Assembly: GCF_003762925.1 (NCBI RefSeq)
Contig: NZ_RJUK01000001.1
Location: 2,356,001 to 2,420,000 of the forward strand
Direction of reading: 5' to 3'
Source of the DNA: Marinimicrobium koreense
GTDB taxonomy: Bacteria > Pseudomonadota > Gammaproteobacteria > Pseudomonadales > Cellvibrionaceae
Length of the DNA stretch: 64,000 nt
Shown: piece after piece, positions 1 to 64,000 of the stretch
Numbering within the stretch: position 1 is the stretch's first letter
How the letters are laid out: every line of letters begins with the position of its first letter
Notes under the pieces: generated by a model
The model's input: the letters and a program-made list of their open reading frames with translations, nothing else
Database searches by the model: none
What the model was told of the DNA's origin: nothing
Made by a program: the position numbers and the translations under genes

Positions 1-220
1 GCTCAAGGAGCGCCTGTACCGGCTCGGGCGGCTCGGCGTCCGGATCCAGTGCCACATCCACCACCCAGGCATCGGCGCTGTCCGGGGCCGGGCCGTCCGC
101 TTGGCACTGATCAAGCATGAGCGAGGCCACCAGTTCGTGGCCCGCCTCGCGCGCGCTCAGGGCCAGGTACTGACGCTTGAGCGGGCTATCGACCAGCAAA
201 CCAATTCGCAAGCCCGTCAC
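1..220 (-). CDS. chpB: ChpB-like CheB methylesterase, N-terminal fragment (runs off window start)
   Basis: A GTG-initiated frame (VTGLRIGLLVDSPLKRQ...) begins two bases after the chpA stop and stays open to the window edge, giving about 73 residues. The visible part resembles a degenerate receiver-like N-terminus (hydrophobic strand then LVDSP, and later AWVVDVALD). In Pseudomonas the gene after chpA is chpB, a CheB-type glutamate methylesterase that removes methyl groups from PilJ; that position is the main reason for the name. The catalytic domain would lie outside the window, so function is inferred from synteny. The two-base gap indicates translational coupling with chpA. Confidence 0.6.
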   Translation of the reverse strand, partial: MTGLRIGLLVDSPLKRQYLALSAREAGHELVASLMLDQCQADGPAPDSADAWVVDVALDPDAEPPEPVQALLE

Positions 221-222
221 GA

Positions 223-3200
223 TCAATGCGCCTGCGCTGTTTCCAGAAGCTCGCGGATGTTATTGAGCAGCAGCTCTTCCTGGTAGGGCTTGCCCATGTA
301 TTTGTCCACACCGATATTGAAGGCCCGCTCCCGGTGTTTTTCCCCGGTACGGGAGGTAATCATGATGATCGGGATGTCCTTCAGCCTCGAGCTACTGCGC
401 ATATTGCTGGCCACTTCGAAGCCGTCCATGCGCGGCATTTCGATATCCAGCAGCATGACATCCGGGATATGGTCCTGGAGCGTAAGCAGTGCTTCGGCAC
501 CATCTTTGGCGGTAATGACCCGGAAGCCCTCGCGCTCCAGGAAGCGGCCGGTGACTTTGCGCACGGTCACGGAATCATCCACCACCATGACCACTTTTTC
601 CTGTTCATCATCGCGTCCGTAGGGCGTCTCGGCTGGCTCCAACAAGGTCGCATTGGGCATACCCAGCGCCAGTTTTTCACGCATGAGGGCGTGGGGATCG
701 AGAATCACCACCACGCTACCGTCACCCATGACCGTGGCGCCGGACACCCCGCTGACCGAACTGAACTGCATGCCCAGGGTTTTCACCACAATTTCACTGC
801 TGCCCAGCAGGCGATCGACCTGCAGTGCCACGGTATGCTCGGCGCTGCGTACCAGCACCACCGGCAGTGGCAGAGACTGACCATCGAGCTTCGGACGGGC
901 ATCGCTGTCGAGCATGGTGCCCAGATAACGGACCTGATACTCCTCACCCGCGTATTCGAAGCGCGCACTCTCATCGGAGTAGTAGTGCTCCAGCTCAAAG
1001 GGGCTGACGCGCACAATACCCTCGATAGTGTTGAGCGGAACCGCGTAGTAGTCGTCGCCAATCTGGATCATGAGGGCGCGGTTAACCGACACGGTGAACG
1101 GCAGGCGGACGATAAACTCCGACCCGTGACCGGATTCAGAGTTGATGAACATGGAGCCACCGAGCTGTTTGATCTCGGAGTGGACCACATCCATACCGAC
1201 CCCACGGCCGGATATCTGGGTGACCTTGTCGGCAGTACTGAAACCGGCATGGAGAATGAACTGCATGATATCCCGGTCACTGAGCTGGGCACCCTCGGTC
1301 ATCAGGCCGCGCTCGACGGCTTTGGCGCGCACCCGCTCGAGGTTAATACCCCGGCCATCGTCGGCCAGGCGCAACACCACATCGCCGCCCTCGCGGGCCA
1401 GACTGAGCATGATCCGCCCCGCCGCAGGCTTGCCCGCCGCGGTGCGTTCGTCGGCGGTTTCGATACCGTGGTCCACGGCGTTGCGCAACATGTGCTCAAG
1501 AGGCGCCACCATCCGCTCCAGTACCGAGCGGTCCAGTTCACCCTCGACATTATCCAGCTCGAATTCCACATCCTTGCCCAGCTCGGTCGCCGCCTGACGG
1601 ACAATCCGGCGCAGGCGCGGCACCAGCCGGGAGAAAGGCACCATGCGCGAGCGCATCAGCCCTTCCTGCAGATCGGTATTGATCCGTGACTGCTGGAGCA
1701 ACAGGGTTTCGGTATCGCGATTTTTGTCCGATAGGGTGTTTTTCAGGTCGAGCAGATCCGAGGCGGACTCCATCAGCGAACGCGACAACTGCTGTAACTG
1801 GGAGTAGCGGTCCATTTCCAGCGGGTCGAATTCCTCGTGCGCTTCCATCTGCTCCTGACGGAAAATCACCTGGGCTTCGGTTTCGATATCGAGGCGGCGC
1901 AACTGCTCCTGCAGACGCACAATGGTCGAGTCCATTTCATCGATGGCCAGTCCCAGATCACCCACCTGCTCCTCGATGCGACCCCGGGTAATGGAGGTTT
2001 CACCGGCCAGGTTAACCAGCTCTTCCAACAACTCGGCGGACACCCGGACCACTTCCTGAGGACCACTGCGACGGGCCGCCAGATGCTGAACCTGGGCGCC
2101 GCCATTGCCGCCCCCGGACGCACTGATGGCGCCACCGCTGGGCGGTACCGGAGCCGATGTGGCGGTATTGCCGGGTTTGGGCTTGGGTGTGAACGGCACC
2201 ACATTGCCCGTTTCCGGGTCCCGGGTGACCGGAACCGGGCCACCGGACTGAGGCGCGGTGGCGCTGGGCGGAGGCGGCTCGACCGCCTCGTCGGGGGCAT
2301 CACCGGCCATCTGCGAGCGCACCCGGGCGACCCCGGCGTGAATCTTATCCTGGAAGTCAGTCAGACGCTGGAAGAAGGCCCGGTCAATGGTGTCGCGCTC
2401 GCGCATACCGATGAGCAGGGTCTCGAAATCGTGGGCCAGATCGCCCACGTCGGTAATACCGGACAGTCGAGCACCGCCCTTCAGGGTATGCAGAGAGCGT
2501 TTGAGTTCTTCGGGCAGATCCGGATTGCTCCAGTCTTCCTGCCACTCGGTCAGTGCGCGGTCGATATCTTCCATGAGGTCATCAGCTTCTTCCAGGAAGA
2601 TTTCCAGGATTTCCTCGTCCACCTCATCGTCGTCGGCATCAGCCGCCTGATCCTGCGTCGACTCCACCGCCGGCGCAGCGGGCTCTGAGGGTTCTTCTTC
2701 GACCGCTGGAGACTCTTCTACAGCGGCTGAAGAGTCTTCCGCAAATGCTGAGGCATTTTCGCTATCCGCTGAGGGCATTTCAGCAACCGCTGAGGGCTCT
2801 TCATTGTGCGCTGAAGGTTCCTCATCGATCGCTGCCGGCTCTTCTGCAATCGCGGAGACTTCTTCGCCAGCGGTTGAAGGCTCTTCATCAACGCTGGTTG
2901 CCTCTGGCGGGGCATCGGTGGCGTCGTCGGGCGGCAGGTTTTCCAGCAGGCGATCCAGAGGGGCCTGAACGGCGTCGGGGGCCGGTTCGAGGTTCTGTCC
3001 GACCGCAACGGCATCCACCAGATCCAGCAGTGCCATATGCGCGTCAATAAGCTGCTGGCACAGGGCGTCGTCGCAGGGAATATGCCCCTGCTGAATGCCG
3101 GCGTAGATCCGGTGCAGCTTGTCGCCCAACTCCGCCATGGGCGGCAGGTTGGCGTGAAGCGCGCCATTGGTCAGGGTGGCCAGTTCGGTCTGCAGCGGCT

Positions 3201-6200
3201 CAAGCTGTGCGAGATCTTCGGGGTGCTGGCGCCAGTTCTCGATGGTTTGATCCGCATCGAGCAGCAGATTCATTTCCTCGGCCATGAAAATCGCCAACAG
3301 CTCGGGATCAATCGCTTTCTGACCTTCGGCCTGGGCTTCCTGCTGCCGCACAAGCGGCGCTACAAAGATCTCTCGAAGTTCGGCGACCCGTGCCTGGAAC
3401 TGCCCCAGACGGGGAATTTCCACCGGTTGGCCCTGCTCGATATCGGCCAGGGCGTGGGTCGTGTAGTCCACCGCGTCACGCAGCAGCTGCAGAATATCCT
3501 CGTTGATATTCACTTGGTAGGTGCGCAGCTCTTTGACAAACCGCTCCAGCGGCGTGGCCAACTCCGCAATCGGAGTAATGTTGGCCATATGGGCGCTACC
3601 CTTGAGGGTATGCAGCGCCCGCTGAGTGGCATCGCTCGGCGGGGTAAACAGCGGCGAAACGTCTTCCATTTCCTGGATGTAGTGATCCACGACCTGCAGG
3701 TGGGTCAGCGCCTCCACGCCAAAAATTTCCCACAGCTGGGTGTCACGGTCGTCATCATCGTCCTGCTCTGCCCCCTGGGGCCGTTCAATCGACTCAGCAC
3801 TGGCGGGCTGATCCAGCAGTTCCGCGTAGGGGTCTACGCTCTCCTTCGCCGGTGTCGTCGGCTCGCCGATAGAAACACTGGGCTCCTCACCTTTTGACAG
3901 GGCCGCCGCGTACTGCTCGCACGCCTCCGTAAGGCTCGGATGGGGGTTCGGCTGACCGGTGCGGAATGCCTCGATCATGTCCGGCAGCAGGCTGCGGACT
4001 TTCTCGATAACGGCGACGTGATGATCACCGGGCTGGATGGTGCCGTCCAGCACGCGGTTGAGCATGTTCTCGATCGCCCAGGCGAGCTCGCCAATATCGG
4101 TCGCCCCAACCATACGGCCACTGCCCTTCAGGGTATGGAAAGCGCGCCGGAATTCGGTCAGAGATTCCTGGTCGGCAAAATTCTGGGCCCAACGGGGGAA
4201 GTGTTCGGCAATCGCGTCACTGACCTCGCCGGCCTCCTCGATGAAGATTTCCAGGATTTCTTCATCAACTTCGTGTTCGTCATCGTCGTCCGAGGCCGAG
4301 GCCGAGGCATCGACACTATTGGCTTCGGGCTCCGGCTCGCTGGCATCGGCGGCGGCCACTTCGGCCTCCAGAGCATCGACCGAATAACCGTCTGAGGTGT
4401 CATCCGGAGACGACGGGTCTGTGGACCAGTCTTCTTCTGGCGATGCATCCTCCGGCTCGTCCAGCAGCGTCTCCGGGTCATTGCTTTCTCCGGCGCCAAT
4501 CGCCGATTCATAGGCGGCGCTCAGAGCGGCGGTGTCTTCCTCTGCCGCCAACTCGATGTCGGAATCGTCTTCGGGCGACTCCTCAACCACCGGGGCGTCT
4601 TTTTCGGCTGCGGCCTTGGCCGCCTGCTGGAGCGACTGGGAAGGCGTCACGGCGTAACCCAGTTGGGCCACGCTCTCTTCGGCAACCCCCAACAACAGGT
4701 CGTTTTCCTCGGCGTGCTCGCTATTGAAGCGTTCCAGGTAGTATTCAACGCTGGTAATGGCATCGGCCAGGGTGTCCAGCCGATTCCATTCGGGGGTGAC
4801 CTCTCCCTCAAGCAATTGCTCTTCCACAAACCGTGCACAGGCGCCAATAATCCGGGCCGGTCGGGGCAGGGGAATCATGTCCAGGCCACCGCGAATTTCG
4901 CGCAGGGTCACAGGTACCGGCTGAAGGTGCGAACGATCCCACTGGGAGGCAATGTACTCGACAATGGCATCCTTGGCTTGCTCCAGGCCACTACGTGATT
5001 CACGCAACACCGATTCCTGCGCGCGGGAGAGGTTGAGATCCGCCTGTTCCCGTGCCGGGTTAGCGTCCCGACCGGCGTTGGCCACCAGAGAGTCCAGCCC
5101 GTACTCAATATCCAGTACCTTACCGGCCAGCGCCATCAACTGATCATCGCCCAGGTCGCTATCAGAATTCACGACCAGCTCAATCGCCGCGCCCTGCTCG
5201 AGCACCTGCTTGCGTAAGTCACCAATGCCGAGCACCGCCATGGTGTCGGCCACGCGCTTGATGACGGGCAGCGCCTCTTCCAGCGCCTGCTTCCGATCCA
5301 TATCCGACAGGGTGACATCCAGCGCCTCTTTGACCGCGTCCAGCTCACCTTTCAGTGCGGTGACCACCGAACTCATGGCCTCCGCATCCGGGGCGGACAA
5401 CAGGTCCTGCGCCGCATCGCCGTCTTCACCGCTCTCACGGCCTTCCGGCAATGCGCGCTCAAGCTCGTAGCGGTCGTAAATCACCTGCAAATGGGAGCCA
5501 CTGGCAAAGCCCGGCGAGTGCTTGCCCGATCGGGCCACGTAGTACAACAGGTTTTTAAGCAGCTGGTCATCCGCCGGGGCAGCCAACACTTTGGTTCCGT
5601 GGGCGAGCAGTTGTTTGAGTTCCCGGTCCAGCTGCCGCAGCAGGTTTTTGATCGAGACACTGGACTCGATGGCATCCATCTCCAGCGCTTCCACCAGCGC
5701 CAGGCCGATATGCCAGAGCGACTGGCGGGGGGTCCCCCGGGTCAGTTTGTGCAGCCGCTCAAACACCTTTTTCAGGTAAGCCAGATTTTCATCCGGATTG
5801 ACGCCCCGGATAAACCCCGCGGCCGCATACTGATACATCTGGCGCAGTTTGCGCACGGTATCTTTGAATTGGGCGTCGTTGGCCAACAGCGGCAGGCGCT
5901 CGCCGGACACTTCCCGGGCGGGGCCAAGATAGGGGCTGAACAGTTTGGTCTCGGTCAGCAGGCTTTCGCCCCGCACCGCGCGCAGATCATTGAGTAGCGG
6001 CAGGACAATAACCGGGTTGTCACGACGGGAGGTTTTGACCTTTTCGAGATAGATCGGAAACTGCAGGATGGCCCGCATCAACACTTCCTGAGCTTCGGCA
6101 GTGTTGGCGACGCTGTCATTGATCATGGCCTGAGCGAGGTTTTCCATCTCCTCAGCCATCATGGCCGCCCCGTAGAATTCCACCATCTGCAGGCTGCCGT

Positions 6201-6354
6201 GCACCTGATGGATGTGAGTCAGGCAAAAACGCAGGCGCGCCTCATCCTTTGGATTCTCCACGTAGGATTCCAGAGCATCGCGAGCCTCTTTCAGGGTGTC
6301 GGTAATTTCATGAACCACCCAATCCAAGGCAGCAAAGTTACGGCTGTCTGACAT
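223..6354 (-). CDS. chpA: ChpA (PilL-type) hybrid CheA histidine kinase with multiple Hpt modules
   Basis: This very large cytoplasmic kinase (2043 residues from the chosen start) is the core of the type IV pilus chemosensory pathway. It takes signal from PilJ via PilI and phosphorylates PilG and PilH. An N-terminal FimL-like half carries a divergent Hpt-like motif around His52 (HQVHGSL). Clear Hpt motifs are LHTLKGS-like at His740 (FHTLKGSGRM), His915 (LHTLKGSAHM) and His1289 (LHTLKGGARL). An acidic Pro/Ser linker with 8-residue repeats lies near 1154-1220. The CheA core follows: N box HMLRNAVDHG near 1625, DDGRGI near 1665, GRGVGMD near 1718, a CheW-like domain near 1755-1900, and a C-terminal receiver with Asp1970 in LLDIEMPRMDG. 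The ATG at 6354 is preferred over 6363 because GAGGA sits 9 bases upstream. Spacer regions lacking the phosphorylatable His suggest decayed Hpt units. It follows pilK by a few bases. Confidence 0.95.
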   Translation of the reverse strand: MSDSRNFAALDWVVHEITDTLKEARDALESYVENPKDEARLRFCLTHIHQVHGSLQMVEFYGAAMMAEEMENLAQAMINDSVANTAEAQEVLMRAILQFPIYLEKVKTSRRDNPVIVLPLLNDLRAVRGESLLTETKLFSPYLGPAREVSGERLPLLANDAQFKDTVRKLRQMYQYAAAGFIRGVNPDENLAYLKKVFERLHKLTRGTPRQSLWHIGLALVEALEMDAIESSVSIKNLLRQLDRELKQLLAHGTKVLAAPADDQLLKNLLYYVARSGKHSPGFASGSHLQVIYDRYELERALPEGRESGEDGDAAQDLLSAPDAEAMSSVVTALKGELDAVKEALDVTLSDMDRKQALEEALPVIKRVADTMAVLGIGDLRKQVLEQGAAIELVVNSDSDLGDDQLMALAGKVLDIEYGLDSLVANAGRDANPAREQADLNLSRAQESVLRESRSGLEQAKDAIVEYIASQWDRSHLQPVPVTLREIRGGLDMIPLPRPARIIGACARFVEEQLLEGEVTPEWNRLDTLADAITSVEYYLERFNSEHAEENDLLLGVAEESVAQLGYAVTPSQSLQQAAKAAAEKDAPVVEESPEDDSDIELAAEEDTAALSAAYESAIGAGESNDPETLLDEPEDASPEEDWSTDPSSPDDTSDGYSVDALEAEVAAADASEPEPEANSVDASASASDDDDEHEVDEEILEIFIEEAGEVSDAIAEHFPRWAQNFADQESLTEFRRAFHTLKGSGRMVGATDIGELAWAIENMLNRVLDGTIQPGDHHVAVIEKVRSLLPDMIEAFRTGQPNPHPSLTEACEQYAAALSKGEEPSVSIGEPTTPAKESVDPYAELLDQPASAESIERPQGAEQDDDDDRDTQLWEIFGVEALTHLQVVDHYIQEMEDVSPLFTPPSDATQRALHTLKGSAHMANITPIAELATPLERFVKELRTYQVNINEDILQLLRDAVDYTTHALADIEQGQPVEIPRLGQFQARVAELREIFVAPLVRQQEAQAEGQKAIDPELLAIFMAEEMNLLLDADQTIENWRQHPEDLAQLEPLQTELATLTNGALHANLPPMAELGDKLHRIYAGIQQGHIPCDDALCQQLIDAHMALLDLVDAVAVGQNLEPAPDAVQAPLDRLLENLPPDDATDAPPEATSVDEEPSTAGEEVSAIAEEPAAIDEEPSAHNEEPSAVAEMPSADSENASAFAEDSSAAVEESPAVEEEPSEPAAPAVESTQDQAADADDDEVDEEILEIFLEEADDLMEDIDRALTEWQEDWSNPDLPEELKRSLHTLKGGARLSGITDVGDLAHDFETLLIGMRERDTIDRAFFQRLTDFQDKIHAGVARVRSQMAGDAPDEAVEPPPPSATAPQSGGPVPVTRDPETGNVVPFTPKPKPGNTATSAPVPPSGGAISASGGGNGGAQVQHLAARRSGPQEVVRVSAELLEELVNLAGETSITRGRIEEQVGDLGLAIDEMDSTIVRLQEQLRRLDIETEAQVIFRQEQMEAHEEFDPLEMDRYSQLQQLSRSLMESASDLLDLKNTLSDKNRDTETLLLQQSRINTDLQEGLMRSRMVPFSRLVPRLRRIVRQAATELGKDVEFELDNVEGELDRSVLERMVAPLEHMLRNAVDHGIETADERTAAGKPAAGRIMLSLAREGGDVVLRLADDGRGINLERVRAKAVERGLMTEGAQLSDRDIMQFILHAGFSTADKVTQISGRGVGMDVVHSEIKQLGGSMFINSESGHGSEFIVRLPFTVSVNRALMIQIGDDYYAVPLNTIEGIVRVSPFELEHYYSDESARFEYAGEEYQVRYLGTMLDSDARPKLDGQSLPLPVVLVRSAEHTVALQVDRLLGSSEIVVKTLGMQFSSVSGVSGATVMGDGSVVVILDPHALMREKLALGMPNATLLEPAETPYGRDDEQEKVVMVVDDSVTVRKVTGRFLEREGFRVITAKDGAEALLTLQDHIPDVMLLDIEMPRMDGFEVASNMRSSSRLKDIPIIMITSRTGEKHRERAFNIGVDKYMGKPYQEELLLNNIRELLETAQAH
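2680..2895 (-). repeat. 24-nt imperfect tandem repeats within chpA
   Basis: About eight units with a 24-base period encode an 8-residue pattern of the type (D/E)EEPSA-x-x (EEPSTAGE, EEPAAIDE, EEPSAHNE, EEPSAVAE and so on). The units sit in the linker between the Hpt modules and the last Hpt/kinase core. They keep frame and probably form a flexible acidic tether. Slippage could vary its length between strains. Confidence 0.7.
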
Positions 6355-6366
6355 GCGGAGCATTCC

Positions 6367-7230
6367 TCATTGTTTTTGTCGCTCTTCGCGAACATAGGCT
6401 TGCACTTCATCGCCTACCACGCGGCGCAGTTCCGGGTGTTCCCAGTCCACGGCTTCCCCCAGTCCGATAATCAACACGCCGCCCGGTTTGAGGCGGTCCG
6501 CAAACGCGTTGAGGATATCCCGACGCAACCAGCGACGAAAATAGACCAGCAGGTTCTGACAGAAAATGACGTCCATTTTGATCACGGGCATGGTCCGGAT
6601 GCGGGTGATATTGCCCTGACTGAAACAGACACGATCGCGCAACTTTCCGGCCACCTCGAATTGCCCGTCATCCGTTCGCGTCAGATAACGCTGAACTTCC
6701 TCGGGGTACAGTGGCTCAAGCTTACGCTGTGGGTAACGCGCCCGACGGGCCTGATTGAGTGCCGACTGGCTGATGTCTGTGGCGGTAATGCCGTAATAGG
6801 GGGCGAGGTTGGCCAGCTCGAAACAGTCATTGGCGACCATCGCCAATGAGTAGGGTTCCTCACCACTGGCACAGCCCACGCTCCAGATATCGAAGCTATT
6901 GTCCAACTGGCGATTGTCGATCCGGTGTTGCAGAAACCGGCGTACGTATTCAAGGGAGGGACGGTGCCGAAAAAAACTAGTTTCTTTGACCGTAAGCCGG
7001 TCCACCAGAACGGACCATTCCATCAGGCCGGTCAGGCCGTCCGTGACATCGTGAAAGTACTGATTGTAATCCTCACAGCCCAACTCACGCATACGGATGG
7101 CCACCTGCGACTGCAGCAGGGTTTTCTGCTGAGTCGACAGTTGAATACCCGTGCGCTCCTCCAGCAGTTTGCTCCATTGAACAAACTGGCTTTCGGACAA
7201 GTCAGTCGGCGCTTGCAGGGACCAAACCAT
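6367..7230 (-). CDS. pilK: PilK, CheR-type chemoreceptor methyltransferase
   Basis: PilK uses S-adenosylmethionine to methylate glutamates on the PilJ chemoreceptor in the twitching-motility pathway. The 287-residue protein has the CheR layout: an N-terminal helical domain with the loop SFFRHRPSLEYVRRFL near residues 85-105, then the SAM-binding motif SVGCASGEEPYSLAM near 118-132, followed by DIS and CQNLLVYF near 200. The length is normal for CheR. It lies between pilJ and chpA, with only about a dozen bases before the chpA start. A strong hairpin sits in the short pilJ-pilK gap. Confidence 0.93.
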   Translation of the reverse strand: MVWSLQAPTDLSESQFVQWSKLLEERTGIQLSTQQKTLLQSQVAIRMRELGCEDYNQYFHDVTDGLTGLMEWSVLVDRLTVKETSFFRHRPSLEYVRRFLQHRIDNRQLDNSFDIWSVGCASGEEPYSLAMVANDCFELANLAPYYGITATDISQSALNQARRARYPQRKLEPLYPEEVQRYLTRTDDGQFEVAGKLRDRVCFSQGNITRIRTMPVIKMDVIFCQNLLVYFRRWLRRDILNAFADRLKPGGVLIIGLGEAVDWEHPELRRVVGDEVQAYVREERQKQ

Positions 7231-7254
7231 AAGGTTTCTCTAGGCCTTGAGTGC

Positions 7255-7281
7255 CACCGCCCGGGACACGACCGGGCGGTG
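7255..7281 (-). other. Perfect 10-bp hairpin between pilJ and pilK
   Basis: CACCGCCCGG (7255-7264) and CCGGGCGGTG (7272-7281) are perfectly complementary with a 7-base loop. No U-tract follows on the minus strand. It is therefore more likely an mRNA-stabilising or attenuating structure setting the pilJ:pilK ratio than a strong terminator. Confidence 0.6.
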
Positions 7282-7288
7282 CTAGTGA

Positions 7289-9553
7289 TTACACCAGTTC
7301 GCGATCGGAACGGGGCTTCTCGTGACGGTCATCCGTGTCGCCCTCATCCTCCGGCAACACCTGATCATCCAGTTCGATAACGTCGGATTCATCGACGTCT
7401 GCCAGGCTTTCACCTTCTTCCGGGAAGTCGAAGCTCTCAATGCTGTCCGCCTCATCGTTCAGATCTGCAAACGCATCGTCATCGCTCTGGGCCGCCGGTG
7501 CACTTTCGCGATACCCGATGGGCGCTTCGTCCGACTCTTCCTCCGGCAGTTTGAAGCCGGCCACCGATTCGCGCAGATCCAGCGCCATCTCAGCCAGATT
7601 ACCAATCGACTGGGCAGTCGCGCTGGTACCGGCGGAGGTCTGGGTGGTAATTTCCTGAATCACGTTCATCGTGTTGGAGATGTGGCCGGCCGAAGAGGCC
7701 TGCTGACGGGCAGCGTTCGAAATGTTCTGGATCAATTCCGCCAGGTTGTTGGATACCGTCTCAATCTCTTCCAGAGCCACACCGGCGTCCTGCGCCAGGC
7801 GAGCACCGCGGACCACTTCCGAAGTGGTCTGCTCCATCGAGATAACCGCTTCGTTGGTATCGTTCTGAATGGTTTTAACCAGGGCTTCAATCTGCTTGGT
7901 AGCAGCGGCTGAACGTTCCGCCAGTCGCTGCACTTCGTCCGCAACCACCGCGAAGCCGCGGCCCGCGTCACCGGCCATAGAGGCCTGAATCGCCGCGTTC
8001 AAAGCCAGAATGTTGGTCTGGTCGGCAATGTCGTTAATCAACGATACGATGTCACCAATCTCCTGGGAGGATTCACCCAGTCGCTTGATCCGCTTCGAGG
8101 TATCCTGAATCTGCTCACGAATGGTGTCCATGCCGTTGATGGTGTTCTGTACCACCTTGGCGCCGTTGGTCGCAATGGATACCGCTCGCTCCGCTACCGC
8201 GGCCGATTCGGCGGCGTTGGCGGATACCTGATCAATAGTCACCGCCATCTCGTTTACCGCCGCCGAGGCGCCGGCGATTTCCTGGGCCTGGTGCTCGGAG
8301 GCTTCGGCCAGGTGCAGAGCGGTCTGCTGGGTTTCCTGGGCCGCGGCGGATACGTTCACCGCCGTTTCGTTGATTCGGGCCACCAGAATACGCAGCTGGT
8401 CAATCGTGAAGTTGATCGAGTCGGCAATCGCGCCGGTAAAGTCTTCGGTTACCGTGGCGGTGGTGGTCAGGTCACCGTCGGCCAGGTCGGCCAGTTCGTC
8501 CAGCAGTCGCAGAATCGCGTTCTGGTTCCGTTCGTTGGTTTCGGCGGTTTCACTCAGACGACGGCGGGTGCTGCGCAGCAGCAGAATACCGATGACCGCC
8601 AAGCACAAGGCCGCCGCAATGGCCAGGGCCAGAATGGTCAGGTTGTTGGGCTGGCGCAGCGGTGCCTGCTCGGCAATCCGGTCCGAAATATCGGAAACCG
8701 TTTCAAGCAGCATTGGGGTGCTGTCGAGCAGCGCTTCGTTGGCCTGTAACGCATCAAGCAGGGCGGGCGAACCTTCGAAAATTTCCTGAATCGAGCTGTT
8801 AACAAAATCAAACAACGAGGCAATTTCGGTCAGCGACTCCTGCGCCTCTTCGTCGGTAATCTGAGTGATGCGCATGGCCACATCACCTTCCTGCATCGCC
8901 GTCAGTACCCGACCGTAGATGTTGGCATCCAGGTTGAACTGATCCGCCGCGCGCGAGGCGTCGGCGTCACCACGGAGCATTTTGTCCACATTTCGACCGA
9001 TACGCTCGGCACGCCAGCTCTGCATCTGCGCCTGGGACACCTGCTCCGGCGGTGCGTCATTCTCGAGCAGAATTTCCACGATATTGTTGTGCTCCGCCTG
9101 AAGCTCCGGCAGCGAGTCGTTCAGGGTCCGACCCACCTCGTTCAGGAAGACGATGGTATCGCGGTTGGTCAGAATGGTGTTGGCGTCTTCCTGCACACTG
9201 TTCCAGACTTGAGCGTAGGCGTTGAACTCGCGGCTCAACTGCGAGCGGGTGCGCGGATCACTGGAGCGCAAAGAGTCCCACGTGGCCCCCATGGTCGAGA
9301 CGACCTGCCCCAGCTCATCAAACGCTTCTTCATCACCTTCAATGGCGTCCCGTGACAGGGCCGTCAGACGGTAGGACTGGGCGCGCAATTCAGCGGCCTG
9401 CTGCAGGTATTCCTGGTCTCGTTCCAAGCCCTGCTGCACCATGACGTAGGTGACGGGGATCAAAACCAGAAAGCCGATCAGCAAGACCACCAGTACAACC
9501 ATCGCCGGGTTCGCCCGGACGTTGGCAAACAGGTTTCTGGACTCGGTTTTCAT
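7289..9553 (-). CDS. pilJ: PilJ, methyl-accepting chemotaxis protein of the type IV pilus system
   Basis: This 754-residue inner-membrane chemoreceptor senses pilus-associated or surface input and controls ChpA. TM1 is near residues 18-39 and a large periplasmic PilJ-type sensory region spans about 40-304. TM2 is near 306-327, followed by a HAMP-like segment. The cytoplasmic coiled coil has its hairpin tip near 517-535 (NAAIQASMAGDAGRGF then AVVADEV). The QASMAGDA form of the tip differs from the flagellar-type EAARAGE, as expected for PilJ. An unusually acidic tail of about 80 residues (D/E-rich, from roughly 671) follows the signalling domain. The start is supported by AGGAG upstream. It sits between pilI and pilK. 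Confidence 0.95.
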   Translation of the reverse strand: MKTESRNLFANVRANPAMVVLVVLLIGFLVLIPVTYVMVQQGLERDQEYLQQAAELRAQSYRLTALSRDAIEGDEEAFDELGQVVSTMGATWDSLRSSDPRTRSQLSREFNAYAQVWNSVQEDANTILTNRDTIVFLNEVGRTLNDSLPELQAEHNNIVEILLENDAPPEQVSQAQMQSWRAERIGRNVDKMLRGDADASRAADQFNLDANIYGRVLTAMQEGDVAMRITQITDEEAQESLTEIASLFDFVNSSIQEIFEGSPALLDALQANEALLDSTPMLLETVSDISDRIAEQAPLRQPNNLTILALAIAAALCLAVIGILLLRSTRRRLSETAETNERNQNAILRLLDELADLADGDLTTTATVTEDFTGAIADSINFTIDQLRILVARINETAVNVSAAAQETQQTALHLAEASEHQAQEIAGASAAVNEMAVTIDQVSANAAESAAVAERAVSIATNGAKVVQNTINGMDTIREQIQDTSKRIKRLGESSQEIGDIVSLINDIADQTNILALNAAIQASMAGDAGRGFAVVADEVQRLAERSAAATKQIEALVKTIQNDTNEAVISMEQTTSEVVRGARLAQDAGVALEEIETVSNNLAELIQNISNAARQQASSAGHISNTMNVIQEITTQTSAGTSATAQSIGNLAEMALDLRESVAGFKLPEEESDEAPIGYRESAPAAQSDDDAFADLNDEADSIESFDFPEEGESLADVDESDVIELDDQVLPEDEGDTDDRHEKPRSDRELV

Positions 9554-9664
9554 GTAAGCACTCCTGAAGGTGACGTGACGCCTTATTGTTGTTCCTGATT
9601 GTGATAATTATGATCGACCGGGACTCATTGACCTCGGACAACCCTGATGACCGCCCCCGGTCAA

Positions 9665-10207
9665 CTAGCTGCGGGCGGCATTGATAAAGCGCGGATCCTG
9701 CGCCAGAAACGCCGGGCGAAAGACGGTCCAGCGCTGTCCGTTATGTTCAAAGCTGCCCTCGGTGAAGGGCTGGATAACCGCATCGACGGGGCCGGACTCG
9801 GCCTGATATTCATCCGTGGGGAAATGCTGCATGCCAAATACCTGATCCACCATCAGCCCGCTGTACAGCGCCTCGGTCTCCAGCACCAACACCCGCCGCT
9901 GCTTGCGCCCTCCGCTCAGTTGGGCCCCGAAGAATGCTGCGAGATCAAACAGCGGCAGCAAGCGGCCGCGAACGTTGGCGACACCGCGCACCCAGGACTG
10001 AACGCCGGGAAGGTGGGTATAAGGTGGGATCTCCAGCATTTCCGAAATTTCGCCCATCGGTACGGCAAAGCGCTGCCCCATCAACATGAACCCGATGCCA
10101 CTCCAGTGGGGGCGGATATCGAGTTGTGCCGGCAGACCCCGCGCCGCACTGCGACTGCGTTGGGCCAAGTCTACCAGGGAGTCAAAGGCTGTCTGGGAAT
10201 CAGACAT
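9665..10207 (-). CDS. pilI: PilI, CheW-like adaptor
   Basis: PilI couples the PilJ receptor to the ChpA kinase. The 180-residue protein is essentially one CheW domain, with FMLMGQRFAVPMGEISEML near residues 40-58, GVANVRGRLLPLFDLAAFF near 74-92 and LVLETEALYSGLMVDQV near 106-122. These match CheW beta-barrel signatures. It is co-oriented with and between pilH and pilJ, with about 110 bases before pilJ. Nothing unusual was seen. Confidence 0.93.
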   Translation of the reverse strand: MSDSQTAFDSLVDLAQRSRSAARGLPAQLDIRPHWSGIGFMLMGQRFAVPMGEISEMLEIPPYTHLPGVQSWVRGVANVRGRLLPLFDLAAFFGAQLSGGRKQRRVLVLETEALYSGLMVDQVFGMQHFPTDEYQAESGPVDAVIQPFTEGSFEHNGQRWTVFRPAFLAQDPRFINAARS

Positions 10208-10243
10208 GGTTACCGCCTGTCTCGTTGTGTCCGGTCATCCTTC

Positions 10244-10606
10244 TTACTGAGTCACTTTGGCGATGGCGGCGTTGAGGGTCTCCGCGGTCACCGGCTTGAC
10301 CAGAAAGTCCCGAGCGCCTTGGCGCATTCCCCAGACCCGGTCGGTCTGCTGATCTTTGGTGGTCACGATAATAACCGGAATATGAGCGGTTTCCGGTGCT
10401 TTGGTGAGCTGGCGGGTGGCCTGGAATCCGTTCAAGCCGGGCATGACAATATCCATCAATACCACATCGGGCAGCTCTTTCTTGGCCAGGGAGATACCGG
10501 CCTCACCGGTTTCTGCCGTCAGGGCTTCGTGACCCTGCTTTTCCAGCATGGAGCTCAATTTGTAAATTTCGGTGGGAGAGTCGTCGATGATAAGTACTCT
10601 GGCCAT
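10244..10606 (-). CDS. pilH: PilH, single-domain response regulator
   Basis: This 120-residue CheY-like receiver is phosphorylated by ChpA; in Pseudomonas PilH is linked to the PilT retraction branch or acts as a phosphate sink. The acidic pair is Asp8-Asp9 (LIIDDS), the phosphoacceptor is Asp52 in LMDIVMPGLNG, the switch Thr lies in VTTKDQQ and the conserved Lys in FLVKPVT. There is no output domain. Asp52 is the same position as in P. aeruginosa PilH. It lies downstream of pilG with a 105-base gap that may hold a secondary promoter, and directly precedes pilI. Confidence 0.95.
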   Translation of the reverse strand: MARVLIIDDSPTEIYKLSSMLEKQGHEALTAETGEAGISLAKKELPDVVLMDIVMPGLNGFQATRQLTKAPETAHIPVIIVTTKDQQTDRVWGMRQGARDFLVKPVTAETLNAAIAKVTQ

Positions 10607-10711
10607 AGTATCCCCAAATTGATCAGTCAGTTATAAATTACATTGTTGTCGTTATTCAGGCGATGGCGCTGCCTCGCCCGAGATCGTCAGCGCATCTGTT
10701 GCGCCATATAC

Positions 10712-11107
10712 TCAAGACGCTTCTGCTTGCTTCACATGTGCTTCGATGGCGCCCAGCAGCTCGCTTTTGCTGAATGGCTTGGTCAGGTACTGATCCGAAC
10801 CGACAATGCGGCCTTTGGCCTTGTCGAACAGACCGTCCTTACTGGATAGCATAATCACCGGGGTGCGCTTGAAGTCGCTGTTATTTTTGATCAGTGCGCA
10901 GGTCTGATAGCCATCAAGACGCGGCATCATGATGTCAACGAAAATGATATCCGGGCGGGTGTCGGCGATTTTGGCCAGAGCGTCAAAACCATCCGTCGCT
11001 GTCACCACCGTGCAGCCGGCTTTTTTGAGCAGGGTTTCGGCGGTTCGACGGATCGTTTTACTGTCGTCGATCACCATGACTTTCAGGCTTTCCAAACTTA
11101 CGTCCAT
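10712..11107 (-). CDS. pilG: PilG, single-domain response regulator
   Basis: PilG is the CheY-like output regulator that promotes pilus extension and, in Pseudomonas, cAMP synthesis. The 131-residue protein has the receiver signature VMVIDDSKTIRRTAETLLKK with Asp14-Asp15. Asp58 lies in FVDIMMPRLDGYQT, the conserved Ser in MLSSKDG and the Lys in YLTKPFSKSEL. Asp58 matches the P. aeruginosa phosphoacceptor. It is the first gene of the pilGHIJK-chpAB operon, so the upstream region with the CRP/Vfr-like site is the operon's probable promoter region. Confidence 0.96.
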   Translation of the reverse strand: MDVSLESLKVMVIDDSKTIRRTAETLLKKAGCTVVTATDGFDALAKIADTRPDIIFVDIMMPRLDGYQTCALIKNNSDFKRTPVIMLSSKDGLFDKAKGRIVGSDQYLTKPFSKSELLGAIEAHVKQAEAS

Positions 11108-11511
11108 ACTTTCTGACCTTAGCCTCGTTGCCGCATCGCCTATACGCCCGAGGCTATCGGACGGTTCAGCACTGCAGTCATTGTTATGTTTGCCACGTTT
11201 TTGTGACGCAAGTCACACATTGCACCCGCCAGCCGGGATAAGCGCTTCACGTGAGCAGGTGGTACAGTTAAAACGAACTTTTAACACAGTTTTTAAGGTA
11301 TATCTATAACCAACTGAATATATAAGATTTTCGTTAGTGAACCCGATTTATTATGCTTTAGTCTTATTTTGGCGACAGCCCGCGCCCTAACCAATACTGT
11401 GACATTCAGCGGCCGAGCTTGCGTTCTACCGCCCGAGGGCTTAACTTTAGCGCGCAAAACGGCAGGCGGCAACAAGGCCACCCCTCCCACTCTCATCCGG
11501 AAAACGTTTGT
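11108..11511. other. Divergent intergenic region pilG / gshB
   Basis: This 404-base region holds the CRP/Vfr-like site at 11202-11217. An AT-rich stretch (about 11255-11380) includes a possible -10 element TATTAT at 11349-11354 oriented toward gshB. No convincing small gene was seen. Confidence 0.5.
11202..11217. promoter_or_regulatory. Perfect CRP/Vfr-type site (TGTGA-N6-TCACA) between pilG and gshB
   Basis: The sequence reads TGTGACGCAAGTCACA, an exact match to the two half-sites of the cAMP receptor protein consensus. It is about 95 bases upstream of the pilG start and about 295 bases upstream of gshB. In Pseudomonas the CRP homologue Vfr and the Chp system are linked through cAMP, so control of pilG is the more likely role. 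Binding itself is inferred. Confidence 0.65.
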
Positions 11512-12459
11512 ATGACCCTCTCTCTCGGCGTGATCATGGACCCCATCGACCAGATTACCTTCTATAAGGACACCACCTTGGCCCTGCTGCTGGCGGCCCA
11601 GGAGCGCGGCTGGGACCTTCATTACATGGAGCAGTCCGATCTCTACCTGGACAAGGGACAGGCTCGTGCAAGCACCCGACCGCTGCTGGTAATGGACGAC
11701 GAGACCCACTGGTTTGAGCTCGGGCCCCGGCAAGACCACCCCCTGGGGGAGCTGGATGTCTTGCTGATGCGCAAGGATCCGCCCTTTGATAACGAGTTCA
11801 CCTACAGCACCTACATTCTGGAAGCCGCCCAGCGCGAGGGTAGCCTGGTGGTCAACGACCCTCAGAGCCTGCGTGACTGTAACGAGAAGATCTTCGCCAC
11901 CCAATTCCCCCAGTGCTGCCCGCCACTGATCGTGAGCCGGGACCCGGCGCGGCTGCGCCAATTCCACCGGGATCAGGAAGACGTCATTTTCAAGCCTCTG
12001 GATGGCATGGGAGGCAGCCGTATTTTCCGCTGCAAAGCCGATGATCCCAACGTCAGTGTGATTCTGGAGACCCTCACCGATTTTGGCACCCAGATGGTGA
12101 TGGCTCAGCGCTACCTGCCAGCTATCACCGAAGGCGACAAGCGCATTCTGGTGGTTGACGGCGAAGCCGTGCCCTACAGCCTGGCGCGAATCCCAGCGAG
12201 CGGCGAAACCCGGGGCAACCTGGCCGCCGGCGGGCGGGGCGTCGCCCAACCCCTGACCGACCGGGATCGCTGGATTGTGGCGCAGGTCGCACCCACGCTC
12301 AGGGAAAAAGGGTTACTCTTTGTCGGACTGGACGTCATCGGCGACTACCTGACCGAGATCAATGTCACCAGCCCGACCTGCGTGCGGGAGATTGACAAGG
12401 CGTTTGACACCCGGATCGGGGCCCGACTGATGGACGCTATTGAGCGACGCCTGCCCTGA
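11512..12459 (+). CDS. gshB: Glutathione synthetase
   Basis: GshB ligates glycine to gamma-glutamylcysteine using ATP, the second step of glutathione synthesis. The 315-residue protein begins MTLSLGVIMDPIDQITFYKDTT, aligning with the E. coli GshB start (IVMDPI), which sets this start over the longer open frame. ATP-grasp features include DVIFKPLDGMGGSRIFR near 155-172, RYLPAITEGDKRILVVDG near 200-220, and the C-terminal metal/ATP-binding segment LTEINVTSPTCVREID. The length is typical. It is followed by tonB3 in the same order as in Pseudomonas. Confidence 0.96.
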   Translation: MTLSLGVIMDPIDQITFYKDTTLALLLAAQERGWDLHYMEQSDLYLDKGQARASTRPLLVMDDETHWFELGPRQDHPLGELDVLLMRKDPPFDNEFTYSTYILEAAQREGSLVVNDPQSLRDCNEKIFATQFPQCCPPLIVSRDPARLRQFHRDQEDVIFKPLDGMGGSRIFRCKADDPNVSVILETLTDFGTQMVMAQRYLPAITEGDKRILVVDGEAVPYSLARIPASGETRGNLAAGGRGVAQPLTDRDRWIVAQVAPTLREKGLLFVGLDVIGDYLTEINVTSPTCVREIDKAFDTRIGARLMDAIERRLP

Positions 12460-12493
12460 TCGCTACTGCTGAACGAGCTGCCGTACCATTACT

Positions 12494-13399
12494 ATGAGTC
12501 AAAACCGCCCCGAGGACACGCTCCCCGACAACACCGTGGATACGGGTGATCGGCTGAGCTTTACCCTGTTTCTGGCCCTGGCCGTCCATGCGCTTCTGAT
12601 CTTCGGGGTGTCTTTCACCCTGCCCGAGCGCGGTCAGGCCGCTCCCACTCTGGATGTGACCCTGGCCAACCACCAGGATAGTCGGGCTCCGGAAGAGGCG
12701 GATTACCTGGCACAGCACAACCAACAGGCCAGCGGCACCGAAGAGCAGGCACGCCAGCTCACCACCGAGCAGGAAGCGGAGTTTGCCGACACCCAGGTGC
12801 GGGACATCAACCCCACCCCACAGGTTCAGGCCAGCACCGCCCGAGAGCGACGGGATGACGCCGTTGTGACCACCACCAGCCGAGCGGAGCGCCAGCAGCC
12901 CAGCCCGGAAGATGCCGACCCTCAGGAGCAGCAGGAACAGCGCGAAGGCCAGGTTGAAGAGCAGCCGATGCTGAGCCAGGAAATTGCCAGTCTGCAGGCC
13001 AAGTTGGACCGTCAGCGCCAGGAGTATGCCAAGCGTCCGCGCATCCGGCGCCTCACCTCGGTCGCCACCCGCGCTGCCTTCGACGCGCGCTACCTGCACG
13101 AGTGGGGGCAAAAGATCGAGCGCACCGGCAACCGCCACTACCCCCAGGAAGCGCTTAACCGCCGGATCACCGGCAGCCTGCGCCTGTCCGTCGCCATCAA
13201 CCCGGATGGCACCATTCACGAGGTCGAAGTGCTGCACTCCTCCGGCCACCGATTACTGGACCAGGCCGCGGTGCAGATCGTGCACCTCGCCGCCCCCTTC
13301 AGCAGTTTCCCACCGGAAATTCGTCAGGAATACGATCGCCTGGAAATCATCCGCACCTGGAATTTCGAGATCGCCGGGCTTTCAACCTCCGCGGACTAG
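12494..13399 (+). CDS. tonB3: TonB-family energy transducer (TonB3-like)
   Basis: TonB proteins carry proton-motive energy from ExbBD to outer-membrane receptors. The 301-residue protein has one N-terminal membrane anchor (FTLFLALAVHALLIFGVSFTL, about 18-38). A long polar Gln/Glu/Arg-rich periplasmic region follows, rather than the usual Pro-rich spacer. The C-terminal TonB domain is near 215-295 (YPQEALNRRITGSLRLSV, DGTIHEVEVLHSSGHRLLDQAA). In P. aeruginosa the gene between gshB and the yqgE homologue is tonB3, implicated in twitching motility, so the name rests on synteny. No exbB or exbD is nearby. It could energise the receptor at 53-56 kb, but nothing in the sequence shows that. Confidence 0.82.
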   Translation: MSQNRPEDTLPDNTVDTGDRLSFTLFLALAVHALLIFGVSFTLPERGQAAPTLDVTLANHQDSRAPEEADYLAQHNQQASGTEEQARQLTTEQEAEFADTQVRDINPTPQVQASTARERRDDAVVTTTSRAERQQPSPEDADPQEQQEQREGQVEEQPMLSQEIASLQAKLDRQRQEYAKRPRIRRLTSVATRAAFDARYLHEWGQKIERTGNRHYPQEALNRRITGSLRLSVAINPDGTIHEVEVLHSSGHRLLDQAAVQIVHLAAPFSSFPPEIRQEYDRLEIIRTWNFEIAGLSTSAD

Positions 13400-13458
13400 C
13401 CGCAGATTTTCTTGGTCCGCGCGCTTGTTTTCCCAGTGGTTTCCCCCATAATTCAGGT

Positions 13459-14052
13459 ATGAACGAAAAAAGCCCTGCAGACACTGAAAAAGCCCTGACC
13501 GCCGGCAGCCTGCGCGACCACTTCCTGATCGCCATGCCCGGCATGCTCGATCGCAACTTCGCGCACAGCATCACCTACATCTGTGAGCACAGCGACGAGG
13601 GCGCCATGGGGCTGGTACTCAATAACGCCATGCCCCTGACGCTGGGCGATATCTTCAGCCAATTGGAGCTGGGGGATGAGCAGCGCCTCGGCGACCGCAC
13701 TGTGCTGGCCGGAGGCCCGGTTCAGGTAGAGCGCGGCTTTGTGGTCCACAACGATACCAGCCGCTGGCAGTCGACCCTCTCGGTGGCCGACGATGTCAGC
13801 CTCAGCGCCTCCAGAGACATCCTCGAGGCCCTGGCCGAGGGGCGCGGACCCGAGAACTTCATCATCGCTCTCGGCTATGCCGGCTGGGAAGCTGGACAGC
13901 TGGAGGACGAAATTGCCGCTAACGCCTGGCTGACCATGCCCGCCGACCGCCACATCCTGTTCCACACGCCCAGCGAACAACGCTGGGCCGCCGCCGCGAA
14001 CCATCTGGGGTTCGACCTCAACCTGATTTCCGCCACCGCCGGCCACGCCTGA
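13459..14052 (+). CDS. algH: YqgE/AlgH family protein (DUF179)
   Basis: This 197-residue cytoplasmic protein belongs to the widely conserved YqgE/AlgH family, whose biochemical function is unresolved. Family signatures are LRDHFLIAMPGMLDRNFAHS near residues 15-34, YICEHSDEGAMGLVLNN near 37-53, GGPVQVERGFVVH near 80-92, and LGYAGWEAGQLEDEI near 135-149. It lies between tonB3 and ruvX, with one base between its stop and the ruvX start, so the two are translationally coupled. This matches the order in Pseudomonas and Enterobacteria. Confidence 0.92.
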   Translation: MNEKSPADTEKALTAGSLRDHFLIAMPGMLDRNFAHSITYICEHSDEGAMGLVLNNAMPLTLGDIFSQLELGDEQRLGDRTVLAGGPVQVERGFVVHNDTSRWQSTLSVADDVSLSASRDILEALAEGRGPENFIIALGYAGWEAGQLEDEIAANAWLTMPADRHILFHTPSEQRWAAAANHLGFDLNLISATAGHA

Positions 14053-14053
14053 C

Positions 14054-14458
14054 GTGCAGTTACTGGGTTTCGATTACGGCCTGAAGAATATCGGGACGGC
14101 CACCGGCCAGACGCTGACCGGCACCGCCACGTCACAGCCCCCGTTGAGAGCCCGCGATGGCGTACCCGACTGGTCCGAAGTGGAAGCCCTGCTCCGGGAG
14201 TGGCAACCGGAGCTGGTACTGGTGGGTTTGCCGCTGAATATGGATGGCACCGAAAGCGAGCTGTCCGCCCGGGCACGAAAATTTGCCAACCGGATTCACG
14301 GTCGGTTTGGTGTGGCGGTGGAAATGGTCGACGAGCGCCTGTCGAGCTTCGAAGCCAAAGGCGAGGTCATGGCCCGCGGCGGATCCCGGGATTATGGCAA
14401 AAACCCCGTGGACTCCATCGCCGCGCGCCTGATCGTGGAAACCTTTTTAAACCGCTAG
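14054..14458 (+). CDS. ruvX: RuvX/YqgF family nuclease (16S rRNA 5'-end maturation; Holliday-junction resolvase-like)
   Basis: The 134-residue RNase H-fold protein starts with GTG and reads MQLLGFDYGLKNIGTATGQ, giving the first catalytic Asp. Further family motifs are LVLVGLPLNMDGTES near 56-70, VDERLSSFEA near 92-101 and the C-terminal NPVDSIAARLIVE with the last conserved Asp. YqgF proteins process the 5' end of 16S rRNA in E. coli, and some family members resolve Holliday junctions. It is coupled to yqgE upstream and converges on pilU. Its stop codon lies within a short imperfect tandem repeat. Confidence 0.92.
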   Translation: MQLLGFDYGLKNIGTATGQTLTGTATSQPPLRARDGVPDWSEVEALLREWQPELVLVGLPLNMDGTESELSARARKFANRIHGRFGVAVEMVDERLSSFEAKGEVMARGGSRDYGKNPVDSIAARLIVETFLNR

Positions 14459-14512
14459 AAGGCTTTCTAAACCGCTACGGGCCTCTTAAACCGTTACCGG
14501 GTGCTTAAAACA
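14443..14512. repeat. Imperfect ~20-nt tandem repeat at the ruvX/pilU junction
   Basis: Units built on TAAACCG(C/T)TA recur at about 20-base spacing (TTTAAACCGCTAGAAGGC, TTCTAAACCGCTACGGGCC, CTTAAACCGTTACCGGGTGC), followed by a truncated TTAAAACACCC. The array covers the ruvX stop codon and reaches the pilU stop. It looks like a duplication of the ruvX 3' end. Confidence 0.6.
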
Positions 14513-15650
14513 CCCGTCCCCGATCTTCGGAGCCGTCGTCTTCAATCGACAGCTCGTCGGCGGCATGGGACAGATAAGTGGCATCCGTTTCCGAGCCGAG
14601 CTTGATCAACAACCGCAGATCGTTGGGCGAATCGGCATGGGCCAGGGCGTCCTCGTAGGTGATTTCCCCGGCGTCATAAAGCTCGTACAGCGCCTGATCG
14701 AAAGTCTGCATACCCAGTTCGGTGGACTTTTTCATCAGCTCCTTGAGCTCACTGACCTCCCCTTTGCGAATCAGATCCGACGCCAGCGGCGTATTCAGCA
14801 GCACCTCGAGGCAAGCCCGACGGCCCTGACCATCCGGTGTCGGGATCAATTGCTGAGCCACGATGCCGCGCAGATTCAGGGACAGGTCCATCCACAACTG
14901 CCGGTGCCGGTCCGCCGGAAAAAAGTGAATGATCCGGTCCAGTGCCTGGTTGGCATTGTTGGCGTGCAGGGTCGCCAGGCACAGGTGGCCGGTTTCGGCG
15001 AAGGCAATGGCGTGCTCCATGGTTTCCCGGGTACGGACCTCACCAATCAGAATCACGTCCGGCGCCTGACGCAGAGTGTTCTTCAGCGCGGTCTCGAAGG
15101 ACTCGGTATCAATGCCCACTTCCCGCTGGGTGATGATGCAGCCCTGGTGTTGATGAATGAATTCGATCGGGTCTTCGATGGAAATGATATGGCCTTTGCT
15201 GTTGCGATTGCGGTGACCGATCATCGAGGCAAGCGAGGTTGACTTACCGGTGCCGGTCGCCCCCACAAACAGGATCAGCCCCCGTTTGGTCATGGCCAGA
15301 TCCTTGATGATGTCCGGCAGGCCCAGGTCATCGATTTCCGGAATGGTGGTTTCAATGCGGCGCAGTACCATACCCGCCAGGTTGCGTTGATAGAACGCGC
15401 TCGCCCGGAAGCGGCCGATACCCCGGGCGCTGATAGCAAAGTTGAGCTCTTTCTGCTCGAGAAATTCCCGGCGCTGCTTCTCGTTCATTACCCCCAACAC
15501 TACCTCCCGAGCTTTCTCCGGAGGCAGCGGCGAGGCGGTGGCCGGAACCAGCTTGCCATTCACCTTGATCGACGGCGGAACGCCGGCGGTAATAAAAAGA
15601 TCTGAGGCCCCTTTCTCGACCATCAGCGACAATAAGCGATCAAAATCCAT
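14505..15650 (-). CDS. pilU: PilU, type IV pilus retraction ATPase (PilT paralogue)
   Basis: PilU is a hexameric cytoplasmic ATPase that assists PilT in pilus retraction. The 381-residue protein has the N-terminal motif GASDLFITAGVPPSIKVNGK (residues 14-33), Walker A GATGTGKST at 130-138, the Asp box and Walker B (DVILIGEVRTRETME) near 203-217, and the His box GHLCLATLHANNANQALDRI. The GATGTGKS P-loop and the C-terminal extension separate it from PilT. The gene begins 19 bases after the pilT stop, so they form one operon. pyrRBC, which separate ruvX from pilTU in Pseudomonas, are absent here. Confidence 0.94.
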   Translation of the reverse strand: MDFDRLLSLMVEKGASDLFITAGVPPSIKVNGKLVPATASPLPPEKAREVVLGVMNEKQRREFLEQKELNFAISARGIGRFRASAFYQRNLAGMVLRRIETTIPEIDDLGLPDIIKDLAMTKRGLILFVGATGTGKSTSLASMIGHRNRNSKGHIISIEDPIEFIHQHQGCIITQREVGIDTESFETALKNTLRQAPDVILIGEVRTRETMEHAIAFAETGHLCLATLHANNANQALDRIIHFFPADRHRQLWMDLSLNLRGIVAQQLIPTPDGQGRRACLEVLLNTPLASDLIRKGEVSELKELMKKSTELGMQTFDQALYELYDAGEITYEDALAHADSPNDLRLLIKLGSETDATYLSHAADELSIEDDGSEDRGRVF

Positions 15651-15669
15651 AGCGGTGTCCCGTAATTAT

Positions 15670-16704
15670 CTAGAAGTTTTCCGGCATCTTGGCTTTTTCC
15701 CGGGCCACGTCGCGATTGACCAACCGACGCGCCACCAGATCGGCCAGGCACTGGTCCATGGTCTGCATGCCCAGGGAAGCACCGGTCTGAATGGCCGAGT
15801 ACATCTGCGCCACCTTGTCTTCACGGATCAGGTTGCGGATGGCGGAGGTACCCCGCATGATTTCGTGGGCCGCCACCCGGCCGCCGCCGTTTTTCTTGAG
15901 CAGCGTCTGGGAAATGACTGCCTGCAACGACTCGGACAACATGGAACGGACCATGGCCTTCTCGTTGGCCGGGAACACATCCACCACCCGGTCAATGGTC
16001 TTGGCCGCCGAGGTGGTGTGCAGGGTGCCGAATACCAGGTGACCGGTTTCCGCCGCGGTCAGTGCCAGGCGGATGGTTTCCAGGTCCCGAAGTTCGCCCA
16101 CCAGAATGATGTCCGGGTCTTCCCGCAGCGCCGAGCGAAGCGCTTCCGAGAAGCCGTGAGTGTCCCGGTGCACTTCGCGCTGGTTGACCAGGCACTTCTT
16201 GCTCTCGTGGACAAATTCGATCGGGTCCTCAATGGTCAGGATGTGTTCGTATTTGTTGTCGTTGATGTAGTCCATCATCGCTGCCAGCGTGGTGGACTTA
16301 CCCGAACCGGTCGGGCCGGTCACCAACACCAGCCCCCGGGGCACCGCACAGATATCGCGGAACACACTGCCCATACCGAGCTCTTCCATGGTCAACACTT
16401 TGGAAGGAATGGTCCGGAACACCGCGCCGGCACCGCGGTTCTGATTGAAGGCGTTCACCCGGAAACGGGCCACGCCGGGCACCTCAAAGGAGAAGTCGGT
16501 TTCCAGGAATTCTTCAAAGTCCTTGCGCTGCTTGTCATTCATTATTTCGTAGATCAAACTATGCACCTGCTTGTGCTCCATCGGAGGCAGGTTGATCCGC
16601 CGTACATCGCCGTCCACCCGGATCATGGGGGGCAGGCCCGCGGAGAGGTGCAAGTCTGAAGCGCCCTGTTTAGCGCTGAAGGCCAGAAGTTCCGTAATAT
16701 CCAT
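15670..16704 (-). CDS. pilT: PilT, type IV pilus retraction ATPase
   Basis: PilT powers pilus retraction and hence twitching. The 344-residue length is typical. It shows QGASDLHLSAGLPPMIRVDG at 13-32, Walker A GPTGSGKST at 130-138, the Asp box with HILTIEDPIEFVHESK, Walker B ILVGELRDLETI, and the His box GHLVFGTLHTTSAAKTIDR. The C-terminal AIRNLIREDK motif, associated with retraction, is present near 285-300. It is divergent from yggS across about 95 bases and upstream of pilU. Confidence 0.96.
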   Translation of the reverse strand: MDITELLAFSAKQGASDLHLSAGLPPMIRVDGDVRRINLPPMEHKQVHSLIYEIMNDKQRKDFEEFLETDFSFEVPGVARFRVNAFNQNRGAGAVFRTIPSKVLTMEELGMGSVFRDICAVPRGLVLVTGPTGSGKSTTLAAMMDYINDNKYEHILTIEDPIEFVHESKKCLVNQREVHRDTHGFSEALRSALREDPDIILVGELRDLETIRLALTAAETGHLVFGTLHTTSAAKTIDRVVDVFPANEKAMVRSMLSESLQAVISQTLLKKNGGGRVAAHEIMRGTSAIRNLIREDKVAQMYSAIQTGASLGMQTMDQCLADLVARRLVNRDVAREKAKMPENF

Positions 16705-16799
16705 ACTGCTACCTTATTTGTGTTTCTGTGGTTTCAGTGGCCACTGAGGGGCCGGGCGGGAAAAGAGCGCTCAGGCCAACAACCCCCACCGGGACAGAT

Positions 16800-17486
16800 A
16801 TGCCAAAGATAGACGAGAAGCTCCACAATGTCACCGCCCGCCTGACTGCGGCCGCCGAAGCCGCCGGTCGTCACCCCCAGTTTGTGAAGCTGGTCGCAGT
16901 CAGCAAAACCCAGCCCGCCGAGGCGCTGGAAGCCGCTTACCAGGCGGGACAGCGCCGCTTCGGGGAAAACTACCTGCAGGAGGCGCTGCCCAAGCAGGAG
17001 GCCCTGGCGCACTTACCCGACATAGAGTGGCATTTTATCGGCCCGATTCAGTCCAACAAGACCCGGGATATCGCCGAGCATTTTGATTGGGTGCACAGTG
17101 TGGATCGGCTCAAGATTGCCCAGCGCCTGAACGACCAGCGTCCCGCCCAGCTCGGCCACCTGAATATCTGCCTGCAGGTGAACCTCGATGCGGAAGACAG
17201 CAAGGCCGGAGTCAGCCTGCAAGCACTGCCCGAGCTGGCCTTGAAAGTCAGCCAGCTACCCAATCTGAGCCTGCGAGGCCTGATGGCGATTCCAGCTCCA
17301 AGGGAGGAGCAGGCGGCCCAGCGTGCCAGCCTGGCTCGACTGCGGCAGGCACTGGAGGACCTGCGGGCCCAGGGGCTCGCGCTGGATACCCTGTCCATGG
17401 GCATGTCCGCGGACCTCGAAGCGGCGGTCGCCGAGGGCGCCACCCTGGTACGGGTCGGCACCGATATTTTTGGCCCTCGAAGCTAA
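16800..17486 (+). CDS. yggS: YggS family pyridoxal-phosphate homeostasis protein
   Basis: YggS/PLPBP proteins bind pyridoxal 5'-phosphate and buffer vitamin B6 and amino-acid pools without a known enzymatic reaction. The 228-residue protein has the PLP-Lys motif KLVAVSKTQPAEALE with Lys36, followed by GQRRFGENYLQEALPK, WHFIGPIQSNKTR near 81-93, LSMGMSADLEAAVAEGATLVR and VGTDIFG at the C-terminus. The ATG at 16800 fits the family N-terminus; the frame is open upstream but the extra residues are not conserved in type. It is 22 bases from proC. Confidence 0.95.
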   Translation: MPKIDEKLHNVTARLTAAAEAAGRHPQFVKLVAVSKTQPAEALEAAYQAGQRRFGENYLQEALPKQEALAHLPDIEWHFIGPIQSNKTRDIAEHFDWVHSVDRLKIAQRLNDQRPAQLGHLNICLQVNLDAEDSKAGVSLQALPELALKVSQLPNLSLRGLMAIPAPREEQAAQRASLARLRQALEDLRAQGLALDTLSMGMSADLEAAVAEGATLVRVGTDIFGPRS

Positions 17487-17508
17487 TACCGAACCAACAG
17501 GAATGACT

Positions 17509-18336
17509 ATGAGCAACACCCAACACCCCCAGCTGGCCTTTATCGGCGCCGGCAATATGGCCCGCAGCATCATTGGCGGCCTGGTGCAGGAAGGCTACCC
17601 CGCCGAGCGCATCCGGGCCAGTGACCTGAACCACGACGCCCTGGAGCAGCTCAGCCGCGATTTCGGTATCGGCACGGGCGACAACGCCGCGGTGGCCGAA
17701 TGGGCCGAGGTGGTGGTGCTCGCGGTCAAACCCCAGGTGATGAAAACCGTCACCGAAGCCCTGCGGCCGAGCCTGGCCCACCATCCGCTGCTGATTTCCA
17801 TCGCCGCCGGTATTGACGGGGCCAGCCTGAGTCGCTGGCTGGGCGAGGACCAGGCGATCGTGCGCTGCATGCCCAACACACCGGCCCTGGTCAAAACCGG
17901 AGCCAGCGGCCTGCATGCGAACCGCCATACCAGCGGCGCTCAACGCGAGCAGGCGGAGCAGATTATGGGGGCCGTCGGAACGGTCCAGTGGCTGGACGAT
18001 GAGCCGTTGATGGATGCGGTGACCGCCGTCTCAGGCTCCGGCCCCGCCTACTTTTTCCTGGTCATGGAGGCCATGATCGACGCCGGCGTTCAGCAGGGAT
18101 TGACCCGGGAGGCCGCCACTGAACTGACTCTGCAGACCGCCCTGGGCGCCGCCACCCTGGCCCGCACCAGCGATGTGGGTGTGGACGAGCTGCGCCGTCG
18201 GGTCATGTCACCGGGCGGCACCACCGAAGCCGCCATTGAATCATTCGAACGAGACGGCCTGCGCGACACCTTCCAGCGCGCCATGACCGCCTGCGCCGAG
18301 CGCTCGGTCAGCCTGGCCAAGGCCCTGGGACAGTAA
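17509..18336 (+). CDS. proC: Pyrroline-5-carboxylate reductase
   Basis: ProC reduces pyrroline-5-carboxylate to proline with NAD(P)H. The 275-residue protein has a Rossmann motif LAFIGAGNMARSIIGGL near residues 9-25, AVKPQVMKTVTEAL near 74-87, MPNTPALVKTGASGL near 118-132, and the substrate-binding region VSGSGPAYFFLVMEAMIDAGV. The C-terminal VMSPGGTTEAAI is the ProC signature. The second ATG (17509) is favoured over 17503 because AGGA lies six bases upstream of it. The order yggS-proC-yggT is the standard gammaproteobacterial cluster. Confidence 0.96.
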   Translation: MSNTQHPQLAFIGAGNMARSIIGGLVQEGYPAERIRASDLNHDALEQLSRDFGIGTGDNAAVAEWAEVVVLAVKPQVMKTVTEALRPSLAHHPLLISIAAGIDGASLSRWLGEDQAIVRCMPNTPALVKTGASGLHANRHTSGAQREQAEQIMGAVGTVQWLDDEPLMDAVTAVSGSGPAYFFLVMEAMIDAGVQQGLTREAATELTLQTALGAATLARTSDVGVDELRRRVMSPGGTTEAAIESFERDGLRDTFQRAMTACAERSVSLAKALGQ

Positions 18337-18377
18337 CCGACCCGCACCGCGGAACCCGACCGACAAGAGGAAACACC

Positions 18378-18968
18378 ATGTCCACCTCGGCTGAAATTGC
18401 CATTTACATCATTCGCACCCTGGGCTCGCTGTACCTGATGCTGGTGATCCTGCGTTTCCTGTTCCAGATGGTGCGGGCGGACTTTTACAACCCCATTTCC
18501 CAGTTCGTCGCCAAGGCCACCAACCCGCTGTTGATGCCCCTGCGCAAGGTGATTCCCGGTTTTTTCGGCGTTGATCTGGCGGCGCTGGTATTAGCGCTGG
18601 CGGTTCAGTGGTTATTGATCCAGCTGGTGCTGGTCATCGCCGGTCTCGGCTTTCTCAACCCGCTCTACACCATCGCCTGGTCCGCCATCGGTCTTCTGTC
18701 TGTGGTCCTGTCGATCTACTTCTGGTGCCTGATCATCTCCATCATCGCCAGCTGGGTCGCCCCCTTCAGTCAGCATCCGGCACTGATTCTGGTGCGCCAG
18801 TTGGTGGCTCCGGTCATGGCCCCCTTCCAGAAACTGATTCCCCCGCTCGGCGGCATCGATATCACTCCGATTTTCGCTTTCATGGTCCTGCACATCCTCA
18901 ATCGATACCTGGTGCCGGCTCTGGGGCAGAGTGTGGGCATGCCCGGAGGCCTGGTCATCGGAATGTAA
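18378..18968 (+). CDS. yggT: YggT family integral membrane protein
   Basis: This 196-residue inner-membrane protein contains two YggT repeats, each a hydrophobic helix pair around a Pro-rich loop. The first (about 8-75) includes RADFYNPISQFVAKATNPLL and PLRKVIPG; the second (about 105-185) includes HPALILVRQLVAPVMAPFQK and LIPPLGGIDITP. Family function is poorly defined; links to osmotic tolerance and cell-division or thylakoid-type membrane organisation are reported for homologues. It directly follows proC and has a good AGAGGA ribosome-binding site. Confidence 0.92.
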   Translation: MSTSAEIAIYIIRTLGSLYLMLVILRFLFQMVRADFYNPISQFVAKATNPLLMPLRKVIPGFFGVDLAALVLALAVQWLLIQLVLVIAGLGFLNPLYTIAWSAIGLLSVVLSIYFWCLIISIIASWVAPFSQHPALILVRQLVAPVMAPFQKLIPPLGGIDITPIFAFMVLHILNRYLVPALGQSVGMPGGLVIGM

Positions 18969-18984
18969 GCTCCCGGCTATCGCT

Positions 18985-19004
18985 GCGGACAACCGCTTGT
19001 CCGC
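18985..19004 (+). other. Hairpin downstream of yggT
   Basis: GCGGACAA (18985-18992) pairs perfectly with TTGTCCGC (18997-19004) across a 4-base loop, 17 bases after the yggT stop. There is no T-run, so it is a possible Rho-assisted 3' end rather than a classical terminator. Confidence 0.4.
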
Positions 19005-19110
19005 GCGATCGGCCGCTCAGACCAAATTTCCTTGGTATCGAGTGCCCGGACGTAGTCCAATACCGGCCCATAACACCATCGCTCAAAACCACTCAGGACA
19101 CAGGGCCACT

Positions 19111-21096
19111 ATGGACACCCGAGCGCTGTACCGTCACATGAGTCACTACCACCTCTGGCGTCAGGATTTGAGCCAGCGGCTGCGTCGCTTTGAACACTGG
19201 GTCCAGACCCACGGCCTGGTCAGCGATGAGGTGCGTCAGTGCCTGGTTCAGGCCCGCCAGTTACTGGGCAGCAATGACTTCACCCTGGTATGCGTCGGGG
19301 AGTTCTCCCGGGGTAAAACCGAGCTGATCAACGCCCTGTTGATGGACGAGCGCAAACAGCGGATTCTGCCCTCCCACCCGGGCCGCACCACCATGTGCCC
19401 CACCGAAATATACTGCGATCCGGACCGGCCCAACTGCCTGCGCCTGCTGCCCATCGAGACCCGACGCAGCCAGGCCAGCCTGGAGCGTTTCAAACGGATT
19501 CCCCGCAACTGGGTGACCCTGCCCCTGGACCCCAAGACACCGGAAACGCTGCGCGCCACCCTCGATCAGGTCTCCGCCAGCCACTGGGTCAGCGACGATG
19601 AGGCCCGGGCACTCGGCTTCTGTCCCGATGAGAGCAGTGAGCGCAACGACCAGGGACAGGTAGCCATCCCTCGCTGGCGCCACGCCATGATCAGCCTTGA
19701 TCATCCGCTGTTGCGCCGCGGCCTGCGGATCATCGACACCCCGGGGCTCAACGCCCTGGGCAACGAACCCGAACTGACCCTCAAGGTGTTGCCCCAGGCC
19801 CAGGCCATAGTGTTTCTGCTGTCGGCTGACGCCGGTCTGACCGCCAGCGACATGACCCTGTGGCGCGATCATATTCAGGGGCTTCGCCAGCAGCGCGGCA
19901 GCGCCGTGCTTACCCTGCTCAACAAAGTCGACAGCCTGTGGGATGATCTCCAGCCACCGGAGCAGGTGGCTCAGGCGGTGGAGCAACTCCGCCAACTGAC
20001 CGCCCGCCAATTGGCCCTGGAGCCCGAACAGGTCCTACCCCTGTCGGCCAAGCAGGCACTGCTGGCCCGCGCCCGCGACGACGCCGAGCGTCTTGAGCGC
20101 AGCGGTTTTGGTCACCTGGAAAAGGCCCTCGGGGAGACAGTGGCCCGCAGTCGTCAGCAACTGGCCGGCCAACGCCTGATCACCGACAGCCAGAGCATGA
20201 TCGACAACGTCTACCACAGCCTCAAGGGCCGGATCGCAGACGCCCAACAGGAGCTGTTGCTGATACGCACCGGCGATCGGGCGCAGAGCGATGCCCTGCT
20301 CAACGAGCGGCGCGAGGCCATCCGCCAGAAACATCGCCAGTACCACAAACAGTCACTGTCGCTGCGCACCAGTCAGATGCTGCTGGACAAGCAGCGACCG
20401 TCCCTCATCCAGGTCATCAGCCCGGAGCGGCTGGCCCGGGAAATCGACCACACCCACCAGAAACTGACCAACAGCTGGACCACCCTGGGGTTGTCCCGCT
20501 CCATGGCACACCTGTTCGATTGGCTGGACCACCAGATGGGCCACCTGGAGCGAGAAGTGGAGCGTACCAACCGGGTACTGGACTCCATTTACCAGCGCCC
20601 CGAGCATGCCATTGACGCCGACCAGACCCCAGCCAACTACCGGCTGGACCTCGCGGACCAACGCCGGCAGTTGCGCCAACTGCACCATCAGGCCGACCAG
20701 TTCCGCGCCTCGCTGGACAGTCTGTTGAGCCTCAAGGGGCCACTGATTCAGCGTTTTGTCAGCACCCTCGTCCAGGAGGCCCGGACGCTATGGCATCAGC
20801 TCTACAACATCATTGATCACTGGCTGAAACAGGCCCTGGTGCCGCTGTTTCAGCGTAACCAGTATCAACGGCAGTTGCTCGAACACCATATGTTGCGCCT
20901 GACCCGCATGCGCCGGGAACAACAGGACCAGGCTCAGCAGGTGAGCACCCTGCGCGACAATATCGACCAGATGGAGCGCGCCCTGGCAGACCTCCAGGCG
21001 GTGCGCGAGCAGACCCAACCCGCCATGAATCAACCGGAGCATCAGGCCACGGTGGTTCCCCTGCACCGCCCCCGGGCGGCTCAGACCGCCCCCTGA
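19111..21096 (+). CDS. Dynamin-like GTPase
   Basis: The 661-residue protein carries a dynamin-type GTPase domain: P-loop GEFSRGKT at 63-70, a switch-I region with HPGRTTMCPTEI near 90-101, G3 IIDTPGLNALG near 210-220, and G4 LLNKVDSLW near 270-278. The C-terminal half is long, Gln/Arg/His-rich and predicted helical, suitable for a coiled-coil stalk, with amphipathic but no clear transmembrane segments. Bacterial dynamin-like proteins remodel or protect membranes. No second dynamin gene is adjacent, unlike many two-gene pairs. The start at 19111 is chosen because the longer frame overlaps yggT in a non-conserved region. A specific role cannot be assigned. Confidence 0.85.
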   Translation: MDTRALYRHMSHYHLWRQDLSQRLRRFEHWVQTHGLVSDEVRQCLVQARQLLGSNDFTLVCVGEFSRGKTELINALLMDERKQRILPSHPGRTTMCPTEIYCDPDRPNCLRLLPIETRRSQASLERFKRIPRNWVTLPLDPKTPETLRATLDQVSASHWVSDDEARALGFCPDESSERNDQGQVAIPRWRHAMISLDHPLLRRGLRIIDTPGLNALGNEPELTLKVLPQAQAIVFLLSADAGLTASDMTLWRDHIQGLRQQRGSAVLTLLNKVDSLWDDLQPPEQVAQAVEQLRQLTARQLALEPEQVLPLSAKQALLARARDDAERLERSGFGHLEKALGETVARSRQQLAGQRLITDSQSMIDNVYHSLKGRIADAQQELLLIRTGDRAQSDALLNERREAIRQKHRQYHKQSLSLRTSQMLLDKQRPSLIQVISPERLAREIDHTHQKLTNSWTTLGLSRSMAHLFDWLDHQMGHLEREVERTNRVLDSIYQRPEHAIDADQTPANYRLDLADQRRQLRQLHHQADQFRASLDSLLSLKGPLIQRFVSTLVQEARTLWHQLYNIIDHWLKQALVPLFQRNQYQRQLLEHHMLRLTRMRREQQDQAQQVSTLRDNIDQMERALADLQAVREQTQPAMNQPEHQATVVPLHRPRAAQTAP

Positions 21097-21176
21097 TCCG
21101 GACCGCATCGCTTGCAGCATTCCCGGCGCAACCTTAGACTTGCGGGTTTACTCTCCATCCAGGACTGAGATTGCCA

Positions 21177-22346
21177 ATGCCCGACACCCTGCCCGACGAC
21201 TCGGTGGGTCTGGTCACCCCCCAGACTCTGGAGTTCACTGAGCCGCTCACGCTGGCCTGTGGCACCACGCTCGAGCGCTACGAGCTGGTGTACGAGACCT
21301 ATGGCACCCTCAACGACGACCGCTCCAATGCGGTACTGATCTGTCACGCCCTGTCCGGCAACCATCACGCCGCCGGCTACCACAGCATGGACGATCGCAA
21401 ACCCGGCTGGTGGGACAACTACATCGGCCCGGGCAAAGCCATCGACACCAACAAGTTTTTTGTGGTCTGCCCCAACAACCTCGGCGGCTGCAGCGGCTCC
21501 ACCGGCCCGCGCAGCACCAACCCGGCCACCGGCAAGCCCTGGGGACCGGATTTTCCCATGCTGCGGGTACGTGACTGGGTCGAGAGTCAGGCCCGTTTAT
21601 CCGATGCGCTGGGCATTGAACGCTGGGCCGCCATCGTCGGCGGTAGTCTCGGCGGCATGCAGGTGATGCGCTGGGCTCTGGAGTATCCGGACCGATTGGG
21701 TCACGCGGTAGTGATCGCCTCGGCAATGAAGCTGAGCGCCCAGAACATTGCCTTCAACGAAACCGCCCGGCAGGCGATCATGTCCGACCCGAACTTCCTT
21801 GACGGGCGCTATCTGGAGCACAACACCCTGCCCCGCAGCGGGCTGGCGGTGGCGCGTATGATTGGCCATATCACCTATCTGTCCGATCACGCCATGGGCG
21901 AGAAATTCGGTCGGGAATTGCGCAGCGGCAGCTTTGTGCGCGGTCAGCACGATCCGGTGGAGTTTCAGGTGGAGAGCTATCTGCGCTACCAGGGCGACAG
22001 CTTTGCCAATAACTTCGATGCCAACAGCTATATTCTGATTACCCGGGCGCTGGATTACTTCGACCTGGCCCGGGAATACGACGACAATCCGGTCCAGGCT
22101 TTTGCCGAGGCCCGCTGCCGGTTTTTTGTGGTGTCCTTCAGCAGCGACTGGCGCTTCTCGCCTCAGCGCTCCCGGGAAATTGTCGACGCCCTGCTCGGCG
22201 CCCGCCAGCCGGTCACCTACACTGCCATTGATTCGCCCTACGGCCACGATGCCTTCCTGCTGCCCAGCGAACGCTACCGGGAGGCCTTCACCCGCTATAT
22301 GGCGGGCGTGGCCCGGGACGCGCAGCGTCAGGAGGCCAAGGCATGA
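21177..22346 (+). CDS. metX: Homoserine O-acyltransferase MetX
   Basis: MetX activates homoserine for methionine synthesis, using succinyl-CoA in many Gammaproteobacteria and acetyl-CoA in others; the acyl donor cannot be read reliably here. The 389-residue alpha/beta hydrolase-fold protein starts [20 protein letters not shown], like Pseudomonas MetX. It has [12 protein letters not shown] near 100-111, the nucleophile Ser157 in GGSLGGMQ, the Asp region FSSDWRFSP and the His motif [12 protein letters not shown] at 21177 is chosen over the TTG two codons upstream. It overlaps metW by four bases (ATGA), indicating coupling. Confidence 0.94.
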
Positions 22347-22963
22347 ACGGAGCCCCCATGCGACTCGACCAGACCGAAATTCAGCACTGGATTGCCGAGG
22401 GCAGCCGCATTCTCGACCTGGGCTGCGGCGACGGCACCCTGCTCAAATATCTGCAGGAGACCAAGAACACCTCCGGCTACGGCCTGGAGATCGGCGCCGA
22501 CCAGATCAACGCCTGCATCGACAAGGGCCTGAACGTCATTGAGCAGAACCTGGATGACGGCCTGGGCAATTTCGCCGACCAGAGCTTCGATACCGTGATC
22601 ATGGCTCAGGCCATCCAGACCATGCACTACCCCCATAAAGTGCTGGATGAAATGCTCCGGGTGGGCAAGGAGTGCATCGTCACCTTCCCCAACTTTGGCC
22701 ACTGGAAAGCCCGTTGGCACCTGGCGGTGCGTGGCCGCATGCCGGTGTCCGACCTGCTGCCCTTCGAGTGGTACGATACCCCCAACATCCATTTCTGCAC
22801 CTTCCGGGATTTCGAGGTGCTCTGCCGGGACAAAGGCATCACCGTGCTGCACCGCCAGGTGGTCAACGAAGCGTCGCCGAACTTTCTCAAGGATGTATCG
22901 CCCAACCTGTTTGGCGAGACCGCGATTTACCACCTGCGCCTCGGTGACCGGGCCGGTCAGTAG
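22343..22963 (+). CDS. metW: MetW, methionine biosynthesis methyltransferase-like protein
   Basis: MetW is a 206-residue SAM-methyltransferase-fold partner of MetX, needed for MetX activity in several proteobacteria. Motif I is [16 protein letters not shown] near 25-40. It also has [19 protein letters not shown] and the MetW-typical [19 protein letters not shown] near 113-131, then [19 protein letters not shown]. Its start overlaps the metX stop, and the pair is conserved in Pseudomonas at this same location. Confidence 0.94.
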
Positions 22964-23007
22964 ACCGGTCTTCGCTTCAGCCACCCCCAAACCGGGAGTC
23001 AGCCTCC

Positions 23008-24516
23008 ATGGGATTGCGACAGCCCTTCGGTCTGTACAACATCCGCACCGCGCTGCTGGCGTTTGTGCTCGCGCCCTTTCTGTTGATCATGATCACCACC
23101 GCCGGCTTCAGCCTGCGCCAACTGGAGCAGACAGCGGAAACCGATATGGAGGAGGAAATCGAGCTGATCGCCCGCTCCATTCGCCGCCCCCTGAGCTACG
23201 CACTGGAAAATGGCCACGAGGAAACCCTGCGTCGAACCGTGACCTCGGCGGGGGATATCGGTCGGGTGTACGGCGTCTATGTCTACGACGAGCAGGGCAA
23301 CCGCATCACCGCCCAGGGCCCGAGCAACGTACAGGTACAGGACATTGAGGCCGCCAGCCTCGCCTCCCGGGGCAGCGAGCAGAGCGCCTTTGAGGAAATC
23401 GGTGGTGAGGCGGTATTTTCCTACTTCATGCCCCTGACCGACAGTGGGGGGCGGATCCACGGGTTACTCCAGGTCACCCGGCGAGGCAGCGACTTCGTCC
23501 AACAGATTCGCGCCTTCCGTACCCGGGCGATCAGCATTCTGGCCGGTTCGGCCCTGCTGGTGCTGATTCTGGTGTGGATCGGCTATCAACGCGCCATTGG
23601 TCGCCACATCCAGTCCATGGGGAGCGGTATGGCCACCGTCGCCAGCGGCCGCCGGGACCATCGCCTGGATACCGAGGGCCCCACCGAGCTGCGCTTCCTG
23701 TCCGAAGGCATCAATCGGATGCTCGACAGCATCGTCGCCTCCGAGCGGGAAATCACCACTCGTCGGGAACGGGAATACCAACTCAAACACCAGCTACACC
23801 AAGCCGAAAAACTGGCCGCCATCGGACGTTTTGCCGCTGGGGTCGCGCACGAGTTGGGCACCCCCTTGAGCGTGGCCGACGGTAAGGCCCAGCGCGCCCT
23901 GCGCCGAGCAACCCCCGAGGATGCCAAAACCCTGCAGGACATCCGCCAGCAGCTGCAGCGCATGGAGCGGATCATCCGCCAGCTGATGGATTTTGCCCGC
24001 CCGGTGACCCCCGAGCACCGGGAAGTCCGCTTGACCGATCTGATGCAATCCTCCCTGCAGCAGGTGGAAGAGGAGCGTCGCAAACAGGTGGTCGACATCC
24101 AGGTTCAGGCGTCCGAGGCCCCCTGCCCCGCACTCAATGCCGATCGCCTGCGCCTGGAGCAGGCACTGATCAACCTGCTGCGCAACGCCGTGCAGGCCAC
24201 CCCCAACGGCCTCGTCCGGCTGAGTTGGCACTGCACGGCCGACGCCGTGCAGCTCGTGGTGGAGGACAACGGCCCGGGCATCGACCCCTCGATACGCGAA
24301 CAGCTGCTCGAACCCTTTGTCACCACCAAGCCAGTGGGGGTCGGCACCGGGCTCGGGCTGGCAGTGGTCAACGCCGTGGTCACCGAGCACGGTGGCCGTA
24401 TCGACATCGGCACCAGCGAGCTCGGCGGGGCCCGCTTTGATCTGACCATCCCCTTTCAGCCCCCGGCCGACTCGCCGTCCGCCCTGAACGCACCTGAGGT
24501 AACTCCCAATGCCTGA
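23008..24516 (+). CDS. Membrane sensor histidine kinase (partner of downstream sigma-54 activator)
   Basis: The 502-residue kinase has TM1 near 13-33, a periplasmic sensor domain of about 140 residues with no recognised ligand motif, TM2 near 174-195, and a HAMP region near 196-250. HisKA follows with His281 in AAGVAHELGTPLS, then HATPase motifs NLLRNAVQAT, DNGPGIDP and GVGTGLGLAVV. The HELGTPLS form is typical of kinases paired with NtrC-type regulators. It overlaps the response-regulator gene by 8 bases, so they are co-translated. The stimulus is unknown. Confidence 0.9.
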   Translation: MGLRQPFGLYNIRTALLAFVLAPFLLIMITTAGFSLRQLEQTAETDMEEEIELIARSIRRPLSYALENGHEETLRRTVTSAGDIGRVYGVYVYDEQGNRITAQGPSNVQVQDIEAASLASRGSEQSAFEEIGGEAVFSYFMPLTDSGGRIHGLLQVTRRGSDFVQQIRAFRTRAISILAGSALLVLILVWIGYQRAIGRHIQSMGSGMATVASGRRDHRLDTEGPTELRFLSEGINRMLDSIVASEREITTRREREYQLKHQLHQAEKLAAIGRFAAGVAHELGTPLSVADGKAQRALRRATPEDAKTLQDIRQQLQRMERIIRQLMDFARPVTPEHREVRLTDLMQSSLQQVEEERRKQVVDIQVQASEAPCPALNADRLRLEQALINLLRNAVQATPNGLVRLSWHCTADAVQLVVEDNGPGIDPSIREQLLEPFVTTKPVGVGTGLGLAVVNAVVTEHGGRIDIGTSELGGARFDLTIPFQPPADSPSALNAPEVTPNA

Positions 24517-25897
24517 CGCCCCCAGTGCCGCTCCCGTGGACATTCTGGTGATCGAGGATGACCCGGACTTGCGTCAATTGTTGCTGGAAGAGCTCACCGA
24601 TGCCGGTCACCGCTGTGCCGGCAAGGGGGATCTGGCCAGCGCCCGGCAGTGGCTGAGCGAGGAGGCGCCCAAACTGGTGGTCAGCGACCTGCATCTGCCC
24701 GATGGCAACGGTCTGGACCTGCTCGAAGAGTTGCGTCAGTTGCCCGTCCGCCCGAGTTTTATCGCCATCACCGCCTTTGGCACCATCGATCAGGCGGTGG
24801 ATGCCCTCAAACGCGGCGCCGATGACTTTCTGACCAAACCCCTGGACCTGGACCACTTCACCCTGTCCATCACCCGCACTCTACAGCGCCAACAGTTGGA
24901 GCAGGAGCTGAGCTACTATCGGCGCCTGCTGGATCAGGGCGAGTTTCACGGCATGATCGGGCGCAGCCCGCGCATGCGCCAACTGTTCACCCAGATACAG
25001 CAGGTAGCCCAGGCCGGCGGCCCGGTGCTGGTGACCGGAGAGAGTGGCGTGGGCAAGGAGCTGGTAGCCCGCGCCATTCACCGGGAAAGCGATCGTCGGG
25101 ATGGCCCATTCATTGCGCTCAACTGCGGCGGCATTGCCGCCAACCTGCTGGAAAGTGAACTGTTCGGCCATGCCGCCGGCGCCTTTACCGGCGCCAGCAA
25201 GGCCCGGCGCGGCCTGTTCGCTGCCGCCGACGGCGGCACCCTGATGCTCGATGAGATCGGCGAAATGCCCATGGAGATGCAATCGAGCCTGCTGCGGGTA
25301 CTGCAGGACGGTCGGGTGCGGCCAGTGGGCAGCAACACCGAACAGGACCTGAACGTGCGCATCATCGCCGCCACCAACCGGGAGCTGCCCGATGAGGTCA
25401 GCGAGGGGCGCTTTCGGGAGGATCTCTACTACCGGCTGGAAACCTTCACCATCGAAGTGCCGCCACTGCGCCAACGCGGCGATGACCTGGAGCGGCTTAT
25501 CGCGCACATGGTGCACCAGTTCAACCAGCGCCGTCAGCAACCGGTGGACAGCCTGAGTGGCGAGGCGCTCAACCTGCTCAAGCGCTACCCCTTCCCGGGC
25601 AATGTGCGCGAGCTGTCCAATATCATCGAACGTGCGGTCACTTTCTGCTCGGAGCGCCTGATCGGGCCCGAACACCTGCCCGAGCGGATTCACCAGGCCA
25701 CGCCAACCCCGGAGCCCGCCTCCGGCGACTCTTGGCAGCCCCCCACCGGCGAGGGCGAGCTGGTGTCGCTGGATGCAGTGGAGCGCAGTTACATCCACTA
25801 TGTGCTCGATCAGGTGGACGGCAACAAAAAGCGCGCCGCCGATATTCTCAACATCGGTCGCCGCACCCTCTACCGCTGGCTGGAAACCGACGCGTGA
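24509..25897 (+). CDS. NtrC-family sigma-54-dependent response regulator
   Basis: The 462-residue transcription activator has an N-terminal receiver with Asp60 in [12 protein letters not shown]. The AAA+ domain (about 150-380) has Walker A GESGVGKE from Gly177 to Lys183 and an intact sigma-54 contact loop GAFTGA at 224-229. A Fis-type helix-turn-helix lies at the end ([18 protein letters not shown]). It should activate RNA polymerase-sigma-54 after phosphorylation by the kinase encoded just upstream. A near-perfect -24/-12 promoter lies about 158 bases beyond its stop, in front of the DUF4168 gene, making that gene the obvious candidate target. Confidence 0.93.
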
Positions 25898-26054
25898 ATT
25901 TGCCTCTCTGAGCAGCTTGCGCCCATCCGACACACTCAAGGGTGAGTCAAATTGGCACATGAGCGAAGGGGCACAGTGACCCAGTCCACACACAGCAGGC
26001 CGCAACCTAAACAAAACCCATACAAATCAAAGCGTTATAAATTTTTTGGACTTC

Positions 26055-26069
26055 TGGCACGGGCGTTGC
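26055..26069 (+). promoter_or_regulatory. Sigma-54 (-24/-12) promoter upstream of the DUF4168 gene
   Basis: The sequence TGGCAC-GGGCG-TTGC matches the RpoN consensus TGGCAC-N5-TTGC exactly, with GG at 26056-26057 and GC at 26068-26069, ten bases apart. Transcription would begin near 26080, giving a leader of about 64 bases before the ATG at 26144. It sits just downstream of a sigma-54 activator gene. Upstream sequence 25900-26040 should hold the enhancer sites, but no clear repeat pair was identified. Confidence 0.88.
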
Positions 26070-26098
26070 GATAAACCCGGGTACGCAACACAACTAAC

Positions 26099-26114
26099 GG
26101 GTTTTTGAAAACCC
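26099..26114 (+). other. Leader hairpin of the DUF4168 transcript
   Basis: GGGTTTT (26099-26105) pairs perfectly with AAAACCC (26108-26114) in the predicted 5' leader, about 30 bases before the start codon. It may affect mRNA stability. It is not a terminator because no T-run follows. Confidence 0.4.
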
Positions 26115-26143
26115 ACACTCTGTTTCACTGTGAGGAGAAACTT

Positions 26144-26545
26144 ATGCGTACCATCAAACATCCCGTACTCGCTCTGCTGGCGTCTGTTGGTCTGCTGTTC
26201 GGTGCAGCGACCGTTTCCGCCCAGGGCGAAGCGCAAGCCCCGCAGGCCCAGCCTCAGGCTCAAGCAATGGACGTAAGCGAAAACCAGGTGGAAAGCTTCG
26301 TGGACGCCTACATGGCGGTTCAGGGCATCAACCAGGAGTACACTCAGAAGCTTCAGGCGGTGGAAGATCCCGAGAAAGCCACCGAACTGCAGCAGGAAGC
26401 CCAGACCAAGATGCAGGAAGCAGTGAGCGATTCCGGTCTGTCCATCTCTGAGTACCAGCAGATCGCCAACCAGGCCGGTCAGAGCGAAGAGCTGCGCAGC
26501 CAGATTGAGGCGGAGCTGACAGCGCGTATTGAACAGGACTCCTAA
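26144..26545 (+). CDS. Secreted DUF4168-family protein
   Basis: This 133-residue protein has a clear signal peptide (MRTIKHPVLALLASVGLLFG..., cleavage expected after VSA at about 26). An Ala/Gln/Pro-rich spacer (AQAPQAQPQAQA) leads to a small helical DUF4168-like domain with VESFVDAYMAVQGINQEYTQ and SISEYQQIANQAGQSEEL. Function of the family is unknown; localisation is probably periplasmic. The start has GAGGAG nearby. It is a monocistronic unit between a sigma-54 promoter and a strong terminator, so high inducible expression is plausible. The link to the upstream two-component pair is inferred from position. Confidence 0.85.
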   Translation: MRTIKHPVLALLASVGLLFGAATVSAQGEAQAPQAQPQAQAMDVSENQVESFVDAYMAVQGINQEYTQKLQAVEDPEKATELQQEAQTKMQEAVSDSGLSISEYQQIANQAGQSEELRSQIEAELTARIEQDS

Positions 26546-26572
26546 AACGGAGCAGACCAACACGCATCGATA

Positions 26573-26598
26573 ACGGGGCCAGACGGCCCCGTTTTTTT
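26573..26598 (+). terminator. Rho-independent terminator after the DUF4168 gene
   Basis: ACGGGGCC (26573-26580) pairs with GGCCCCGT (26585-26592) across an AGAC loop, followed by a run of T to 26598. It ends the sigma-54-driven transcript. Confidence 0.93.
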
Positions 26599-26696
26599 GT
26601 ATTCCAACCTTATGCCAAAGACCCATCGAGTAAGGTAAACTTTCTCCTGGTCGTGCTCGCGTCCGAACCCTTGTCATTCGAAGCCGGAGAACCCAC

Positions 26697-27134
26697 ATGT
26701 CACGCCTGCTGTCCCTGACCGCCCTGCTAGCGCTGCTACTGTCGCCCCTGACCCATGCCCAGAGTGGCTCGGAGCGCTTTGGTGATTACCAGGTGTACTA
26801 CAGCGTGTTCAACAGCACCTTCGTATTGCCCGACATCGCCAGCGTGCACAATCTGGTGCGCAGTGAAGACCGGGCCCTGGTCAACGTCAGCATTGCCCGC
26901 GCCGACGGAGGATTGGGCCTACCCGCCAGACTGAGTGGTACCGCCAACAATCTGTTACAACAGAGCCAGACCCTCGAGTTCAAAGAGATCAGCGAAGGCG
27001 ACACGACTTACTACATCGCTCCGGTGCGCCATCTCAATGAAGAGATGTACAACTTCCGGATTACCATTCAGCCCGAGGGCGCCGAGCAGAGCTTCGAACT
27101 GCGCTTCAGCCAAAAGCTGTACATTGAAAAGTAA
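26697..27134 (+). CDS. Secreted DUF4426 domain protein
   Basis: This 145-residue protein has a signal peptide (LLSLTALLALLLSPLTHAQ, cleavage near 22). A compact all-beta domain follows, with RFGDYQVYYSVFNSTFVLPD and YIAPVRHLNEEMYNFRITIQ, matching the DUF4426 family. In Pseudomonas a homologue sits between metW and rdgB; here it keeps its place next to rdgB but is separated from metW by the two-component/DUF4168 insert. Function is unknown and localisation probably periplasmic. The gap to rdgB is 25 bases. Confidence 0.85.
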   Translation: MSRLLSLTALLALLLSPLTHAQSGSERFGDYQVYYSVFNSTFVLPDIASVHNLVRSEDRALVNVSIARADGGLGLPARLSGTANNLLQQSQTLEFKEISEGDTTYYIAPVRHLNEEMYNFRITIQPEGAEQSFELRFSQKLYIEK

Positions 27135-27159
27135 TTTCACCATCCACTGAGGAGCATGC

Positions 27160-27759
27160 ATGCAGAAACTGGTACTCGCCAGTGGCAACCCCGGCAAACT
27201 GAAAGAGTTTCAACAACTGCTCGCCGATTGCGGCTATCAGGTCCTCTCCCAGGGCGAGTTCGGACTCGACAGCGCCGAGGAAACCGGCCTGACCTTTGTC
27301 GAGAACGCCATCCTGAAAGCGCGCCACGCCAGCGCCCAAACCGGCCTGCCGGCCCTGGCCGATGACTCAGGTCTGTCTGTGGATGCTCTGGATGGCCGCC
27401 CCGGCATCTACTCGGCTCGCTACGCTGGCCCGAAGGCCACCGACGCCGATAACAATGCTCGCTTGCTGCAGGAACTCGAGGGCGTCCCCGAGGCCGAGCG
27501 CGGCGCCTGCTATCACTGTGTGCTGGTGTTGATGCGCCACGCTGAAGACCCCACCCCGGTGATCGCTCAGGGCCAGTGGCGCGGGCGCATCCGCACCGGA
27601 CCCAAGGGTGAGGGCGGCTTTGGCTACGACCCTCTGTTTCAGGTCCTCGAACGTCAGTGCAGCGCAGCGGAGCTGGGCAAAGAAGAAAAAGGCAAAATCA
27701 GCCACCGGGCCATCGCCACCCGGGCGCTGCTCGCCGGGCTGACCAACGGGGCGTCCTGA
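27160..27759 (+). CDS. rdgB: RdgB/HAM1 family dITP/XTP pyrophosphatase
   Basis: RdgB hydrolyses non-canonical purine nucleoside triphosphates (dITP, XTP) to monophosphates, keeping them out of DNA. The 199-residue protein shows [19 protein letters not shown] near 3-21, [14 protein letters not shown] near 46-59, [20 protein letters not shown] near 66-85, the substrate-specificity segment GFGYDPLF near 150-157, and [10 protein letters not shown] near the C-terminus. The length is typical. It has a GAGGAG ribosome-binding site and follows the DUF4426 gene as in Pseudomonas. Confidence 0.96.
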
Positions 27760-27766
27760 CGCCCCG
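27747..27766 (+). other. Hairpin overlapping the rdgB stop codon
   Basis: CGGGGCGTC (27747-27755) and GACGCCCCG (27758-27766) form a perfect stem spanning the rdgB stop. No T-run follows, so terminator activity is uncertain. Confidence 0.4.
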
Positions 27767-27776
27767 CACGCAAACG

Positions 27777-27827
27777 GACAATTGGCAATTGAAATTCACG
27801 CCAACCTGTGGCGTAATCCCAATTGTC
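27777..27827. promoter_or_regulatory. Spaced 9-bp inverted repeat upstream of the S9 peptidase gene
   Basis: GACAATTGG (27777-27785) and CCAATTGTC (27819-27827) are exact inverted copies, 33 bases apart, in the 180-base gap before the peptidase gene. Each half-site contains CAATTG, itself palindromic. Two operator sites for one dimeric regulator is a possible reading. No regulator is assigned. Confidence 0.4.
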
Positions 27828-27939
27828 GTACTAATAATAACGCCAGGGTTGAGGCGCCCCGTCATGGAGCAGTAGACGTGATGCCGACCGTAATGGCGTC
27901 GTGACATTCACATCTGCTCAAGAAGGACGGGCTGTACTC

Positions 27940-29988
27940 ATGATGAAAACTCTCTCCGGCACTCGCGCCGATTCACTCCTGTTCAACGCTCTCTCCATAC
28001 TCAGGGTCTGCTCTATCGCCTTGCTCGCCCTACTTGCGCTTCCAACCGCCGCAGACTCACCGGAGTTGGAACAGCTCGCCTCTCTCTACGGTGTCGACCC
28101 TTCCCGGGAAATGGTCGCCATTTCGCCCAACGGTGAACTGCTGGCGTTTCGTACCCGGGATGGCGATAAAGACCTGATTCTGGTTCATTCCCTGAAGGAA
28201 GGAAAAAACATCACCGGTGCCCACGTCGGGGAAATGGATCCGCGTCGGCTGCATTTTGTCAGCGACCAATACCTGATCATGGTCGCCTCCAAGGAAACCC
28301 GTCTGATGGGCTTTCGGGGCCGTAACGAAATCAGTACCGCCTATGCGTTGAACGTCGAGACCGGCGACATCGAACAGTTGTTGCGCCCGGGCCATGTCAT
28401 CTACGCCGGCCAGCAGGGCCTGGGGCGAATTCTCGGGATTTCCGACGACGGCCGGAAGTTGTACATGCCCGCCTATGTGCCCCGCTCCAAAACCGATCGA
28501 CAACCCGATTACGCCCTGCTCGAAGTCGATATTGAGAAACCGCGCAATCCCAAGGTCCTGGAAGATGGCCACTCCTATACCGTGGACTGGTTCGTCGGGC
28601 GCAACGGAAAAGTCCTGGCGCAGGAGCGTTACAACGAAGACGACTATCAGCACGAGATTCTGGTGCGTGACGGCGATGACTGGCGGGTTATCTATTCGGA
28701 CAACTCGCCGCGCACCGTGGCCTCGTTTATCGGAGAAACACCGGATCAGCAATCACTGGTGATGCTCAAGGAGGACTGGGATACCGGTCGACTCGAGTAT
28801 TACCGATTGAACCTGAACAGTGGCAAGCAGGAACGGCTCGACCTCAACCGCAACGATAGCGACATCGCCAACGTCCGTCTCAACGCCGAGCGGGTCGCGA
28901 TTGGCATCACCTACGCGGGCTTTAACCCCAGCTACCACTTTTTTGATGCCGTGCTGAATGATCGGGTGAGCAAACTTCAGGCACAGTTCAAGGGTCACTC
29001 CCTTTATGTGGTCAACGCCGACTCCGAGCTGAACAACCTGGTGCTGTATCTGGAGGGGCCCTCCACCGCCGGCGAGTTTTACCTGTCGCAGAAAGATCAA
29101 CCGGTGCGTTTTTTGTTGAGTGCCTATCCCGGTATCAGCGAAGCCGAAGTGCAACCCTCGGTACCCTTTGAGTTCAAAGCCCGGGACGGATTGGTCATTC
29201 CCACCTTGCTGACCATTCCGCGGGTTCACGCCGCCAACCCGGAAAACCTGCCCGCCGTTGTGCTACCACACGGGGGGCCGGAATCTTACGATCGCCAGGA
29301 ATTCGACGCGCTGGTTCAGTCGATTGCCGCCCGTGGCTATGCCGTCATTCAGCCCCAGTTCCGTGGCTCTTACGGCTTCGGATACGAGCATTGGGCGGCC
29401 GGTCTGGGCGAGTGGGGCCGAGCCATGCAGGATGACGTATCCGATGCGGTAAAAGCCCTGAGCAACGTCGGCTTTATCGATCCGGACCGGGTCTGCATTG
29501 CCGGCGCCAGCTACGGCGGTTACTCAGCCCTGGCGGGCGCAGCCTTTACCCCCGATCTGTATCGCTGTGCCATTTCCATACATGGGGTCAGCGACCTGAA
29601 CGCCATGCTGGAACATGAAGAGAAGGACCTGGGCGAAGACCACTGGGTCATCGAATACTTCTCTCGCTCTATCGCCAAAAACTACTTCACCCCGGAGCGC
29701 TTGGCCGCTCACTCGCCCGCCAACTTCGCCAGTGGTATCAGCGCCCCGGTGCTGTTGGTCCACGGGGAAGAAGACGAGATTGTGCCGATTGAGCAATCAG
29801 AGCTGATGCTGGAAAAACTGCAGGCGGCCAACAAACCGGTGAAGTACCTGCCGCTGAAAGATACTGGCCACAGTTACGGTGAGGAGCCGGTGCGCCAGAT
29901 GCTGATCGAGGAGGTACTGGCATTTCTGGATGAGCACCTGGCGCCCTCCGGGCAGACACTGGCAACGACGACCAGAGAGGCAGACTAG
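27940..29988 (+). CDS. Secreted S9-family (prolyl oligopeptidase-type) serine peptidase
   Basis: The 682-residue protein has an N-terminal signal/anchor segment (VCSIALLALLALPTAADS near 26-43) and a seven-bladed beta-propeller-like region to about 420 that would gate access. A C-terminal alpha/beta hydrolase domain follows. The catalytic triad is visible: Ser524 in GASYGGYSAL, Asp612 in HGEEDEIVP and His644 in DTGHSYGE. It resembles acylaminoacyl or dipeptidyl S9C peptidases acting on short peptides in the periplasm. ATG at 27940 is chosen because AAGGA precedes it and the signal peptide follows. It interrupts the Pseudomonas rdgB-hemW order. Confidence 0.9.
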   Translation: MMKTLSGTRADSLLFNALSILRVCSIALLALLALPTAADSPELEQLASLYGVDPSREMVAISPNGELLAFRTRDGDKDLILVHSLKEGKNITGAHVGEMDPRRLHFVSDQYLIMVASKETRLMGFRGRNEISTAYALNVETGDIEQLLRPGHVIYAGQQGLGRILGISDDGRKLYMPAYVPRSKTDRQPDYALLEVDIEKPRNPKVLEDGHSYTVDWFVGRNGKVLAQERYNEDDYQHEILVRDGDDWRVIYSDNSPRTVASFIGETPDQQSLVMLKEDWDTGRLEYYRLNLNSGKQERLDLNRNDSDIANVRLNAERVAIGITYAGFNPSYHFFDAVLNDRVSKLQAQFKGHSLYVVNADSELNNLVLYLEGPSTAGEFYLSQKDQPVRFLLSAYPGISEAEVQPSVPFEFKARDGLVIPTLLTIPRVHAANPENLPAVVLPHGGPESYDRQEFDALVQSIAARGYAVIQPQFRGSYGFGYEHWAAGLGEWGRAMQDDVSDAVKALSNVGFIDPDRVCIAGASYGGYSALAGAAFTPDLYRCAISIHGVSDLNAMLEHEEKDLGEDHWVIEYFSRSIAKNYFTPERLAAHSPANFASGISAPVLLVHGEEDEIVPIEQSELMLEKLQAANKPVKYLPLKDTGHSYGEEPVRQMLIEEVLAFLDEHLAPSGQTLATTTREAD

Positions 29989-30067
29989 ACGACAAGAGCG
30001 GCGGAGGTAAGGGAGACGGAGGTCATGTTATAGTAACGGCCTGTTTTTTCTGAACCGCCGGATTGCC

Positions 30068-31234
30068 ATGCGCCTCCCCCCGCTTTCGCTCTACATTCAC
30101 ATTCCCTGGTGCGTCCGCAAATGCCCCTACTGCGATTTCAACTCGCACCAGGCCGGTGACTCCCTGCCCGAGGCAGAGTATGTCGCCGCCCTGGGGGCCG
30201 ACCTGGCCGCCGAGGCTGATTTGGCTCAGGGGCGCGCCATCCAGACGGTGTTTTTCGGCGGCGGCACGCCGAGCCTGTTTTCCGCCGAGGCGATTGGTCG
30301 GATTCTGGAAACCGTCGATCAGGCGGTGGGGCTGGCCTCCGATGCGGAGATTACCCTGGAAGCCAACCCCGGCACCTTCGAGCAGGCGCGCTTCAGTGCC
30401 TATCGCCGCGCCGGGGTGAACCGGCTGTCCATCGGGGTGCAGAGTTTCCAGGCCGAGCAATTACACAAGCTGGGACGTATTCACGGTCGCGATGAAGCGC
30501 TGGCCGCCGTGGCCATGGCACGCCAGGCCGGCTTCGACAATATCAACCTCGACCTGATGCACGGGCTACCTGAGCAGACCACCGCGGCCGCCTGTGCCGA
30601 CCTGCAGCAGGCCATTGAACTGGCCCCCGAGCACCTGTCTTGGTACCAGTTGACCATCGAGCCCAACACCCATTTTTACAGTGCACCACCGCTGTTGCCG
30701 GTGGAGGATACCCTGGCCGATATCCAGCAGGCCGGCGAAGCCCTGCTGGCCGAGGCGGGCTACGGCCAGTATGAGGTGTCCGCCTACTGCCAGCCCGGCA
30801 AGCCCGCCCGGCACAACCTCAACTACTGGACCTATGGGGATTATCTGGGCATCGGTGCCGGCGCCCACGGGAAAGTGACCCATCCCGAGCGCGGCGACAT
30901 CACCCGGCGCTGGAAAACCCGCTTACCCGCTCACTACCTTGAGCGGGCCGCCGCTGCACCGACCACGACCCCGAACGCGGAGCACCCGATGCTCGCCGGG
31001 CAGGAGACCCTCAAGCCCGAGGACCTGCCACTGGATTACCTGCTCAATGCTCTGCGCCTGAACGAGGGCGTACCGGCGCAAGCATTCGAGGCGTACACCG
31101 GTGTCCCTTTGTCCAGACTCGACCCGGCCTGGCGCGAACTGGAGCGCAAGGGACTGGTACACCCCAAAGACGAGCGCCTGTGTACCACCGACCTCGGGCG
31201 CCAGTTTCTCAACGACGTATTGGCCGCTTTTTAG
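30068..31234 (+). CDS. hemW: HemW, radical SAM haem chaperone (coproporphyrinogen oxidase-like)
   Basis: The 388-residue radical SAM protein carries the 4Fe-4S motif CVRKCPYC with Cys15, Cys19 and Cys22 (CX3CX2C). It also has FFGGGTPSLFSAEAIGRIL near 60-78, ITLEANPGTFE near 96-106, NRLSIGVQSFQ near 118-128 and the C-terminal HemN-like domain. HemW proteins bind haem and act as chaperones; they lack the extra residues of true oxygen-independent HemN, and their annotation as oxidase is usually wrong. It is the last gene of the Pseudomonas-like block. Confidence 0.93.
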   Translation: MRLPPLSLYIHIPWCVRKCPYCDFNSHQAGDSLPEAEYVAALGADLAAEADLAQGRAIQTVFFGGGTPSLFSAEAIGRILETVDQAVGLASDAEITLEANPGTFEQARFSAYRRAGVNRLSIGVQSFQAEQLHKLGRIHGRDEALAAVAMARQAGFDNINLDLMHGLPEQTTAAACADLQQAIELAPEHLSWYQLTIEPNTHFYSAPPLLPVEDTLADIQQAGEALLAEAGYGQYEVSAYCQPGKPARHNLNYWTYGDYLGIGAGAHGKVTHPERGDITRRWKTRLPAHYLERAAAAPTTTPNAEHPMLAGQETLKPEDLPLDYLLNALRLNEGVPAQAFEAYTGVPLSRLDPAWRELERKGLVHPKDERLCTTDLGRQFLNDVLAAF

Positions 31235-31246
31235 TGTTTCATTCTG

Positions 31247-31426
31247 CTAGCGGCTGCTGTCGGCTTCCAGGGCTTTGATCTGCTGATAGATCCCCTCGGC
31301 CTCTTCGGTCAATAAAGAGTAGGTTTTGATATCGCCACTGCGCTGGGCGAGCATGGCGTCCTTGAGGCGCTGTTCGTAGGCTTTCTGCAACTTTTTTCGG
31401 GGGTCTGACTTGAGCCAGCTCAACAT
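31247..31426 (-). CDS. Small DUF6435-like cytosolic protein (59 aa)
   Basis: A 59-residue frame on the minus strand reads MLSWLKSDPRKKLQKAYEQR and continues KDAMLAQRSGDIKTYSLLTE, then ends EADSSR. An AGGAG ribosome-binding site lies at correct spacing upstream. The charged helical sequence matches the small lipoprotein-free DUF6435 type common in marine Gammaproteobacteria (recognition from memory). It converges on hemW, with about a dozen bases between the stop codons. Function is unknown. Confidence 0.75.
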   Translation of the reverse strand: MLSWLKSDPRKKLQKAYEQRLKDAMLAQRSGDIKTYSLLTEEAEGIYQQIKALEADSSR

Positions 31427-31543
31427 GGTGGGTCACTCCTGAAGTTGATAGTGTGACCAGTGTACGTGCCCTTTGCCCAAACGGACGAACCCTGATGGGC
31501 AGCGCGGCCAATAGGAACTGGTGATTTTTCGTATCAGAGACTA

Positions 31544-31557
31544 TGATACCGGTTACA
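31544..31557. promoter_or_regulatory. LacI/GntR-type operator-like dyad upstream of the sugar porter
   Basis: TGATACCGGTTACA is a near-palindrome centred on ACCGGT, resembling LacI-family operators of the TGTTACCGGTAACA type. It lies 38 bases before the transporter start. Four of the fourteen positions break symmetry and no LacI gene is adjacent, so this is tentative. Confidence 0.35.
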
Positions 31558-31594
31558 GATCGACCTCTGATAATAGTAATAACGGACCGACTCC

Positions 31595-32938
31595 ATGACT
31601 CATACCATCAATCACGCCAGACTGCTGTTTTGGTCATTCACCGTCGCGCTGGGCGGCTTCCTGTTCGGGTTTGATACCGCCGTCATTTCCGGCGCGGAAC
31701 AGGCCATCCAGGCACAGTGGGCGCTGTCGGATGCCCTGATCGGCCTGATGGTCTCATCGGCGTTGGCCGGCACGGTCATCGGTGCCATCTTTGGCGGCAT
31801 TCCCTGCGACCGTTACGGGCGCAAAATAACCCTGTTCTGGATCGGAGTCCTGTATCTGGTCTCGGCGCTCGGTTCGGCCCTCGCCCCCGATGTCTACAGC
31901 CTGATGCTGTTCCGCTTTCTTGGCGGGCTCGGCGTGGGCGCCTCCTCGGTGGCCGCTCCGGTGTATATCTCTGAAATCGCCCCCACCGGCCTGCGCGGTC
32001 GCCTGACCGCCATGTTTCAGTTCAACCTGGTGTTCGGCATCCTGTGCGCCTACCTGTCCAACTATGGTGTGGCCAGTGCCGGGGGCGACTGGCGCATCAT
32101 GCTGGGCGTGGAAGTGGTGCCCGCTCTGCTGTTTGTGATTCTGATTCTGTTTGTGCCCCGCAGCCCCCGCTGGCTGATCACCCGGCGCGGCGCCCACGAC
32201 GAAGCCCGCCGAGTGCTCACGATGATCGACCCCAGTCGAGTCGAACAGGCCCTGGCTGAGATTGAGCACAGCCACAAACAGAAGGCGCAGGGCAGCGAGC
32301 TCCGGGAGTTTCTGTCCGGCCGTTATCGCTGGCCGATTCTGCTCGCCTTTCTGTTTGCGTTTTTCAATCAGGTGTCCGGCATCAACGCGGTGATCTATTA
32401 CGCGCCGCGCATTTTTTCCATGGCGGGCATGGAGAGCAGTGCCGCGCTATTGTCCTCCGCCGGACTCGGGCTGGTGAACCTGGTCTTTACCCTGATCGGG
32501 CTGGCGCTGATCGACCGTTTCGGGCGGCGCTTTCTCATGTACATCGGCTCCTTTGGCTACATTCTGTCACTGACCAGCCTGGCCCTGATCTTTCATCTGG
32601 AGGCGTTCGGCGGCAGCCTGGTGCCGCTGCTGATTTTCGTGTTCATCGCCTCCCATGCAATCGGTCAGGGCGCCTGCATCTGGGTCTTTATTGCCGAGAT
32701 CTTCCCCAACAGCGTCCGGGGTTACGGCATGTCCCTGGGCTCGGGCACTCACTGGGTATTTGCCGCCCTGGTCGCGTTCAGCTTTCCGTATTTTGCCGGC
32801 ACCCTCGGCGGGGCACCGCTATTTGCTTTCTTCGCCGTCATGATGGTGCTGCAACTGCTGTTCGTGCGCTACCTGATGCCCGAGACCAAAGGTGTTTCAC
32901 TGGAGGACCTGGAGGTCCAACTCAGTCAAAAGCGGTAA
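31595..32938 (+). CDS. Sugar porter family MFS transporter
   Basis: This 447-residue inner-membrane protein with about 12 transmembrane helices belongs to the sugar porter family (proton-sugar symport). Signatures include GGFLFGFDTAVISGAEQAI near 20-38, GGIPCDRYGRKITL near 66-79, FLGGLGVGASSVAAPVYISE near 108-127, PRSPRWLI near 187-194, NQVSGINAVIYYAPRIF near 259-275, and PETKGVSLEDLE at the C-terminus. The NQVSGINAVIYY segment is typical of hexose/xylose carriers. The exact sugar is unknown; glucose released from beta-glucans by the locus at 41-58 kb is a reasonable guess. Confidence 0.9.
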   Translation: MTHTINHARLLFWSFTVALGGFLFGFDTAVISGAEQAIQAQWALSDALIGLMVSSALAGTVIGAIFGGIPCDRYGRKITLFWIGVLYLVSALGSALAPDVYSLMLFRFLGGLGVGASSVAAPVYISEIAPTGLRGRLTAMFQFNLVFGILCAYLSNYGVASAGGDWRIMLGVEVVPALLFVILILFVPRSPRWLITRRGAHDEARRVLTMIDPSRVEQALAEIEHSHKQKAQGSELREFLSGRYRWPILLAFLFAFFNQVSGINAVIYYAPRIFSMAGMESSAALLSSAGLGLVNLVFTLIGLALIDRFGRRFLMYIGSFGYILSLTSLALIFHLEAFGGSLVPLLIFVFIASHAIGQGACIWVFIAEIFPNSVRGYGMSLGSGTHWVFAALVAFSFPYFAGTLGGAPLFAFFAVMMVLQLLFVRYLMPETKGVSLEDLEVQLSQKR

Positions 32939-33005
32939 CCGGCCAGGGGGCGAAGTGCTACACTTAGTGCGAGCGCTTCGCCCACTCTGCCAGTGACCGA
33001 CCTTC

Positions 33006-35402
33006 ATGCTGCGACTGATTCGCTACACACGCGAAAACCCCATCGCCACCCGCCTGCTCGGGCTGATCATCCTGAGCAGCTCGGCCATCACCCTGGTGGC
33101 CATCCTGATGCAACTCTACTCAAGCTTTCACGACGATCTGTCGGCACTGGAAGAGCGCCTGGATCAGGTCCGCGTCAGCACCCTGGCGAGCATCACCAAA
33201 AGCCTGTGGGGTTTTGACCAGGATCAGTTGTCGATTCAGATCGACAGTGTGCTGGATGTAGAGGACGTGGTGCAGGTGAGCGTTTCCTGGCGCGACTGGA
33301 ATAACGCCGAGCAGACTCTGATCGAGTACAAGGAGGGCACGACTCAGGCGGACATTGAAGCGCGTCCCAACCAGTACCTGATCAAGGAATACCCCCTGGT
33401 CTATCAGGACGAAAGCACGCCCCGGCAAGAGCTGGGCACCCTGCAGATTACCGCCAGCCTGACCAACATCTATGACCGACTTTGGCAACGCACGCTGTTT
33501 ATTGCGGGTGTGCAGGGCACCAAAACCCTGATCATTTCGTTTTTCATACTGTGGTTGGTGTACACTCTGCTGACCCGCCATATGGAAACCATCGCCCACT
33601 ACGCCCGTCAGCTCCACCTGGATAATCTGACCACCCCCTTGCGCCTGAAACGCATCAAGCCGGATGACAACCCCGACGAGCTGGACAATGTCGTGGAGGC
33701 GATCAATCACATGCGGGAAACGCTGCTCGAGGATATCGAGCAGCGTCAGGCGATGGAGCTGGCGCTCCTGCACGAGCGGGAGGAGAAGGCCCGCAACGAG
33801 CGCCAGAAGTTGGCCGCCGAAGATGCCAACCGGGCCAAGAGCCAGTTTCTGGCCACCATGAGCCACGAAATCCGCACCCCCATGAACGGGGTGATCGGCA
33901 TGTTGGACATGCTGCGGGACACGCCCCTGAACGACAACCAGAAACACTACCTGGATGTGATTCACCGCTCCGGGGAAACCCTGCTGGAAATCATCAACGA
34001 CATCCTCGATTACTCGAAAATCGAGGCGGGCAAAATGCAGCTCGAAGTGGCCGCCTTTGATCTGGAGGACCTGATTGAAGACTGCCTGCGCCTGTTTGGT
34101 GCAACCGCCAACAAGCAGGGTATCGAACTGATGGGGGGCGTGGACCCGGATGTTCCCCGCAAACTCAAAGGCGACCCGACCCGGCTGCGCCAGATTCTGA
34201 TCAACCTGCTTGGCAATGCCTTCAAGTTCACCAACAAGGGACACATTGTGCTGGAAGTCTGCCGGGCCGAGGACTATACCGACGAGCAACCGCGGCTGAT
34301 GTTTTCCATCCAGGATACCGGCATCGGGATTGCGCGCTCCGCGCAGACCCACCTGTTTGATTCCTTCAATCAGGAAGACACGTCAACCACCCGGCAATAC
34401 GGCGGCACTGGCCTAGGTCTCGCCATCTGTAAAAGCCTGGCTGAATTGATGGGCGGCACCATCGGTGTCGAGAGCGAGAAGGGACGGGGCGCCCGCTTCT
34501 GGTTCACGGCCGCGTTCGAATCCATGCCCGACCGCCAGAGGGCACAGGAAGAAAAAGCGCTGGCCATACTCAATGGACGCCGATTGCTGTTTGTCGACCC
34601 CAGCCCACGCCTGGGGGACTTCCTCGCCCGCCACTGCAAACGTTGGGGTATGACCCTGGACTGCATTGCGTCCGGGGCCGACGCCATCGCTCGGCTACAC
34701 GGGATGAACGAGCAGAACAAAGCCATCGATTTTATTGCCATCGGCAGTCAGCTTGATGACATGGAGGGCATTGCGCTAGCCGAGCAGCTCAAGCACGATT
34801 CGATCGCGCGGAACATTCCTCGACTGCTGCTCGATGCGGGGGAACTCGGCGCCGAGCCCGAGAACCTGGCGAACCTGGGCATTCACAGTGTGCTGCACAA
34901 ACCGTTTTCGGCCCGCAGCCTACGCCGCCGGCTGATCAGCATGCTGGGCGAAAACCTGGAGGATGAGAACACCCAGGCGCCGACGCCCACCGACTATCAG
35001 CAATTCGCCCACCTGAGAGTGCTGGTGGCTGAAGACAATGCCGTCAACCGGATGGTGATCAAAGGATTACTGGGCAAGATGGGTATCGACGCGCGGCTGG
35101 TGGAAGACGGGCTTGCCGCCTATGAGGCCGCCTGCCGGGGGAGCTACGACCTGATCCTGATGGATTGCGAGATGCCGGAAATGGATGGCTTTGAAGCCAC
35201 CCGCAGCATCCGCGAGCACGAACGCCACCACAATCGTCCGGCCATTCCCATTGTGGCGTTGACCGCCCACGCCCTGCAGGAGCACCGCGAAGAGGTGTTC
35301 GCTTCGGGCATGAATCACTATCTGGGCAAACCCATCACCCTGGCAAAGCTGTATCAGACGTTTGAAAAAATGGGCCTGAACCGGCACGGCAGAGAGACCT
35401 GA
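33006..35402 (+). CDS. Hybrid sensor histidine kinase with one degenerate and one intact receiver
   Basis: The 798-residue protein has TM1 near 17-37, a periplasmic sensor of about 130 residues, TM2 near 168-190, and HisKA with His287 in [18 protein letters not shown]. HATPase motifs [24 protein letters not shown] and GTGLGLAIC follow. The first receiver-like domain (about 522-640) has lost its acidic cluster and the usual phospho-Asp context ([13 protein letters not shown]). The C-terminal receiver is intact ([10 protein letters not shown]; Asp720 in [16 protein letters not shown]). No Hpt domain is present, so phosphotransfer to a separate Hpt protein is expected. The layout resembles BarA/GacS-type or uncharacterised marine hybrid kinases. 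Its signal is unknown. Confidence 0.9.
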
Positions 35403-35418
35403 ATCCATCGAGGGCCCG

Positions 35419-36519
35419 CTACTTGGGCATGGCCACTTCCGGGCGGTGCACCTCACCGGGCGTGACCGACTCCTCGGCCATTTTTTCCCGGGCCCACTGC
35501 TGATCCTCCCGATCGGCGTCCAGCCCTTCTTGCGGCCGTGCGTTCGGGCGATAGACCAGACGCACCAACACCGGAAAGTGATCTGAACCAAAGGCCGGCA
35601 AACGCTGCAACTCTTCCAACACAAAGTGCTCGCTGTGAAACAGGTGATCCAGAGGCCAGCGCAACAGCGGAACCTTGGCGTGAAAGCTGTTGCACATGCC
35701 CCGCCCGATACGTGGATCCAACAGGCCACTGATTTTGCGGAACAGGCGGGTGGTCGCGGACCAGGCCACATCGTTCAGGTCGCCGGTCACAATCACCGGA
35801 GAATCGCTTTCCGCCACACTGCGACCCACCACCAGCAGCTCCGCATCGCGCTCCGAGGAGGTTTCATTCTCGGTCGGGCTCGGCGGCGCCGGATGCAGGC
35901 AATGCACCACAATTCGTCCACCGGAGGGCAACAACACTTCGGCGTGCATGGACGGTACATCGTCTTCCACCAGAAACTGAATCGCCACATTCTCCAGCGG
36001 ATAGCGGGAGTAGACGTGCATACCGTAGAGATTATCGAGGGGGCACTTGATGGTGTAGGCATAATCCGTTTCGAGGACATCGAGCTGTTGCTGCCACCAG
36101 CGGTCGGACTCCAGGGTCACCAGCAGGTCAGGTTGATGCTCCTTCACCAGAGACAGCAATCGCTGGGCCTGGCGATTGGGCGTGAGGACATTGGCGGTCA
36201 TGATGGCGATGCGATTGGCCCGATCCGACTCACTCAACGAACCCACGCCGCGAACCTCTTTGGGATGCAGGCGGGTGTAGGGCAGGATCCACCAGGCGTG
36301 ATAGGCGAAACAGGCCGCGCTGATCAACGCCATTGCCCCGCTTTGCCCGGCGTCCAAAGGTGGCAACCCCCAGGGCAGCAGCACCAGCAACAAGGCTAAC
36401 AAGGCCAGCTGTAAACGCGGAAAATCCAGCCCCCGAATCCACCAGCGATCGTGCCGCAACACGGGCAGAACGGTCAGCAGTACCAACAGCGTCACCGCCA
36501 CCCACAGGCTTGCCAGCAT
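35419..36519 (-). CDS. Membrane-anchored endonuclease/exonuclease/phosphatase family protein
   Basis: The 366-residue protein has three hydrophobic N-terminal helices (about 1-20, 35-52 and 62-80). An EEP-fold domain follows, with IMTANVLTPNRQAQRLL near 104-120, LVTLESDRWWQQQL near 131-144, VHCLHPAPPSP near 211-221, VTGDLNDVAWS near 245-255 and FGSDHFPVLVRL near 310-321. The Glu, Asn/Asp and final Asp-His positions match metal-dependent phosphodiesterases. The active domain should face one side of the inner membrane; its substrate could be DNA, phospholipid or sugar phosphate. It is convergent with the hybrid kinase. Confidence 0.85.
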   Translation of the reverse strand: MLASLWVAVTLLVLLTVLPVLRHDRWWIRGLDFPRLQLALLALLLVLLPWGLPPLDAGQSGAMALISAACFAYHAWWILPYTRLHPKEVRGVGSLSESDRANRIAIMTANVLTPNRQAQRLLSLVKEHQPDLLVTLESDRWWQQQLDVLETDYAYTIKCPLDNLYGMHVYSRYPLENVAIQFLVEDDVPSMHAEVLLPSGGRIVVHCLHPAPPSPTENETSSERDAELLVVGRSVAESDSPVIVTGDLNDVAWSATTRLFRKISGLLDPRIGRGMCNSFHAKVPLLRWPLDHLFHSEHFVLEELQRLPAFGSDHFPVLVRLVYRPNARPQEGLDADREDQQWAREKMAEESVTPGEVHRPEVAMPK

Positions 36520-36601
36520 GATTGAATCCCTTTGTTAGCCTCAATAGTGCGATGAGCCTAAGCGATCCACGGCATGCTGGCAAGGTAGCGGGTCTCAGCG
36601 T

Positions 36602-36706
36602 TTAACGGGCCTGCTCCAGGAGCGGTTTCAACCGCCCATAGCGCACAAACCCGAGCACCAGTAGCGACCAGAGAGCATTGCGTTTTGAGGCGGCACGATT
36701 CAACAT
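36602..36706 (-). CDS. Possible 34-aa small ORF (hypothetical)
   Basis: A short frame encodes MLNRAASKRNALWSLLVLGF and ends in LKPLLEQAR. It has one hydrophobic stretch flanked by basic residues, as in small membrane peptides. The ribosome-binding site is weak. It lies in the 274-base gap between the EEP gene and trmO, which otherwise shows nothing definite. It may be a pseudogene remnant or noise. Confidence 0.25.
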   Translation of the reverse strand: MLNRAASKRNALWSLLVLGFVRYGRLKPLLEQAR

Positions 36707-36793
36707 AGGTTTGCGATACGGCAGCAATCCGGTTAACCGTTAGGGCTACTGGATGCCGGCCAGGCTCTCAACTCTCCCCAACCGACCCAGCCC

Positions 36794-37522
36794 ATGACCG
36801 ACACGGCCGATTACACTTTCCCGCCCATTGGCATCATTCGCTCCCCCTTTGTGGAGAAGTTCGGCATTCCGCGCCAACCGGGCCTGGCCCCCGCAGTCCG
36901 GGCCCAACTCGAACTGCTGCCTCCGTACAACGACCCTCAGGCGCTGGCGGGGCTGGAGCACTGCTCGCACCTGTGGCTGCAGTTTGTGTTTCACCGCCCT
37001 CCGAGCGACCAGTGGCGCCCCCGGGTCCGCCCGCCGCGCCTGGGCGGTAACCGCAGTCTGGGCGTATTCGCCACCCGCTCGCCCCTGCGCCCCAACCCCA
37101 TCGGATTGTCGGTGGTGAAGCTGGAGGGGGTGAAGCAGCAAGGCGGCCGGTTGTGGCTGGAGCTGTCGGGCATTGACCTGCTCGATGGCACGCCGGTGCT
37201 GGATATAAAACCCTATGTACCCTACACAGATTCGCTGCCGGAGGCGGAGAACCGCTTTGCGGATACCGCCCCGGAGTGGGTGGAGGTGGTGTTCATGCCG
37301 GAGGCGGAGGCCGGGTGCCGGGTTTTGGGTGCTCGCACGGGTGAGGACTGGGAGGCGCTCGTGCGCCAGATCCTGCAACAGGACCCCCGCCCCCAATACC
37401 AGAAGCCGGACCCGACCCGACGCTACGGTATGACTCTCAAAGACGCCGAGGTGCGCTGGTTTTACCAACCTGACGACAGCGGCAACCACCGACTGATTGT
37501 CACAGAAGTCCTTCCGCACTGA
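36794..37522 (+). CDS. trmO: TrmO, tRNA (m6t6A37) methyltransferase (YaeB/TsaA family)
   Basis: TrmO uses SAM to N6-methylate t6A37 in tRNA-Thr. The 242-residue protein begins YTFPPIGIIRSPFVEKFGIP, the family N-terminus. It continues with LEHCSHLWLQFVFH near 53-66, NRSLGVFATRSPLRPNPIGL near 84-104, LSGIDLLDGTPVLDIKPYVP near 122-141, and a small C-terminal domain with DPRPQYQ and YGMTLKDAEVRW. The length fits the E. coli protein. It is transcribed alone, with repeat elements following it. Confidence 0.94.
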   Translation: MTDTADYTFPPIGIIRSPFVEKFGIPRQPGLAPAVRAQLELLPPYNDPQALAGLEHCSHLWLQFVFHRPPSDQWRPRVRPPRLGGNRSLGVFATRSPLRPNPIGLSVVKLEGVKQQGGRLWLELSGIDLLDGTPVLDIKPYVPYTDSLPEAENRFADTAPEWVEVVFMPEAEAGCRVLGARTGEDWEALVRQILQQDPRPQYQKPDPTRRYGMTLKDAEVRWFYQPDDSGNHRLIVTEVLPH

Positions 37523-37535
37523 TCCCATTCCTTGC

Positions 37536-37570
37536 GTAGGGCGCGGTAAGCGTGAAGCGCGCACCCGCCG
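37536..37570 (+). repeat. REP-like palindrome 1 (GTAG head, imperfect)
   Basis: The unit begins GTAGGGCGCGGTAAGCGTG and closes with GCACCCGCC, following the GTAG-head plus stem-loop pattern of the other three copies but with weaker pairing. It starts 14 bases after the trmO stop. Confidence 0.6.
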
Positions 37571-37611
37571 TAAAGACTCGTGAGGCTCCTGAACTTCGTA
37601 ACTACGGCTGC

Positions 37612-37710
37612 GGGAGAGCATACCCTTACGAGACACGCCGTGAACCCATCCATGGGGGCTCATCACCCGCCATCCAGGCGGGTGACGGTCTCGTAAGGGT
37701 ATGCCCTCCC
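37612..37710. repeat. Long-stem dispersed repeat, copy 1
   Basis: A perfect 17-bp inverted repeat (37618-37634 and 37688-37704; GCATACCCTTACGAGAC and its complement) extends to 22 of 23 pairs including the flanking GGGAG/CTCCC. The 53-base interior starts ACGCCGTGAACCCATCCATG then GGGGCTC, and contains a nested hairpin (CACCCGCC/GGCGGGTG). The interior start is shared with copy 2 near 62.2 kb while the arm sequences differ. A REP follows 43 bases later. Confidence 0.85.
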
Positions 37711-37747
37711 TCCGCTGTGCCCGCTTCACGTTTCGGGAAATAGCGGC

Positions 37748-37776
37748 GTAGGGCGGATAAGCGAAACGCATCCGCC
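37748..37776 (+). repeat. REP palindrome 2 (GTAG head)
   Basis: GTAGGGCGGATAAGCGAAAC continues to CGCATCCGCC. GGCGGAT pairs with ATCCGCC and an inner GCG pairs with CGC around an AAA loop. The GTAG tetranucleotide before the stem is typical of REP elements mobilised by RAYT proteins. No RAYT gene is in the window. Confidence 0.8.
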
Positions 37777-37965
37777 GTCACCCGTCATCGAGCCCCTCGA
37801 AAACGTCACGTGTAATGACGGCGGGTCTCGAAGAGGTATAACCCACGGCAGGCCGGACTGGATCGAACCCACCTATGCGGGAACTTGTGGTATTATGCGG
37901 GCCCTTTTTCATCCCCTCCCCCGCAGGGTCAATGCCAACCCGAATCCGCTGAGGTGACTGCGTTC

Positions 37966-39195
37966 ATGAGCAAAAAGTCATTGGACAAAAGCAAGATCAA
38001 GTTTCTGTTGCTGGAAGGTGTCCACCAATCCGCCGTTGACACCCTCAATGCCGCCGGCTACACCAACATCGACTACCTCAAGACCGCGCTGGCTGAAGAC
38101 GAGCTGATCGAGCGCATCAAAGATGCCCACTTCGTCGGCCTGCGTTCACGCACCCAGCTGACCCGCAAGGTGTTTGAAAACGCCAATAAGCTGATCGCGG
38201 CGGGCTGCTTCTGCATTGGCACCAACCAGGTTGACCTCAAGGCCGCTCAGGAACACGGCGTGGCGGTCTTCAACGCGCCCTACTCCAACACCCGCTCGGT
38301 GGCCGAGCTGGTGCTGGCCGAAGCCATTCTGCTGTTGCGCGGGATTCCCGAGAAAAATGCCGTGTGCCATCGCGGTGGCTGGCAGAAGTCGGCCGTGGGT
38401 TCCTACGAGATTCGAGGCAAGACTCTGGGCATTATCGGCTATGGCTCCATCGGCAGTCAGTTGAGCGTACTGGCCGAGAGCCTGGGTATGAACGTCTGCT
38501 TCTATGATGTCATTCCCAAGCTGCCGCTGGGCAATGCCACCCAGATGCGCAGCCTGAACGAGCTGCTCAACCACGCCGATATCGTCAGCCTGCACGTGCC
38601 GGAAACCGGCTCAACCAAAAACATGATTGGCGCCGAACAGCTCGAGCAGATGAAGCCCGGCTCCATCCTGATCAACGCCTCGCGCGGTACGGTGATTGAT
38701 ATCGACGCGCTGGCCGAGGCGGTCAAGGCAGATAAGCTGGCCGGCGCGGCCATTGATGTCTTTCCGGTGGAGCCCAAAGGTAACGACGACGAGTTTGTCA
38801 GCCCGTTGCGCGGCCTGGATAACGTCCTTCTGACCCCCCACATCGGCGGCTCGACGGTGGAAGCCCAGCAGAATATTGGGGTGGAAGTGGCCGAGAAGCT
38901 GATCATGTACTCGGACAACGGTACCACCACCAGCTCGGTCAACTTCCCGGAAGTGGCGCTACCCGGACACCCGGACGCGCACCGCCTGTTGCACGTGCAC
39001 GGCAACGTACCGGGCGTGATGTCGGCGATCAACCGGATTTTCTCGGACAATCAGATCAACATCGCCGCCCAGTATCTGCAGACCAACGAGAAGGTCGGCT
39101 ACGTGGTAGTGGACATCTACTCGCCCTACAGCCCGGAAGTGCTCAAGCAACTGCGGGAGATTGAAGGGACCATCCGCTGTCGGGTGCTGTTCTGA
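37966..39195 (+). CDS. serA: D-3-phosphoglycerate dehydrogenase
   Basis: SerA oxidises 3-phosphoglycerate to 3-phosphohydroxypyruvate, the first step of serine synthesis, with NAD. The 409-residue length fits the E. coli-type enzyme. Features are KFLLLEGVHQSAVDTL near 10-25, GCFCIGTNQVDL near 80-91, the NAD motif LGIIGYGSIGSQLSVLAE near 157-174, NASRGTVIDIDAL near 240-252 and the catalytic-His region LLTPHIGGSTVEAQ near 288-301. A C-terminal ACT domain (HVHGNVPGVMSAINRIF) should confer serine feedback inhibition. The start has GAGGTGA nine bases upstream. Confidence 0.96.
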   Translation: MSKKSLDKSKIKFLLLEGVHQSAVDTLNAAGYTNIDYLKTALAEDELIERIKDAHFVGLRSRTQLTRKVFENANKLIAAGCFCIGTNQVDLKAAQEHGVAVFNAPYSNTRSVAELVLAEAILLLRGIPEKNAVCHRGGWQKSAVGSYEIRGKTLGIIGYGSIGSQLSVLAESLGMNVCFYDVIPKLPLGNATQMRSLNELLNHADIVSLHVPETGSTKNMIGAEQLEQMKPGSILINASRGTVIDIDALAEAVKADKLAGAAIDVFPVEPKGNDDEFVSPLRGLDNVLLTPHIGGSTVEAQQNIGVEVAEKLIMYSDNGTTTSSVNFPEVALPGHPDAHRLLHVHGNVPGVMSAINRIFSDNQINIAAQYLQTNEKVGYVVVDIYSPYSPEVLKQLREIEGTIRCRVLF

Positions 39196-39214
39196 ACTGG
39201 CACCTCCAAAGCCC

Positions 39215-39250
39215 TGTAGGTCGGATTAGCGAAGCGTAATCCGACCTACA
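39215..39250. repeat. REP palindrome 3, fully symmetrical
   Basis: TGTAGGTCGGATTA (39215-39228) and TAATCCGACCTACA (39237-39250) form a perfect 14-bp stem around GCGAAGCG. It lies between the convergent serA and hydrolase genes, and the hydrolase stop codon falls inside the right arm. It can fold on either strand and may end both transcripts. Confidence 0.85.
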
Positions 39251-40211
39251 GGAAGAAGAACCGTTCGACCGCGGCGAAGGCCGGGTCGCGGTACTCGGGC
39301 GTCTCGTTCACCAGATGGTGACGGGCGCCCTCCAGCATTTCCACTCTCAGGTTAGGCAACTTGCGGCCGATCTGCTGCAAGTTGTACTGCCAATCCACGG
39401 TGTCATCCCCGGTGCCCTGCACCATCAATAGTTCATCATTGCGTACCGGCCAACTCCGGAAGACCTCGTCCCAACGTTTCATGGCGCCCACCCAGTCGAC
39501 ACTCAGGCGTCGGTACTGCAGCGGGTCCTCGGATGCCAGAAAGCGATTGAAGTCCGTATCATGGGAGCTATCGATAAACGTCCGGGGAATCTCCCGCACC
39601 CAGCGGTGCAGCAGCGCGTAGAGCCACCGGCTGAGCCCCCAGCCGCGCGGCAGCACCAGAGGCGCGAACAGGGCGGTACGGCCGGTCAGGGCGTTCCCAT
39701 GGCGCCAGAGGTGGTTAAGCAGCGTGGCGCCTCCCATGCTCTGCCCCAGAGCACATCGCGTCGGGCCGAACAGGTGGCGGGAGCGCTCCAGCAGCTGCTG
39801 CAGGACATCGGCATAGCGATCAAAGCTGTCAATCACCAGGCGCGGCCCCGAGCTCAAGCCGTGGCCGGGCTGATCATAGGTGAGAACCGACAGGTTATGC
39901 CTGAGCGCAAATCGCACCGCATGAACGTACAGTGCCGAGTGATCGAAATACCCATGCACGATACTCAGATGACCCCGTGGCTGCGGAGGTAGCCAATAAT
40001 GGCAGGCTATGTCCCACTGATCCACGCGGACCCGCCCAACGCCCTGAGCCACGTCAGGAAATTCAGCCGCCAAATCCAGCCCGTAGTGCCTTAAATAAGC
40101 CCGAGTGGTCGCATCGCCGACATTGGCTCCATCTTCCGCGGGATCAAACGCAAGATAGGGCAAAATTTCGGGCAGCTCTGAAAAATCCGGGGCGGATTTG
40201 GATAAGGTCAC
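39246..40211 (-). CDS. Alpha/beta hydrolase (S33/lysophospholipase-like)
   Basis: The 321-residue hydrolase has an oxyanion-region segment LSIVHGYFDHSALYVHAVRF near 80-99, YDQPGHGLSSGPR near 113-125, the nucleophile elbow ALGQSMGGATLL near 149-160, an Asp in QGTGDDTVDW and a C-terminal His in EGARHHLVNET. The family acts on lysophospholipids, monoglycerides or similar esters. No signal peptide is seen, so it is probably cytoplasmic. The GTG at 40211 is chosen because AAGGAG sits upstream at good spacing; the open frame extends 20 codons further but that stretch contains the ribosome-binding site itself. Confidence 0.85.
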   Translation of the reverse strand: MTLSKSAPDFSELPEILPYLAFDPAEDGANVGDATTRAYLRHYGLDLAAEFPDVAQGVGRVRVDQWDIACHYWLPPQPRGHLSIVHGYFDHSALYVHAVRFALRHNLSVLTYDQPGHGLSSGPRLVIDSFDRYADVLQQLLERSRHLFGPTRCALGQSMGGATLLNHLWRHGNALTGRTALFAPLVLPRGWGLSRWLYALLHRWVREIPRTFIDSSHDTDFNRFLASEDPLQYRRLSVDWVGAMKRWDEVFRSWPVRNDELLMVQGTGDDTVDWQYNLQQIGRKLPNLRVEMLEGARHHLVNETPEYRDPAFAAVERFFFL

Positions 40212-40404
40212 GGACGAGGCTCCTTTAAGGGACACTGGCACCAAATTCTGGCTGCCGGGCGGTATAAACACAACCCTGAGACAACCGCTGTTAGTCTATA
40301 AGACAAGATCCTGATTCGATCCGCTCGGTTGCTCAATGGTGGGAAATATGACAGATTAGAGCCTGTATGCCACCAGAATAATCAAGGTCCCCTACCCCAA
40401 CTCC

Positions 40405-41541
40405 ATGAAAGATTATATTTTCAATATCCACGACGTCATATTGATGATGACCGTCGCCGAGAGCATACTCCTGGCACTGCTCCAGGCCGCCATGCCCGCA
40501 CAAAACCGGCTGTACGGGCGCCTTTTGAGCGCTTTCCTGTTGGTCATTGCCACAGGCTCCGCAACCACCCTGATCCTCTGGAACGATCAGGTCCACATTG
40601 GACCGACCGTTGACCAGTACTGGATTCCTTACTTCCTTATGGCCGCTCTCATGCTCAAAGGGCCGGCACTGTACCTGTATGTAGCCTCCATTACCCGCGC
40701 CCAGTTTACGCTCCGCCCCACTCACTTGGTGCACCTGGCGCCGGCGCTCGTGACCTGTCTGATCATGGCCCTGTTTGCCATAGACAGTAATGACCTCCGT
40801 CACCTCTGGGCCATGGGCGATGAGCAGCCGGAGAGGCTGGTCACTTTCCTCTGGGATTCCGCCAAGCTGGTTCCGCTGGTCTATTCCTTCGCTGCCGTGG
40901 CGCTCGTGCAACGATACCGCTCCGAGCTCAAGGACGAATACTCCCACTTCTCCAGTACCGAGCCGCGCTGGTTGAACATTCTGACCCTGGGATTTTTCGC
41001 CAGTTGGACCTGGACGATGATCGTCCACATTCTGGCAAAGTACACTTCTCCGGAAACCGCAGACTACCTCGGAATTGCCGATAACTACATTACCTTTATC
41101 CTGATCAATGGCCTGTTTACCTACAGCCTGATATACGCCCACCAATTGCTTGAAACACGAGCCGAGGAAACCCGTGCACCGGCTGAGGATAAACCCTCGG
41201 AATCGGCTATCGACCGGGTGAAGGCCGCGATGGAAACCGACAAGATCTATCTGCAGCAGAACCTCAACATTGAGCAGTTCTCGGCTCGCCTGGATCTTCC
41301 GGTAAAAGAGGTTTCTTCAGTGATCAACAAACACTTTGGGACCAACTTTTTCGAGTTCATCAATACCTACCGGGTGGAGGAGGCCAAGCGACTGTTGGCC
41401 GACCCGAAAGCCACAGAAAAAACCATTCTGGATATTCTGTTGGAGTCCGGGTTCAACAGCAAGTCCGCTTTTCACCGGTTCTTCAAGCGCCTGACGGGCA
41501 TGTCCCCTTCCGAGTACCGCAAAGACAAGGGTGCTCACTAA
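40405..41541 (+). CDS. Membrane-anchored AraC-family transcription regulator
   Basis: The 378-residue protein pairs an N-terminal domain of about seven hydrophobic helices (roughly 10-250) with a C-terminal AraC DNA-binding domain (about 270-375). The latter has two helix-turn-helices: LNIEQFSARLDLPVKEVSSV and ILDILLESGFNSKSAFHRFF, then KRLTGMSPSEYRK. This layout is found in regulators beside polysaccharide loci in Bacteroidetes and Cellvibrionaceae. It converges on the GH16 laminarinase gene with a shared terminator, so it is a candidate regulator of the adjacent glucan genes. That link is by position only. Confidence 0.88.
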   Translation: MKDYIFNIHDVILMMTVAESILLALLQAAMPAQNRLYGRLLSAFLLVIATGSATTLILWNDQVHIGPTVDQYWIPYFLMAALMLKGPALYLYVASITRAQFTLRPTHLVHLAPALVTCLIMALFAIDSNDLRHLWAMGDEQPERLVTFLWDSAKLVPLVYSFAAVALVQRYRSELKDEYSHFSSTEPRWLNILTLGFFASWTWTMIVHILAKYTSPETADYLGIADNYITFILINGLFTYSLIYAHQLLETRAEETRAPAEDKPSESAIDRVKAAMETDKIYLQQNLNIEQFSARLDLPVKEVSSVINKHFGTNFFEFINTYRVEEAKRLLADPKATEKTILDILLESGFNSKSAFHRFFKRLTGMSPSEYRKDKGAH

Positions 41542-41556
41542 ACCTGAACAACAGGC

Positions 41557-41590
41557 AAAAAAAAGCCGCTCTTGATGAGCGGCTTTTTTT
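41557..41590. terminator. Bidirectional Rho-independent terminator
   Basis: AAAAGCCGCTC (41561-41571) pairs with GAGCGGCTTTT (41577-41587) around TTGAT, with A-run upstream and T-run downstream. It can stop both the AraC gene (+) and the GH16 gene (-), whose stops flank it. Confidence 0.95.
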
Positions 41591-41605
41591 CATCTGAGCA
41601 AAGCG

Positions 41606-43768
41606 TTATTCGGCCAGCTCCCAGCGGATACTATCCAGCCGGAACACCACATTGCTCTGCTGACCCGAAACGGGCCACAGGCTGAAGGGCGTATTGACAC
41701 GACTGATGATAAAGCCCGAACCCGACGTCAAGTCCGCGATGGATACCGATACGGTATGCCACTCACCGTCGTTCTGCAGCGGTACCGACAGCTCATTCGA
41801 GGTACACGGATAAATGCAGTCAGCCTTGACGAGGAAACCATCAGTGTTGTTTCCGGCATCCACCACCTTCAGATCAAACACGAGGTTCCCGCCAGCGTAT
41901 GCACTCAGATCCTGCGGGTCCGTTGACTGAATGTACATGGTACCGAAACCGCTGGCCCCGAAGGCTATTTCCAGGACGTCGCCGCGATCACCGTCAGATA
42001 CGGTGGTAGAGGTGATGCTCTGACCCCCTTCAACATAGAAGTCCACGCCCGGATCCGTCCAGAGTGCATCCAGACTACCGTCGACAAACACATCGACCGC
42101 CTCGGTGCCTTCAGGCGCCGTGCCATCCAGTTTCGGATTGACGCTACAGGACGGGCCAAAGCAGGTCACACGGATGTTGTTCAGCTGCACGTGGGCGGTA
42201 CCGCTACTCAGCTCAAGAACGAAGGGCGCATTGATGTCACTGTAGTTGACCTGACCCGCCGGATCGGCATTGCCGACAAAATCCGAAAACCGGACCGAAA
42301 CGCTTTGCCACTCGCCTGCGGGCGGCAGTTCAATGTCGCGCGAGCTGACGTTGGGCCATACACTGTCGAGCTTGACGCTCAGTGTGGCGTCCTCACTCGC
42401 GTCGATCACCCGCATATCAAACGTAATACCGCTGAGCTCTTCATTGAGTGAAAAACTGAAACCGTCCTCGACGTAGTCGACACTGGTCATGTCACCCGAC
42501 AGCAGGAACACATTGCTCAGGCCGTTAAACTGGACATCCCAGACGGTCTGGTCATCCACCTGAAGCGCCGTGTCGACAACCAGGTTTCCAGCGGTTTCTT
42601 GCCACTGCCCCGGAACCAGCGTGTTGCTTACCTCGGTATCAAACACTGAAAAGTTCAGCGTTGCCGGGCCGTTTTCATACAGGGCAAACTCCTTTTCGGT
42701 GCCTCCCGTGCCCTCTACATCCTCGGCATTCTCATCGATCCAGGCGCACCCCTTGCCAGTATCGGGATCAACATCACACTGATAAACGCGAACATAGTCG
42801 ACAACCATTTCCTGAGGGAAAGTGGTCGTATCATCCGGCGCACCGGGCCAGTTTCCACCGACGGCGACGTTCATGATCAGGTGAAACATTTCGTCGAACG
42901 GAGAAGCCGGGTTACCAGTCTCAAAGCCTTCGTCTTGCCCCTGCCAGGAGAGAGTAAACCAATCATCAGCCGTCTGGGTCGCAAAATGTACATCATCGAC
43001 ATACCAACGGATTTCACCCTCCTCCCACTCGATCGCGTAAGTGTGGAAGTTTTCCCAGATCGGCTCTGCGGGCGTAAAACTGGCTCCGCTGTTGAGGTTG
43101 TTCGGCCAGGGACGACCGTAGTGTAGGGTGCCATGGACATCATTCTCGCCGCTGGCATTGGTATTCACCGCTTCGAAAATATCGATCTCGCCACTGAGCG
43201 GCCAGTCTCCGTAAACCCACTCCGTCGGCAGCATCCAGATGGCGGGCCACAGACCTTGCCCCTGAGGCGTCTTGGCGTTGATTTCGATTCGCCCGTATTT
43301 CCAGTCCGCCTTGTTCTTCGTGCGCAGGCGGGCCGAGGTGTAGTCACGGGTAACCGAGGTGTCATCAGGATCGTACGCCGGGTCATCATCGAAAACGGCT
43401 GGGCCGCTATGGGTTTCCTGCCGGGCAACGATGTGCAGATGGCCGTCCGCCACATAACTGTTTTCTTCGCGCGCCGTGTAACACTGCAGCTCATTGTTAC
43501 CACCGCCGGCGCAGTTCACTTCGTGAGACCAGTTGTCGGTATTGATCGAGTCACCGTCAAACTCGTCGCTCCAGACCAGCGTCCAGTCTTCGCTGACACC
43601 GCTGGCGGTGCTGCTGGAACTGTCACTGCTGACGGAAGAGGAGGAAGAACTGGAGGAACTGACGCTGCTGCTTGAGTTATCCGGAGTGTCATCGGAGTCA
43701 CTGCCACAGCCGGCGATCGCCAATAGCGCCATACCCAGGCCGATGACTGGATAATTTACTGTTTTCAT
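41606..43768 (-). CDS. GH16 endo-beta-1,3-glucanase (laminarinase) lipoprotein with accessory domains
   Basis: This secreted 720-residue lipoprotein is predicted to cut beta-1,3(-1,4)-glucans such as laminarin. It has a lipobox (GMALLAIAGC, Cys near 21) and a polyserine linker near 31-55, a Saccharophagus/Cellvibrio hallmark. The GH16 domain spans about 60-335 with the catalytic motif GEIDIFE (Glu194, Asp196, Glu199), preceded by GLWPAIWMLP. Two Cys-containing beta-sandwich domains follow (about 365-540 and 560-720) that resemble the ExoP-type galactose-binding-like modules and probably bind glucan. ATG at 43768 has GAGG upstream; an in-frame GTG two codons earlier is less likely. It is the last gene of the minus-strand glucan cluster. 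Confidence 0.93.
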   Translation of the reverse strand: MKTVNYPVIGLGMALLAIAGCGSDSDDTPDNSSSSVSSSSSSSSSVSSDSSSSTASGVSEDWTLVWSDEFDGDSINTDNWSHEVNCAGGGNNELQCYTAREENSYVADGHLHIVARQETHSGPAVFDDDPAYDPDDTSVTRDYTSARLRTKNKADWKYGRIEINAKTPQGQGLWPAIWMLPTEWVYGDWPLSGEIDIFEAVNTNASGENDVHGTLHYGRPWPNNLNSGASFTPAEPIWENFHTYAIEWEEGEIRWYVDDVHFATQTADDWFTLSWQGQDEGFETGNPASPFDEMFHLIMNVAVGGNWPGAPDDTTTFPQEMVVDYVRVYQCDVDPDTGKGCAWIDENAEDVEGTGGTEKEFALYENGPATLNFSVFDTEVSNTLVPGQWQETAGNLVVDTALQVDDQTVWDVQFNGLSNVFLLSGDMTSVDYVEDGFSFSLNEELSGITFDMRVIDASEDATLSVKLDSVWPNVSSRDIELPPAGEWQSVSVRFSDFVGNADPAGQVNYSDINAPFVLELSSGTAHVQLNNIRVTCFGPSCSVNPKLDGTAPEGTEAVDVFVDGSLDALWTDPGVDFYVEGGQSITSTTVSDGDRGDVLEIAFGASGFGTMYIQSTDPQDLSAYAGGNLVFDLKVVDAGNNTDGFLVKADCIYPCTSNELSVPLQNDGEWHTVSVSIADLTSGSGFIISRVNTPFSLWPVSGQQSNVVFRLDSIRWELAE

Positions 43769-43798
43769 AAACACCTCATTATTATCATTGATGTTCCG

Positions 43799-43830
43799 CT
43801 TGGCCCGGGAGCCGATCGCCCCGGGCTAAG
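43799..43830 (-). other. GC-rich hairpin between GH3 and GH16 genes
   Basis: CTTGGCCCGGG (43799-43809) pairs with CCCGGGCTAAG (43820-43830) in 10 of 11 positions. No T-run follows on the minus strand. It may attenuate GH3-GH16 readthrough or protect the 3' end of the GH3 message. Confidence 0.45.
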
Positions 43831-43854
43831 CGTTCAGTGCGCCATGCACTGGGT

Positions 43855-46365
43855 TTATGGGCAGAGTCCCTCGCCCTCGTACTGCATTTCCAGACGAACG
43901 TTGTAGAGCTTGACCTGCAACTCTCCGGCCGTGCTCATATAGAAAGGTGACAACACCATCGACGGATCCACGCCGGCCTCAACCAGGCAGCTCAGATCAA
44001 TCGACAGGGTCTGCCAGCTGTTCTCTTCGGCACTGGCCAACCACTCGGTGATATCCACGTTGGCGACGCAGTCCTGGCCACAGCGCATGCCCAGAGCCAC
44101 TGCTGAAGTGGGCGCCTTGACCACATTTACGTCCAGACGCAGATGGGCTTCTCCGGCATAGGCACTCAGATCCACCCGCCCGGAAGAGCGCAGGGCGACT
44201 TCCGCAGGGCCCGCACCGGTCCAGCGAACGGCCCGGCTGTCTTCCTGGACCAGGCGGTCGACCGACTGGATTTCAATACCGGGCAGCTTCGCGCCACTAC
44301 CGGTGACCACACGGGCCCGTTCAGTGACATCGCTGAGCACCCACTGCCAAGGCTCCATCGGACGGTTTTCAAACAGCGGCAACACAGTCTGCGCTTCGGA
44401 TTCGGTCAGGCCACTGTCTTCCGAGAGCGGCTCCAGATTGCCTTCATCGGCGTAAGTCAGACCATAGCCATAGGGGAACTGGGCCGTTTGACCGTCGCCC
44501 TGATTCAGCGGCGTCTGGTCGGCACGGGCCGGCCAGGAAAACGACAGCTTGCCGCTAAAGTCGTGACGCGGCTGACCCTCTGCATCGGCGACCAGCACAT
44601 CGGCCACGCCGACACCTTCAGAGCCGGGCAACCAGGCCACCACAAAGGCATCCGAGGCATTGATTTCCGGGTTGACCCAGAGCGGACGACCGGTCAGGAA
44701 TACCGAGACCACCGGAATGCCCTCATCGCGCAGGCGCTTGAGCAAGGCCAGGTCAGCCTTGGGTTCATAGTCCACATCGGCGCGGTCGCCCTGCATTTCC
44801 GCATAGGGGTCTTCACCGAACACAACGACGGCCACGTCCGGCTTCTCGTCGAAGTTTCCGTCCACATCGAGTTCGACGGATCCGCCGGCAGCGGTCACCG
44901 CCTCGGCAATCCCATCGTAAATTGAGCTGGCTCCGGGGAAGTCGTCATTTTCATTGCCCGTGCCCTGCCAGGTCAGCGTCCAACCGCCGGCCTGCTTACC
45001 GATGTTGTCCGCGCCATCGCCGGCCACCAGAATGCGCTGGGTCGGATTCAGCGGCAGCAGACCGTTCTGATTTTTGAGCAATACCAGACTTTCACGCACG
45101 GCCTGACGGGCGACCGCCCGGTGTTCATCGGCACCGATCAGGTCTTCACGTCCGGCGTAGTGCCGCTCTGAAGGTTTGGCTTTTTCGAACATACCGGCGC
45201 GGAACTTGACCCGCAGGATCCGGCGTACCGCATCATTCAGACGCTCTTCGGAAATCTCGCCGGACTTAACCTGGGCAACGGTATTGGCGTGCAGAGCCCG
45301 CCACTGATCCGGAACCATAAATATATCCAGACCGGCGTTCACCGCTTCAGGACAGGAATCCTGCCGGCAACCATCGACAAACTCGTGGCCATTCCAGTCA
45401 CCCACGATCAGACCGTCAAAACCCATTCGCTGCTTGAGCACTTCATTCATCAGGTAACCGTGGCCGTGCAGTTTTTTGCCCTGCCAGCTGCTGAACGAGG
45501 CCATGACGGTCTGGACACCCGCATCCAGGGCACCGAAGTAACCCGTGCCGTGCACATCGCGCAATTCCAGTTCTGAGAAGGGTGCATCGCCGCGGTCGAT
45601 CCCGCCCTCGGTGCCGCCGTCGGCAATATAGTGTTTGGCCGTGGCCAGCACCCGGCCCTGACCGAAGAATTCGTCGGTGTTTGCCCGCCCCTGAAGACCT
45701 TCCACCATGGCTTTGCCGTAGTCGTAAAGGATTTCCGGATCTTCGGCGTAGGCCTCATAGGTGCGGCCCCAGCGATCGTCCCGGGCCACGGCCAGGGTCG
45801 GCGCGAAGTTCCAGTCCAGCCCCGTGATGGCAACTTCCCGGGCGGTAACCGTGCCAATTTCGCGGATCAGGTCCGGATTGCGGGTGGCCCCGAGACCGAT
45901 GTTATGGGGGAAGAGAGTAGCGCCCTTGACGTTGTTGTGACCGTGTACGGCATCGGTGGCCCAGACAATGGGAATGGCGGCAAAACCATCGCTATCGTCC
46001 ATGGACGCCTCATAGAAACCGTCCGCCAGTGCCAGCCAGTCGTCGGCCGTGGCATTCTTGTCACCGCCGGGGAAGGAACCGCCGCCGTTGAGAATCGAGC
46101 CCAAGTGGTAGCGCTTGACGTCTTCCGGCGTCACATTGCGCAGTTCCGGCTGGATCATCTGGCCCACTTTCTCTTCGACGGACATGCGAGCCAACAGCGC
46201 ATCAATCTCCGGCTCGTACGCCATCGGATCGGCCAGGGGCGTCGGATGCTCCGGCCATAGGTCGTCGCCAGTGGCGCTTTCGGATGGGTTGTCGTTGGTG
46301 GGGCCGTTACACCCCACCAGAACGGCCAGGGCCAAGGGGGCCCAAAGGGTCAGGGACTTCTTCAT
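43855..46365 (-). CDS. GH3 beta-glucosidase lipoprotein with ExoP-like C-terminal domain
   Basis: The 836-residue protein is predicted to release glucose from beta-linked oligosaccharides, completing laminarin breakdown. It has a lipobox (PLALAVLVGC, Cys near 19). The GH3 (alpha/beta)8 domain includes KVGQMIQPEL near 66, TDAVHGHNNVKGATLFPHNI, AKHYIADGGTEGGIDRGDA, and the nucleophile Asp323 in GLIVGDWNGHEF. The second GH3 domain has RILVAGDGADNIGKQAGGWT and EDPYAEMQGDR. A C-terminal module (about 690-836) with DLSAYAGEAHLRLDV and paired Cys resembles the accessory domains of the GH16 protein. The start is set at the signal peptide; the frame extends 24 codons upstream. Confidence 0.94.
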   Translation of the reverse strand: MKKSLTLWAPLALAVLVGCNGPTNDNPSESATGDDLWPEHPTPLADPMAYEPEIDALLARMSVEEKVGQMIQPELRNVTPEDVKRYHLGSILNGGGSFPGGDKNATADDWLALADGFYEASMDDSDGFAAIPIVWATDAVHGHNNVKGATLFPHNIGLGATRNPDLIREIGTVTAREVAITGLDWNFAPTLAVARDDRWGRTYEAYAEDPEILYDYGKAMVEGLQGRANTDEFFGQGRVLATAKHYIADGGTEGGIDRGDAPFSELELRDVHGTGYFGALDAGVQTVMASFSSWQGKKLHGHGYLMNEVLKQRMGFDGLIVGDWNGHEFVDGCRQDSCPEAVNAGLDIFMVPDQWRALHANTVAQVKSGEISEERLNDAVRRILRVKFRAGMFEKAKPSERHYAGREDLIGADEHRAVARQAVRESLVLLKNQNGLLPLNPTQRILVAGDGADNIGKQAGGWTLTWQGTGNENDDFPGASSIYDGIAEAVTAAGGSVELDVDGNFDEKPDVAVVVFGEDPYAEMQGDRADVDYEPKADLALLKRLRDEGIPVVSVFLTGRPLWVNPEINASDAFVVAWLPGSEGVGVADVLVADAEGQPRHDFSGKLSFSWPARADQTPLNQGDGQTAQFPYGYGLTYADEGNLEPLSEDSGLTESEAQTVLPLFENRPMEPWQWVLSDVTERARVVTGSGAKLPGIEIQSVDRLVQEDSRAVRWTGAGPAEVALRSSGRVDLSAYAGEAHLRLDVNVVKAPTSAVALGMRCGQDCVANVDITEWLASAEENSWQTLSIDLSCLVEAGVDPSMVLSPFYMSTAGELQVKLYNVRLEMQYEGEGLCP

Positions 46366-46688
46366 TGTCGGTCTCGCTGTTATTCGTATGGGGAAAAAAG
46401 GCTCCGGGGTCGCCCACGCGGAGCCAAGCTTTTTCAAGGAGAGTCAGAGCGACGCATAACAACCACTTACCAATAAGCAATTCTCAGTGCACAACGTCGA
46501 TCGATAACACGGACGAGTCCCACGCTCGCCCGTATTGCCATTCTTGACCGGTAATGGACAGGGGTCGTCCCACTTTGATGAGAGTGTGAAAGGTGGTGTT
46601 TGCCACTTTTGGGCCGCCGGGAGGCGGCAAAGGTGGGACACGGGTTCCCACCGGTGGCTGGGGCTGAAAGCCCCGGAGGATGCGGGCT
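46366..46688. other. Intergenic region upstream of GH3
   Basis: This 323-base gap holds site A, a second related half-site at 46623-46640, a nested hairpin (GCCGCC-GGGA-GGCGGC, 46613-46628) and a short GGGGCT/AGCCCC hairpin at 46660-46674 just after the deacetylase-like gene. No gene was found in it. Confidence 0.6.
46565..46596 (-). promoter_or_regulatory. Shared glucan-locus motif, site A (upstream of GH3)
   Basis: The plus strand reads TCGTCCCACTTTG (46565-46577), identical over 13 bases to site B at 56238. After 12 bases it is followed by AAAGGTGG (46589-46596). Read in the direction of GH3 it is CCACCTTT-N12-AAAGTGGGACGA. A second related element, TGTCCCACCTTTGCCGCC, lies at 46623-46640 on the minus strand. 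Confidence 0.55.
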
Positions 46689-47498
46689 TCAGTGGTCTCG
46701 CAGGTGGCGCATGATATTTACGAAGCTATCGACCCAGTAGCGCTCGGGATGGGCCGCCAGGTGCTCCAATAAAGCGTTGTGCGCCTCCCGGGAGACCGAC
46801 AGGTAGTCGCCACCGACGCCGTGGAAAGTAAAGTTGGCCATGGTACCCCGGCGGGCCGCTTCCTCGACCACCGCGATCAGCTCTTCGCCGGACACCTCGG
46901 TTGGCACGGCCACCGTAATGCCAAAGCGGTCCAGGGATTCCAGCGAGGGAGTAACTCCTCCGGAACCGATGGATTTGGCCCCGAGAAAGAGCGGCTTCAC
47001 CGGTGTCAGGTAATCCCGATCTCCGACCCGGACATCGCCGCAGGGGGGCGTATAGGTGCGCTCCGTCTCACCATCAATCAGAAACAGAAAGTCATTGGCC
47101 AAGGTGATCTGCTCGGCAAACGCCTCGACCGGGATCTGGCTCAGATCCTGATGCGGCGCCACCCAATCCCGCCCCGGACGCTGCTTGTCGCATTGATGGA
47201 ACAGTGAATGGTTGCCCAACTCATGCCCCTGACCGGCCGCCGCGCGCCACTCGTCCAGACGCTCCAATAACAGCGGGGCCGCCGCCGGCACATAAAAACT
47301 GCCCCGGAACCCATGCCGGTCCAACTCGGGAATCACATAGTCCAACTGGGAGGCGAGCGCATCATCATAGGCAAGATTGACCGCGGCTTTGGCATTGCCG
47401 GGCCAGGAAATCGGTTCGGCCGAAGAAGACACCGGCCACCACAGCAGCAGAGCACACAGCAGCCCGACGGTTTTAAGACGCAAATATCGCATAAACAT
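46689..47498 (-). CDS. Secreted polysaccharide deacetylase-fold protein
   Basis: The 269-residue protein has a signal peptide (LKTVGLLCALLLWWPVSSSA, cleavage near 28). A NodB/polysaccharide deacetylase-like domain has AAVNLAYDDALASQLDYVIP near 38-57, HGFRGSFYVPAA near 62-73 and a His pair in GHELGNHSLFH near 90-100. The first motif has YDD rather than the classical FDD, but the metal-ligand pattern Asp plus H-x3-H is intact. Substrate is unknown; it could deacylate a decorated polysaccharide. It is the sixth gene of the run that starts at SapC. Confidence 0.8.
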   Translation of the reverse strand: MFMRYLRLKTVGLLCALLLWWPVSSSAEPISWPGNAKAAVNLAYDDALASQLDYVIPELDRHGFRGSFYVPAAAPLLLERLDEWRAAAGQGHELGNHSLFHQCDKQRPGRDWVAPHQDLSQIPVEAFAEQITLANDFLFLIDGETERTYTPPCGDVRVGDRDYLTPVKPLFLGAKSIGSGGVTPSLESLDRFGITVAVPTEVSGEELIAVVEEAARRGTMANFTFHGVGGDYLSVSREAHNALLEHLAAHPERYWVDSFVNIMRHLRDH

Positions 47499-47581
47499 TA
47501 CCCGGAGAGTTTAGAGGCAGGCGTTATAGTACTGCGGACCTTATCCCGACGCCATAGGCCCCGGTCACGCCTTTGAACGCC

Positions 47582-48394
47582 CTACCACCAGAAGTTGATC
47601 AGAATATTGAGTGGGCCAAACGCGTCCACATTGTGCCACCAGTGCTTGGGCAGGAACAGGGCATCGCCCGGCTCCAGATCTGCGACCTGGGCGGTGGATA
47701 GCGCTTGGGCGAAGCGCGGGTAACGGTTCAGGTCCGGCGCCCGCAGGTCCACCAGGCTGATCGGTCGGCCTCCCGGGGTGTGGGGCGCATCGGCGATATA
47801 CAGATTGTCCTCCTGATCCGGCGGAAACAGGGTAAAGCGCCGACGTCCGGCCGCCACACAGGCGATATTGTCGGCGGCATCGTTGTGAGTGGCCACCCGG
47901 GTCGAGTTCCCCATCCACAGGTTGGGCTTCACTTCCGCACTCACCCCCGGAAGCGTACAGACCTTTTCCAACCCCGGAAAATAGTCGGGAATGGGTGTGG
48001 AGCCGACATAAAAGGCCGCCGGTCGGGGCGCCCGCGACTGCGAGGCCAGAATCTCCAACGCATCCGGCAGAAAACCTTTCATCCGGGTGAAGTTGAATCC
48101 ACTCAGATCATCCGTATAGAACAGCCGCCCGCCCTCTTTGGGACCGGCGATCATGGCCTCCAGAGGCTTTCCGGCATCAAAAGGCAGCAGGTAGCGAGCC
48201 ACCGCCTCCGGCGATTGCCGCGCCGCCGCCACCAGAGGCCAGTGCTGGGCATAGCCTTTCAACAGTACCGGGTGCTGGGGCGGGGCCTGCTGAAAATCGA
48301 CGGTCAGGGCTCGCTCCCGATCCCACCAGGCCACTTGTTGGGCTCGGGGCTCGGTCGGTTGCGACGGTGTGTTCAAGGTAGCAGAGACAGTCAT
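47582..48394 (-). CDS. Cupin-like (JmjC/FIH-type) protein
   Basis: The 270-residue protein looks like a cupin_8/JmjC 2-oxoglutarate- and Fe(II)-dependent oxygenase. It has NLWMGNSTRVATHNDAADNI near 158-177, giving the His-x-Asp metal pair (THND), GRRRFTLFPPDQEDNLY near 183-199 and the distal His in FLPKHWWHNVDAF near 249-261. N-terminal PVLLKGYAQHWPLVAAARQS fits the family. It overlaps the DUF6445 gene by four bases (ATGA). Homologues are commonly found with TonB receptors and tryptophan-halogenase-like genes, but the substrate is unknown. Confidence 0.87.
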   Translation of the reverse strand: MTVSATLNTPSQPTEPRAQQVAWWDRERALTVDFQQAPPQHPVLLKGYAQHWPLVAAARQSPEAVARYLLPFDAGKPLEAMIAGPKEGGRLFYTDDLSGFNFTRMKGFLPDALEILASQSRAPRPAAFYVGSTPIPDYFPGLEKVCTLPGVSAEVKPNLWMGNSTRVATHNDAADNIACVAAGRRRFTLFPPDQEDNLYIADAPHTPGGRPISLVDLRAPDLNRYPRFAQALSTAQVADLEPGDALFLPKHWWHNVDAFGPLNILINFWW

Positions 48395-49116
48395 GAAGCA
48401 TCAAAATCCAGAAACAGGTTAGCCGTCAGTCGACCCCGGGCCGGGTCGGCACTGAGGTCCCGGTCGGGCTCGATCAGCCCGGAGTGCAACAGGTTCCCGG
48501 GATAAATCAATAATCGATCCGGCCGGTAATCCACCTGGTGAATCAACTCAAAATGGGCATCGCTGCCCCGACAATAACGTGCCGGAGGCGTCCCGTGCTC
48601 GCGCATGTGCCGCTCGGCTTCCTGCACAAAATGTGCGAAACGCTCATCGGTAATACGCTCGTAGCCGGTCGGGCGATGGCGAAAGAATCCGGTGCCGCCA
48701 AAAGGGCCCGGATTGAGGTAGTGCATGATCGCAAAATAGAACCCGCGACGGGTGTCGTAATGGGGCACACGCTGCAGCACTGCGAGATCGGATTCCGCCC
48801 GGGTGACCAGGGAGAAAAGCTGATGAATGCACCGGCCCCGGTGTGACGCCGGCACCGCGTACACTTCCCGAATCAGCAGCTCCACCCGAGACAACACCCT
48901 GCGGGTATAATCCGCCGGGAGGTTGGCACGTATCCCCGGATAAGCGGCCTGCCCTTCGCCGGAAAAGGCCGCCCATTCACTGGCGACCCGTTTGAGAGGC
49001 TCCAGGTCGCCCAGCACATAGTCCAGCACGATCACCGGGGTCTGCTCGTCACCGATGCGCACCACGGAAGCAGCCACCTCTCGACTTATCCGCTCCAGCG
49101 CTGTTGCACCCGACAT
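48391..49116 (-). CDS. DUF6445 family protein (oxygenase-like)
   Basis: This 241-residue protein matches the DUF6445 type that accompanies tryptophan-halogenase-like genes. Visible segments are VIVLDYVLGDLEPLKRVA near 27-44, HYLNPGPFGGTGFFRHRPTG near 130-149 and RPDRLLIYPGNLLHSGLI near 196-213. The spaced His/Asp residues suggest a prolyl-hydroxylase-like double-stranded beta helix, which is inference. ATG at 49116 is preferred (AGAGG upstream) over a GTG two codons earlier. It sits nine bases after the halogenase stop and overlaps the cupin gene. Confidence 0.78.
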   Translation of the reverse strand: MSGATALERISREVAASVVRIGDEQTPVIVLDYVLGDLEPLKRVASEWAAFSGEGQAAYPGIRANLPADYTRRVLSRVELLIREVYAVPASHRGRCIHQLFSLVTRAESDLAVLQRVPHYDTRRGFYFAIMHYLNPGPFGGTGFFRHRPTGYERITDERFAHFVQEAERHMREHGTPPARYCRGSDAHFELIHQVDYRPDRLLIYPGNLLHSGLIEPDRDLSADPARGRLTANLFLDFDAS

Positions 49117-49125
49117 GATCACCTC

Positions 49126-50631
49126 TCAGCCGTTGGCCGCCTGGGCCATGGGCATCTTGCAGTAATAGTCGATAAACGCCTGATGGGAAGGCAACTTGGC
49201 CACCAGCTGTTCGGTCGATTGCCGCAGCTTTTTCAGGAAGTCCGCAAGCTCTTTCTCGGTCATCACATCCGCCATGGGATGGTAGGCCTTGGGCGTGATG
49301 CCCTGGCCCATCATCACCTGTATCCACGACTCTTCGCCAAACAGTTCATTTTCAATTTTGAACACCCGGGCCGAATCGCTGAACAGATCAATTCGCTGGC
49401 GCAACGGCGCCGGTATTTCCATGTTTTTGCAGTAGCGCCAGAAGGGTGTGTCGTCCCGTTCGGTGACTTTGTAGTGCAGAATGATGAAATCCCGGATACG
49501 TTCGACTTCGAGCTTGGTCTGCTGATTGAACTCATCGATGTCCGACTGGACCATCTGGCCGCTGGCCGGAAACAGTTGCACGAAGCGAACCAGGCTGCGC
49601 TGAATCAGGTGGATGCTGGTCGACTCCAGGGGCTCCAGAAAGCCGCTGGACAAACCCAGCGCCAGGCAGTTTTTCACCCAGTGCTTGCGCCGGGTGCCGG
49701 TGCGGAACTGAATCGGTTTCGGGTCGGTAATCGGCTCGCCCTCAAGGTTGCCGAGCAGGGTTTCCCGGGCCTGCTCATCACTCATGTAGCGGCTGGAATA
49801 CACCAGGCCGTTACCGACCCGATTCTGCAGCGGAATGCGCCACTGCCAACCGGCATCATGGGCGATGGAACGGGTGTAGGGAATCGGCTCGCCCACGGAT
49901 TCGGTCTGTACCGCCAGGGCGCGGTCGCAGGGCAACCAGTGCGACCAGTCTTCGAAGCCGGCGTTCAGGGACTGCTCGATCAGCAGTCCGCGGAAGCCGG
50001 TGCAATCGATAAAGAAGTCGCCATCCACCTGTTTGCCCGACGCCAATGTCAGGGACTGGATTTCGCCATTGTCCGGGTTGAGGTTCACTTTCTCGATCTT
50101 GCCTTCCACCCGCTCGACACCCAGTTTTTCACTGCGCCGACGCAGGAACGCTGCGTAGCGACCGGCATCCATATGGTAGGCGTAGTTCATCCGGCCATTG
50201 GGCAGAACCGCGAACTTGTTTTTGTGAGACGCCAGCAATTCGGCACAGTAGTCACCGTAAGGATAATCAATGCCTTTGGCCTTTCCCGCCAGCCAGAAAT
50301 GCAGAAAGCTGCAGGCCCAGCAGTCTTTGCCCGCATAGCCGAACGAGTGAATGTATTTGTGATCTTTCTCTCGCCAGTTTTCAAACGAAATGCCCAGCTT
50401 GAAGGTACCGTTCACTTCCGCGAGAAATTCCCGCTCGTCGATATCGAGCATTTTGTGAAAGGTCATCAGTGGCGGGATGGTGGCTTCACCGACGCCAACG
50501 GTCGGGATATCGTCGGACTCCACCAGTTTGATATCGAGATTTTTTCCAAGCGTCTGCGACAGCAGCCCGGCCGCCATCCAGCCGGCAGTTCCTCCACCAG
50601 CAATCACTATGCGTTTGATACTGTCAGTCAT
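49126..50631 (-). CDS. Flavin-dependent tryptophan-halogenase-like protein (canonical motifs)
   Basis: The 501-residue protein has the FAD motif IVIAGGGTAGWMAAGLL at 8-24. The conserved halogenase lysine is Lys78 in FKLGISFENW, equivalent to Lys79 of PrnA-type enzymes. The WxWxIP motif is intact (WQWRIP, 262-267), and the substrate-side GLSSGFLEPLEST near 340 carries the conserved Glu. It should therefore be able to form hypochlorous or hypobromous acid from FADH2, oxygen and halide. No flavin reductase or natural-product assembly genes are adjacent, and the genomic setting is a TonB/glucan locus. Substrate is unknown. ATG at 50631 follows GAGGTGACC. Confidence 0.9.
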   Translation of the reverse strand: MTDSIKRIVIAGGGTAGWMAAGLLSQTLGKNLDIKLVESDDIPTVGVGEATIPPLMTFHKMLDIDEREFLAEVNGTFKLGISFENWREKDHKYIHSFGYAGKDCWACSFLHFWLAGKAKGIDYPYGDYCAELLASHKNKFAVLPNGRMNYAYHMDAGRYAAFLRRRSEKLGVERVEGKIEKVNLNPDNGEIQSLTLASGKQVDGDFFIDCTGFRGLLIEQSLNAGFEDWSHWLPCDRALAVQTESVGEPIPYTRSIAHDAGWQWRIPLQNRVGNGLVYSSRYMSDEQARETLLGNLEGEPITDPKPIQFRTGTRRKHWVKNCLALGLSSGFLEPLESTSIHLIQRSLVRFVQLFPASGQMVQSDIDEFNQQTKLEVERIRDFIILHYKVTERDDTPFWRYCKNMEIPAPLRQRIDLFSDSARVFKIENELFGEESWIQVMMGQGITPKAYHPMADVMTEKELADFLKKLRQSTEQLVAKLPSHQAFIDYYCKMPMAQAANG

Positions 50632-50663
50632 GGTCACCTCGGCTCACTCTGAGCAAGTCGTGC

Positions 50664-52235
50664 CTAAACGGTATGAAGCCCGTGTCGGCGAATATGGTTT
50701 ATCAGGGAGCGGTTGTCCGGAAGCCCTTGCAGCAGCTTCCGGGTTTGCACCCCGTTTTCATGGAAAGCGGTCTGAGCGGCGGCTCCCGATGACCGGACCC
50801 GGCGCTCCAGCGCCTCCGGGGCGGTATACTCCGGGCGCATGCCATAAAGGATGTACTGGTAGCTGGCCGACGGAAACAGCTCGTCCCGGTACAGGCTGTC
50901 GCAGGTCCAGGGGCTGCGCGAGCGCCACAGCAACAGCTGCTCGGCCAGCTCATCGGGCACACTCTCTTCGGCCCGGTGCGCTCGCCAATAATCGGAATCC
51001 TCACGGGTGCTCAGAACATAATGCAGCTTGAGAAATCCGATGATGTTGTCCCAGTGGCGGCAGAAGCGTCGATTGAACCGACGGGCCACCACCGACATTT
51101 CCTCCCGGTTTTCCGGCATCTGCTGGACCAGGAACTGGGCCGAGCGCTCCACCAATACCAACGCGGTGGCCTCCAACGGCTCGATGAACCCGGCCGACAG
51201 ACCAATGGCCACACAGTTGTTCTGCCAGAACCGTTCGCGGTGCCCGGGATCAAACTGAATCAGACGTGGGGACAACTCATCCAGTGTCGCACCGGAGTCC
51301 GTCCCGCGTACATAGGCCTCCAGCCGCTCATACACCCTATCCTTATCGATATGCGCGGATGAAAACACGGCGCCGACACCGCGCCGGGTCGGCAGCGCAA
51401 TATCCCAGATCCAGCCATCGGGATGGGCCGTACTGAGGGTTTGCGATGCGACGGGGCTCAGCTCGCTTGAGTAAGGTACCTGCACCGCCAGTGCGGAATC
51501 GTTGAACAGTACCGGGCGCTGACTGACCCAGGGAACCTGATAGTGTTGTCCGAGAAGACGGGACGCCATACCGGTGCAGTCAATAAACAGGTCCCCAGCA
51601 AGGGTTTCGCCGGACTTCAGATGCAGGTGTTTGATATCACCATTATCCCGGGGCTGAACACCGGTCACCTCTCCCAGGTAATGCACCACGCCCAGATGTT
51701 CCACACAGTGGCGCTGCAGCAGGCGGGTAAATTTACCGGCATCCAGGTGATAGCCGTAGTTCAGGTTGAACGCGTACTCCGGGGTCGCCAGTTGCTTGGG
51801 TGCCCGTCCGTCGTCACATACCGCTGATTGCGGGCTGACCGCATAGGCGAAGGGCAGGTCCCGATGGGCGTAGCGCCAGTGCTCCGCCAGATTCAGGCGT
51901 CCGTATCCGGCAGGCAGCGTGAACGGATGATCATACCGATCGCCGTCGCCGCGGCACCAGTTCTGAAAGCGTGACCCCTGTTTGAAACTGACATCACATT
52001 CGCGGATGAACTCGGATTCCGACAGACCGATGGTCCGCAGGGTTTCAAGCATCGAGGGCCAGGTGCCTTCACCGACACCGATGGTCGCAATATCCGGCGA
52101 CTCCAACAGCGTGATCCGCCGATTGGGTCGGGAGTCAAGACGAGCGTCGGCGGCCAGCAGGCCCGCAGTCAGCCAGCCGGCGGTGCCGCCGCCAACGATG
52201 ACGACGTGTTCGACCGGATTATTGTGCACGCTCAT
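50664..52235 (-). CDS. Second tryptophan-halogenase-like flavoprotein (divergent motif)
   Basis: The 523-residue paralogue keeps the FAD motif VVIVGGGTAGWLTAGLL at 11-27 and the catalytic-type lysine (Lys85 in FKQGSRFQNW). Its WxWxIP motif reads WIWDIA, losing the proline. GLSAGFIEPLEATALVLVE is conserved. Such divergence within the superfamily suggests a different halide, substrate or non-halogenating role. The start at 52235 overlaps the sapC stop by 17 bases; an upstream TTG at 52259 is possible. It precedes the canonical halogenase by about 32 bases, suggesting one operon. Confidence 0.88.
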   Translation of the reverse strand: MSVHNNPVEHVVIVGGGTAGWLTAGLLAADARLDSRPNRRITLLESPDIATIGVGEGTWPSMLETLRTIGLSESEFIRECDVSFKQGSRFQNWCRGDGDRYDHPFTLPAGYGRLNLAEHWRYAHRDLPFAYAVSPQSAVCDDGRAPKQLATPEYAFNLNYGYHLDAGKFTRLLQRHCVEHLGVVHYLGEVTGVQPRDNGDIKHLHLKSGETLAGDLFIDCTGMASRLLGQHYQVPWVSQRPVLFNDSALAVQVPYSSELSPVASQTLSTAHPDGWIWDIALPTRRGVGAVFSSAHIDKDRVYERLEAYVRGTDSGATLDELSPRLIQFDPGHRERFWQNNCVAIGLSAGFIEPLEATALVLVERSAQFLVQQMPENREEMSVVARRFNRRFCRHWDNIIGFLKLHYVLSTREDSDYWRAHRAEESVPDELAEQLLLWRSRSPWTCDSLYRDELFPSASYQYILYGMRPEYTAPEALERRVRSSGAAAQTAFHENGVQTRKLLQGLPDNRSLINHIRRHGLHTV

Positions 52236-52947
52236 GGTGGTTCCGTGATTTGCGCTCAATCAGAGCGCGCATTTTGCCCATGGACGCAATGGTCATATAG
52301 ATGGGCTCCAGGTAGCCGCGCTCGTGCAGGCTCGCGACCTGCTCCGCGCTCAACGCTTTGAGTCGCTCTTCCTGAATGGTATAGAAACCCATCAACTGGC
52401 CGGTGGTGCCGTCTTCCAGAGTGATATCCATGGTTACCGGCTCCAGCAGCTGCAGCTCGGTCAGGGTATCAATGAAGGCGATGTCGTGCTGGTGCCAGAC
52501 ATGAATGGCTTCCAGCATACCGGACACCCGGTCCAGATAATCGGTATTGGCCCCGTGCTCTTCGAACAGACGGGTGCCGGTTTCAGTGTTGACCTTGGGG
52601 TGCTCAACATCGATGTGCATCATGCGGCGCGGCTCGTCGCCGTCATCGCCGGGGTAGGTGCCGATGGAGAAAGGCACCCGCTGCATCATCAAGGGGATGT
52701 AACCGGCATCCCAGCGGTCATCCTGAAGAAAAAGGTTCTCTTCCTGCTCAAGGCCAAACAGAGCCACGGCAAAGAAGCGCCCGCTGTTCGGGTCTTTTTG
52801 AAACAGTATGGGATAGTGAGCCTGTACCGCGCGAAATTCCGGGGAAAAGGTCTGCCCCCACATCACCGCATCGCCGTTCTCGGGCCGGAAGCGCATATCC
52901 ACCCGCAAATCACGGTGTTGTTCACTGTTCAGTAATACGGTTTTCAC
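52219..52947 (-). CDS. SapC family protein
   Basis: This 242-residue SapC-like protein starts with GTG eight bases after AGGAG. Segments include FSPEFRAVQAHYPILFQKDP near 34-53, FAVALFGLEQEENLFLQDDR near 58-77, WDAGYIPLMMQRVPFSIG near 78-95, and MGFYTIQEERLKALSAEQV near 187-205. SapC was named from an S-layer-linked locus, but the proteobacterial members recur beside TonB receptors and tryptophan-halogenase-like genes and have no defined function. No signal peptide is seen. It opens the cassette downstream of the receptor. Confidence 0.88.
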   Translation of the reverse strand: MKTVLLNSEQHRDLRVDMRFRPENGDAVMWGQTFSPEFRAVQAHYPILFQKDPNSGRFFAVALFGLEQEENLFLQDDRWDAGYIPLMMQRVPFSIGTYPGDDGDEPRRMMHIDVEHPKVNTETGTRLFEEHGANTDYLDRVSGMLEAIHVWHQHDIAFIDTLTELQLLEPVTMDITLEDGTTGQLMGFYTIQEERLKALSAEQVASLHERGYLEPIYMTIASMGKMRALIERKSRNHHERAQ

Positions 52948-53010
52948 CTAAAGGCTCCTCGTTTTTTGTGCTTATCGTAATAAAGGCTCAGAAATCAACA
53001 GATCAGAGAC

Positions 53011-53038
53011 AAAAAAGCCGCCCGATAACGGCGGCTTT
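53011..53038 (-). terminator. Terminator between the TonB receptor and SapC genes
   Basis: On the minus strand AAAGCCGCC (53038-53030) pairs with GGCGGCTTT (53022-53014) around a 7-base loop and is followed by a T-run (A-run at 53011-53016 on the plus strand). It should limit readthrough from the receptor gene into the SapC/halogenase cassette. Confidence 0.9.
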
Positions 53039-53098
53039 CCTTGCATCGTCAGGGTGACAGCCCCAACCGGCGCTGTCACCCCAGACATCGGCTCAGGC

Positions 53099-56000
53099 TT
53101 AGAAGCTGTAGCGAGCGCCGATGTTGTAGCGAGCGTAGCCCTGGTAGAAACCCAGAACCTGCTCATCAGCACGGCCGAAGTTGCGACCGCTCTCTTCGGT
53201 GAGGTTCAAGCCCTCGAAGAAGACGGACAGATTATCGGTCACGTCGTAGCTTACGTTCAGGTCCACCTGACTGTACTCATCCACATAGATCGGGTTGTTG
53301 CCCGTTCCGGAAGCGGTTGAGGCCAGGAAAGAATCCCGCCAGTTGTAGGCAATCCGCGCCTGCCAGCCGTCTTTTTCATAGAAGGCAATCAGGTTGGCGG
53401 TATCACTGACACCGGTAATCGCAAACTGCGGGTCACGCAGCACCATGTTGTCAAACTCGGTGCTTTCATCTACCAGAGTGTAGTTGGCAATCACACCAAA
53501 TCCAGTATCCCAGAAGTTATGCTGAACCGCCAATTCCCAACCGTCAATGTCGACAGTCTGGTCAGAGTTGGCCGTTTCAGTCACGTCAAACGGAGAGTTG
53601 GGATCCTCACCGGGAATACCGACAATGATGATATTGCCGCTTCCGTCCATATAGGCGGTTTCGGGATCAGGGAAGTTATCGAAGATGTACTGGCGAATAG
53701 CGCCCACATCGTTCGGCGCGATACCACTATCGATGGCCGCTTGGGCGCGTTCACCCAGTGCCGGATGTGGGGTGTTGGCCAGAGGCGCTTCTTCACGCAC
53801 CACACGTGAACCCAGGAAGTTTTCCACTTCTTTCTGGAAGTAACCCACGGACACATAGCTCGCTTCCCCGTAATACCATTCCGCCGACAGATCGAAGTTG
53901 TCAGACTTGAACGGCTCCAGACCGGGGTTGCCGCGGCTGGCGGTACCGCCATTGACCCGTACACCCTGGCTGTAGCTGGTTCCACCACGCAGGTCCAGCC
54001 AGTTGGGACGAGCGATGCTCTGGCCGTAAGAAGCACGCAGGATCACATCCTGAACCACTTCCAGGCTCAGATCCAGCGAGGGGAGCAGGAAGTCATAGTC
54101 ACCGCTATCAATCACGGAGTCAGCGTCGCCGACAGTCGGCATGGTGAACTCGTTCGCGGCTACCCACTCGATCGGACCGTAGCTTTGGGCCGTCGCTGGA
54201 GTGCTGACTTCGGTCGACTCATAGCGAACGCCGGCATTGACGCCCAAGGGCATTTCGGCCACAAAGGTATCCCAGTTGAACTGGACGTAGGCGCTATCCG
54301 AGTCTTCATAAATCTCATTGAACTGATCCGGAGCGGCAGCGCAGTAGAACGAACCACCTTCGGCACAGTCGGCCGGACCGGAGCCGTCATCGTAATTGGC
54401 GGCAGCGAAATCACGAACATCCTGGAAGTTGAATGCAAAACGCTCATTCAGCGGCATGGTATTGGAACCGCCCAGGAACGCCATCTCTTCCGAAGTGGTG
54501 TCCGCATACTCTTTGTCGAAGCGATCGAGGATTGTCTCACGGGTAAAGAAGTCGGCAGGCATATCACCGGCCTCACCCAAACCACCCCAAGTGTCACGCT
54601 GGACGTTGGAGAAGGCTGAGCGATAGTCGCTTTCAGTGCGGGCAATACCGAACTGCAGACGCATGGCGTCGTTGAATTCCCACTCACCGTCGAGCTGAAC
54701 CTGGTCGATTTCGTGCTTCATCTGGCTGTTACGGAAGAAGCTACCGGACACCTGCAGGTCTTCTGTGCGCAGGGAGCTTCCGCCGGCACCGTCGACGATA
54801 TCCAGGATCAGGACCGGCATATCACCTTTGACATTCAAGGTGGTCTGGTCACGCACATAAGCGGAAACCGCGATACCGACGCTGTTGCCGTATGGGTTGT
54901 TAGGCCGGGCTTCTGCCTCAGAGCTATGCACATCCAGAGACAGAGTCAGCGGATCGATGGGATTCCACTCGACATTGAAGCCGACGGAGTTGTTCTCGTA
55001 GAGTGAGGACTGCTCACCGACACCAAACGGCAGGTCACCGTTGGTCATGTCTTCGGAGTACAGCAGCGGAGTCTGAACCGAAGGCGACTCATTGTCAGTG
55101 AAGATGGTGCTTTGACCGCCAAAGTTGAACCAGCCACCTACGTCGTTGTACTCAGAGTCGATCTCGTTCTGACTATAGGTATAGTCCAGCGTGGTGGTCA
55201 GATCTTCGTTGGGCGCAAACTGCAAGGTCAACTGACCGTTGGTCCGCTTGCGCTCAAACTCGGTAAAGGCGTAGCCCATCTGTTGCGGTGTGGAGTACAC
55301 ATCTTCCGCTGCCGGCTGGTTCTGGTGATTACCGTTGGCGAAGTCGACGCCACCCCATTCGTTGGTGACACCGGGGGCACCGCTCCAATCCTGCACTACT
55401 GTGCCCGGGAATGAGCGCCAGCCAGTACCGATTTGAGCGGCAGCGGACCCGCCTTGGCGCTCCTGGTAGCTGGCAGTGACTGCCACACCGAACTTACCGT
55501 CGGCATAGGTATCGGTGAAAATGCCGGAGATTTCCGGGGTCAGCTCACTATCCACCGATGATTCATCCATAACGCCCTTGACGCCGATTGAGGCGCGAGA
55601 GTCCAGCTCCAGCGGACGCGGGGTCAGGATATTGATGGTAGCACCCATACCACCCGGGGGAACGTCGGCGCGGGCGGTCTTGTACACTTCAACGCCGGTC
55701 ACACCTTCCGAAGCCAGATTGGCAAAGTCAAAAGAGCGGGAGCCGGAGGCGACAGTGGCTTCCAGAGTCGCGCCGGGCATCTGACGACCGTTCAGAGTCA
55801 CCAGGTTGAAGTCCGGCCCCAGACCACGAACGGTCACTTTGGCCCCTTCACCGTCGCGACGGTCGATCGAGACACCGGTGATCCGCTGAAGCGATTCAGC
55901 AAGGTTGGTATCCGGGAACTTACCGATGTCTTCGGCGGAGATCGCATCCACGATACCGCGGGAGTCCCGCTTGATATCCATGGCACGAGTCAAACTGGCC

Positions 56001-56140
56001 CGAATACCGGTAACCACGATTTCTTCCAGCATTGCCTCGTCACCGTCTTGGGCGTGGGCACCGCTGGCCAGGCCGACCATCGCGGAAGACGCGACGACGG
56101 AGGCGATAAGCTTGCGCTTGAAACTGCTGTTGTTGGTCAT
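53099..56140 (-). CDS. TonB-dependent outer-membrane receptor (carbohydrate type)
   Basis: The 1013-residue receptor has a signal peptide (ending GAHAQ near 31) and a TonB-box-like segment EEIVVTGIRASL near 39-50. The plug domain has DAISAEDIGKFPDTNLAESL and VTVRGLGPDFNLVTLNGRQM near 106-126. A 22-strand-type barrel ends in a terminal Phe (RYNIGARYSF). The ISAEDIGKFPDTNLAESLQR style is that of the large proteobacterial (Caulobacter/Xanthomonas/Cellvibrio) oligosaccharide receptors. Position between GH81 and the SapC cassette suggests uptake of beta-glucan oligosaccharides, which is inference. No SusD partner exists, as expected for Proteobacteria. Confidence 0.93.
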   Translation of the reverse strand: MTNNSSFKRKLIASVVASSAMVGLASGAHAQDGDEAMLEEIVVTGIRASLTRAMDIKRDSRGIVDAISAEDIGKFPDTNLAESLQRITGVSIDRRDGEGAKVTVRGLGPDFNLVTLNGRQMPGATLEATVASGSRSFDFANLASEGVTGVEVYKTARADVPPGGMGATINILTPRPLELDSRASIGVKGVMDESSVDSELTPEISGIFTDTYADGKFGVAVTASYQERQGGSAAAQIGTGWRSFPGTVVQDWSGAPGVTNEWGGVDFANGNHQNQPAAEDVYSTPQQMGYAFTEFERKRTNGQLTLQFAPNEDLTTTLDYTYSQNEIDSEYNDVGGWFNFGGQSTIFTDNESPSVQTPLLYSEDMTNGDLPFGVGEQSSLYENNSVGFNVEWNPIDPLTLSLDVHSSEAEARPNNPYGNSVGIAVSAYVRDQTTLNVKGDMPVLILDIVDGAGGSSLRTEDLQVSGSFFRNSQMKHEIDQVQLDGEWEFNDAMRLQFGIARTESDYRSAFSNVQRDTWGGLGEAGDMPADFFTRETILDRFDKEYADTTSEEMAFLGGSNTMPLNERFAFNFQDVRDFAAANYDDGSGPADCAEGGSFYCAAAPDQFNEIYEDSDSAYVQFNWDTFVAEMPLGVNAGVRYESTEVSTPATAQSYGPIEWVAANEFTMPTVGDADSVIDSGDYDFLLPSLDLSLEVVQDVILRASYGQSIARPNWLDLRGGTSYSQGVRVNGGTASRGNPGLEPFKSDNFDLSAEWYYGEASYVSVGYFQKEVENFLGSRVVREEAPLANTPHPALGERAQAAIDSGIAPNDVGAIRQYIFDNFPDPETAYMDGSGNIIIVGIPGEDPNSPFDVTETANSDQTVDIDGWELAVQHNFWDTGFGVIANYTLVDESTEFDNMVLRDPQFAITGVSDTANLIAFYEKDGWQARIAYNWRDSFLASTASGTGNNPIYVDEYSQVDLNVSYDVTDNLSVFFEGLNLTEESGRNFGRADEQVLGFYQGYARYNIGARYSF

Positions 56141-56237
56141 ATGCGAATCCTCAAACCGTTATAATTTTAATCTTGCCGATGCGGTCGATGAGTGACGACC
56201 GCTCATTTGACACTATCCTCGCATCCCGCCATTTTCG

Positions 56238-56269
56238 TCGTCCCACTTTGCCGAAACACCCCAAGGTGG
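56238..56269 (-). promoter_or_regulatory. Shared glucan-locus motif, site B (upstream of the TonB receptor)
   Basis: The plus strand reads TCGTCCCACTTTG (56238-56250), identical to site A. The second half CAAGGTGG (56262-56269) has the same 12-base spacing. Read toward the receptor gene it is CCACCTTG-N12-AAAGTGGGACGACG, about 98 bases before the start codon. Confidence 0.6.
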
Positions 56270-56271
56270 CC

Positions 56272-56302
56272 TGTCTCACTTTACGTTTCGTAAAGCGAGA
56301 CA
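56272..56302. promoter_or_regulatory. 14-bp inverted repeat in the TonB-receptor promoter region
   Basis: TGTCTCACTTTACG (56272-56285) and CGTAAAGCGAGACA (56289-56302) match at 13 of 14 positions around TTT. The half-site resembles the TGTCCCACTTT core of the neighbouring motif. No T-run follows, so an operator is more likely than a terminator, although it lies just after the GH81 stop. Confidence 0.55.
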
Positions 56303-56307
56303 CCCTT

Positions 56308-58752
56308 TCAGCCCCCGTGTGACGGCACTTTCCGGATACCGAACGCCCCCGGGGCGACCTTCAGCCGAACCCCGTCCGAGAAGTTTACAATCCGCTCCGT
56401 ATTGCCAAAGTTATAGGCCAGATAGGTCGTCTGCGCGCCCGACTCGAAAACCACGGCGGCCGGATAATCGGCCGTCACCTGGCCGGCCCCCGAGCGCAGA
56501 TGCCCCAACTCCGTCCAGGCGTGTACCCACTGATAGGTATGGGCCCGGGTTTCGCCCTCCTCCGGCACATACTCAAAACCGGTCTCGGTCATATCCGCCA
56601 GTGCCGCATCGGCGTCGGTCATCGCCCAGATGTTCCACCAGATATCCCGCCAGTGCCCATCCCTCAGACCGGAAGGCTTGCCATTGCCGGACTCACTCAG
56701 CCCCAGAGCCACATAGTCAGCCAGGTAATCCGGGTACTGCCCGAGGTGAAGCACCAATGGGCTGAGCGGCAGCCCCTGAATGCCCAGAATGTGAGCATGA
56801 GCCTCGCTGAACCAGGTGGTAAACACATGCCCGGCCCCCCAGACAATGGAGGTAGTGAGTTTGTCGTAGGCATCGGGGAAGTTCCGGTAGATCGCCGGGC
56901 GCTCGCGATAGCCGTCAATGTCATTCCAGTACTCCCAGAAGGCGGCGGCCGTGGAGGCGTGCAGGTACACGCCCCGCTCCACCAGCTCTGGCTGTTCGGT
57001 CACCAGCCCGTACAACACCACGGCGCCGTAGGCCGTGGCCGCCTCGGAGGTCGACTCATTGTTATTTCCGAGCAGATAGTTGGCGGCCCCCGATGCCCAG
57101 GAGAAGCCTAGTGCGGGATCAAAATACCGCAGGTAGGGGAACTGAGGGTCGTCACGACCCGCTGCGAAGTCCCGGATCAACAACTCGACCATGAGGCCCC
57201 AGCGGTCTTTGGTGCACCAGCCCGGGTCGACCCGGCATATCTCCGCTGCGGCGCGGACAAAGTAGCCGTAATGAAAGTGGTGATCATTCAGAGCCTGGTG
57301 GGTGCCGAACGACTCGTGTACTCCCAGCACCGTATTCCATCGGTCGTCATAAACAAAATACCGGGTCTGCTCGGCGGGATCGACGGTAAACCAGTCTTCC
57401 AGCTCGGATTTCAGCCAATCAATCAGACGATTGGCCTCTGGCTCAAGCCCCTCTTCCCGGGCCAGTAGCGCCAGCTCGGCCACCTTGCCGTAATTCTTAC
57501 CGGCAAAGTAGGTATCGGTCGCCCGGTTCCAGTCCTGCGGGTCCTGGGCCATAAAGTCATGCACCAGTGCCCGCAGCCGCTGCGGGTCATAGTCACCCAG
57601 CCCAGCGGGGAGCCCGGGAAGCACACCGACAGAGGGCAGCTCGTACGCGAAGCTTCCCGTCACTGCAAACCGCATGACACCCCGGGCACTGCGCACCTCG
57701 TAGTCGGTAAGCGCTTGCTTACTGTTTTTCCATTGCAGCGGCTGAAGTCCCGCCAGGGTTTTTACTGGCTCACTCCGATATCGATACTGATGGGAGACGG
57801 TCACCCGGTAGCTGTCCGGATCGACCCGGTAGTCCACCTCAACCTCATCCACGGGCTGCCGGGCGTGGGCGATAAAATCGCCAATCATGGCGGCCGAAGG
57901 GCCGGATTGCGGGGCCGGGAGCCAGGTCAGGGTAAAGTGGCTATTGCGGCTGGCGGCAGTGATCTCCGACCCATTGACCCCGGTAAACTCGGTGGTCCCG
58001 TGTCCGGTCAGCAAAAAGTGGTTCCGGTTCCCCGACACATCGGTCCAGAGCCCCAGGGTATTGCCTTGCCGATAGAAGATGCCTTTGCGCTCACCGTCCG
58101 GCTCCAGGGTCCGAATCTGCAGGTCGCCGCGAAACACACTGAGGTACACATAGGGGGAGCCTTGTACAAACGTCGCCGACATCACCGGGCGGTGGCCATT
58201 GCGCCACTCCAGAGACACGGTGCCGTCACTGTAGTCCCTGACATAGGCATCGAGGCGATCAAACTGGCTATTGGCAACGGCAATACCATCGAACACCTCG
58301 CTCAGGGGCTCAGGCACCGGGTAAGTAACGCCCTTCTCCTGAACCCCCAGACCGGCGGGCATTCCCATCAGGCGCATCCCGCGCTCAGTAATTCTTGCCA
58401 TCAACGGGTCCGGGGTAATGTGCCCGGGGCCGTCGGGGTCATCCACCGCATGAGCACCAAAGAAGGTGACGTTGCCCCACCAGCGGTGGGCCATGGTGGG
58501 CTTTCGGGCCGCCGGAGCGACGACGTTCGGCTGCAACGGCAGTGGCTGCACCATACCGCCACAGGAGGGAACCTGCGCTTTCACCACCCCGGCGCTGGTC
58601 AGCCTGGCCTGGCCACGCTCCTCCTGGCATTGGTAGCTTTGCGGCTGAATGCTGAGACTGACCGAGCCGGCACCATGCTCCCCCGGTGGCTGGCAACCCG
58701 CCAGCGCAACGCCTAACACCACCACACTGAATACCACTCTCGCCCGTGACAC
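56308..58752 (-). CDS. GH81 endo-beta-1,3-glucanase lipoprotein
   Basis: The 814-residue enzyme is predicted to cleave beta-1,3-glucan backbones outside or at the outer membrane. It has a lipobox (VLGVALAGC, Cys near 18). The GH81 domain shows RWWGNVTFFGAHAV near 62-75, LNDHHFHYGYFVRAAAEI with the putative catalytic acid Asp490, FPYLRYFDPALGFSWASG near 545, and NNNESTSEAATAYG with Glu566 and Glu570, the expected base region. GTG at 58752 is chosen because a GAGGG site and then the signal peptide follow; the open frame upstream is not conserved in character. It is the first gene of the minus-strand cluster, divergent from the ECF sigma gene. Confidence 0.92.
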   Translation of the reverse strand: MSRARVVFSVVVLGVALAGCQPPGEHGAGSVSLSIQPQSYQCQEERGQARLTSAGVVKAQVPSCGGMVQPLPLQPNVVAPAARKPTMAHRWWGNVTFFGAHAVDDPDGPGHITPDPLMARITERGMRLMGMPAGLGVQEKGVTYPVPEPLSEVFDGIAVANSQFDRLDAYVRDYSDGTVSLEWRNGHRPVMSATFVQGSPYVYLSVFRGDLQIRTLEPDGERKGIFYRQGNTLGLWTDVSGNRNHFLLTGHGTTEFTGVNGSEITAASRNSHFTLTWLPAPQSGPSAAMIGDFIAHARQPVDEVEVDYRVDPDSYRVTVSHQYRYRSEPVKTLAGLQPLQWKNSKQALTDYEVRSARGVMRFAVTGSFAYELPSVGVLPGLPAGLGDYDPQRLRALVHDFMAQDPQDWNRATDTYFAGKNYGKVAELALLAREEGLEPEANRLIDWLKSELEDWFTVDPAEQTRYFVYDDRWNTVLGVHESFGTHQALNDHHFHYGYFVRAAAEICRVDPGWCTKDRWGLMVELLIRDFAAGRDDPQFPYLRYFDPALGFSWASGAANYLLGNNNESTSEAATAYGAVVLYGLVTEQPELVERGVYLHASTAAAFWEYWNDIDGYRERPAIYRNFPDAYDKLTTSIVWGAGHVFTTWFSEAHAHILGIQGLPLSPLVLHLGQYPDYLADYVALGLSESGNGKPSGLRDGHWRDIWWNIWAMTDADAALADMTETGFEYVPEEGETRAHTYQWVHAWTELGHLRSGAGQVTADYPAAVVFESGAQTTYLAYNFGNTERIVNFSDGVRLKVAPGAFGIRKVPSHGG

Positions 58753-58850
58753 GTCGCCCTCTCTATTGTTATGTACCGCTGCCGGAGATCCCGACGCGGG
58801 TAACCGGTTTACCGGCCCTGGAGGACATAGAACCTGAATGGACGTAGCTC

Positions 58851-58885
58851 GTCGCCCCACTTTTCACCTTTGCTAAACTGGGACA
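58851..58885 (-). promoter_or_regulatory. Shared glucan-locus motif, site C (GH81 / sigma-factor divergent region)
   Basis: The plus strand reads GTCGCCCCACTTTT (58851-58864), one base different from the GTCGTCCCACTTT of site B. It is followed by AAACTGGGACA (58875-58885), an imperfect inverted copy (TGTCCCAGTTT on the other strand). It lies about 99 bases before the GH81 start, the same distance as site B from its gene, and about 113 bases before the sigma-factor start. Confidence 0.55.
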
Positions 58886-58997
58886 CAGAAGATGGCATTC
58901 TCTGCCGATGCAACTTTTTGCGAAGTCACGCGTATCGGTGTCGGGGAGCATTGTTTGTAACCGCTCAATCGCCATCCACTTCACGATCGGACCGTCT

Positions 58998-59573
58998 ATG
59001 GACTCAAACGACGACACTCTGGTGGCGCTGATCGGCCGCTGCGCCATCAATGATCAACGGGCACTGAAAGAGCTGTTCGAACGCCTCGGCGGCTACCTGA
59101 ACACCGTCGCCTACCGCATCGTGGGTTCGGAGGCGCTCAGCCAGGAGGTGCTCCAGGACGCCTTTGTGCAGATATGGCAAAACGCCGCCCGCTACCGCCC
59201 CGATATCGCCCGCCCGGTCACCTGGATCACCAGTATTGTCCGCTACCGGGCACTGGATGCATTACGCCGGGAGCAAAAACACCTGGCCCACCGGTCGCAA
59301 CCTGAGCGGGATAACGATCCCCTGGAGTCCGTTGCGGCTGTCGGTGACCTGGAGCAGGGGGTCCAGCAGTCAGAAATCCGGCGCTTTCTGACTCAGTGCT
59401 TCGCCAGCCTTAACGAGCGAATGCAGAACGCCATTGCCCTGGCTTACCTTGAAGGCTGGTCCCGGGAAGAATTGGCCCAGCACTTTGCCACCAATACCAA
59501 CACCATCAAGTCCTGGCTACACCGGGGCGCAGAGAGATTACGGCGATGCCTGGAAGCACGAATCGGACAGTAG
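58998..59573 (+). CDS. ECF-type RNA polymerase sigma factor
   Basis: The 191-residue sigma-70-family factor has only regions 2 and 4. Region 2 includes LKELFERLGGYLNTVAYRI, SQEVLQDAFVQIWQNAARYR and PVTWITSIVRYRALDALRRE near 70-89; region 4 includes LNERMQNAIALAYLEGWSRE and TNTNTIKSWLHRGAERLRR near the end. The layout and the overlapping RskA-like gene match the SigK-type ECF group. ATG at 58998 fits the family; the frame is open 30 codons upstream. It is divergent from GH81 and may control its own operon or the glucan genes. Confidence 0.92.
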   Translation: MDSNDDTLVALIGRCAINDQRALKELFERLGGYLNTVAYRIVGSEALSQEVLQDAFVQIWQNAARYRPDIARPVTWITSIVRYRALDALRREQKHLAHRSQPERDNDPLESVAAVGDLEQGVQQSEIRRFLTQCFASLNERMQNAIALAYLEGWSREELAQHFATNTNTIKSWLHRGAERLRRCLEARIGQ

Positions 59574-60259
59574 AGCCCAGCACGCGTGCCTTCGAGTACG
59601 CACTGGGCACCTTACGAGGCAGCGAACGCCGGGCCTTCGAGCGGGCCATGGCTCGGGACCCGGCGCTCGCCCGTGAGGTTCACGACTGGGAGGAGCAACT
59701 GATGGCCCTGCAGGATCCCCATGCGGATCGCCCCCCGGCGCCCGGCACCTGGGAGCGGATTGAGCAGCGTCTCGCCGGCAGCCGGCAGCGACCGCGCCGC
59801 AAGCACACCTTTCTGTCGAGTTGGGGCTGGGGTGGAGCGGTCGCCGCGCTGCTGTTGGTACTCGCTCTCCCAATACTACTCATATGGAAAACCGGCGCCC
59901 CGCAAGTACCCAACAGCGATTATGTCGCCGTTCTGGCCGACACCGAAGGCCAGCCGACGCTCACCGCACTGACGCTCCAGGGGGGTGAAACCCTTTGGCT
60001 GCAATGGGACGAGTATCCGCAGACTGAGGGCAGTCTGCAGCTGTGGGCTGTGTCCCGGCGGGACGGCCAGGCCCGCTCCCTGGCGGTTTTTGACAGTGCC
60101 GAGCGGCGCACTCTGGCTCTGGACCAGGCAGCCCGGCGCCTGATCACCGACGCCGAGTACCTGTTGCTCACTGAGGAGCCGCCCGGCGGCTCGCCCCTGG
60201 ACGAACCCAGTGACCGGACGCTGGCAAGAGGTGCCTGCGTGCGCCTGTCGACGAGCTAG
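59546..60259 (+). CDS. RskA-like anti-sigma factor
   Basis: The 237-residue membrane protein overlaps the sigma gene by 28 bases, a common arrangement for an ECF factor and its inhibitor. The N-terminus (about 10-80; AFEYALGTLRGSERRAFERA, VHDWEEQLMAL) matches anti-sigma-K-type sigma-binding domains. One TM helix (WGGAVAALLLVLALPILLIW, about 93-112) leads to a periplasmic RskA domain with YVAVLADTEGQPTLTALTLQ and LQLWAVSRRDGQARSLAVFD. No zinc-binding His-Cys motif is present. It probably holds the sigma factor at the inner membrane until a periplasmic signal releases it. Confidence 0.88.
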   Translation: MPGSTNRTVEPSTRAFEYALGTLRGSERRAFERAMARDPALAREVHDWEEQLMALQDPHADRPPAPGTWERIEQRLAGSRQRPRRKHTFLSSWGWGGAVAALLLVLALPILLIWKTGAPQVPNSDYVAVLADTEGQPTLTALTLQGGETLWLQWDEYPQTEGSLQLWAVSRRDGQARSLAVFDSAERRTLALDQAARRLITDAEYLLLTEEPPGGSPLDEPSDRTLARGACVRLSTS

Positions 60260-60294
60260 AATGAGAGAATAACGGAATACAACGGAAGGATAGT

Positions 60295-60933
60295 ATGTTT
60301 ACACGCCACTGCGCGGTTTTGCTGTTAAGCCTCGCCGTCGACCCGCTGTTGTGGGCCGACGACGCCCCTGTGCCCGACCCCGCGTTCAACCGCTGTGTGA
60401 AGACGCTGATGGCGGAGCACGGCTGGTCCTCGCCCGCCGAAGTCACGGCGATCGAGTGTCACGGCGCGGGTATTGAACAGATCGGCGATCTGTCAGCCTT
60501 CACCGCCCTGGAAAAACTGTCACTTTATGACAACCGCCTTGAGCAGGCCCAGCTATCCGGCCTGCCCCACCTGAAACACCTCAATCTGGCCCGCAACCAC
60601 CTCAAACAGGTTTCGATCCGTGAACTGCCCCGACTGGAAGAGCTGTATCTGTTTCGCAACCAACTCGGAACCCTGACATTGCAAAACCTGAAGGCACTGA
60701 AGGTGCTGCGGGCCAATTCCAACCGCATGCAGCGATTCGAGTACGAAACACTGCCCGCGCTGGAAAAGATCTACCTGTTCGACAACGAGATGGAACACAT
60801 CGACATCCATCATCTGCCGGGCATGCGTTATATGGATGTGCGGGAAAATCCCATGCCGGATCCACTGTACGAGGAGATGGACCGGATGACCCAGGTCACC
60901 ATTCTGCATGACGGTAATGCCGATGACTGGTAA
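60295..60933 (+). CDS. Secreted leucine-rich-repeat protein
   Basis: The 212-residue protein has a signal peptide (AVLLLSLAVDPLLWADD, cleavage near 22). About five LRR units follow, with the pattern LPxLKxLxLxxNxLxxv, for example LPHLKHLNLARNHLKQV, LPRLEELYLFRNQLGTL and LPALEKIYLFDNEMEHI. A single N-terminal Cys pair (RCVKTLMAEHG... EC) may cap the domain. LRRs usually mediate protein binding; the partner is unknown. AAGGA lies before the ATG. It overlaps the following outer-membrane protein gene and lies 35 bases after the anti-sigma gene, so the four plus-strand genes likely form one operon. Confidence 0.85.
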   Translation: MFTRHCAVLLLSLAVDPLLWADDAPVPDPAFNRCVKTLMAEHGWSSPAEVTAIECHGAGIEQIGDLSAFTALEKLSLYDNRLEQAQLSGLPHLKHLNLARNHLKQVSIRELPRLEELYLFRNQLGTLTLQNLKALKVLRANSNRMQRFEYETLPALEKIYLFDNEMEHIDIHHLPGMRYMDVRENPMPDPLYEEMDRMTQVTILHDGNADDW

Positions 60934-62155
60934 GCACCGGGCTACCCTGATCAGCCTGTTATTGTTCAGTGTCTGTTGCGGTGCGGCCGAACATTCGACC
61001 GATGTGAGCGTCCGGGCCCGCCTGGCGGATGCCTCGGTCGCGGGTGAAACGGGGCGGGCGGCCTCCCTGCTGCTGCGCGCGCGCCTGGCCAGCCGCTGGA
61101 ACCGACAGTGGTCCAGCCTGGTGGAGATCGACCATGTCAGCAGCACCTGGCGGAGCGACCACAGCGACGGCCGACGCCTGAACGGCAAGCCCCTGATTCC
61201 CGATGTGCCCGGCACCGAAGTGAATCAACTGGCCCTGCGCTACCGGGGTGCGGAAACCGAAGTCACCCTGGGACGCCAGCGCCTGGAGTGGGACGAGCAG
61301 CGGTTTCTGGGCAGTGACAGTTTCTGGCAGCAGGACCAGACCTTCGACGCCCTGGCGCTCGAACGGCGCCTGCTGATGAGCTCCCGCTGGCAATACCTTT
61401 ATATTGGCCGGGCCCACCGCATTTTTGGTCGGGGTCGGGACCAGTCCGAGCACGACTATCCGCCCTACCCGGAAACGGACGAACCGCCCGGCTATTACCC
61501 CGACGATTACAGCTTGGCTGGTGAGCACCGACACGACAGCCATCTGACCCGGCTGGAACTCAATGAATGGGACTACACCCAGCTGGTGCTTTATGGCCTG
61601 GCAGTGGACAACCGCGACCAGCCGAGCATGTCCAACGACACCCTCGGCGCCCGTTACCGGTTTTCCTACCAGGCGCATCCGCTGCGCTACCGGCTGCTGC
61701 TGGAAGTGGCCGGACAGGAGCGCCCGGAGCTGCCCGGACGCCCCCAGCCGCACTATTACTTGGCGGAACTGGCAGTAGGCTTTCAATCCTGGGAATGGCT
61801 GGGACGCCACGAAGTGTTGGGTTCAGACCAGGGCTATGGCTTTACCACCCCCATCGGTTCCACTTACCTCTTTCAGGGGTTTGCCGGCGTCTTTGCGATC
61901 ACGCCCGATGACGGCCTGAAAGACAGCTCCCTGCGCCTGAATTGGCGCGCCCACCCATGGGAAGTTTCCGTCCGCCACCACTGGTTCAGCGCCCAGACCG
62001 ACGGCCGGGACTACGGCCGAGAATGGAATATTGAAGTGCAACTCAAACCCGCCCGCCCCCACGAAGTCGCCCTGCGTTACGCCGATTTCCAGGGGTCGTC
62101 CCCTTACCTGCCCAACCAGCGGTGGGCCTATCTCGACTATCGCTACAACTTTTAA
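60923..62155 (+). CDS. Alginate-export-like outer-membrane beta-barrel protein
   Basis: The 410-residue protein has a signal peptide (ATLISLLLFSVCCGAAE, cleavage near 24). The rest alternates in outer-membrane beta-strand fashion and ends in Phe (WAYLDYRYNF). VTLGRQRLEWDEQRFLGSDS near 115-134 and DQTFDALALERRL fit the alginate-export (AlgE-like) porin family, as does HEVLGSDQGYGFTTPIGSTY near 292-311. It may pass anionic or neutral saccharides, but specificity is not visible. The third in-frame ATG (60923) is chosen as it begins the signal peptide; it overlaps the LRR gene by 11 bases. Confidence 0.8.
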   Translation: MTGKHRATLISLLLFSVCCGAAEHSTDVSVRARLADASVAGETGRAASLLLRARLASRWNRQWSSLVEIDHVSSTWRSDHSDGRRLNGKPLIPDVPGTEVNQLALRYRGAETEVTLGRQRLEWDEQRFLGSDSFWQQDQTFDALALERRLLMSSRWQYLYIGRAHRIFGRGRDQSEHDYPPYPETDEPPGYYPDDYSLAGEHRHDSHLTRLELNEWDYTQLVLYGLAVDNRDQPSMSNDTLGARYRFSYQAHPLRYRLLLEVAGQERPELPGRPQPHYYLAELAVGFQSWEWLGRHEVLGSDQGYGFTTPIGSTYLFQGFAGVFAITPDDGLKDSSLRLNWRAHPWEVSVRHHWFSAQTDGRDYGREWNIEVQLKPARPHEVALRYADFQGSSPYLPNQRWAYLDYRYNF

Positions 62156-62186
62156 CCTCTTCATCAGCGGGTGCAGCGTCAAGTCC

Positions 62187-62297
62187 GGGCCGCTGCGGGA
62201 CAAGCCCTTTCAAGACACGCCGTAAATACGTCCATGTAGGCTCGAATCGCGGGTCCCCCGCTCCACGGTCTTGAAAGGGCTTGTCCCGCATCGGCCC
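62187..62297. repeat. Long-stem dispersed repeat, copy 2
   Basis: A perfect 23-bp inverted repeat (62194-62216 and 62268-62290; core GGGACAAGCCCTTTCAAGAC) extends to 29 of 30 pairs (62187-62216 with 62268-62297). The 51-base interior begins ACGCCGTAAATACGTCCATG then TAGGCTC, as in copy 1, and carries a nested GCGGG/CCCGC hairpin. It sits between convergent genes, 24 bases before a REP. Confidence 0.88.
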
Positions 62298-62314
62298 TCA
62301 GTGCCAGTGGTGAC

Positions 62315-62347
62315 GTAGGGCGGATAAGACCGAAGGTCGCATCCGCC
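62315..62347 (+). repeat. REP palindrome 4 (GTAG head)
   Basis: GTAGGGCGGATAAGACC continues as GAAGGTCGCATCCGCC. GGCGGAT pairs with ATCCGCC and the inner GACC pairs with GGTC around GAA. It shares the first 13 bases with REP 2 and, as there, lies just right of a long-stem repeat. Confidence 0.8.
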
Positions 62348-62395
62348 GCAATGACGGTCGGAGTATCCAACGGCAAACCGAGATGCAAACCAACT

Positions 62396-63496
62396 TCAAT
62401 AGTAAAAATGCAGCTGCACAAACCCCTGGGTGAAGTTACCCGTTTCACGCTGGGGAATATCCTCGCCGACGCGGATTCCACCGCGCAGCTGTACACTGGC
62501 GTAGGGGGTATATTCCAGCAGGAGTGAATGGCGAGTGCGTTCGTTTTCGTCGATGGCGGTATCCGGGTCCAACCATTCGGTGGTCAGCTTCAGGTTATAG
62601 CCCTTGGCCAGTTCCCGGTTGAGTTCCACCAGACTCACCTCCTGCACCTGGGCAATGCCCGGCCGATTGGTGACCGACTCGTCCTCAATGCGACTGAGCT
62701 CCAGCAGCACCCCGTAGCCACCGAAAGTGAAACCGCCAAACAGGCTGGCCAGCTCGCGTTGCCCAATGTCGGCATCATTCAACACGTAGCTGCCACCGGC
62801 ACGCCAATGGCGGGTCACGTATTCCCCCCGGGTCAGGTACTGAAAATTCCGATCATCGTTGTTCTGGCTGTTGCTGCCGTTGCTGAGCGCTACATCGACG
62901 CGGAGCCGGTCGAAGTTCAACCCCAACTCGACGCCCTGATCACTGTTATTGAAATTGAACCCGGACGCCTGGCGAACAAAGGCGCTGTCATCCTCCAGCC
63001 GCAACCCGAAGGGCAGCATCAGATTGCCCGCCTTCACGCTGTGATCGCCAAGGCGCATCATGACGAAGGCCTCCCGATTACGACCGCCCCCGGGCAGCAG
63101 TTGCTGATCCAGGTACAACATGACCGGTGAATCCTTGGGCTGGAACGCCAGATACAACTGCCCGGTCTGGGTACTAAAGCTGCGAGCATCGCCGGCTTCA
63201 TCACCGTCGAAGTCCATCTGGGTGGCGCTGAAGCGCAGGTCGGTGCCCAGGCGCAGGCTGTCATTGACCTGGCCCCCGTCGAACGCCTCCATGGCACCCG
63301 GCTGAGCAGGCAGCTCATGCGTACCGTAGTAAGCGCCGTAACTGGAACGCAGACCGCCACCACTGGGATTGACGTGGCAGGCGGCACAGGGTTGCCCTGT
63401 GCGCACGGCCAGATAGGGCTCAGCACTCAGTATCGAAGGTACCGCCAGCAGTGCCCCGAGGAACAGTAAACGAATCACACTAGAATGAGATTTCAT
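62396..63496 (-). CDS. Outer-membrane beta-barrel-like protein with an N-terminal c-type haem motif
   Basis: The 366-residue protein has a signal peptide (cleavage near 25) and then QPCAACHVNPSGGG with the CxxCH haem motif at 37-41. The rest is rich in alternating strands and ends in aromatic residues (VQLHFYY), like a porin-type barrel (for example YLDQQLLPGG, MRLGDHSVKAGNLMLPFGLR, WRAGGSYVLNDADIG). A single-haem plug fused to a barrel would suit electron transfer or substrate passage at the outer membrane. This is a guess; the family is seen in marine Gammaproteobacteria without a firm function. The start follows GGAGGG; it overlaps the next gene upstream by 17 bases. Confidence 0.75.
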   Translation of the reverse strand: MKSHSSVIRLLFLGALLAVPSILSAEPYLAVRTGQPCAACHVNPSGGGLRSSYGAYYGTHELPAQPGAMEAFDGGQVNDSLRLGTDLRFSATQMDFDGDEAGDARSFSTQTGQLYLAFQPKDSPVMLYLDQQLLPGGGRNREAFVMMRLGDHSVKAGNLMLPFGLRLEDDSAFVRQASGFNFNNSDQGVELGLNFDRLRVDVALSNGSNSQNNDDRNFQYLTRGEYVTRHWRAGGSYVLNDADIGQRELASLFGGFTFGGYGVLLELSRIEDESVTNRPGIAQVQEVSLVELNRELAKGYNLKLTTEWLDPDTAIDENERTRHSLLLEYTPYASVQLRGGIRVGEDIPQRETGNFTQGFVQLHFYY

Positions 63497-64000
63497 GGCG
63501 GAACAACCCTCCTTCGGTTCGGTCTCGGTCACCGTCCAGCACACGGTGTTGTTGATCCAGCAGGGTGGCGACAGCGGGGTCATTCACGACAAACTCGGCG
63601 GCCGTGACCGGGTAGTCCGGTAAGTACCAGTGAATCCGCAGTTGCTGTCCGTCCTGCAGACTCAGCGCATACTGCTCCGGCGATGCCAGAACACGTTGAC
63701 CATCACGATGGAAATAGACCTGCACGGCATCGGACAGCGACTCGGAAGAGATCGCCCGGCTGAAGCGAAGCGTCACAACACGCTGTTCAGACTGATGGCC
63801 CTGCAGGGAAACGCTGGTGGGTGCATCACCTACACCTTCCCGGGGTGCACCGTTTTCAATCCAGTCGCGCACCTGGGCAATGCGGGTGGCACTGAGCGGA
63901 CTCATGCCCAGAGGCATTTGCCCGCCATCGATGCCGTCGGCCCCTTCCAGTTTACGCAGCAGGTAGCTCGCCTCCGGGTCTCCCGGCGCTACGCGCAGCA
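63480..64000 (-). CDS. Cytochrome c-like/PSD1-type secreted protein, C-terminal part (runs off window end)
   Basis: The frame is open from the window end to the stop at 63480. The visible part shows YLLRKLEG, GGQMPLGMSPLSATRIAQVR and DWIENGAPR, the typical end of a mono-haem cytochrome domain (MP-G plus W-I-x-x-GA); the CxxCH would lie upstream, outside the window. A beta-rich region of about 100 residues follows (VVTLRFSRAISSESLSDAVQ), resembling an Ig-like domain. It overlaps the haem-barrel gene by 17 bases, so the two are probably co-expressed and may work together in electron transfer. Confidence 0.6.
   Translation of the reverse strand, partial: LRVAPGDPEASYLLRKLEGADGIDGGQMPLGMSPLSATRIAQVRDWIENGAPREGVGDAPTSVSLQGHQSEQRVVTLRFSRAISSESLSDAVQVYFHRDGQRVLASPEQYALSLQDGQQLRIHWYLPDYPVTAAEFVVNDPAVATLLDQQHRVLDGDRDRTEGGLFRHEISF

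Follow-up and report, generated by a model that had tools for sequence, protein, structure and literature searches.

Flavin halogenase cassettes are recurrently linked to TonB-dependent receptors and may act on them

The linkage between flavin halogenase-like genes and TonB-dependent receptor genes in Marinimicrobium koreense and its relatives is strong and recurrent, beyond chance. In the window (the whole stretch of 64,000 nucleotides analysed, from contig NZ_RJUK01000001.1), a cassette of SapC, two halogenase-like proteins (FDH2 and FDH1), DUF6445, and a Cupin_8 protein follows the receptor in a co-directional run of ten genes, in the order GH81, TonB receptor, SapC, FDH2, FDH1, DUF6445, Cupin_8, deacetylase, GH3, and GH16 (Table 1). 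Related sets lie behind many receptors for quite different sugars, which suggests that the cassette enzymes may carry out a chemical finishing step on the receptor itself and may not serve antibiotic synthesis. The best reading, plausible though somewhat short of probable, is a cytosolic cassette that brings about oxidative modification of the receptor encoded beside it, ahead of export.

Table 1. Genes of the co-directional run in the window, in order of transcription
Feature	Position	Strand	Profile match
GH81 glycoside hydrolase, first gene of the run	56308..58860	-	Pfam PF17652, 7.5e-44
TonB-dependent receptor (TonB-Xanth-Caul, TIGR01782)	53099..56140	-	NCBIfam 647.5 bits, cut-off 310; plug and barrel
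SapC (PF07277)	52219..52947	-	Pfam 2.5e-67
FDH2, flavin halogenase-like, 2pyx type	50664..52259	-	Pfam Trp_halogenase 2.5e-117
FDH1, flavin halogenase-like, Xcc4156/BrvH type	49126..50637	-	Pfam Trp_halogenase 1.4e-191
DUF6445, predicted Fe(II)/2OG dioxygenase	48391..49122	-	Pfam 2.1e-74
Cupin_8/JmjC-like Fe(II)/2OG oxygenase	47582..48394	-	Pfam 3.4e-60
Polysaccharide deacetylase-like protein, 3' of the cassette	46689..47498	-	Pfam PF01522, 6e-08
GH3 glycoside hydrolase with Exop_C domain	43855..46437	-	Pfam
GH16 glycoside hydrolase with Exop_C-like domain	41606..43774	-	Pfam PF00722 9.1e-19, PF18559 1.5e-14

The five cassette ORFs were found on the minus strand where the first-pass annotation had placed them, and Pfam assigned them the same identities. 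Regarding the two overlaps it had described, the 4 bases between the cupin and DUF6445 genes are exact, and the 17 bases between SapC and FDH2 apply only with the FDH2 ATG at 52235, which is probably the start; the longer TTG-started ORF gives 41 bases. Pfam or NCBIfam matches also upheld the placement of the TonB receptor, GH81, GH3, and GH16 genes on the same strand. The receptor passed the TIGR01782 cut-off, and no solved structure related to it was found by phmmer at 1e-5.

The linkage was counted in six genomes, namely that of M. koreense, which encodes 15 PF04820 proteins, and all five genomes of the same family in the sample. Fifty of the 58 PF04820 proteins (halogenase limits of 1e-3 in M. 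koreense and 1e-20 in the relatives) were encoded on the same strand and at most 7.5 kb behind a TIGR01782 receptor, compared to about 1.1 expected, and 23 of these 50 lie 90-225 bp behind it, measured between profile-match ends. From the side of the receptors, 35 of 101 had a halogenase behind them (a total in which one M. koreense row scored below the family cut-off and one frame was listed as two pieces), and the 66 without one count against a tailoring role. The 80 named DUF6445 loci agree with the linkage: a receptor was present in at least 61, a halogenase in 52, SapC in 34, and Cupin_8 in 31. Among the 52 with a halogenase, 49 had a receptor, located upstream on the same strand in 44, and the remaining three are cut by contig ends. 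These receptor counts are lower bounds; the profile, built on TIGR01782 receptors, overlooked at least locus L129, which has two receptors of other kinds. Plasmids showed the same arrangement, with the receptor upstream of the halogenase in 6/6 examined records. The plasmid sample comprised eight of 60 records, six from the best 24 and two controls; the control records carried prnB-type or flavin reductase plus anthranilate genes, and a receptor was absent from the stretch. On the opposite side, 16 of the 80 DUF6445 loci had neither receptor nor halogenase by the profiles used, and 2 of 5 halogenases in the class sample outside the M. koreense genome had no receptor within 1.5 kb. The recurrence of TonB-linked cassettes stated in the first-pass annotation was thus borne out, and the neighbourhood survey it had proposed showed that halogenases are not randomly placed and that the receptor association holds.

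The make-up of the cassette varied greatly, with 29 different gene strings among the 80 loci, and its presence switched many times on the receptor tree. For SapC and DUF6445 the association is not general, as both also occur without the cassette; in the class sample, 16 of the 18 SapC loci lacked any cassette gene within 1.5 kb, which counts against a dedicated module. Such variation, together with cassette genes that occur singly, would fit halogenase-like genes that hitch-hike with receptors, by co-regulation or by transfer, and whose roles lie in general redox or stress physiology, without common chemistry. We consider this the least probable of the alternatives, since catalytic residues are conserved, divergence is correlated, and some gene orders recur despite the many changes of cassette status.

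The glycan enzymes beside the receptors differed from locus to locus. GH81, GH3, and GH16 in the window are replaced elsewhere by GH13, GH18/GH20, GH19/GH20, GH32, GH97, and GH95, and the commonest flank family, GH3, made up only 9 of 84 flank proteins (29 of the 35 loci chosen contributed, with no more than three proteins each). The receptor is the common factor between loci. The beta-glucan setting described in the first-pass annotation was thereby refined: the link is to TonB receptors in several kinds of glycan locus and is not specific to beta-glucan, and this variety does not support a role restricted to beta-glucan. The position of cassettes within glycan utilisation loci would also fit enzymes whose substrate is the ligand taken up or the aromatic groups it bears, for example phenolics attached to plant or algal glycans. 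This is very unlikely, as the glycan enzymes change while the halogenase stays, the cassette enzymes look cytosolic, and no aromatic group is known on laminarin, maltodextrin, chitin, or fructan.

Both halogenase-like proteins were covered over their whole length by the PF04820 profile. The motifs of flavin halogenases are GxGxxG, the catalytic Lys, a Glu, and WxWxIP. All of them are present in FDH1, in which the catalytic Lys named Lys78 in the first-pass annotation was confirmed and corresponds to residue 80 of the GTG-started ORF. FDH2 keeps the Lys and Glu and has WIWDIA where WxWxIP is expected. The catalytic residues are retained in most halogenases: in the FDH1 set, the Lys was found in 67 and the Glu in 73 of 76 proteins, and in the FDH2 set, Lys, Glu, and W-x-W were found in 29/29 full-length proteins. 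The aligned Lys is missing in nine FDH1 and in 3/3 full-length FDHx proteins, which counts against tailoring. The best PDB match of FDH2 was 2pyx (569 bits, residues 13-528), a Shewanella protein that bears the name 'Tryptophan halogenase' and for which no further function was seen. The top three PDB matches of FDH1 were 6y1w (649 bits), 9luq (556 bits), and 6frl (450 bits), so that its nearest solved relatives are the BrvH/Xcc4156 group (6frl is BrvH and 6y1w is Xcc4156; PMC7336383, available text), which shares the catalytic Lys and Glu. The available text of PMC7336383 and PMC5945002 describes both enzymes as indole-derivative halogenases of unknown native substrate that have an open active site and do not accept free tryptophan, with a peptide suggested as substrate; the term TonB is absent from the main texts of both papers.

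An alternative is that the cassette makes or modifies a small molecule, for which an indole derivative, a short peptide, a signal, and an inhibitor are candidates. Induction of the receptor would then accompany its release or uptake, the link being regulatory. BrvH brominates free indole, although slowly (PMC5945002, available text), the tree places FDH2 with PrnA, which also speaks against receptor tailoring, and some halogenases stand apart from receptors. A flavin reductase or a tryptophan or NRPS context is usual, though not strictly defining, for PrnA/RebH-type halogenases. In the window, 32 other ORFs of at least 180 aa lie outside 40.5-58 kb, of which 26 were scanned with Pfam. In agreement with the first-pass annotation, none of those 26 belonged to an NRPS, PKS, flavin reductase, or tryptophan-pathway family, so that the ORFs scanned gave no free-tryptophan halogenase context, unlike the surroundings of the two control halogenases. 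The gaps between receptor and first gene in nine M. koreense cassettes were searched for a precursor peptide, and short ORFs occurred in four, none common to the loci. The small-molecule explanation also fits poorly with 15 copies behind different receptors in one genome, and we regard it as unlikely, yet the most serious of the alternatives.

A further possibility is that the halogenases are now protein-tryptophan hydroxylases or cofactor makers similar to QhpG or LodB and place a redox-active residue on the receptor or another envelope protein. QhpG, a halogenase-like flavoprotein, works in the cytoplasm, where it dihydroxylates a peptidyl Trp of a protein that is exported afterwards (PMC7876137, available text), and offers a precedent both for this idea and for receptor tailoring; it differs in being a hydroxylase that serves the CTQ cofactor. 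The second gene in runs of three or four halogenases often lacks the Lys, and NCBIfam gave weak matches, with 29-38 bits for QhpG against a cut-off of 240 and 19-25 bits for LodB against one of 400, both far too low to pass. Because the halogenation Lys and Glu are kept in most FDH1 and all full-length FDH2 proteins and relatives brominate in vitro (PMC5945002, PMC7336383, available text), we consider this explanation rather improbable.

For DUF6445, a 2OG/Fe(II) enzyme of the prolyl-hydroxylase-like kind is a high-confidence prediction. H121, D123, H213, and R231 (HxD..H..R) were invariant across 64 aligned sequences (the window protein and 63 of the 69 relatives listed), and the predicted model (pLDDT 95.1) has the double-stranded beta-helix fold of 2OG dioxygenases. 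Its fold matches were OGFOD1 (Z 13.9), PHD2 (12.9), and P4H (12.5), at 11-14% identity to these prolyl hydroxylases, and VIA-align placed it nearest to OGFOD1, P3H1, lysyl hydroxylase, PHD2, and P4H. The best Foldseek matches by E-value include the small-molecule oxygenases PolD and HygX, which counts for a small-molecule role and against tailoring. The Cupin_8 protein matched JMJD5 (3e-17) and FIH (3.2e-14), and H170-x-D172 and H254 align to the H-x-D and distal H of JMJD5; unlike these oxygenases, it is bacterial and receptor-linked. The profile and HxD...H motif place it with the Cupin_8/JmjC oxygenases. The proposed set of two flavoproteins and two Fe(II)/2OG-type proteins is thus backed by motifs and, for DUF6445, by the predicted fold. 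At locus L028, a TPR-2OG oxygenase precedes the halogenase, which counts for tailoring.

SapC had no PDB match by sequence. Its AlphaFold2 model (pLDDT 95.7) gave a best Foldseek E-value of 0.32 in the PDB and no chain with Z of at least 2 in a second comparison, which does not show a new fold. We propose that it is an adaptor or receptor-recognition protein.

In the receptor-tailoring reading, the cassette in one run with its TonB-dependent receptor would be a dedicated module. Its enzymes, which look cytosolic (no signal peptide by eye), would act on the receptor polypeptide, or part of it, ahead of export. FDH1, and with it FDH2, would use an open active site to halogenate, or hydroxylate as QhpG does, at least one aromatic residue. 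Hydroxyl groups on other side chains would come from DUF6445 and Cupin_8, which are both relatives of protein hydroxylases, and SapC would recognise or hold the receptor. The receptor as substrate, the residues modified, the order of steps, and the role of SapC are all inferred, and the need for the modification to be compatible with receptor export counts against the scheme.

Receptor comparisons covered 9 linked and 15 free receptors of M. koreense, and 64 linked and 32 free rows after 23 rows with other labels were dropped; for five of the 64 the linked label came solely from SapC and cupin, and for rows L163-L192 the labels were based on flanks of 1.5 kb only. No modified-residue signal was seen, with 0/108 letter-columns at a median p below 0.05 over nine independent contrasts, which argues against tailoring. 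Eight of the 108 reached p 0.05 in some pairing, uncorrected, and the best, V63 and S68 at the plug start (median p 0.125 and 0.19), are a weak lead for a receptor mark. A GVVDAIS-type plug motif, present in 23 of the 64 linked rows and in none of the 32 free ones, was rejected as a cassette marker, because its contrasts hardly differ, a pattern that fits one clade. Of the three compared, FDH1 had the distances that tracked those of the receptor most closely (r 0.815, partial 0.364, 25 loci), and the M. koreense paralogues gave a Mantel r of 0.65 (p 0.009, eight pairs); co-inheritance alone predicts such correlations.

Among known systems, MibH is close by description: it chlorinates Trp only within a peptide, as proposed here, although its substrate is the peptide natural product deschloro NAI-107 (PMC5945002, available text), and it has 26% identity to Xcc4156 (PMC7336383, available text). 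TonB-receptor carbohydrate utilisation loci (PMC1790865) likewise join a receptor with carbohydrate genes; the main text of that paper contains neither 'halogenase' nor 'SapC', and the halogenase term was not found in PMC2996990. A paper on an oil metatranscriptome (PMC11337851) contains both terms, tryptophan halogenase and TonB-dependent receptor. The search found no literature on DUF6445 and none joining tryptophan halogenase, SapC, and TonB; subscription papers and preprints lay outside it and may contain such work.

More broadly, we tentatively propose, with slightly less assurance than for the window cassette itself, that many proteobacteria put halogenated or hydroxylated residues into their nascent TonB-dependent glycan receptors by means of flavin halogenases and protein hydroxylases that are dedicated to this task and directed by SapC. 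The receptor-bound gene context, seen dozens of times, offers a concrete substrate candidate for BrvH/Xcc4156-type halogenases, and the proposal, if true, would supply their missing native role. It would represent outer-membrane protein maturation of a kind not met in the literature searched, adding halogenation and hydroxylation to the maturation of bacterial outer-membrane receptors and providing protein-acting halogenases for chemistry.

The first-pass annotation had assigned five cassette genes to the SapC, flavin halogenase, DUF6445 and cupin families, and both their positions and their Pfam families were confirmed. In the window, they belong to a run of ten co-directional genes. The Lys and WQWRIP motif claimed for FDH1 were present, as was the Glu. 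NRPS, PKS, flavin reductase and tryptophan genes, said to be absent nearby, were not found by Pfam in 26 scanned ORFs out of the 32 of at least 180 aa lying outside 40.5-58 kb. The window also contains a TonB gene, and ECF sigma factor and anti-sigma factor genes lie divergent from the GH81-receptor run.

Coordinates of cassette genes and other features
Feature	Location	Coordinates	Strand
SapC	window	52219-52947	-
FDH2 (PF04820, 2pyx type)	window	50664-52259	-
FDH1 (PF04820, Xcc4156/BrvH type)	window	49126-50637	-
DUF6445	window	48391-49122	-
Cupin_8	window	47582-48394	-
TonB-dependent receptor (TIGR01782 kind)	window	53099-56140	-
Ten-gene run	window	GH81 (58860) down to GH16 (41606)	-
TonB gene	window	12494-13399	
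ECF sigma factor and anti-sigma factor genes	window	58908-60259	+
Second-gene FDH without Lys	L023, own genome	11781-13223	
Fifteenth own-genome halogenase	L029	8386-9897	
Receptor, TPR-2OG oxygenase fusion, FDH1	L028	8834-16894	
GH20/SMP-30-like/GH19 fusion	L025	1873-5784	
FecR-like protein	L080	3074-4138	
SapC apart from any cassette	L016, own genome	G000:C1:540860-541531	

The M. koreense genome (3.85 Mb, 6 contigs) encodes 15 PF04820 proteins, four SapC, three DUF6445 and 24 receptors above the TIGR01782 cut-off. On the gene maps, 14 of the 15 halogenases lie in receptor-led, same-strand runs. Nine TIGR01782 receptors are followed by 13 of them, and the remaining one, at L028, follows a receptor scoring below the cut-off. 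The fifteenth (L029) lies on the opposite strand, next to another FDH. No halogenase follows 15 of the 24 receptors. Across this genome and five of the same family, 50 of 58 halogenases were located within 7.5 kb behind a TIGR01782 receptor on the same strand, against an expectation of about 1.1; of the 101 receptors, 35 carried a halogenase. We regard mere hitch-hiking of halogenase genes with receptors as very improbable.

In other genomes, the best 80 of 224 DUF6445 loci, from gamma-, beta- and alphaproteobacteria, were retained. Among them, a receptor was found in at least 61, a halogenase in 52, SapC in 34 and a cupin in 31; receptor counts are lower bounds, since the profile misses other receptor kinds (e.g., at L129). 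A receptor accompanied 49 of the 52 halogenase-bearing loci: in 44 it lay upstream, no more than 7.5 kb away and on the same strand, and in the other five it was placed differently. The commonest gene string in these 80 loci was TBDR-SapC-cupin-FDH1-DUF6445 (9 loci), followed by TBDR-FDH2-SapC-DUF6445 (6) and TBDR-FDH2-DUF6445 (5). On annotated plasmids, the receptor was upstream of the halogenase in all six relatives examined, one of them from Asticcacaulis excentricus. The arrangement in Sphingobium RAC03, TBDR-SapC-cupin-FDH-GH16-LacI-MFS-GH3-GH43, much resembles the window.

The same 80 loci included 12 with a receptor but no halogenase and 16 with neither, by a profile that overlooks some receptor kinds and with some of the contigs being short. 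DUF6445 is uncommon: within the order it was found in 8 of 145 genomes, four of which belong to the same family. Of 114 genomes sampled from the class, 16 encoded SapC, and 16 of 18 SapC loci outside the M. koreense genome had no cassette gene within 1.5 kb. PF04820 at 1e-40 was found in five genomes of this sample; the five proteins outside the M. koreense genome comprised two in cassettes, two without a receptor within 1.5 kb and one contig-edge fragment. Based on these counts, the proposed recurrence of TonB-linked cassettes stands for the halogenase-receptor link, which is tight within the lineages examined; both SapC and DUF6445 are also found in its absence. At L067, L069, L072, L077, L079 and L095, DUF6445 lies downstream of a large receptor without a halogenase, and at L067 GH16 and a GH42-like protein stand beside them; the DUF6445 oxygenase may serve receptors independently. 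Five alphaproteobacterial DUF6445 loci (L087, L088, L102, L103 and L107) had no profile-detected receptor or halogenase within 10 kb.

The nearest solved structures were Xcc4156 (6y1w), 9luq and BrvH (6frl) for FDH1, and 2pyx for FDH2. The catalytic Lys was present in 67 of 76 FDH1 and the Glu in 73 of 76; all 29 full-length FDH2 had both. Twelve full-length copies lacked the aligned Lys, and 10 of these were the second gene in runs of three or four FDHs. Such runs occur at L023, L089, L100, L104, L105, L106, L112, L123, L127 and L130, where S, R, T, A or V takes the place of the Lys. These second-gene copies are possible pseudo-halogenase partners. In a FastTree tree with several long branches, FDH1 was mostly separate from FDH2, which grouped with PrnA, a Streptomyces halogenase and two non-receptor proteins.

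Xcc4156 and BrvH are reported to have a solvent-open substrate site and not to accept free tryptophan, and a peptide substrate has been suggested for them, the native one being unknown (PMC7336383, PMC5945002); indole activity of BrvH is low (PMC5945002). QhpG, a halogenase-like flavoprotein, is described as dihydroxylating a Trp of a protein in the cytoplasm before export (PMC7876137). Hydroxylating, cofactor-type chemistry by the FDHs has this precedent, and the catalytic residues are widely kept; we consider it improbable.

The DUF6445 model (pLDDT 95.1) matched the 2OG/Fe(II) oxygenases OGFOD1 (Z 13.9, 185 aligned, 3.6 A), P3H1 (13.3), mimivirus lysyl hydroxylase (13.3), PHD2 (12.9) and Pseudomonas P4H (12.5), and H121, D123, H213 and R231 were invariant across 64 aligned sequences. 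The small-molecule enzymes SnoN and HygX (both Z 12.6) were level with the lower protein-hydroxylase matches, and PolD gave the best Foldseek E-value (1.1e-05). The fold alone thus leaves the substrate undecided. The cassette cupin is JMJD5/FIH-like, and at L028 a TPR-2OG oxygenase (PF13759) precedes the FDH, bringing to three the oxygenase families found with receptor-linked FDHs. The SapC model was confident (pLDDT 95.7) but had no PDB match of note. That the cassette acts on or makes a small molecule is unlikely; two control halogenases, from a pyrrolnitrin-type and a Streptomyces cluster, were surrounded by biosynthetic genes with no receptor in the stretch examined.

The window receptor neighbours GH81, GH3 and GH16. 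Other linked receptors neighbour GH13 (L027), GH18 and GH20 (L029), GH20/GH19 (L025), GH32 with adjoining SusD (L028) and, in two plasmid records, GH13/GH97 and GH95 with alpha-N-acetylglucosaminidase. These families are generally associated with beta-glucan, alpha-glucan, chitin, fructan and fucosylated glycan. GH3 was the commonest family (9) among 84 proteins from the flanks of 29 named loci, and Exop_C occurred in 8; the families next in number, GGDEF (6) among them, have no role in glycan use. Glycan enzymes vary among loci, and what stays with the FDH is the receptor. Action of the enzymes on the receptor's ligand, which these glycan neighbours might suggest, appears quite improbable. 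The L025 fusion has 1303 residues, the L028 locus shows that a SusD locus can also carry a halogenase, and the FecR-like protein directly upstream of the L080 cassette receptor hints at surface signalling control.

Fourteen changes of cassette label were counted on the best receptor tree, and at least 11 by starred branches, so a marked receptor residue might show. In linked receptors 108 letter-columns were enriched, and none of them had a median p below 0.05 in nine independent contrasts of little power; the best two of note, V63 (0.125) and S68 (0.19) at the plug start, were not significant. A GVVDAIS-type stretch at the plug start (window receptor residues 62-73) occurred in 23 of the 64 linked receptors and in none of the 32 free ones, which probably reflects one clade. 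Receptor and FDH1 distances correlated over 24 loci plus the window (r 0.815; partial correlations FDH1 0.364, SapC 0.197, DUF6445 0.114), as they did for eight own-genome paralogue pairs (Mantel r 0.65, p 0.009); co-inheritance accounts for much of this. Receptor-to-first-gene gaps held no ORF common to different loci.

The cassette is a real, recurrent module of known enzyme families, and a halogenase cassette in a receptor context was not found in the open literature searched. Our preferred, still tentative reading is that the cassette tailors its receptor. The receptor polypeptide would be the most economical substrate of its enzymes, in view of the open-site relatives, the QhpG precedent, the receptor linkage, the varied glycans and the protein-hydroxylase-like partners.
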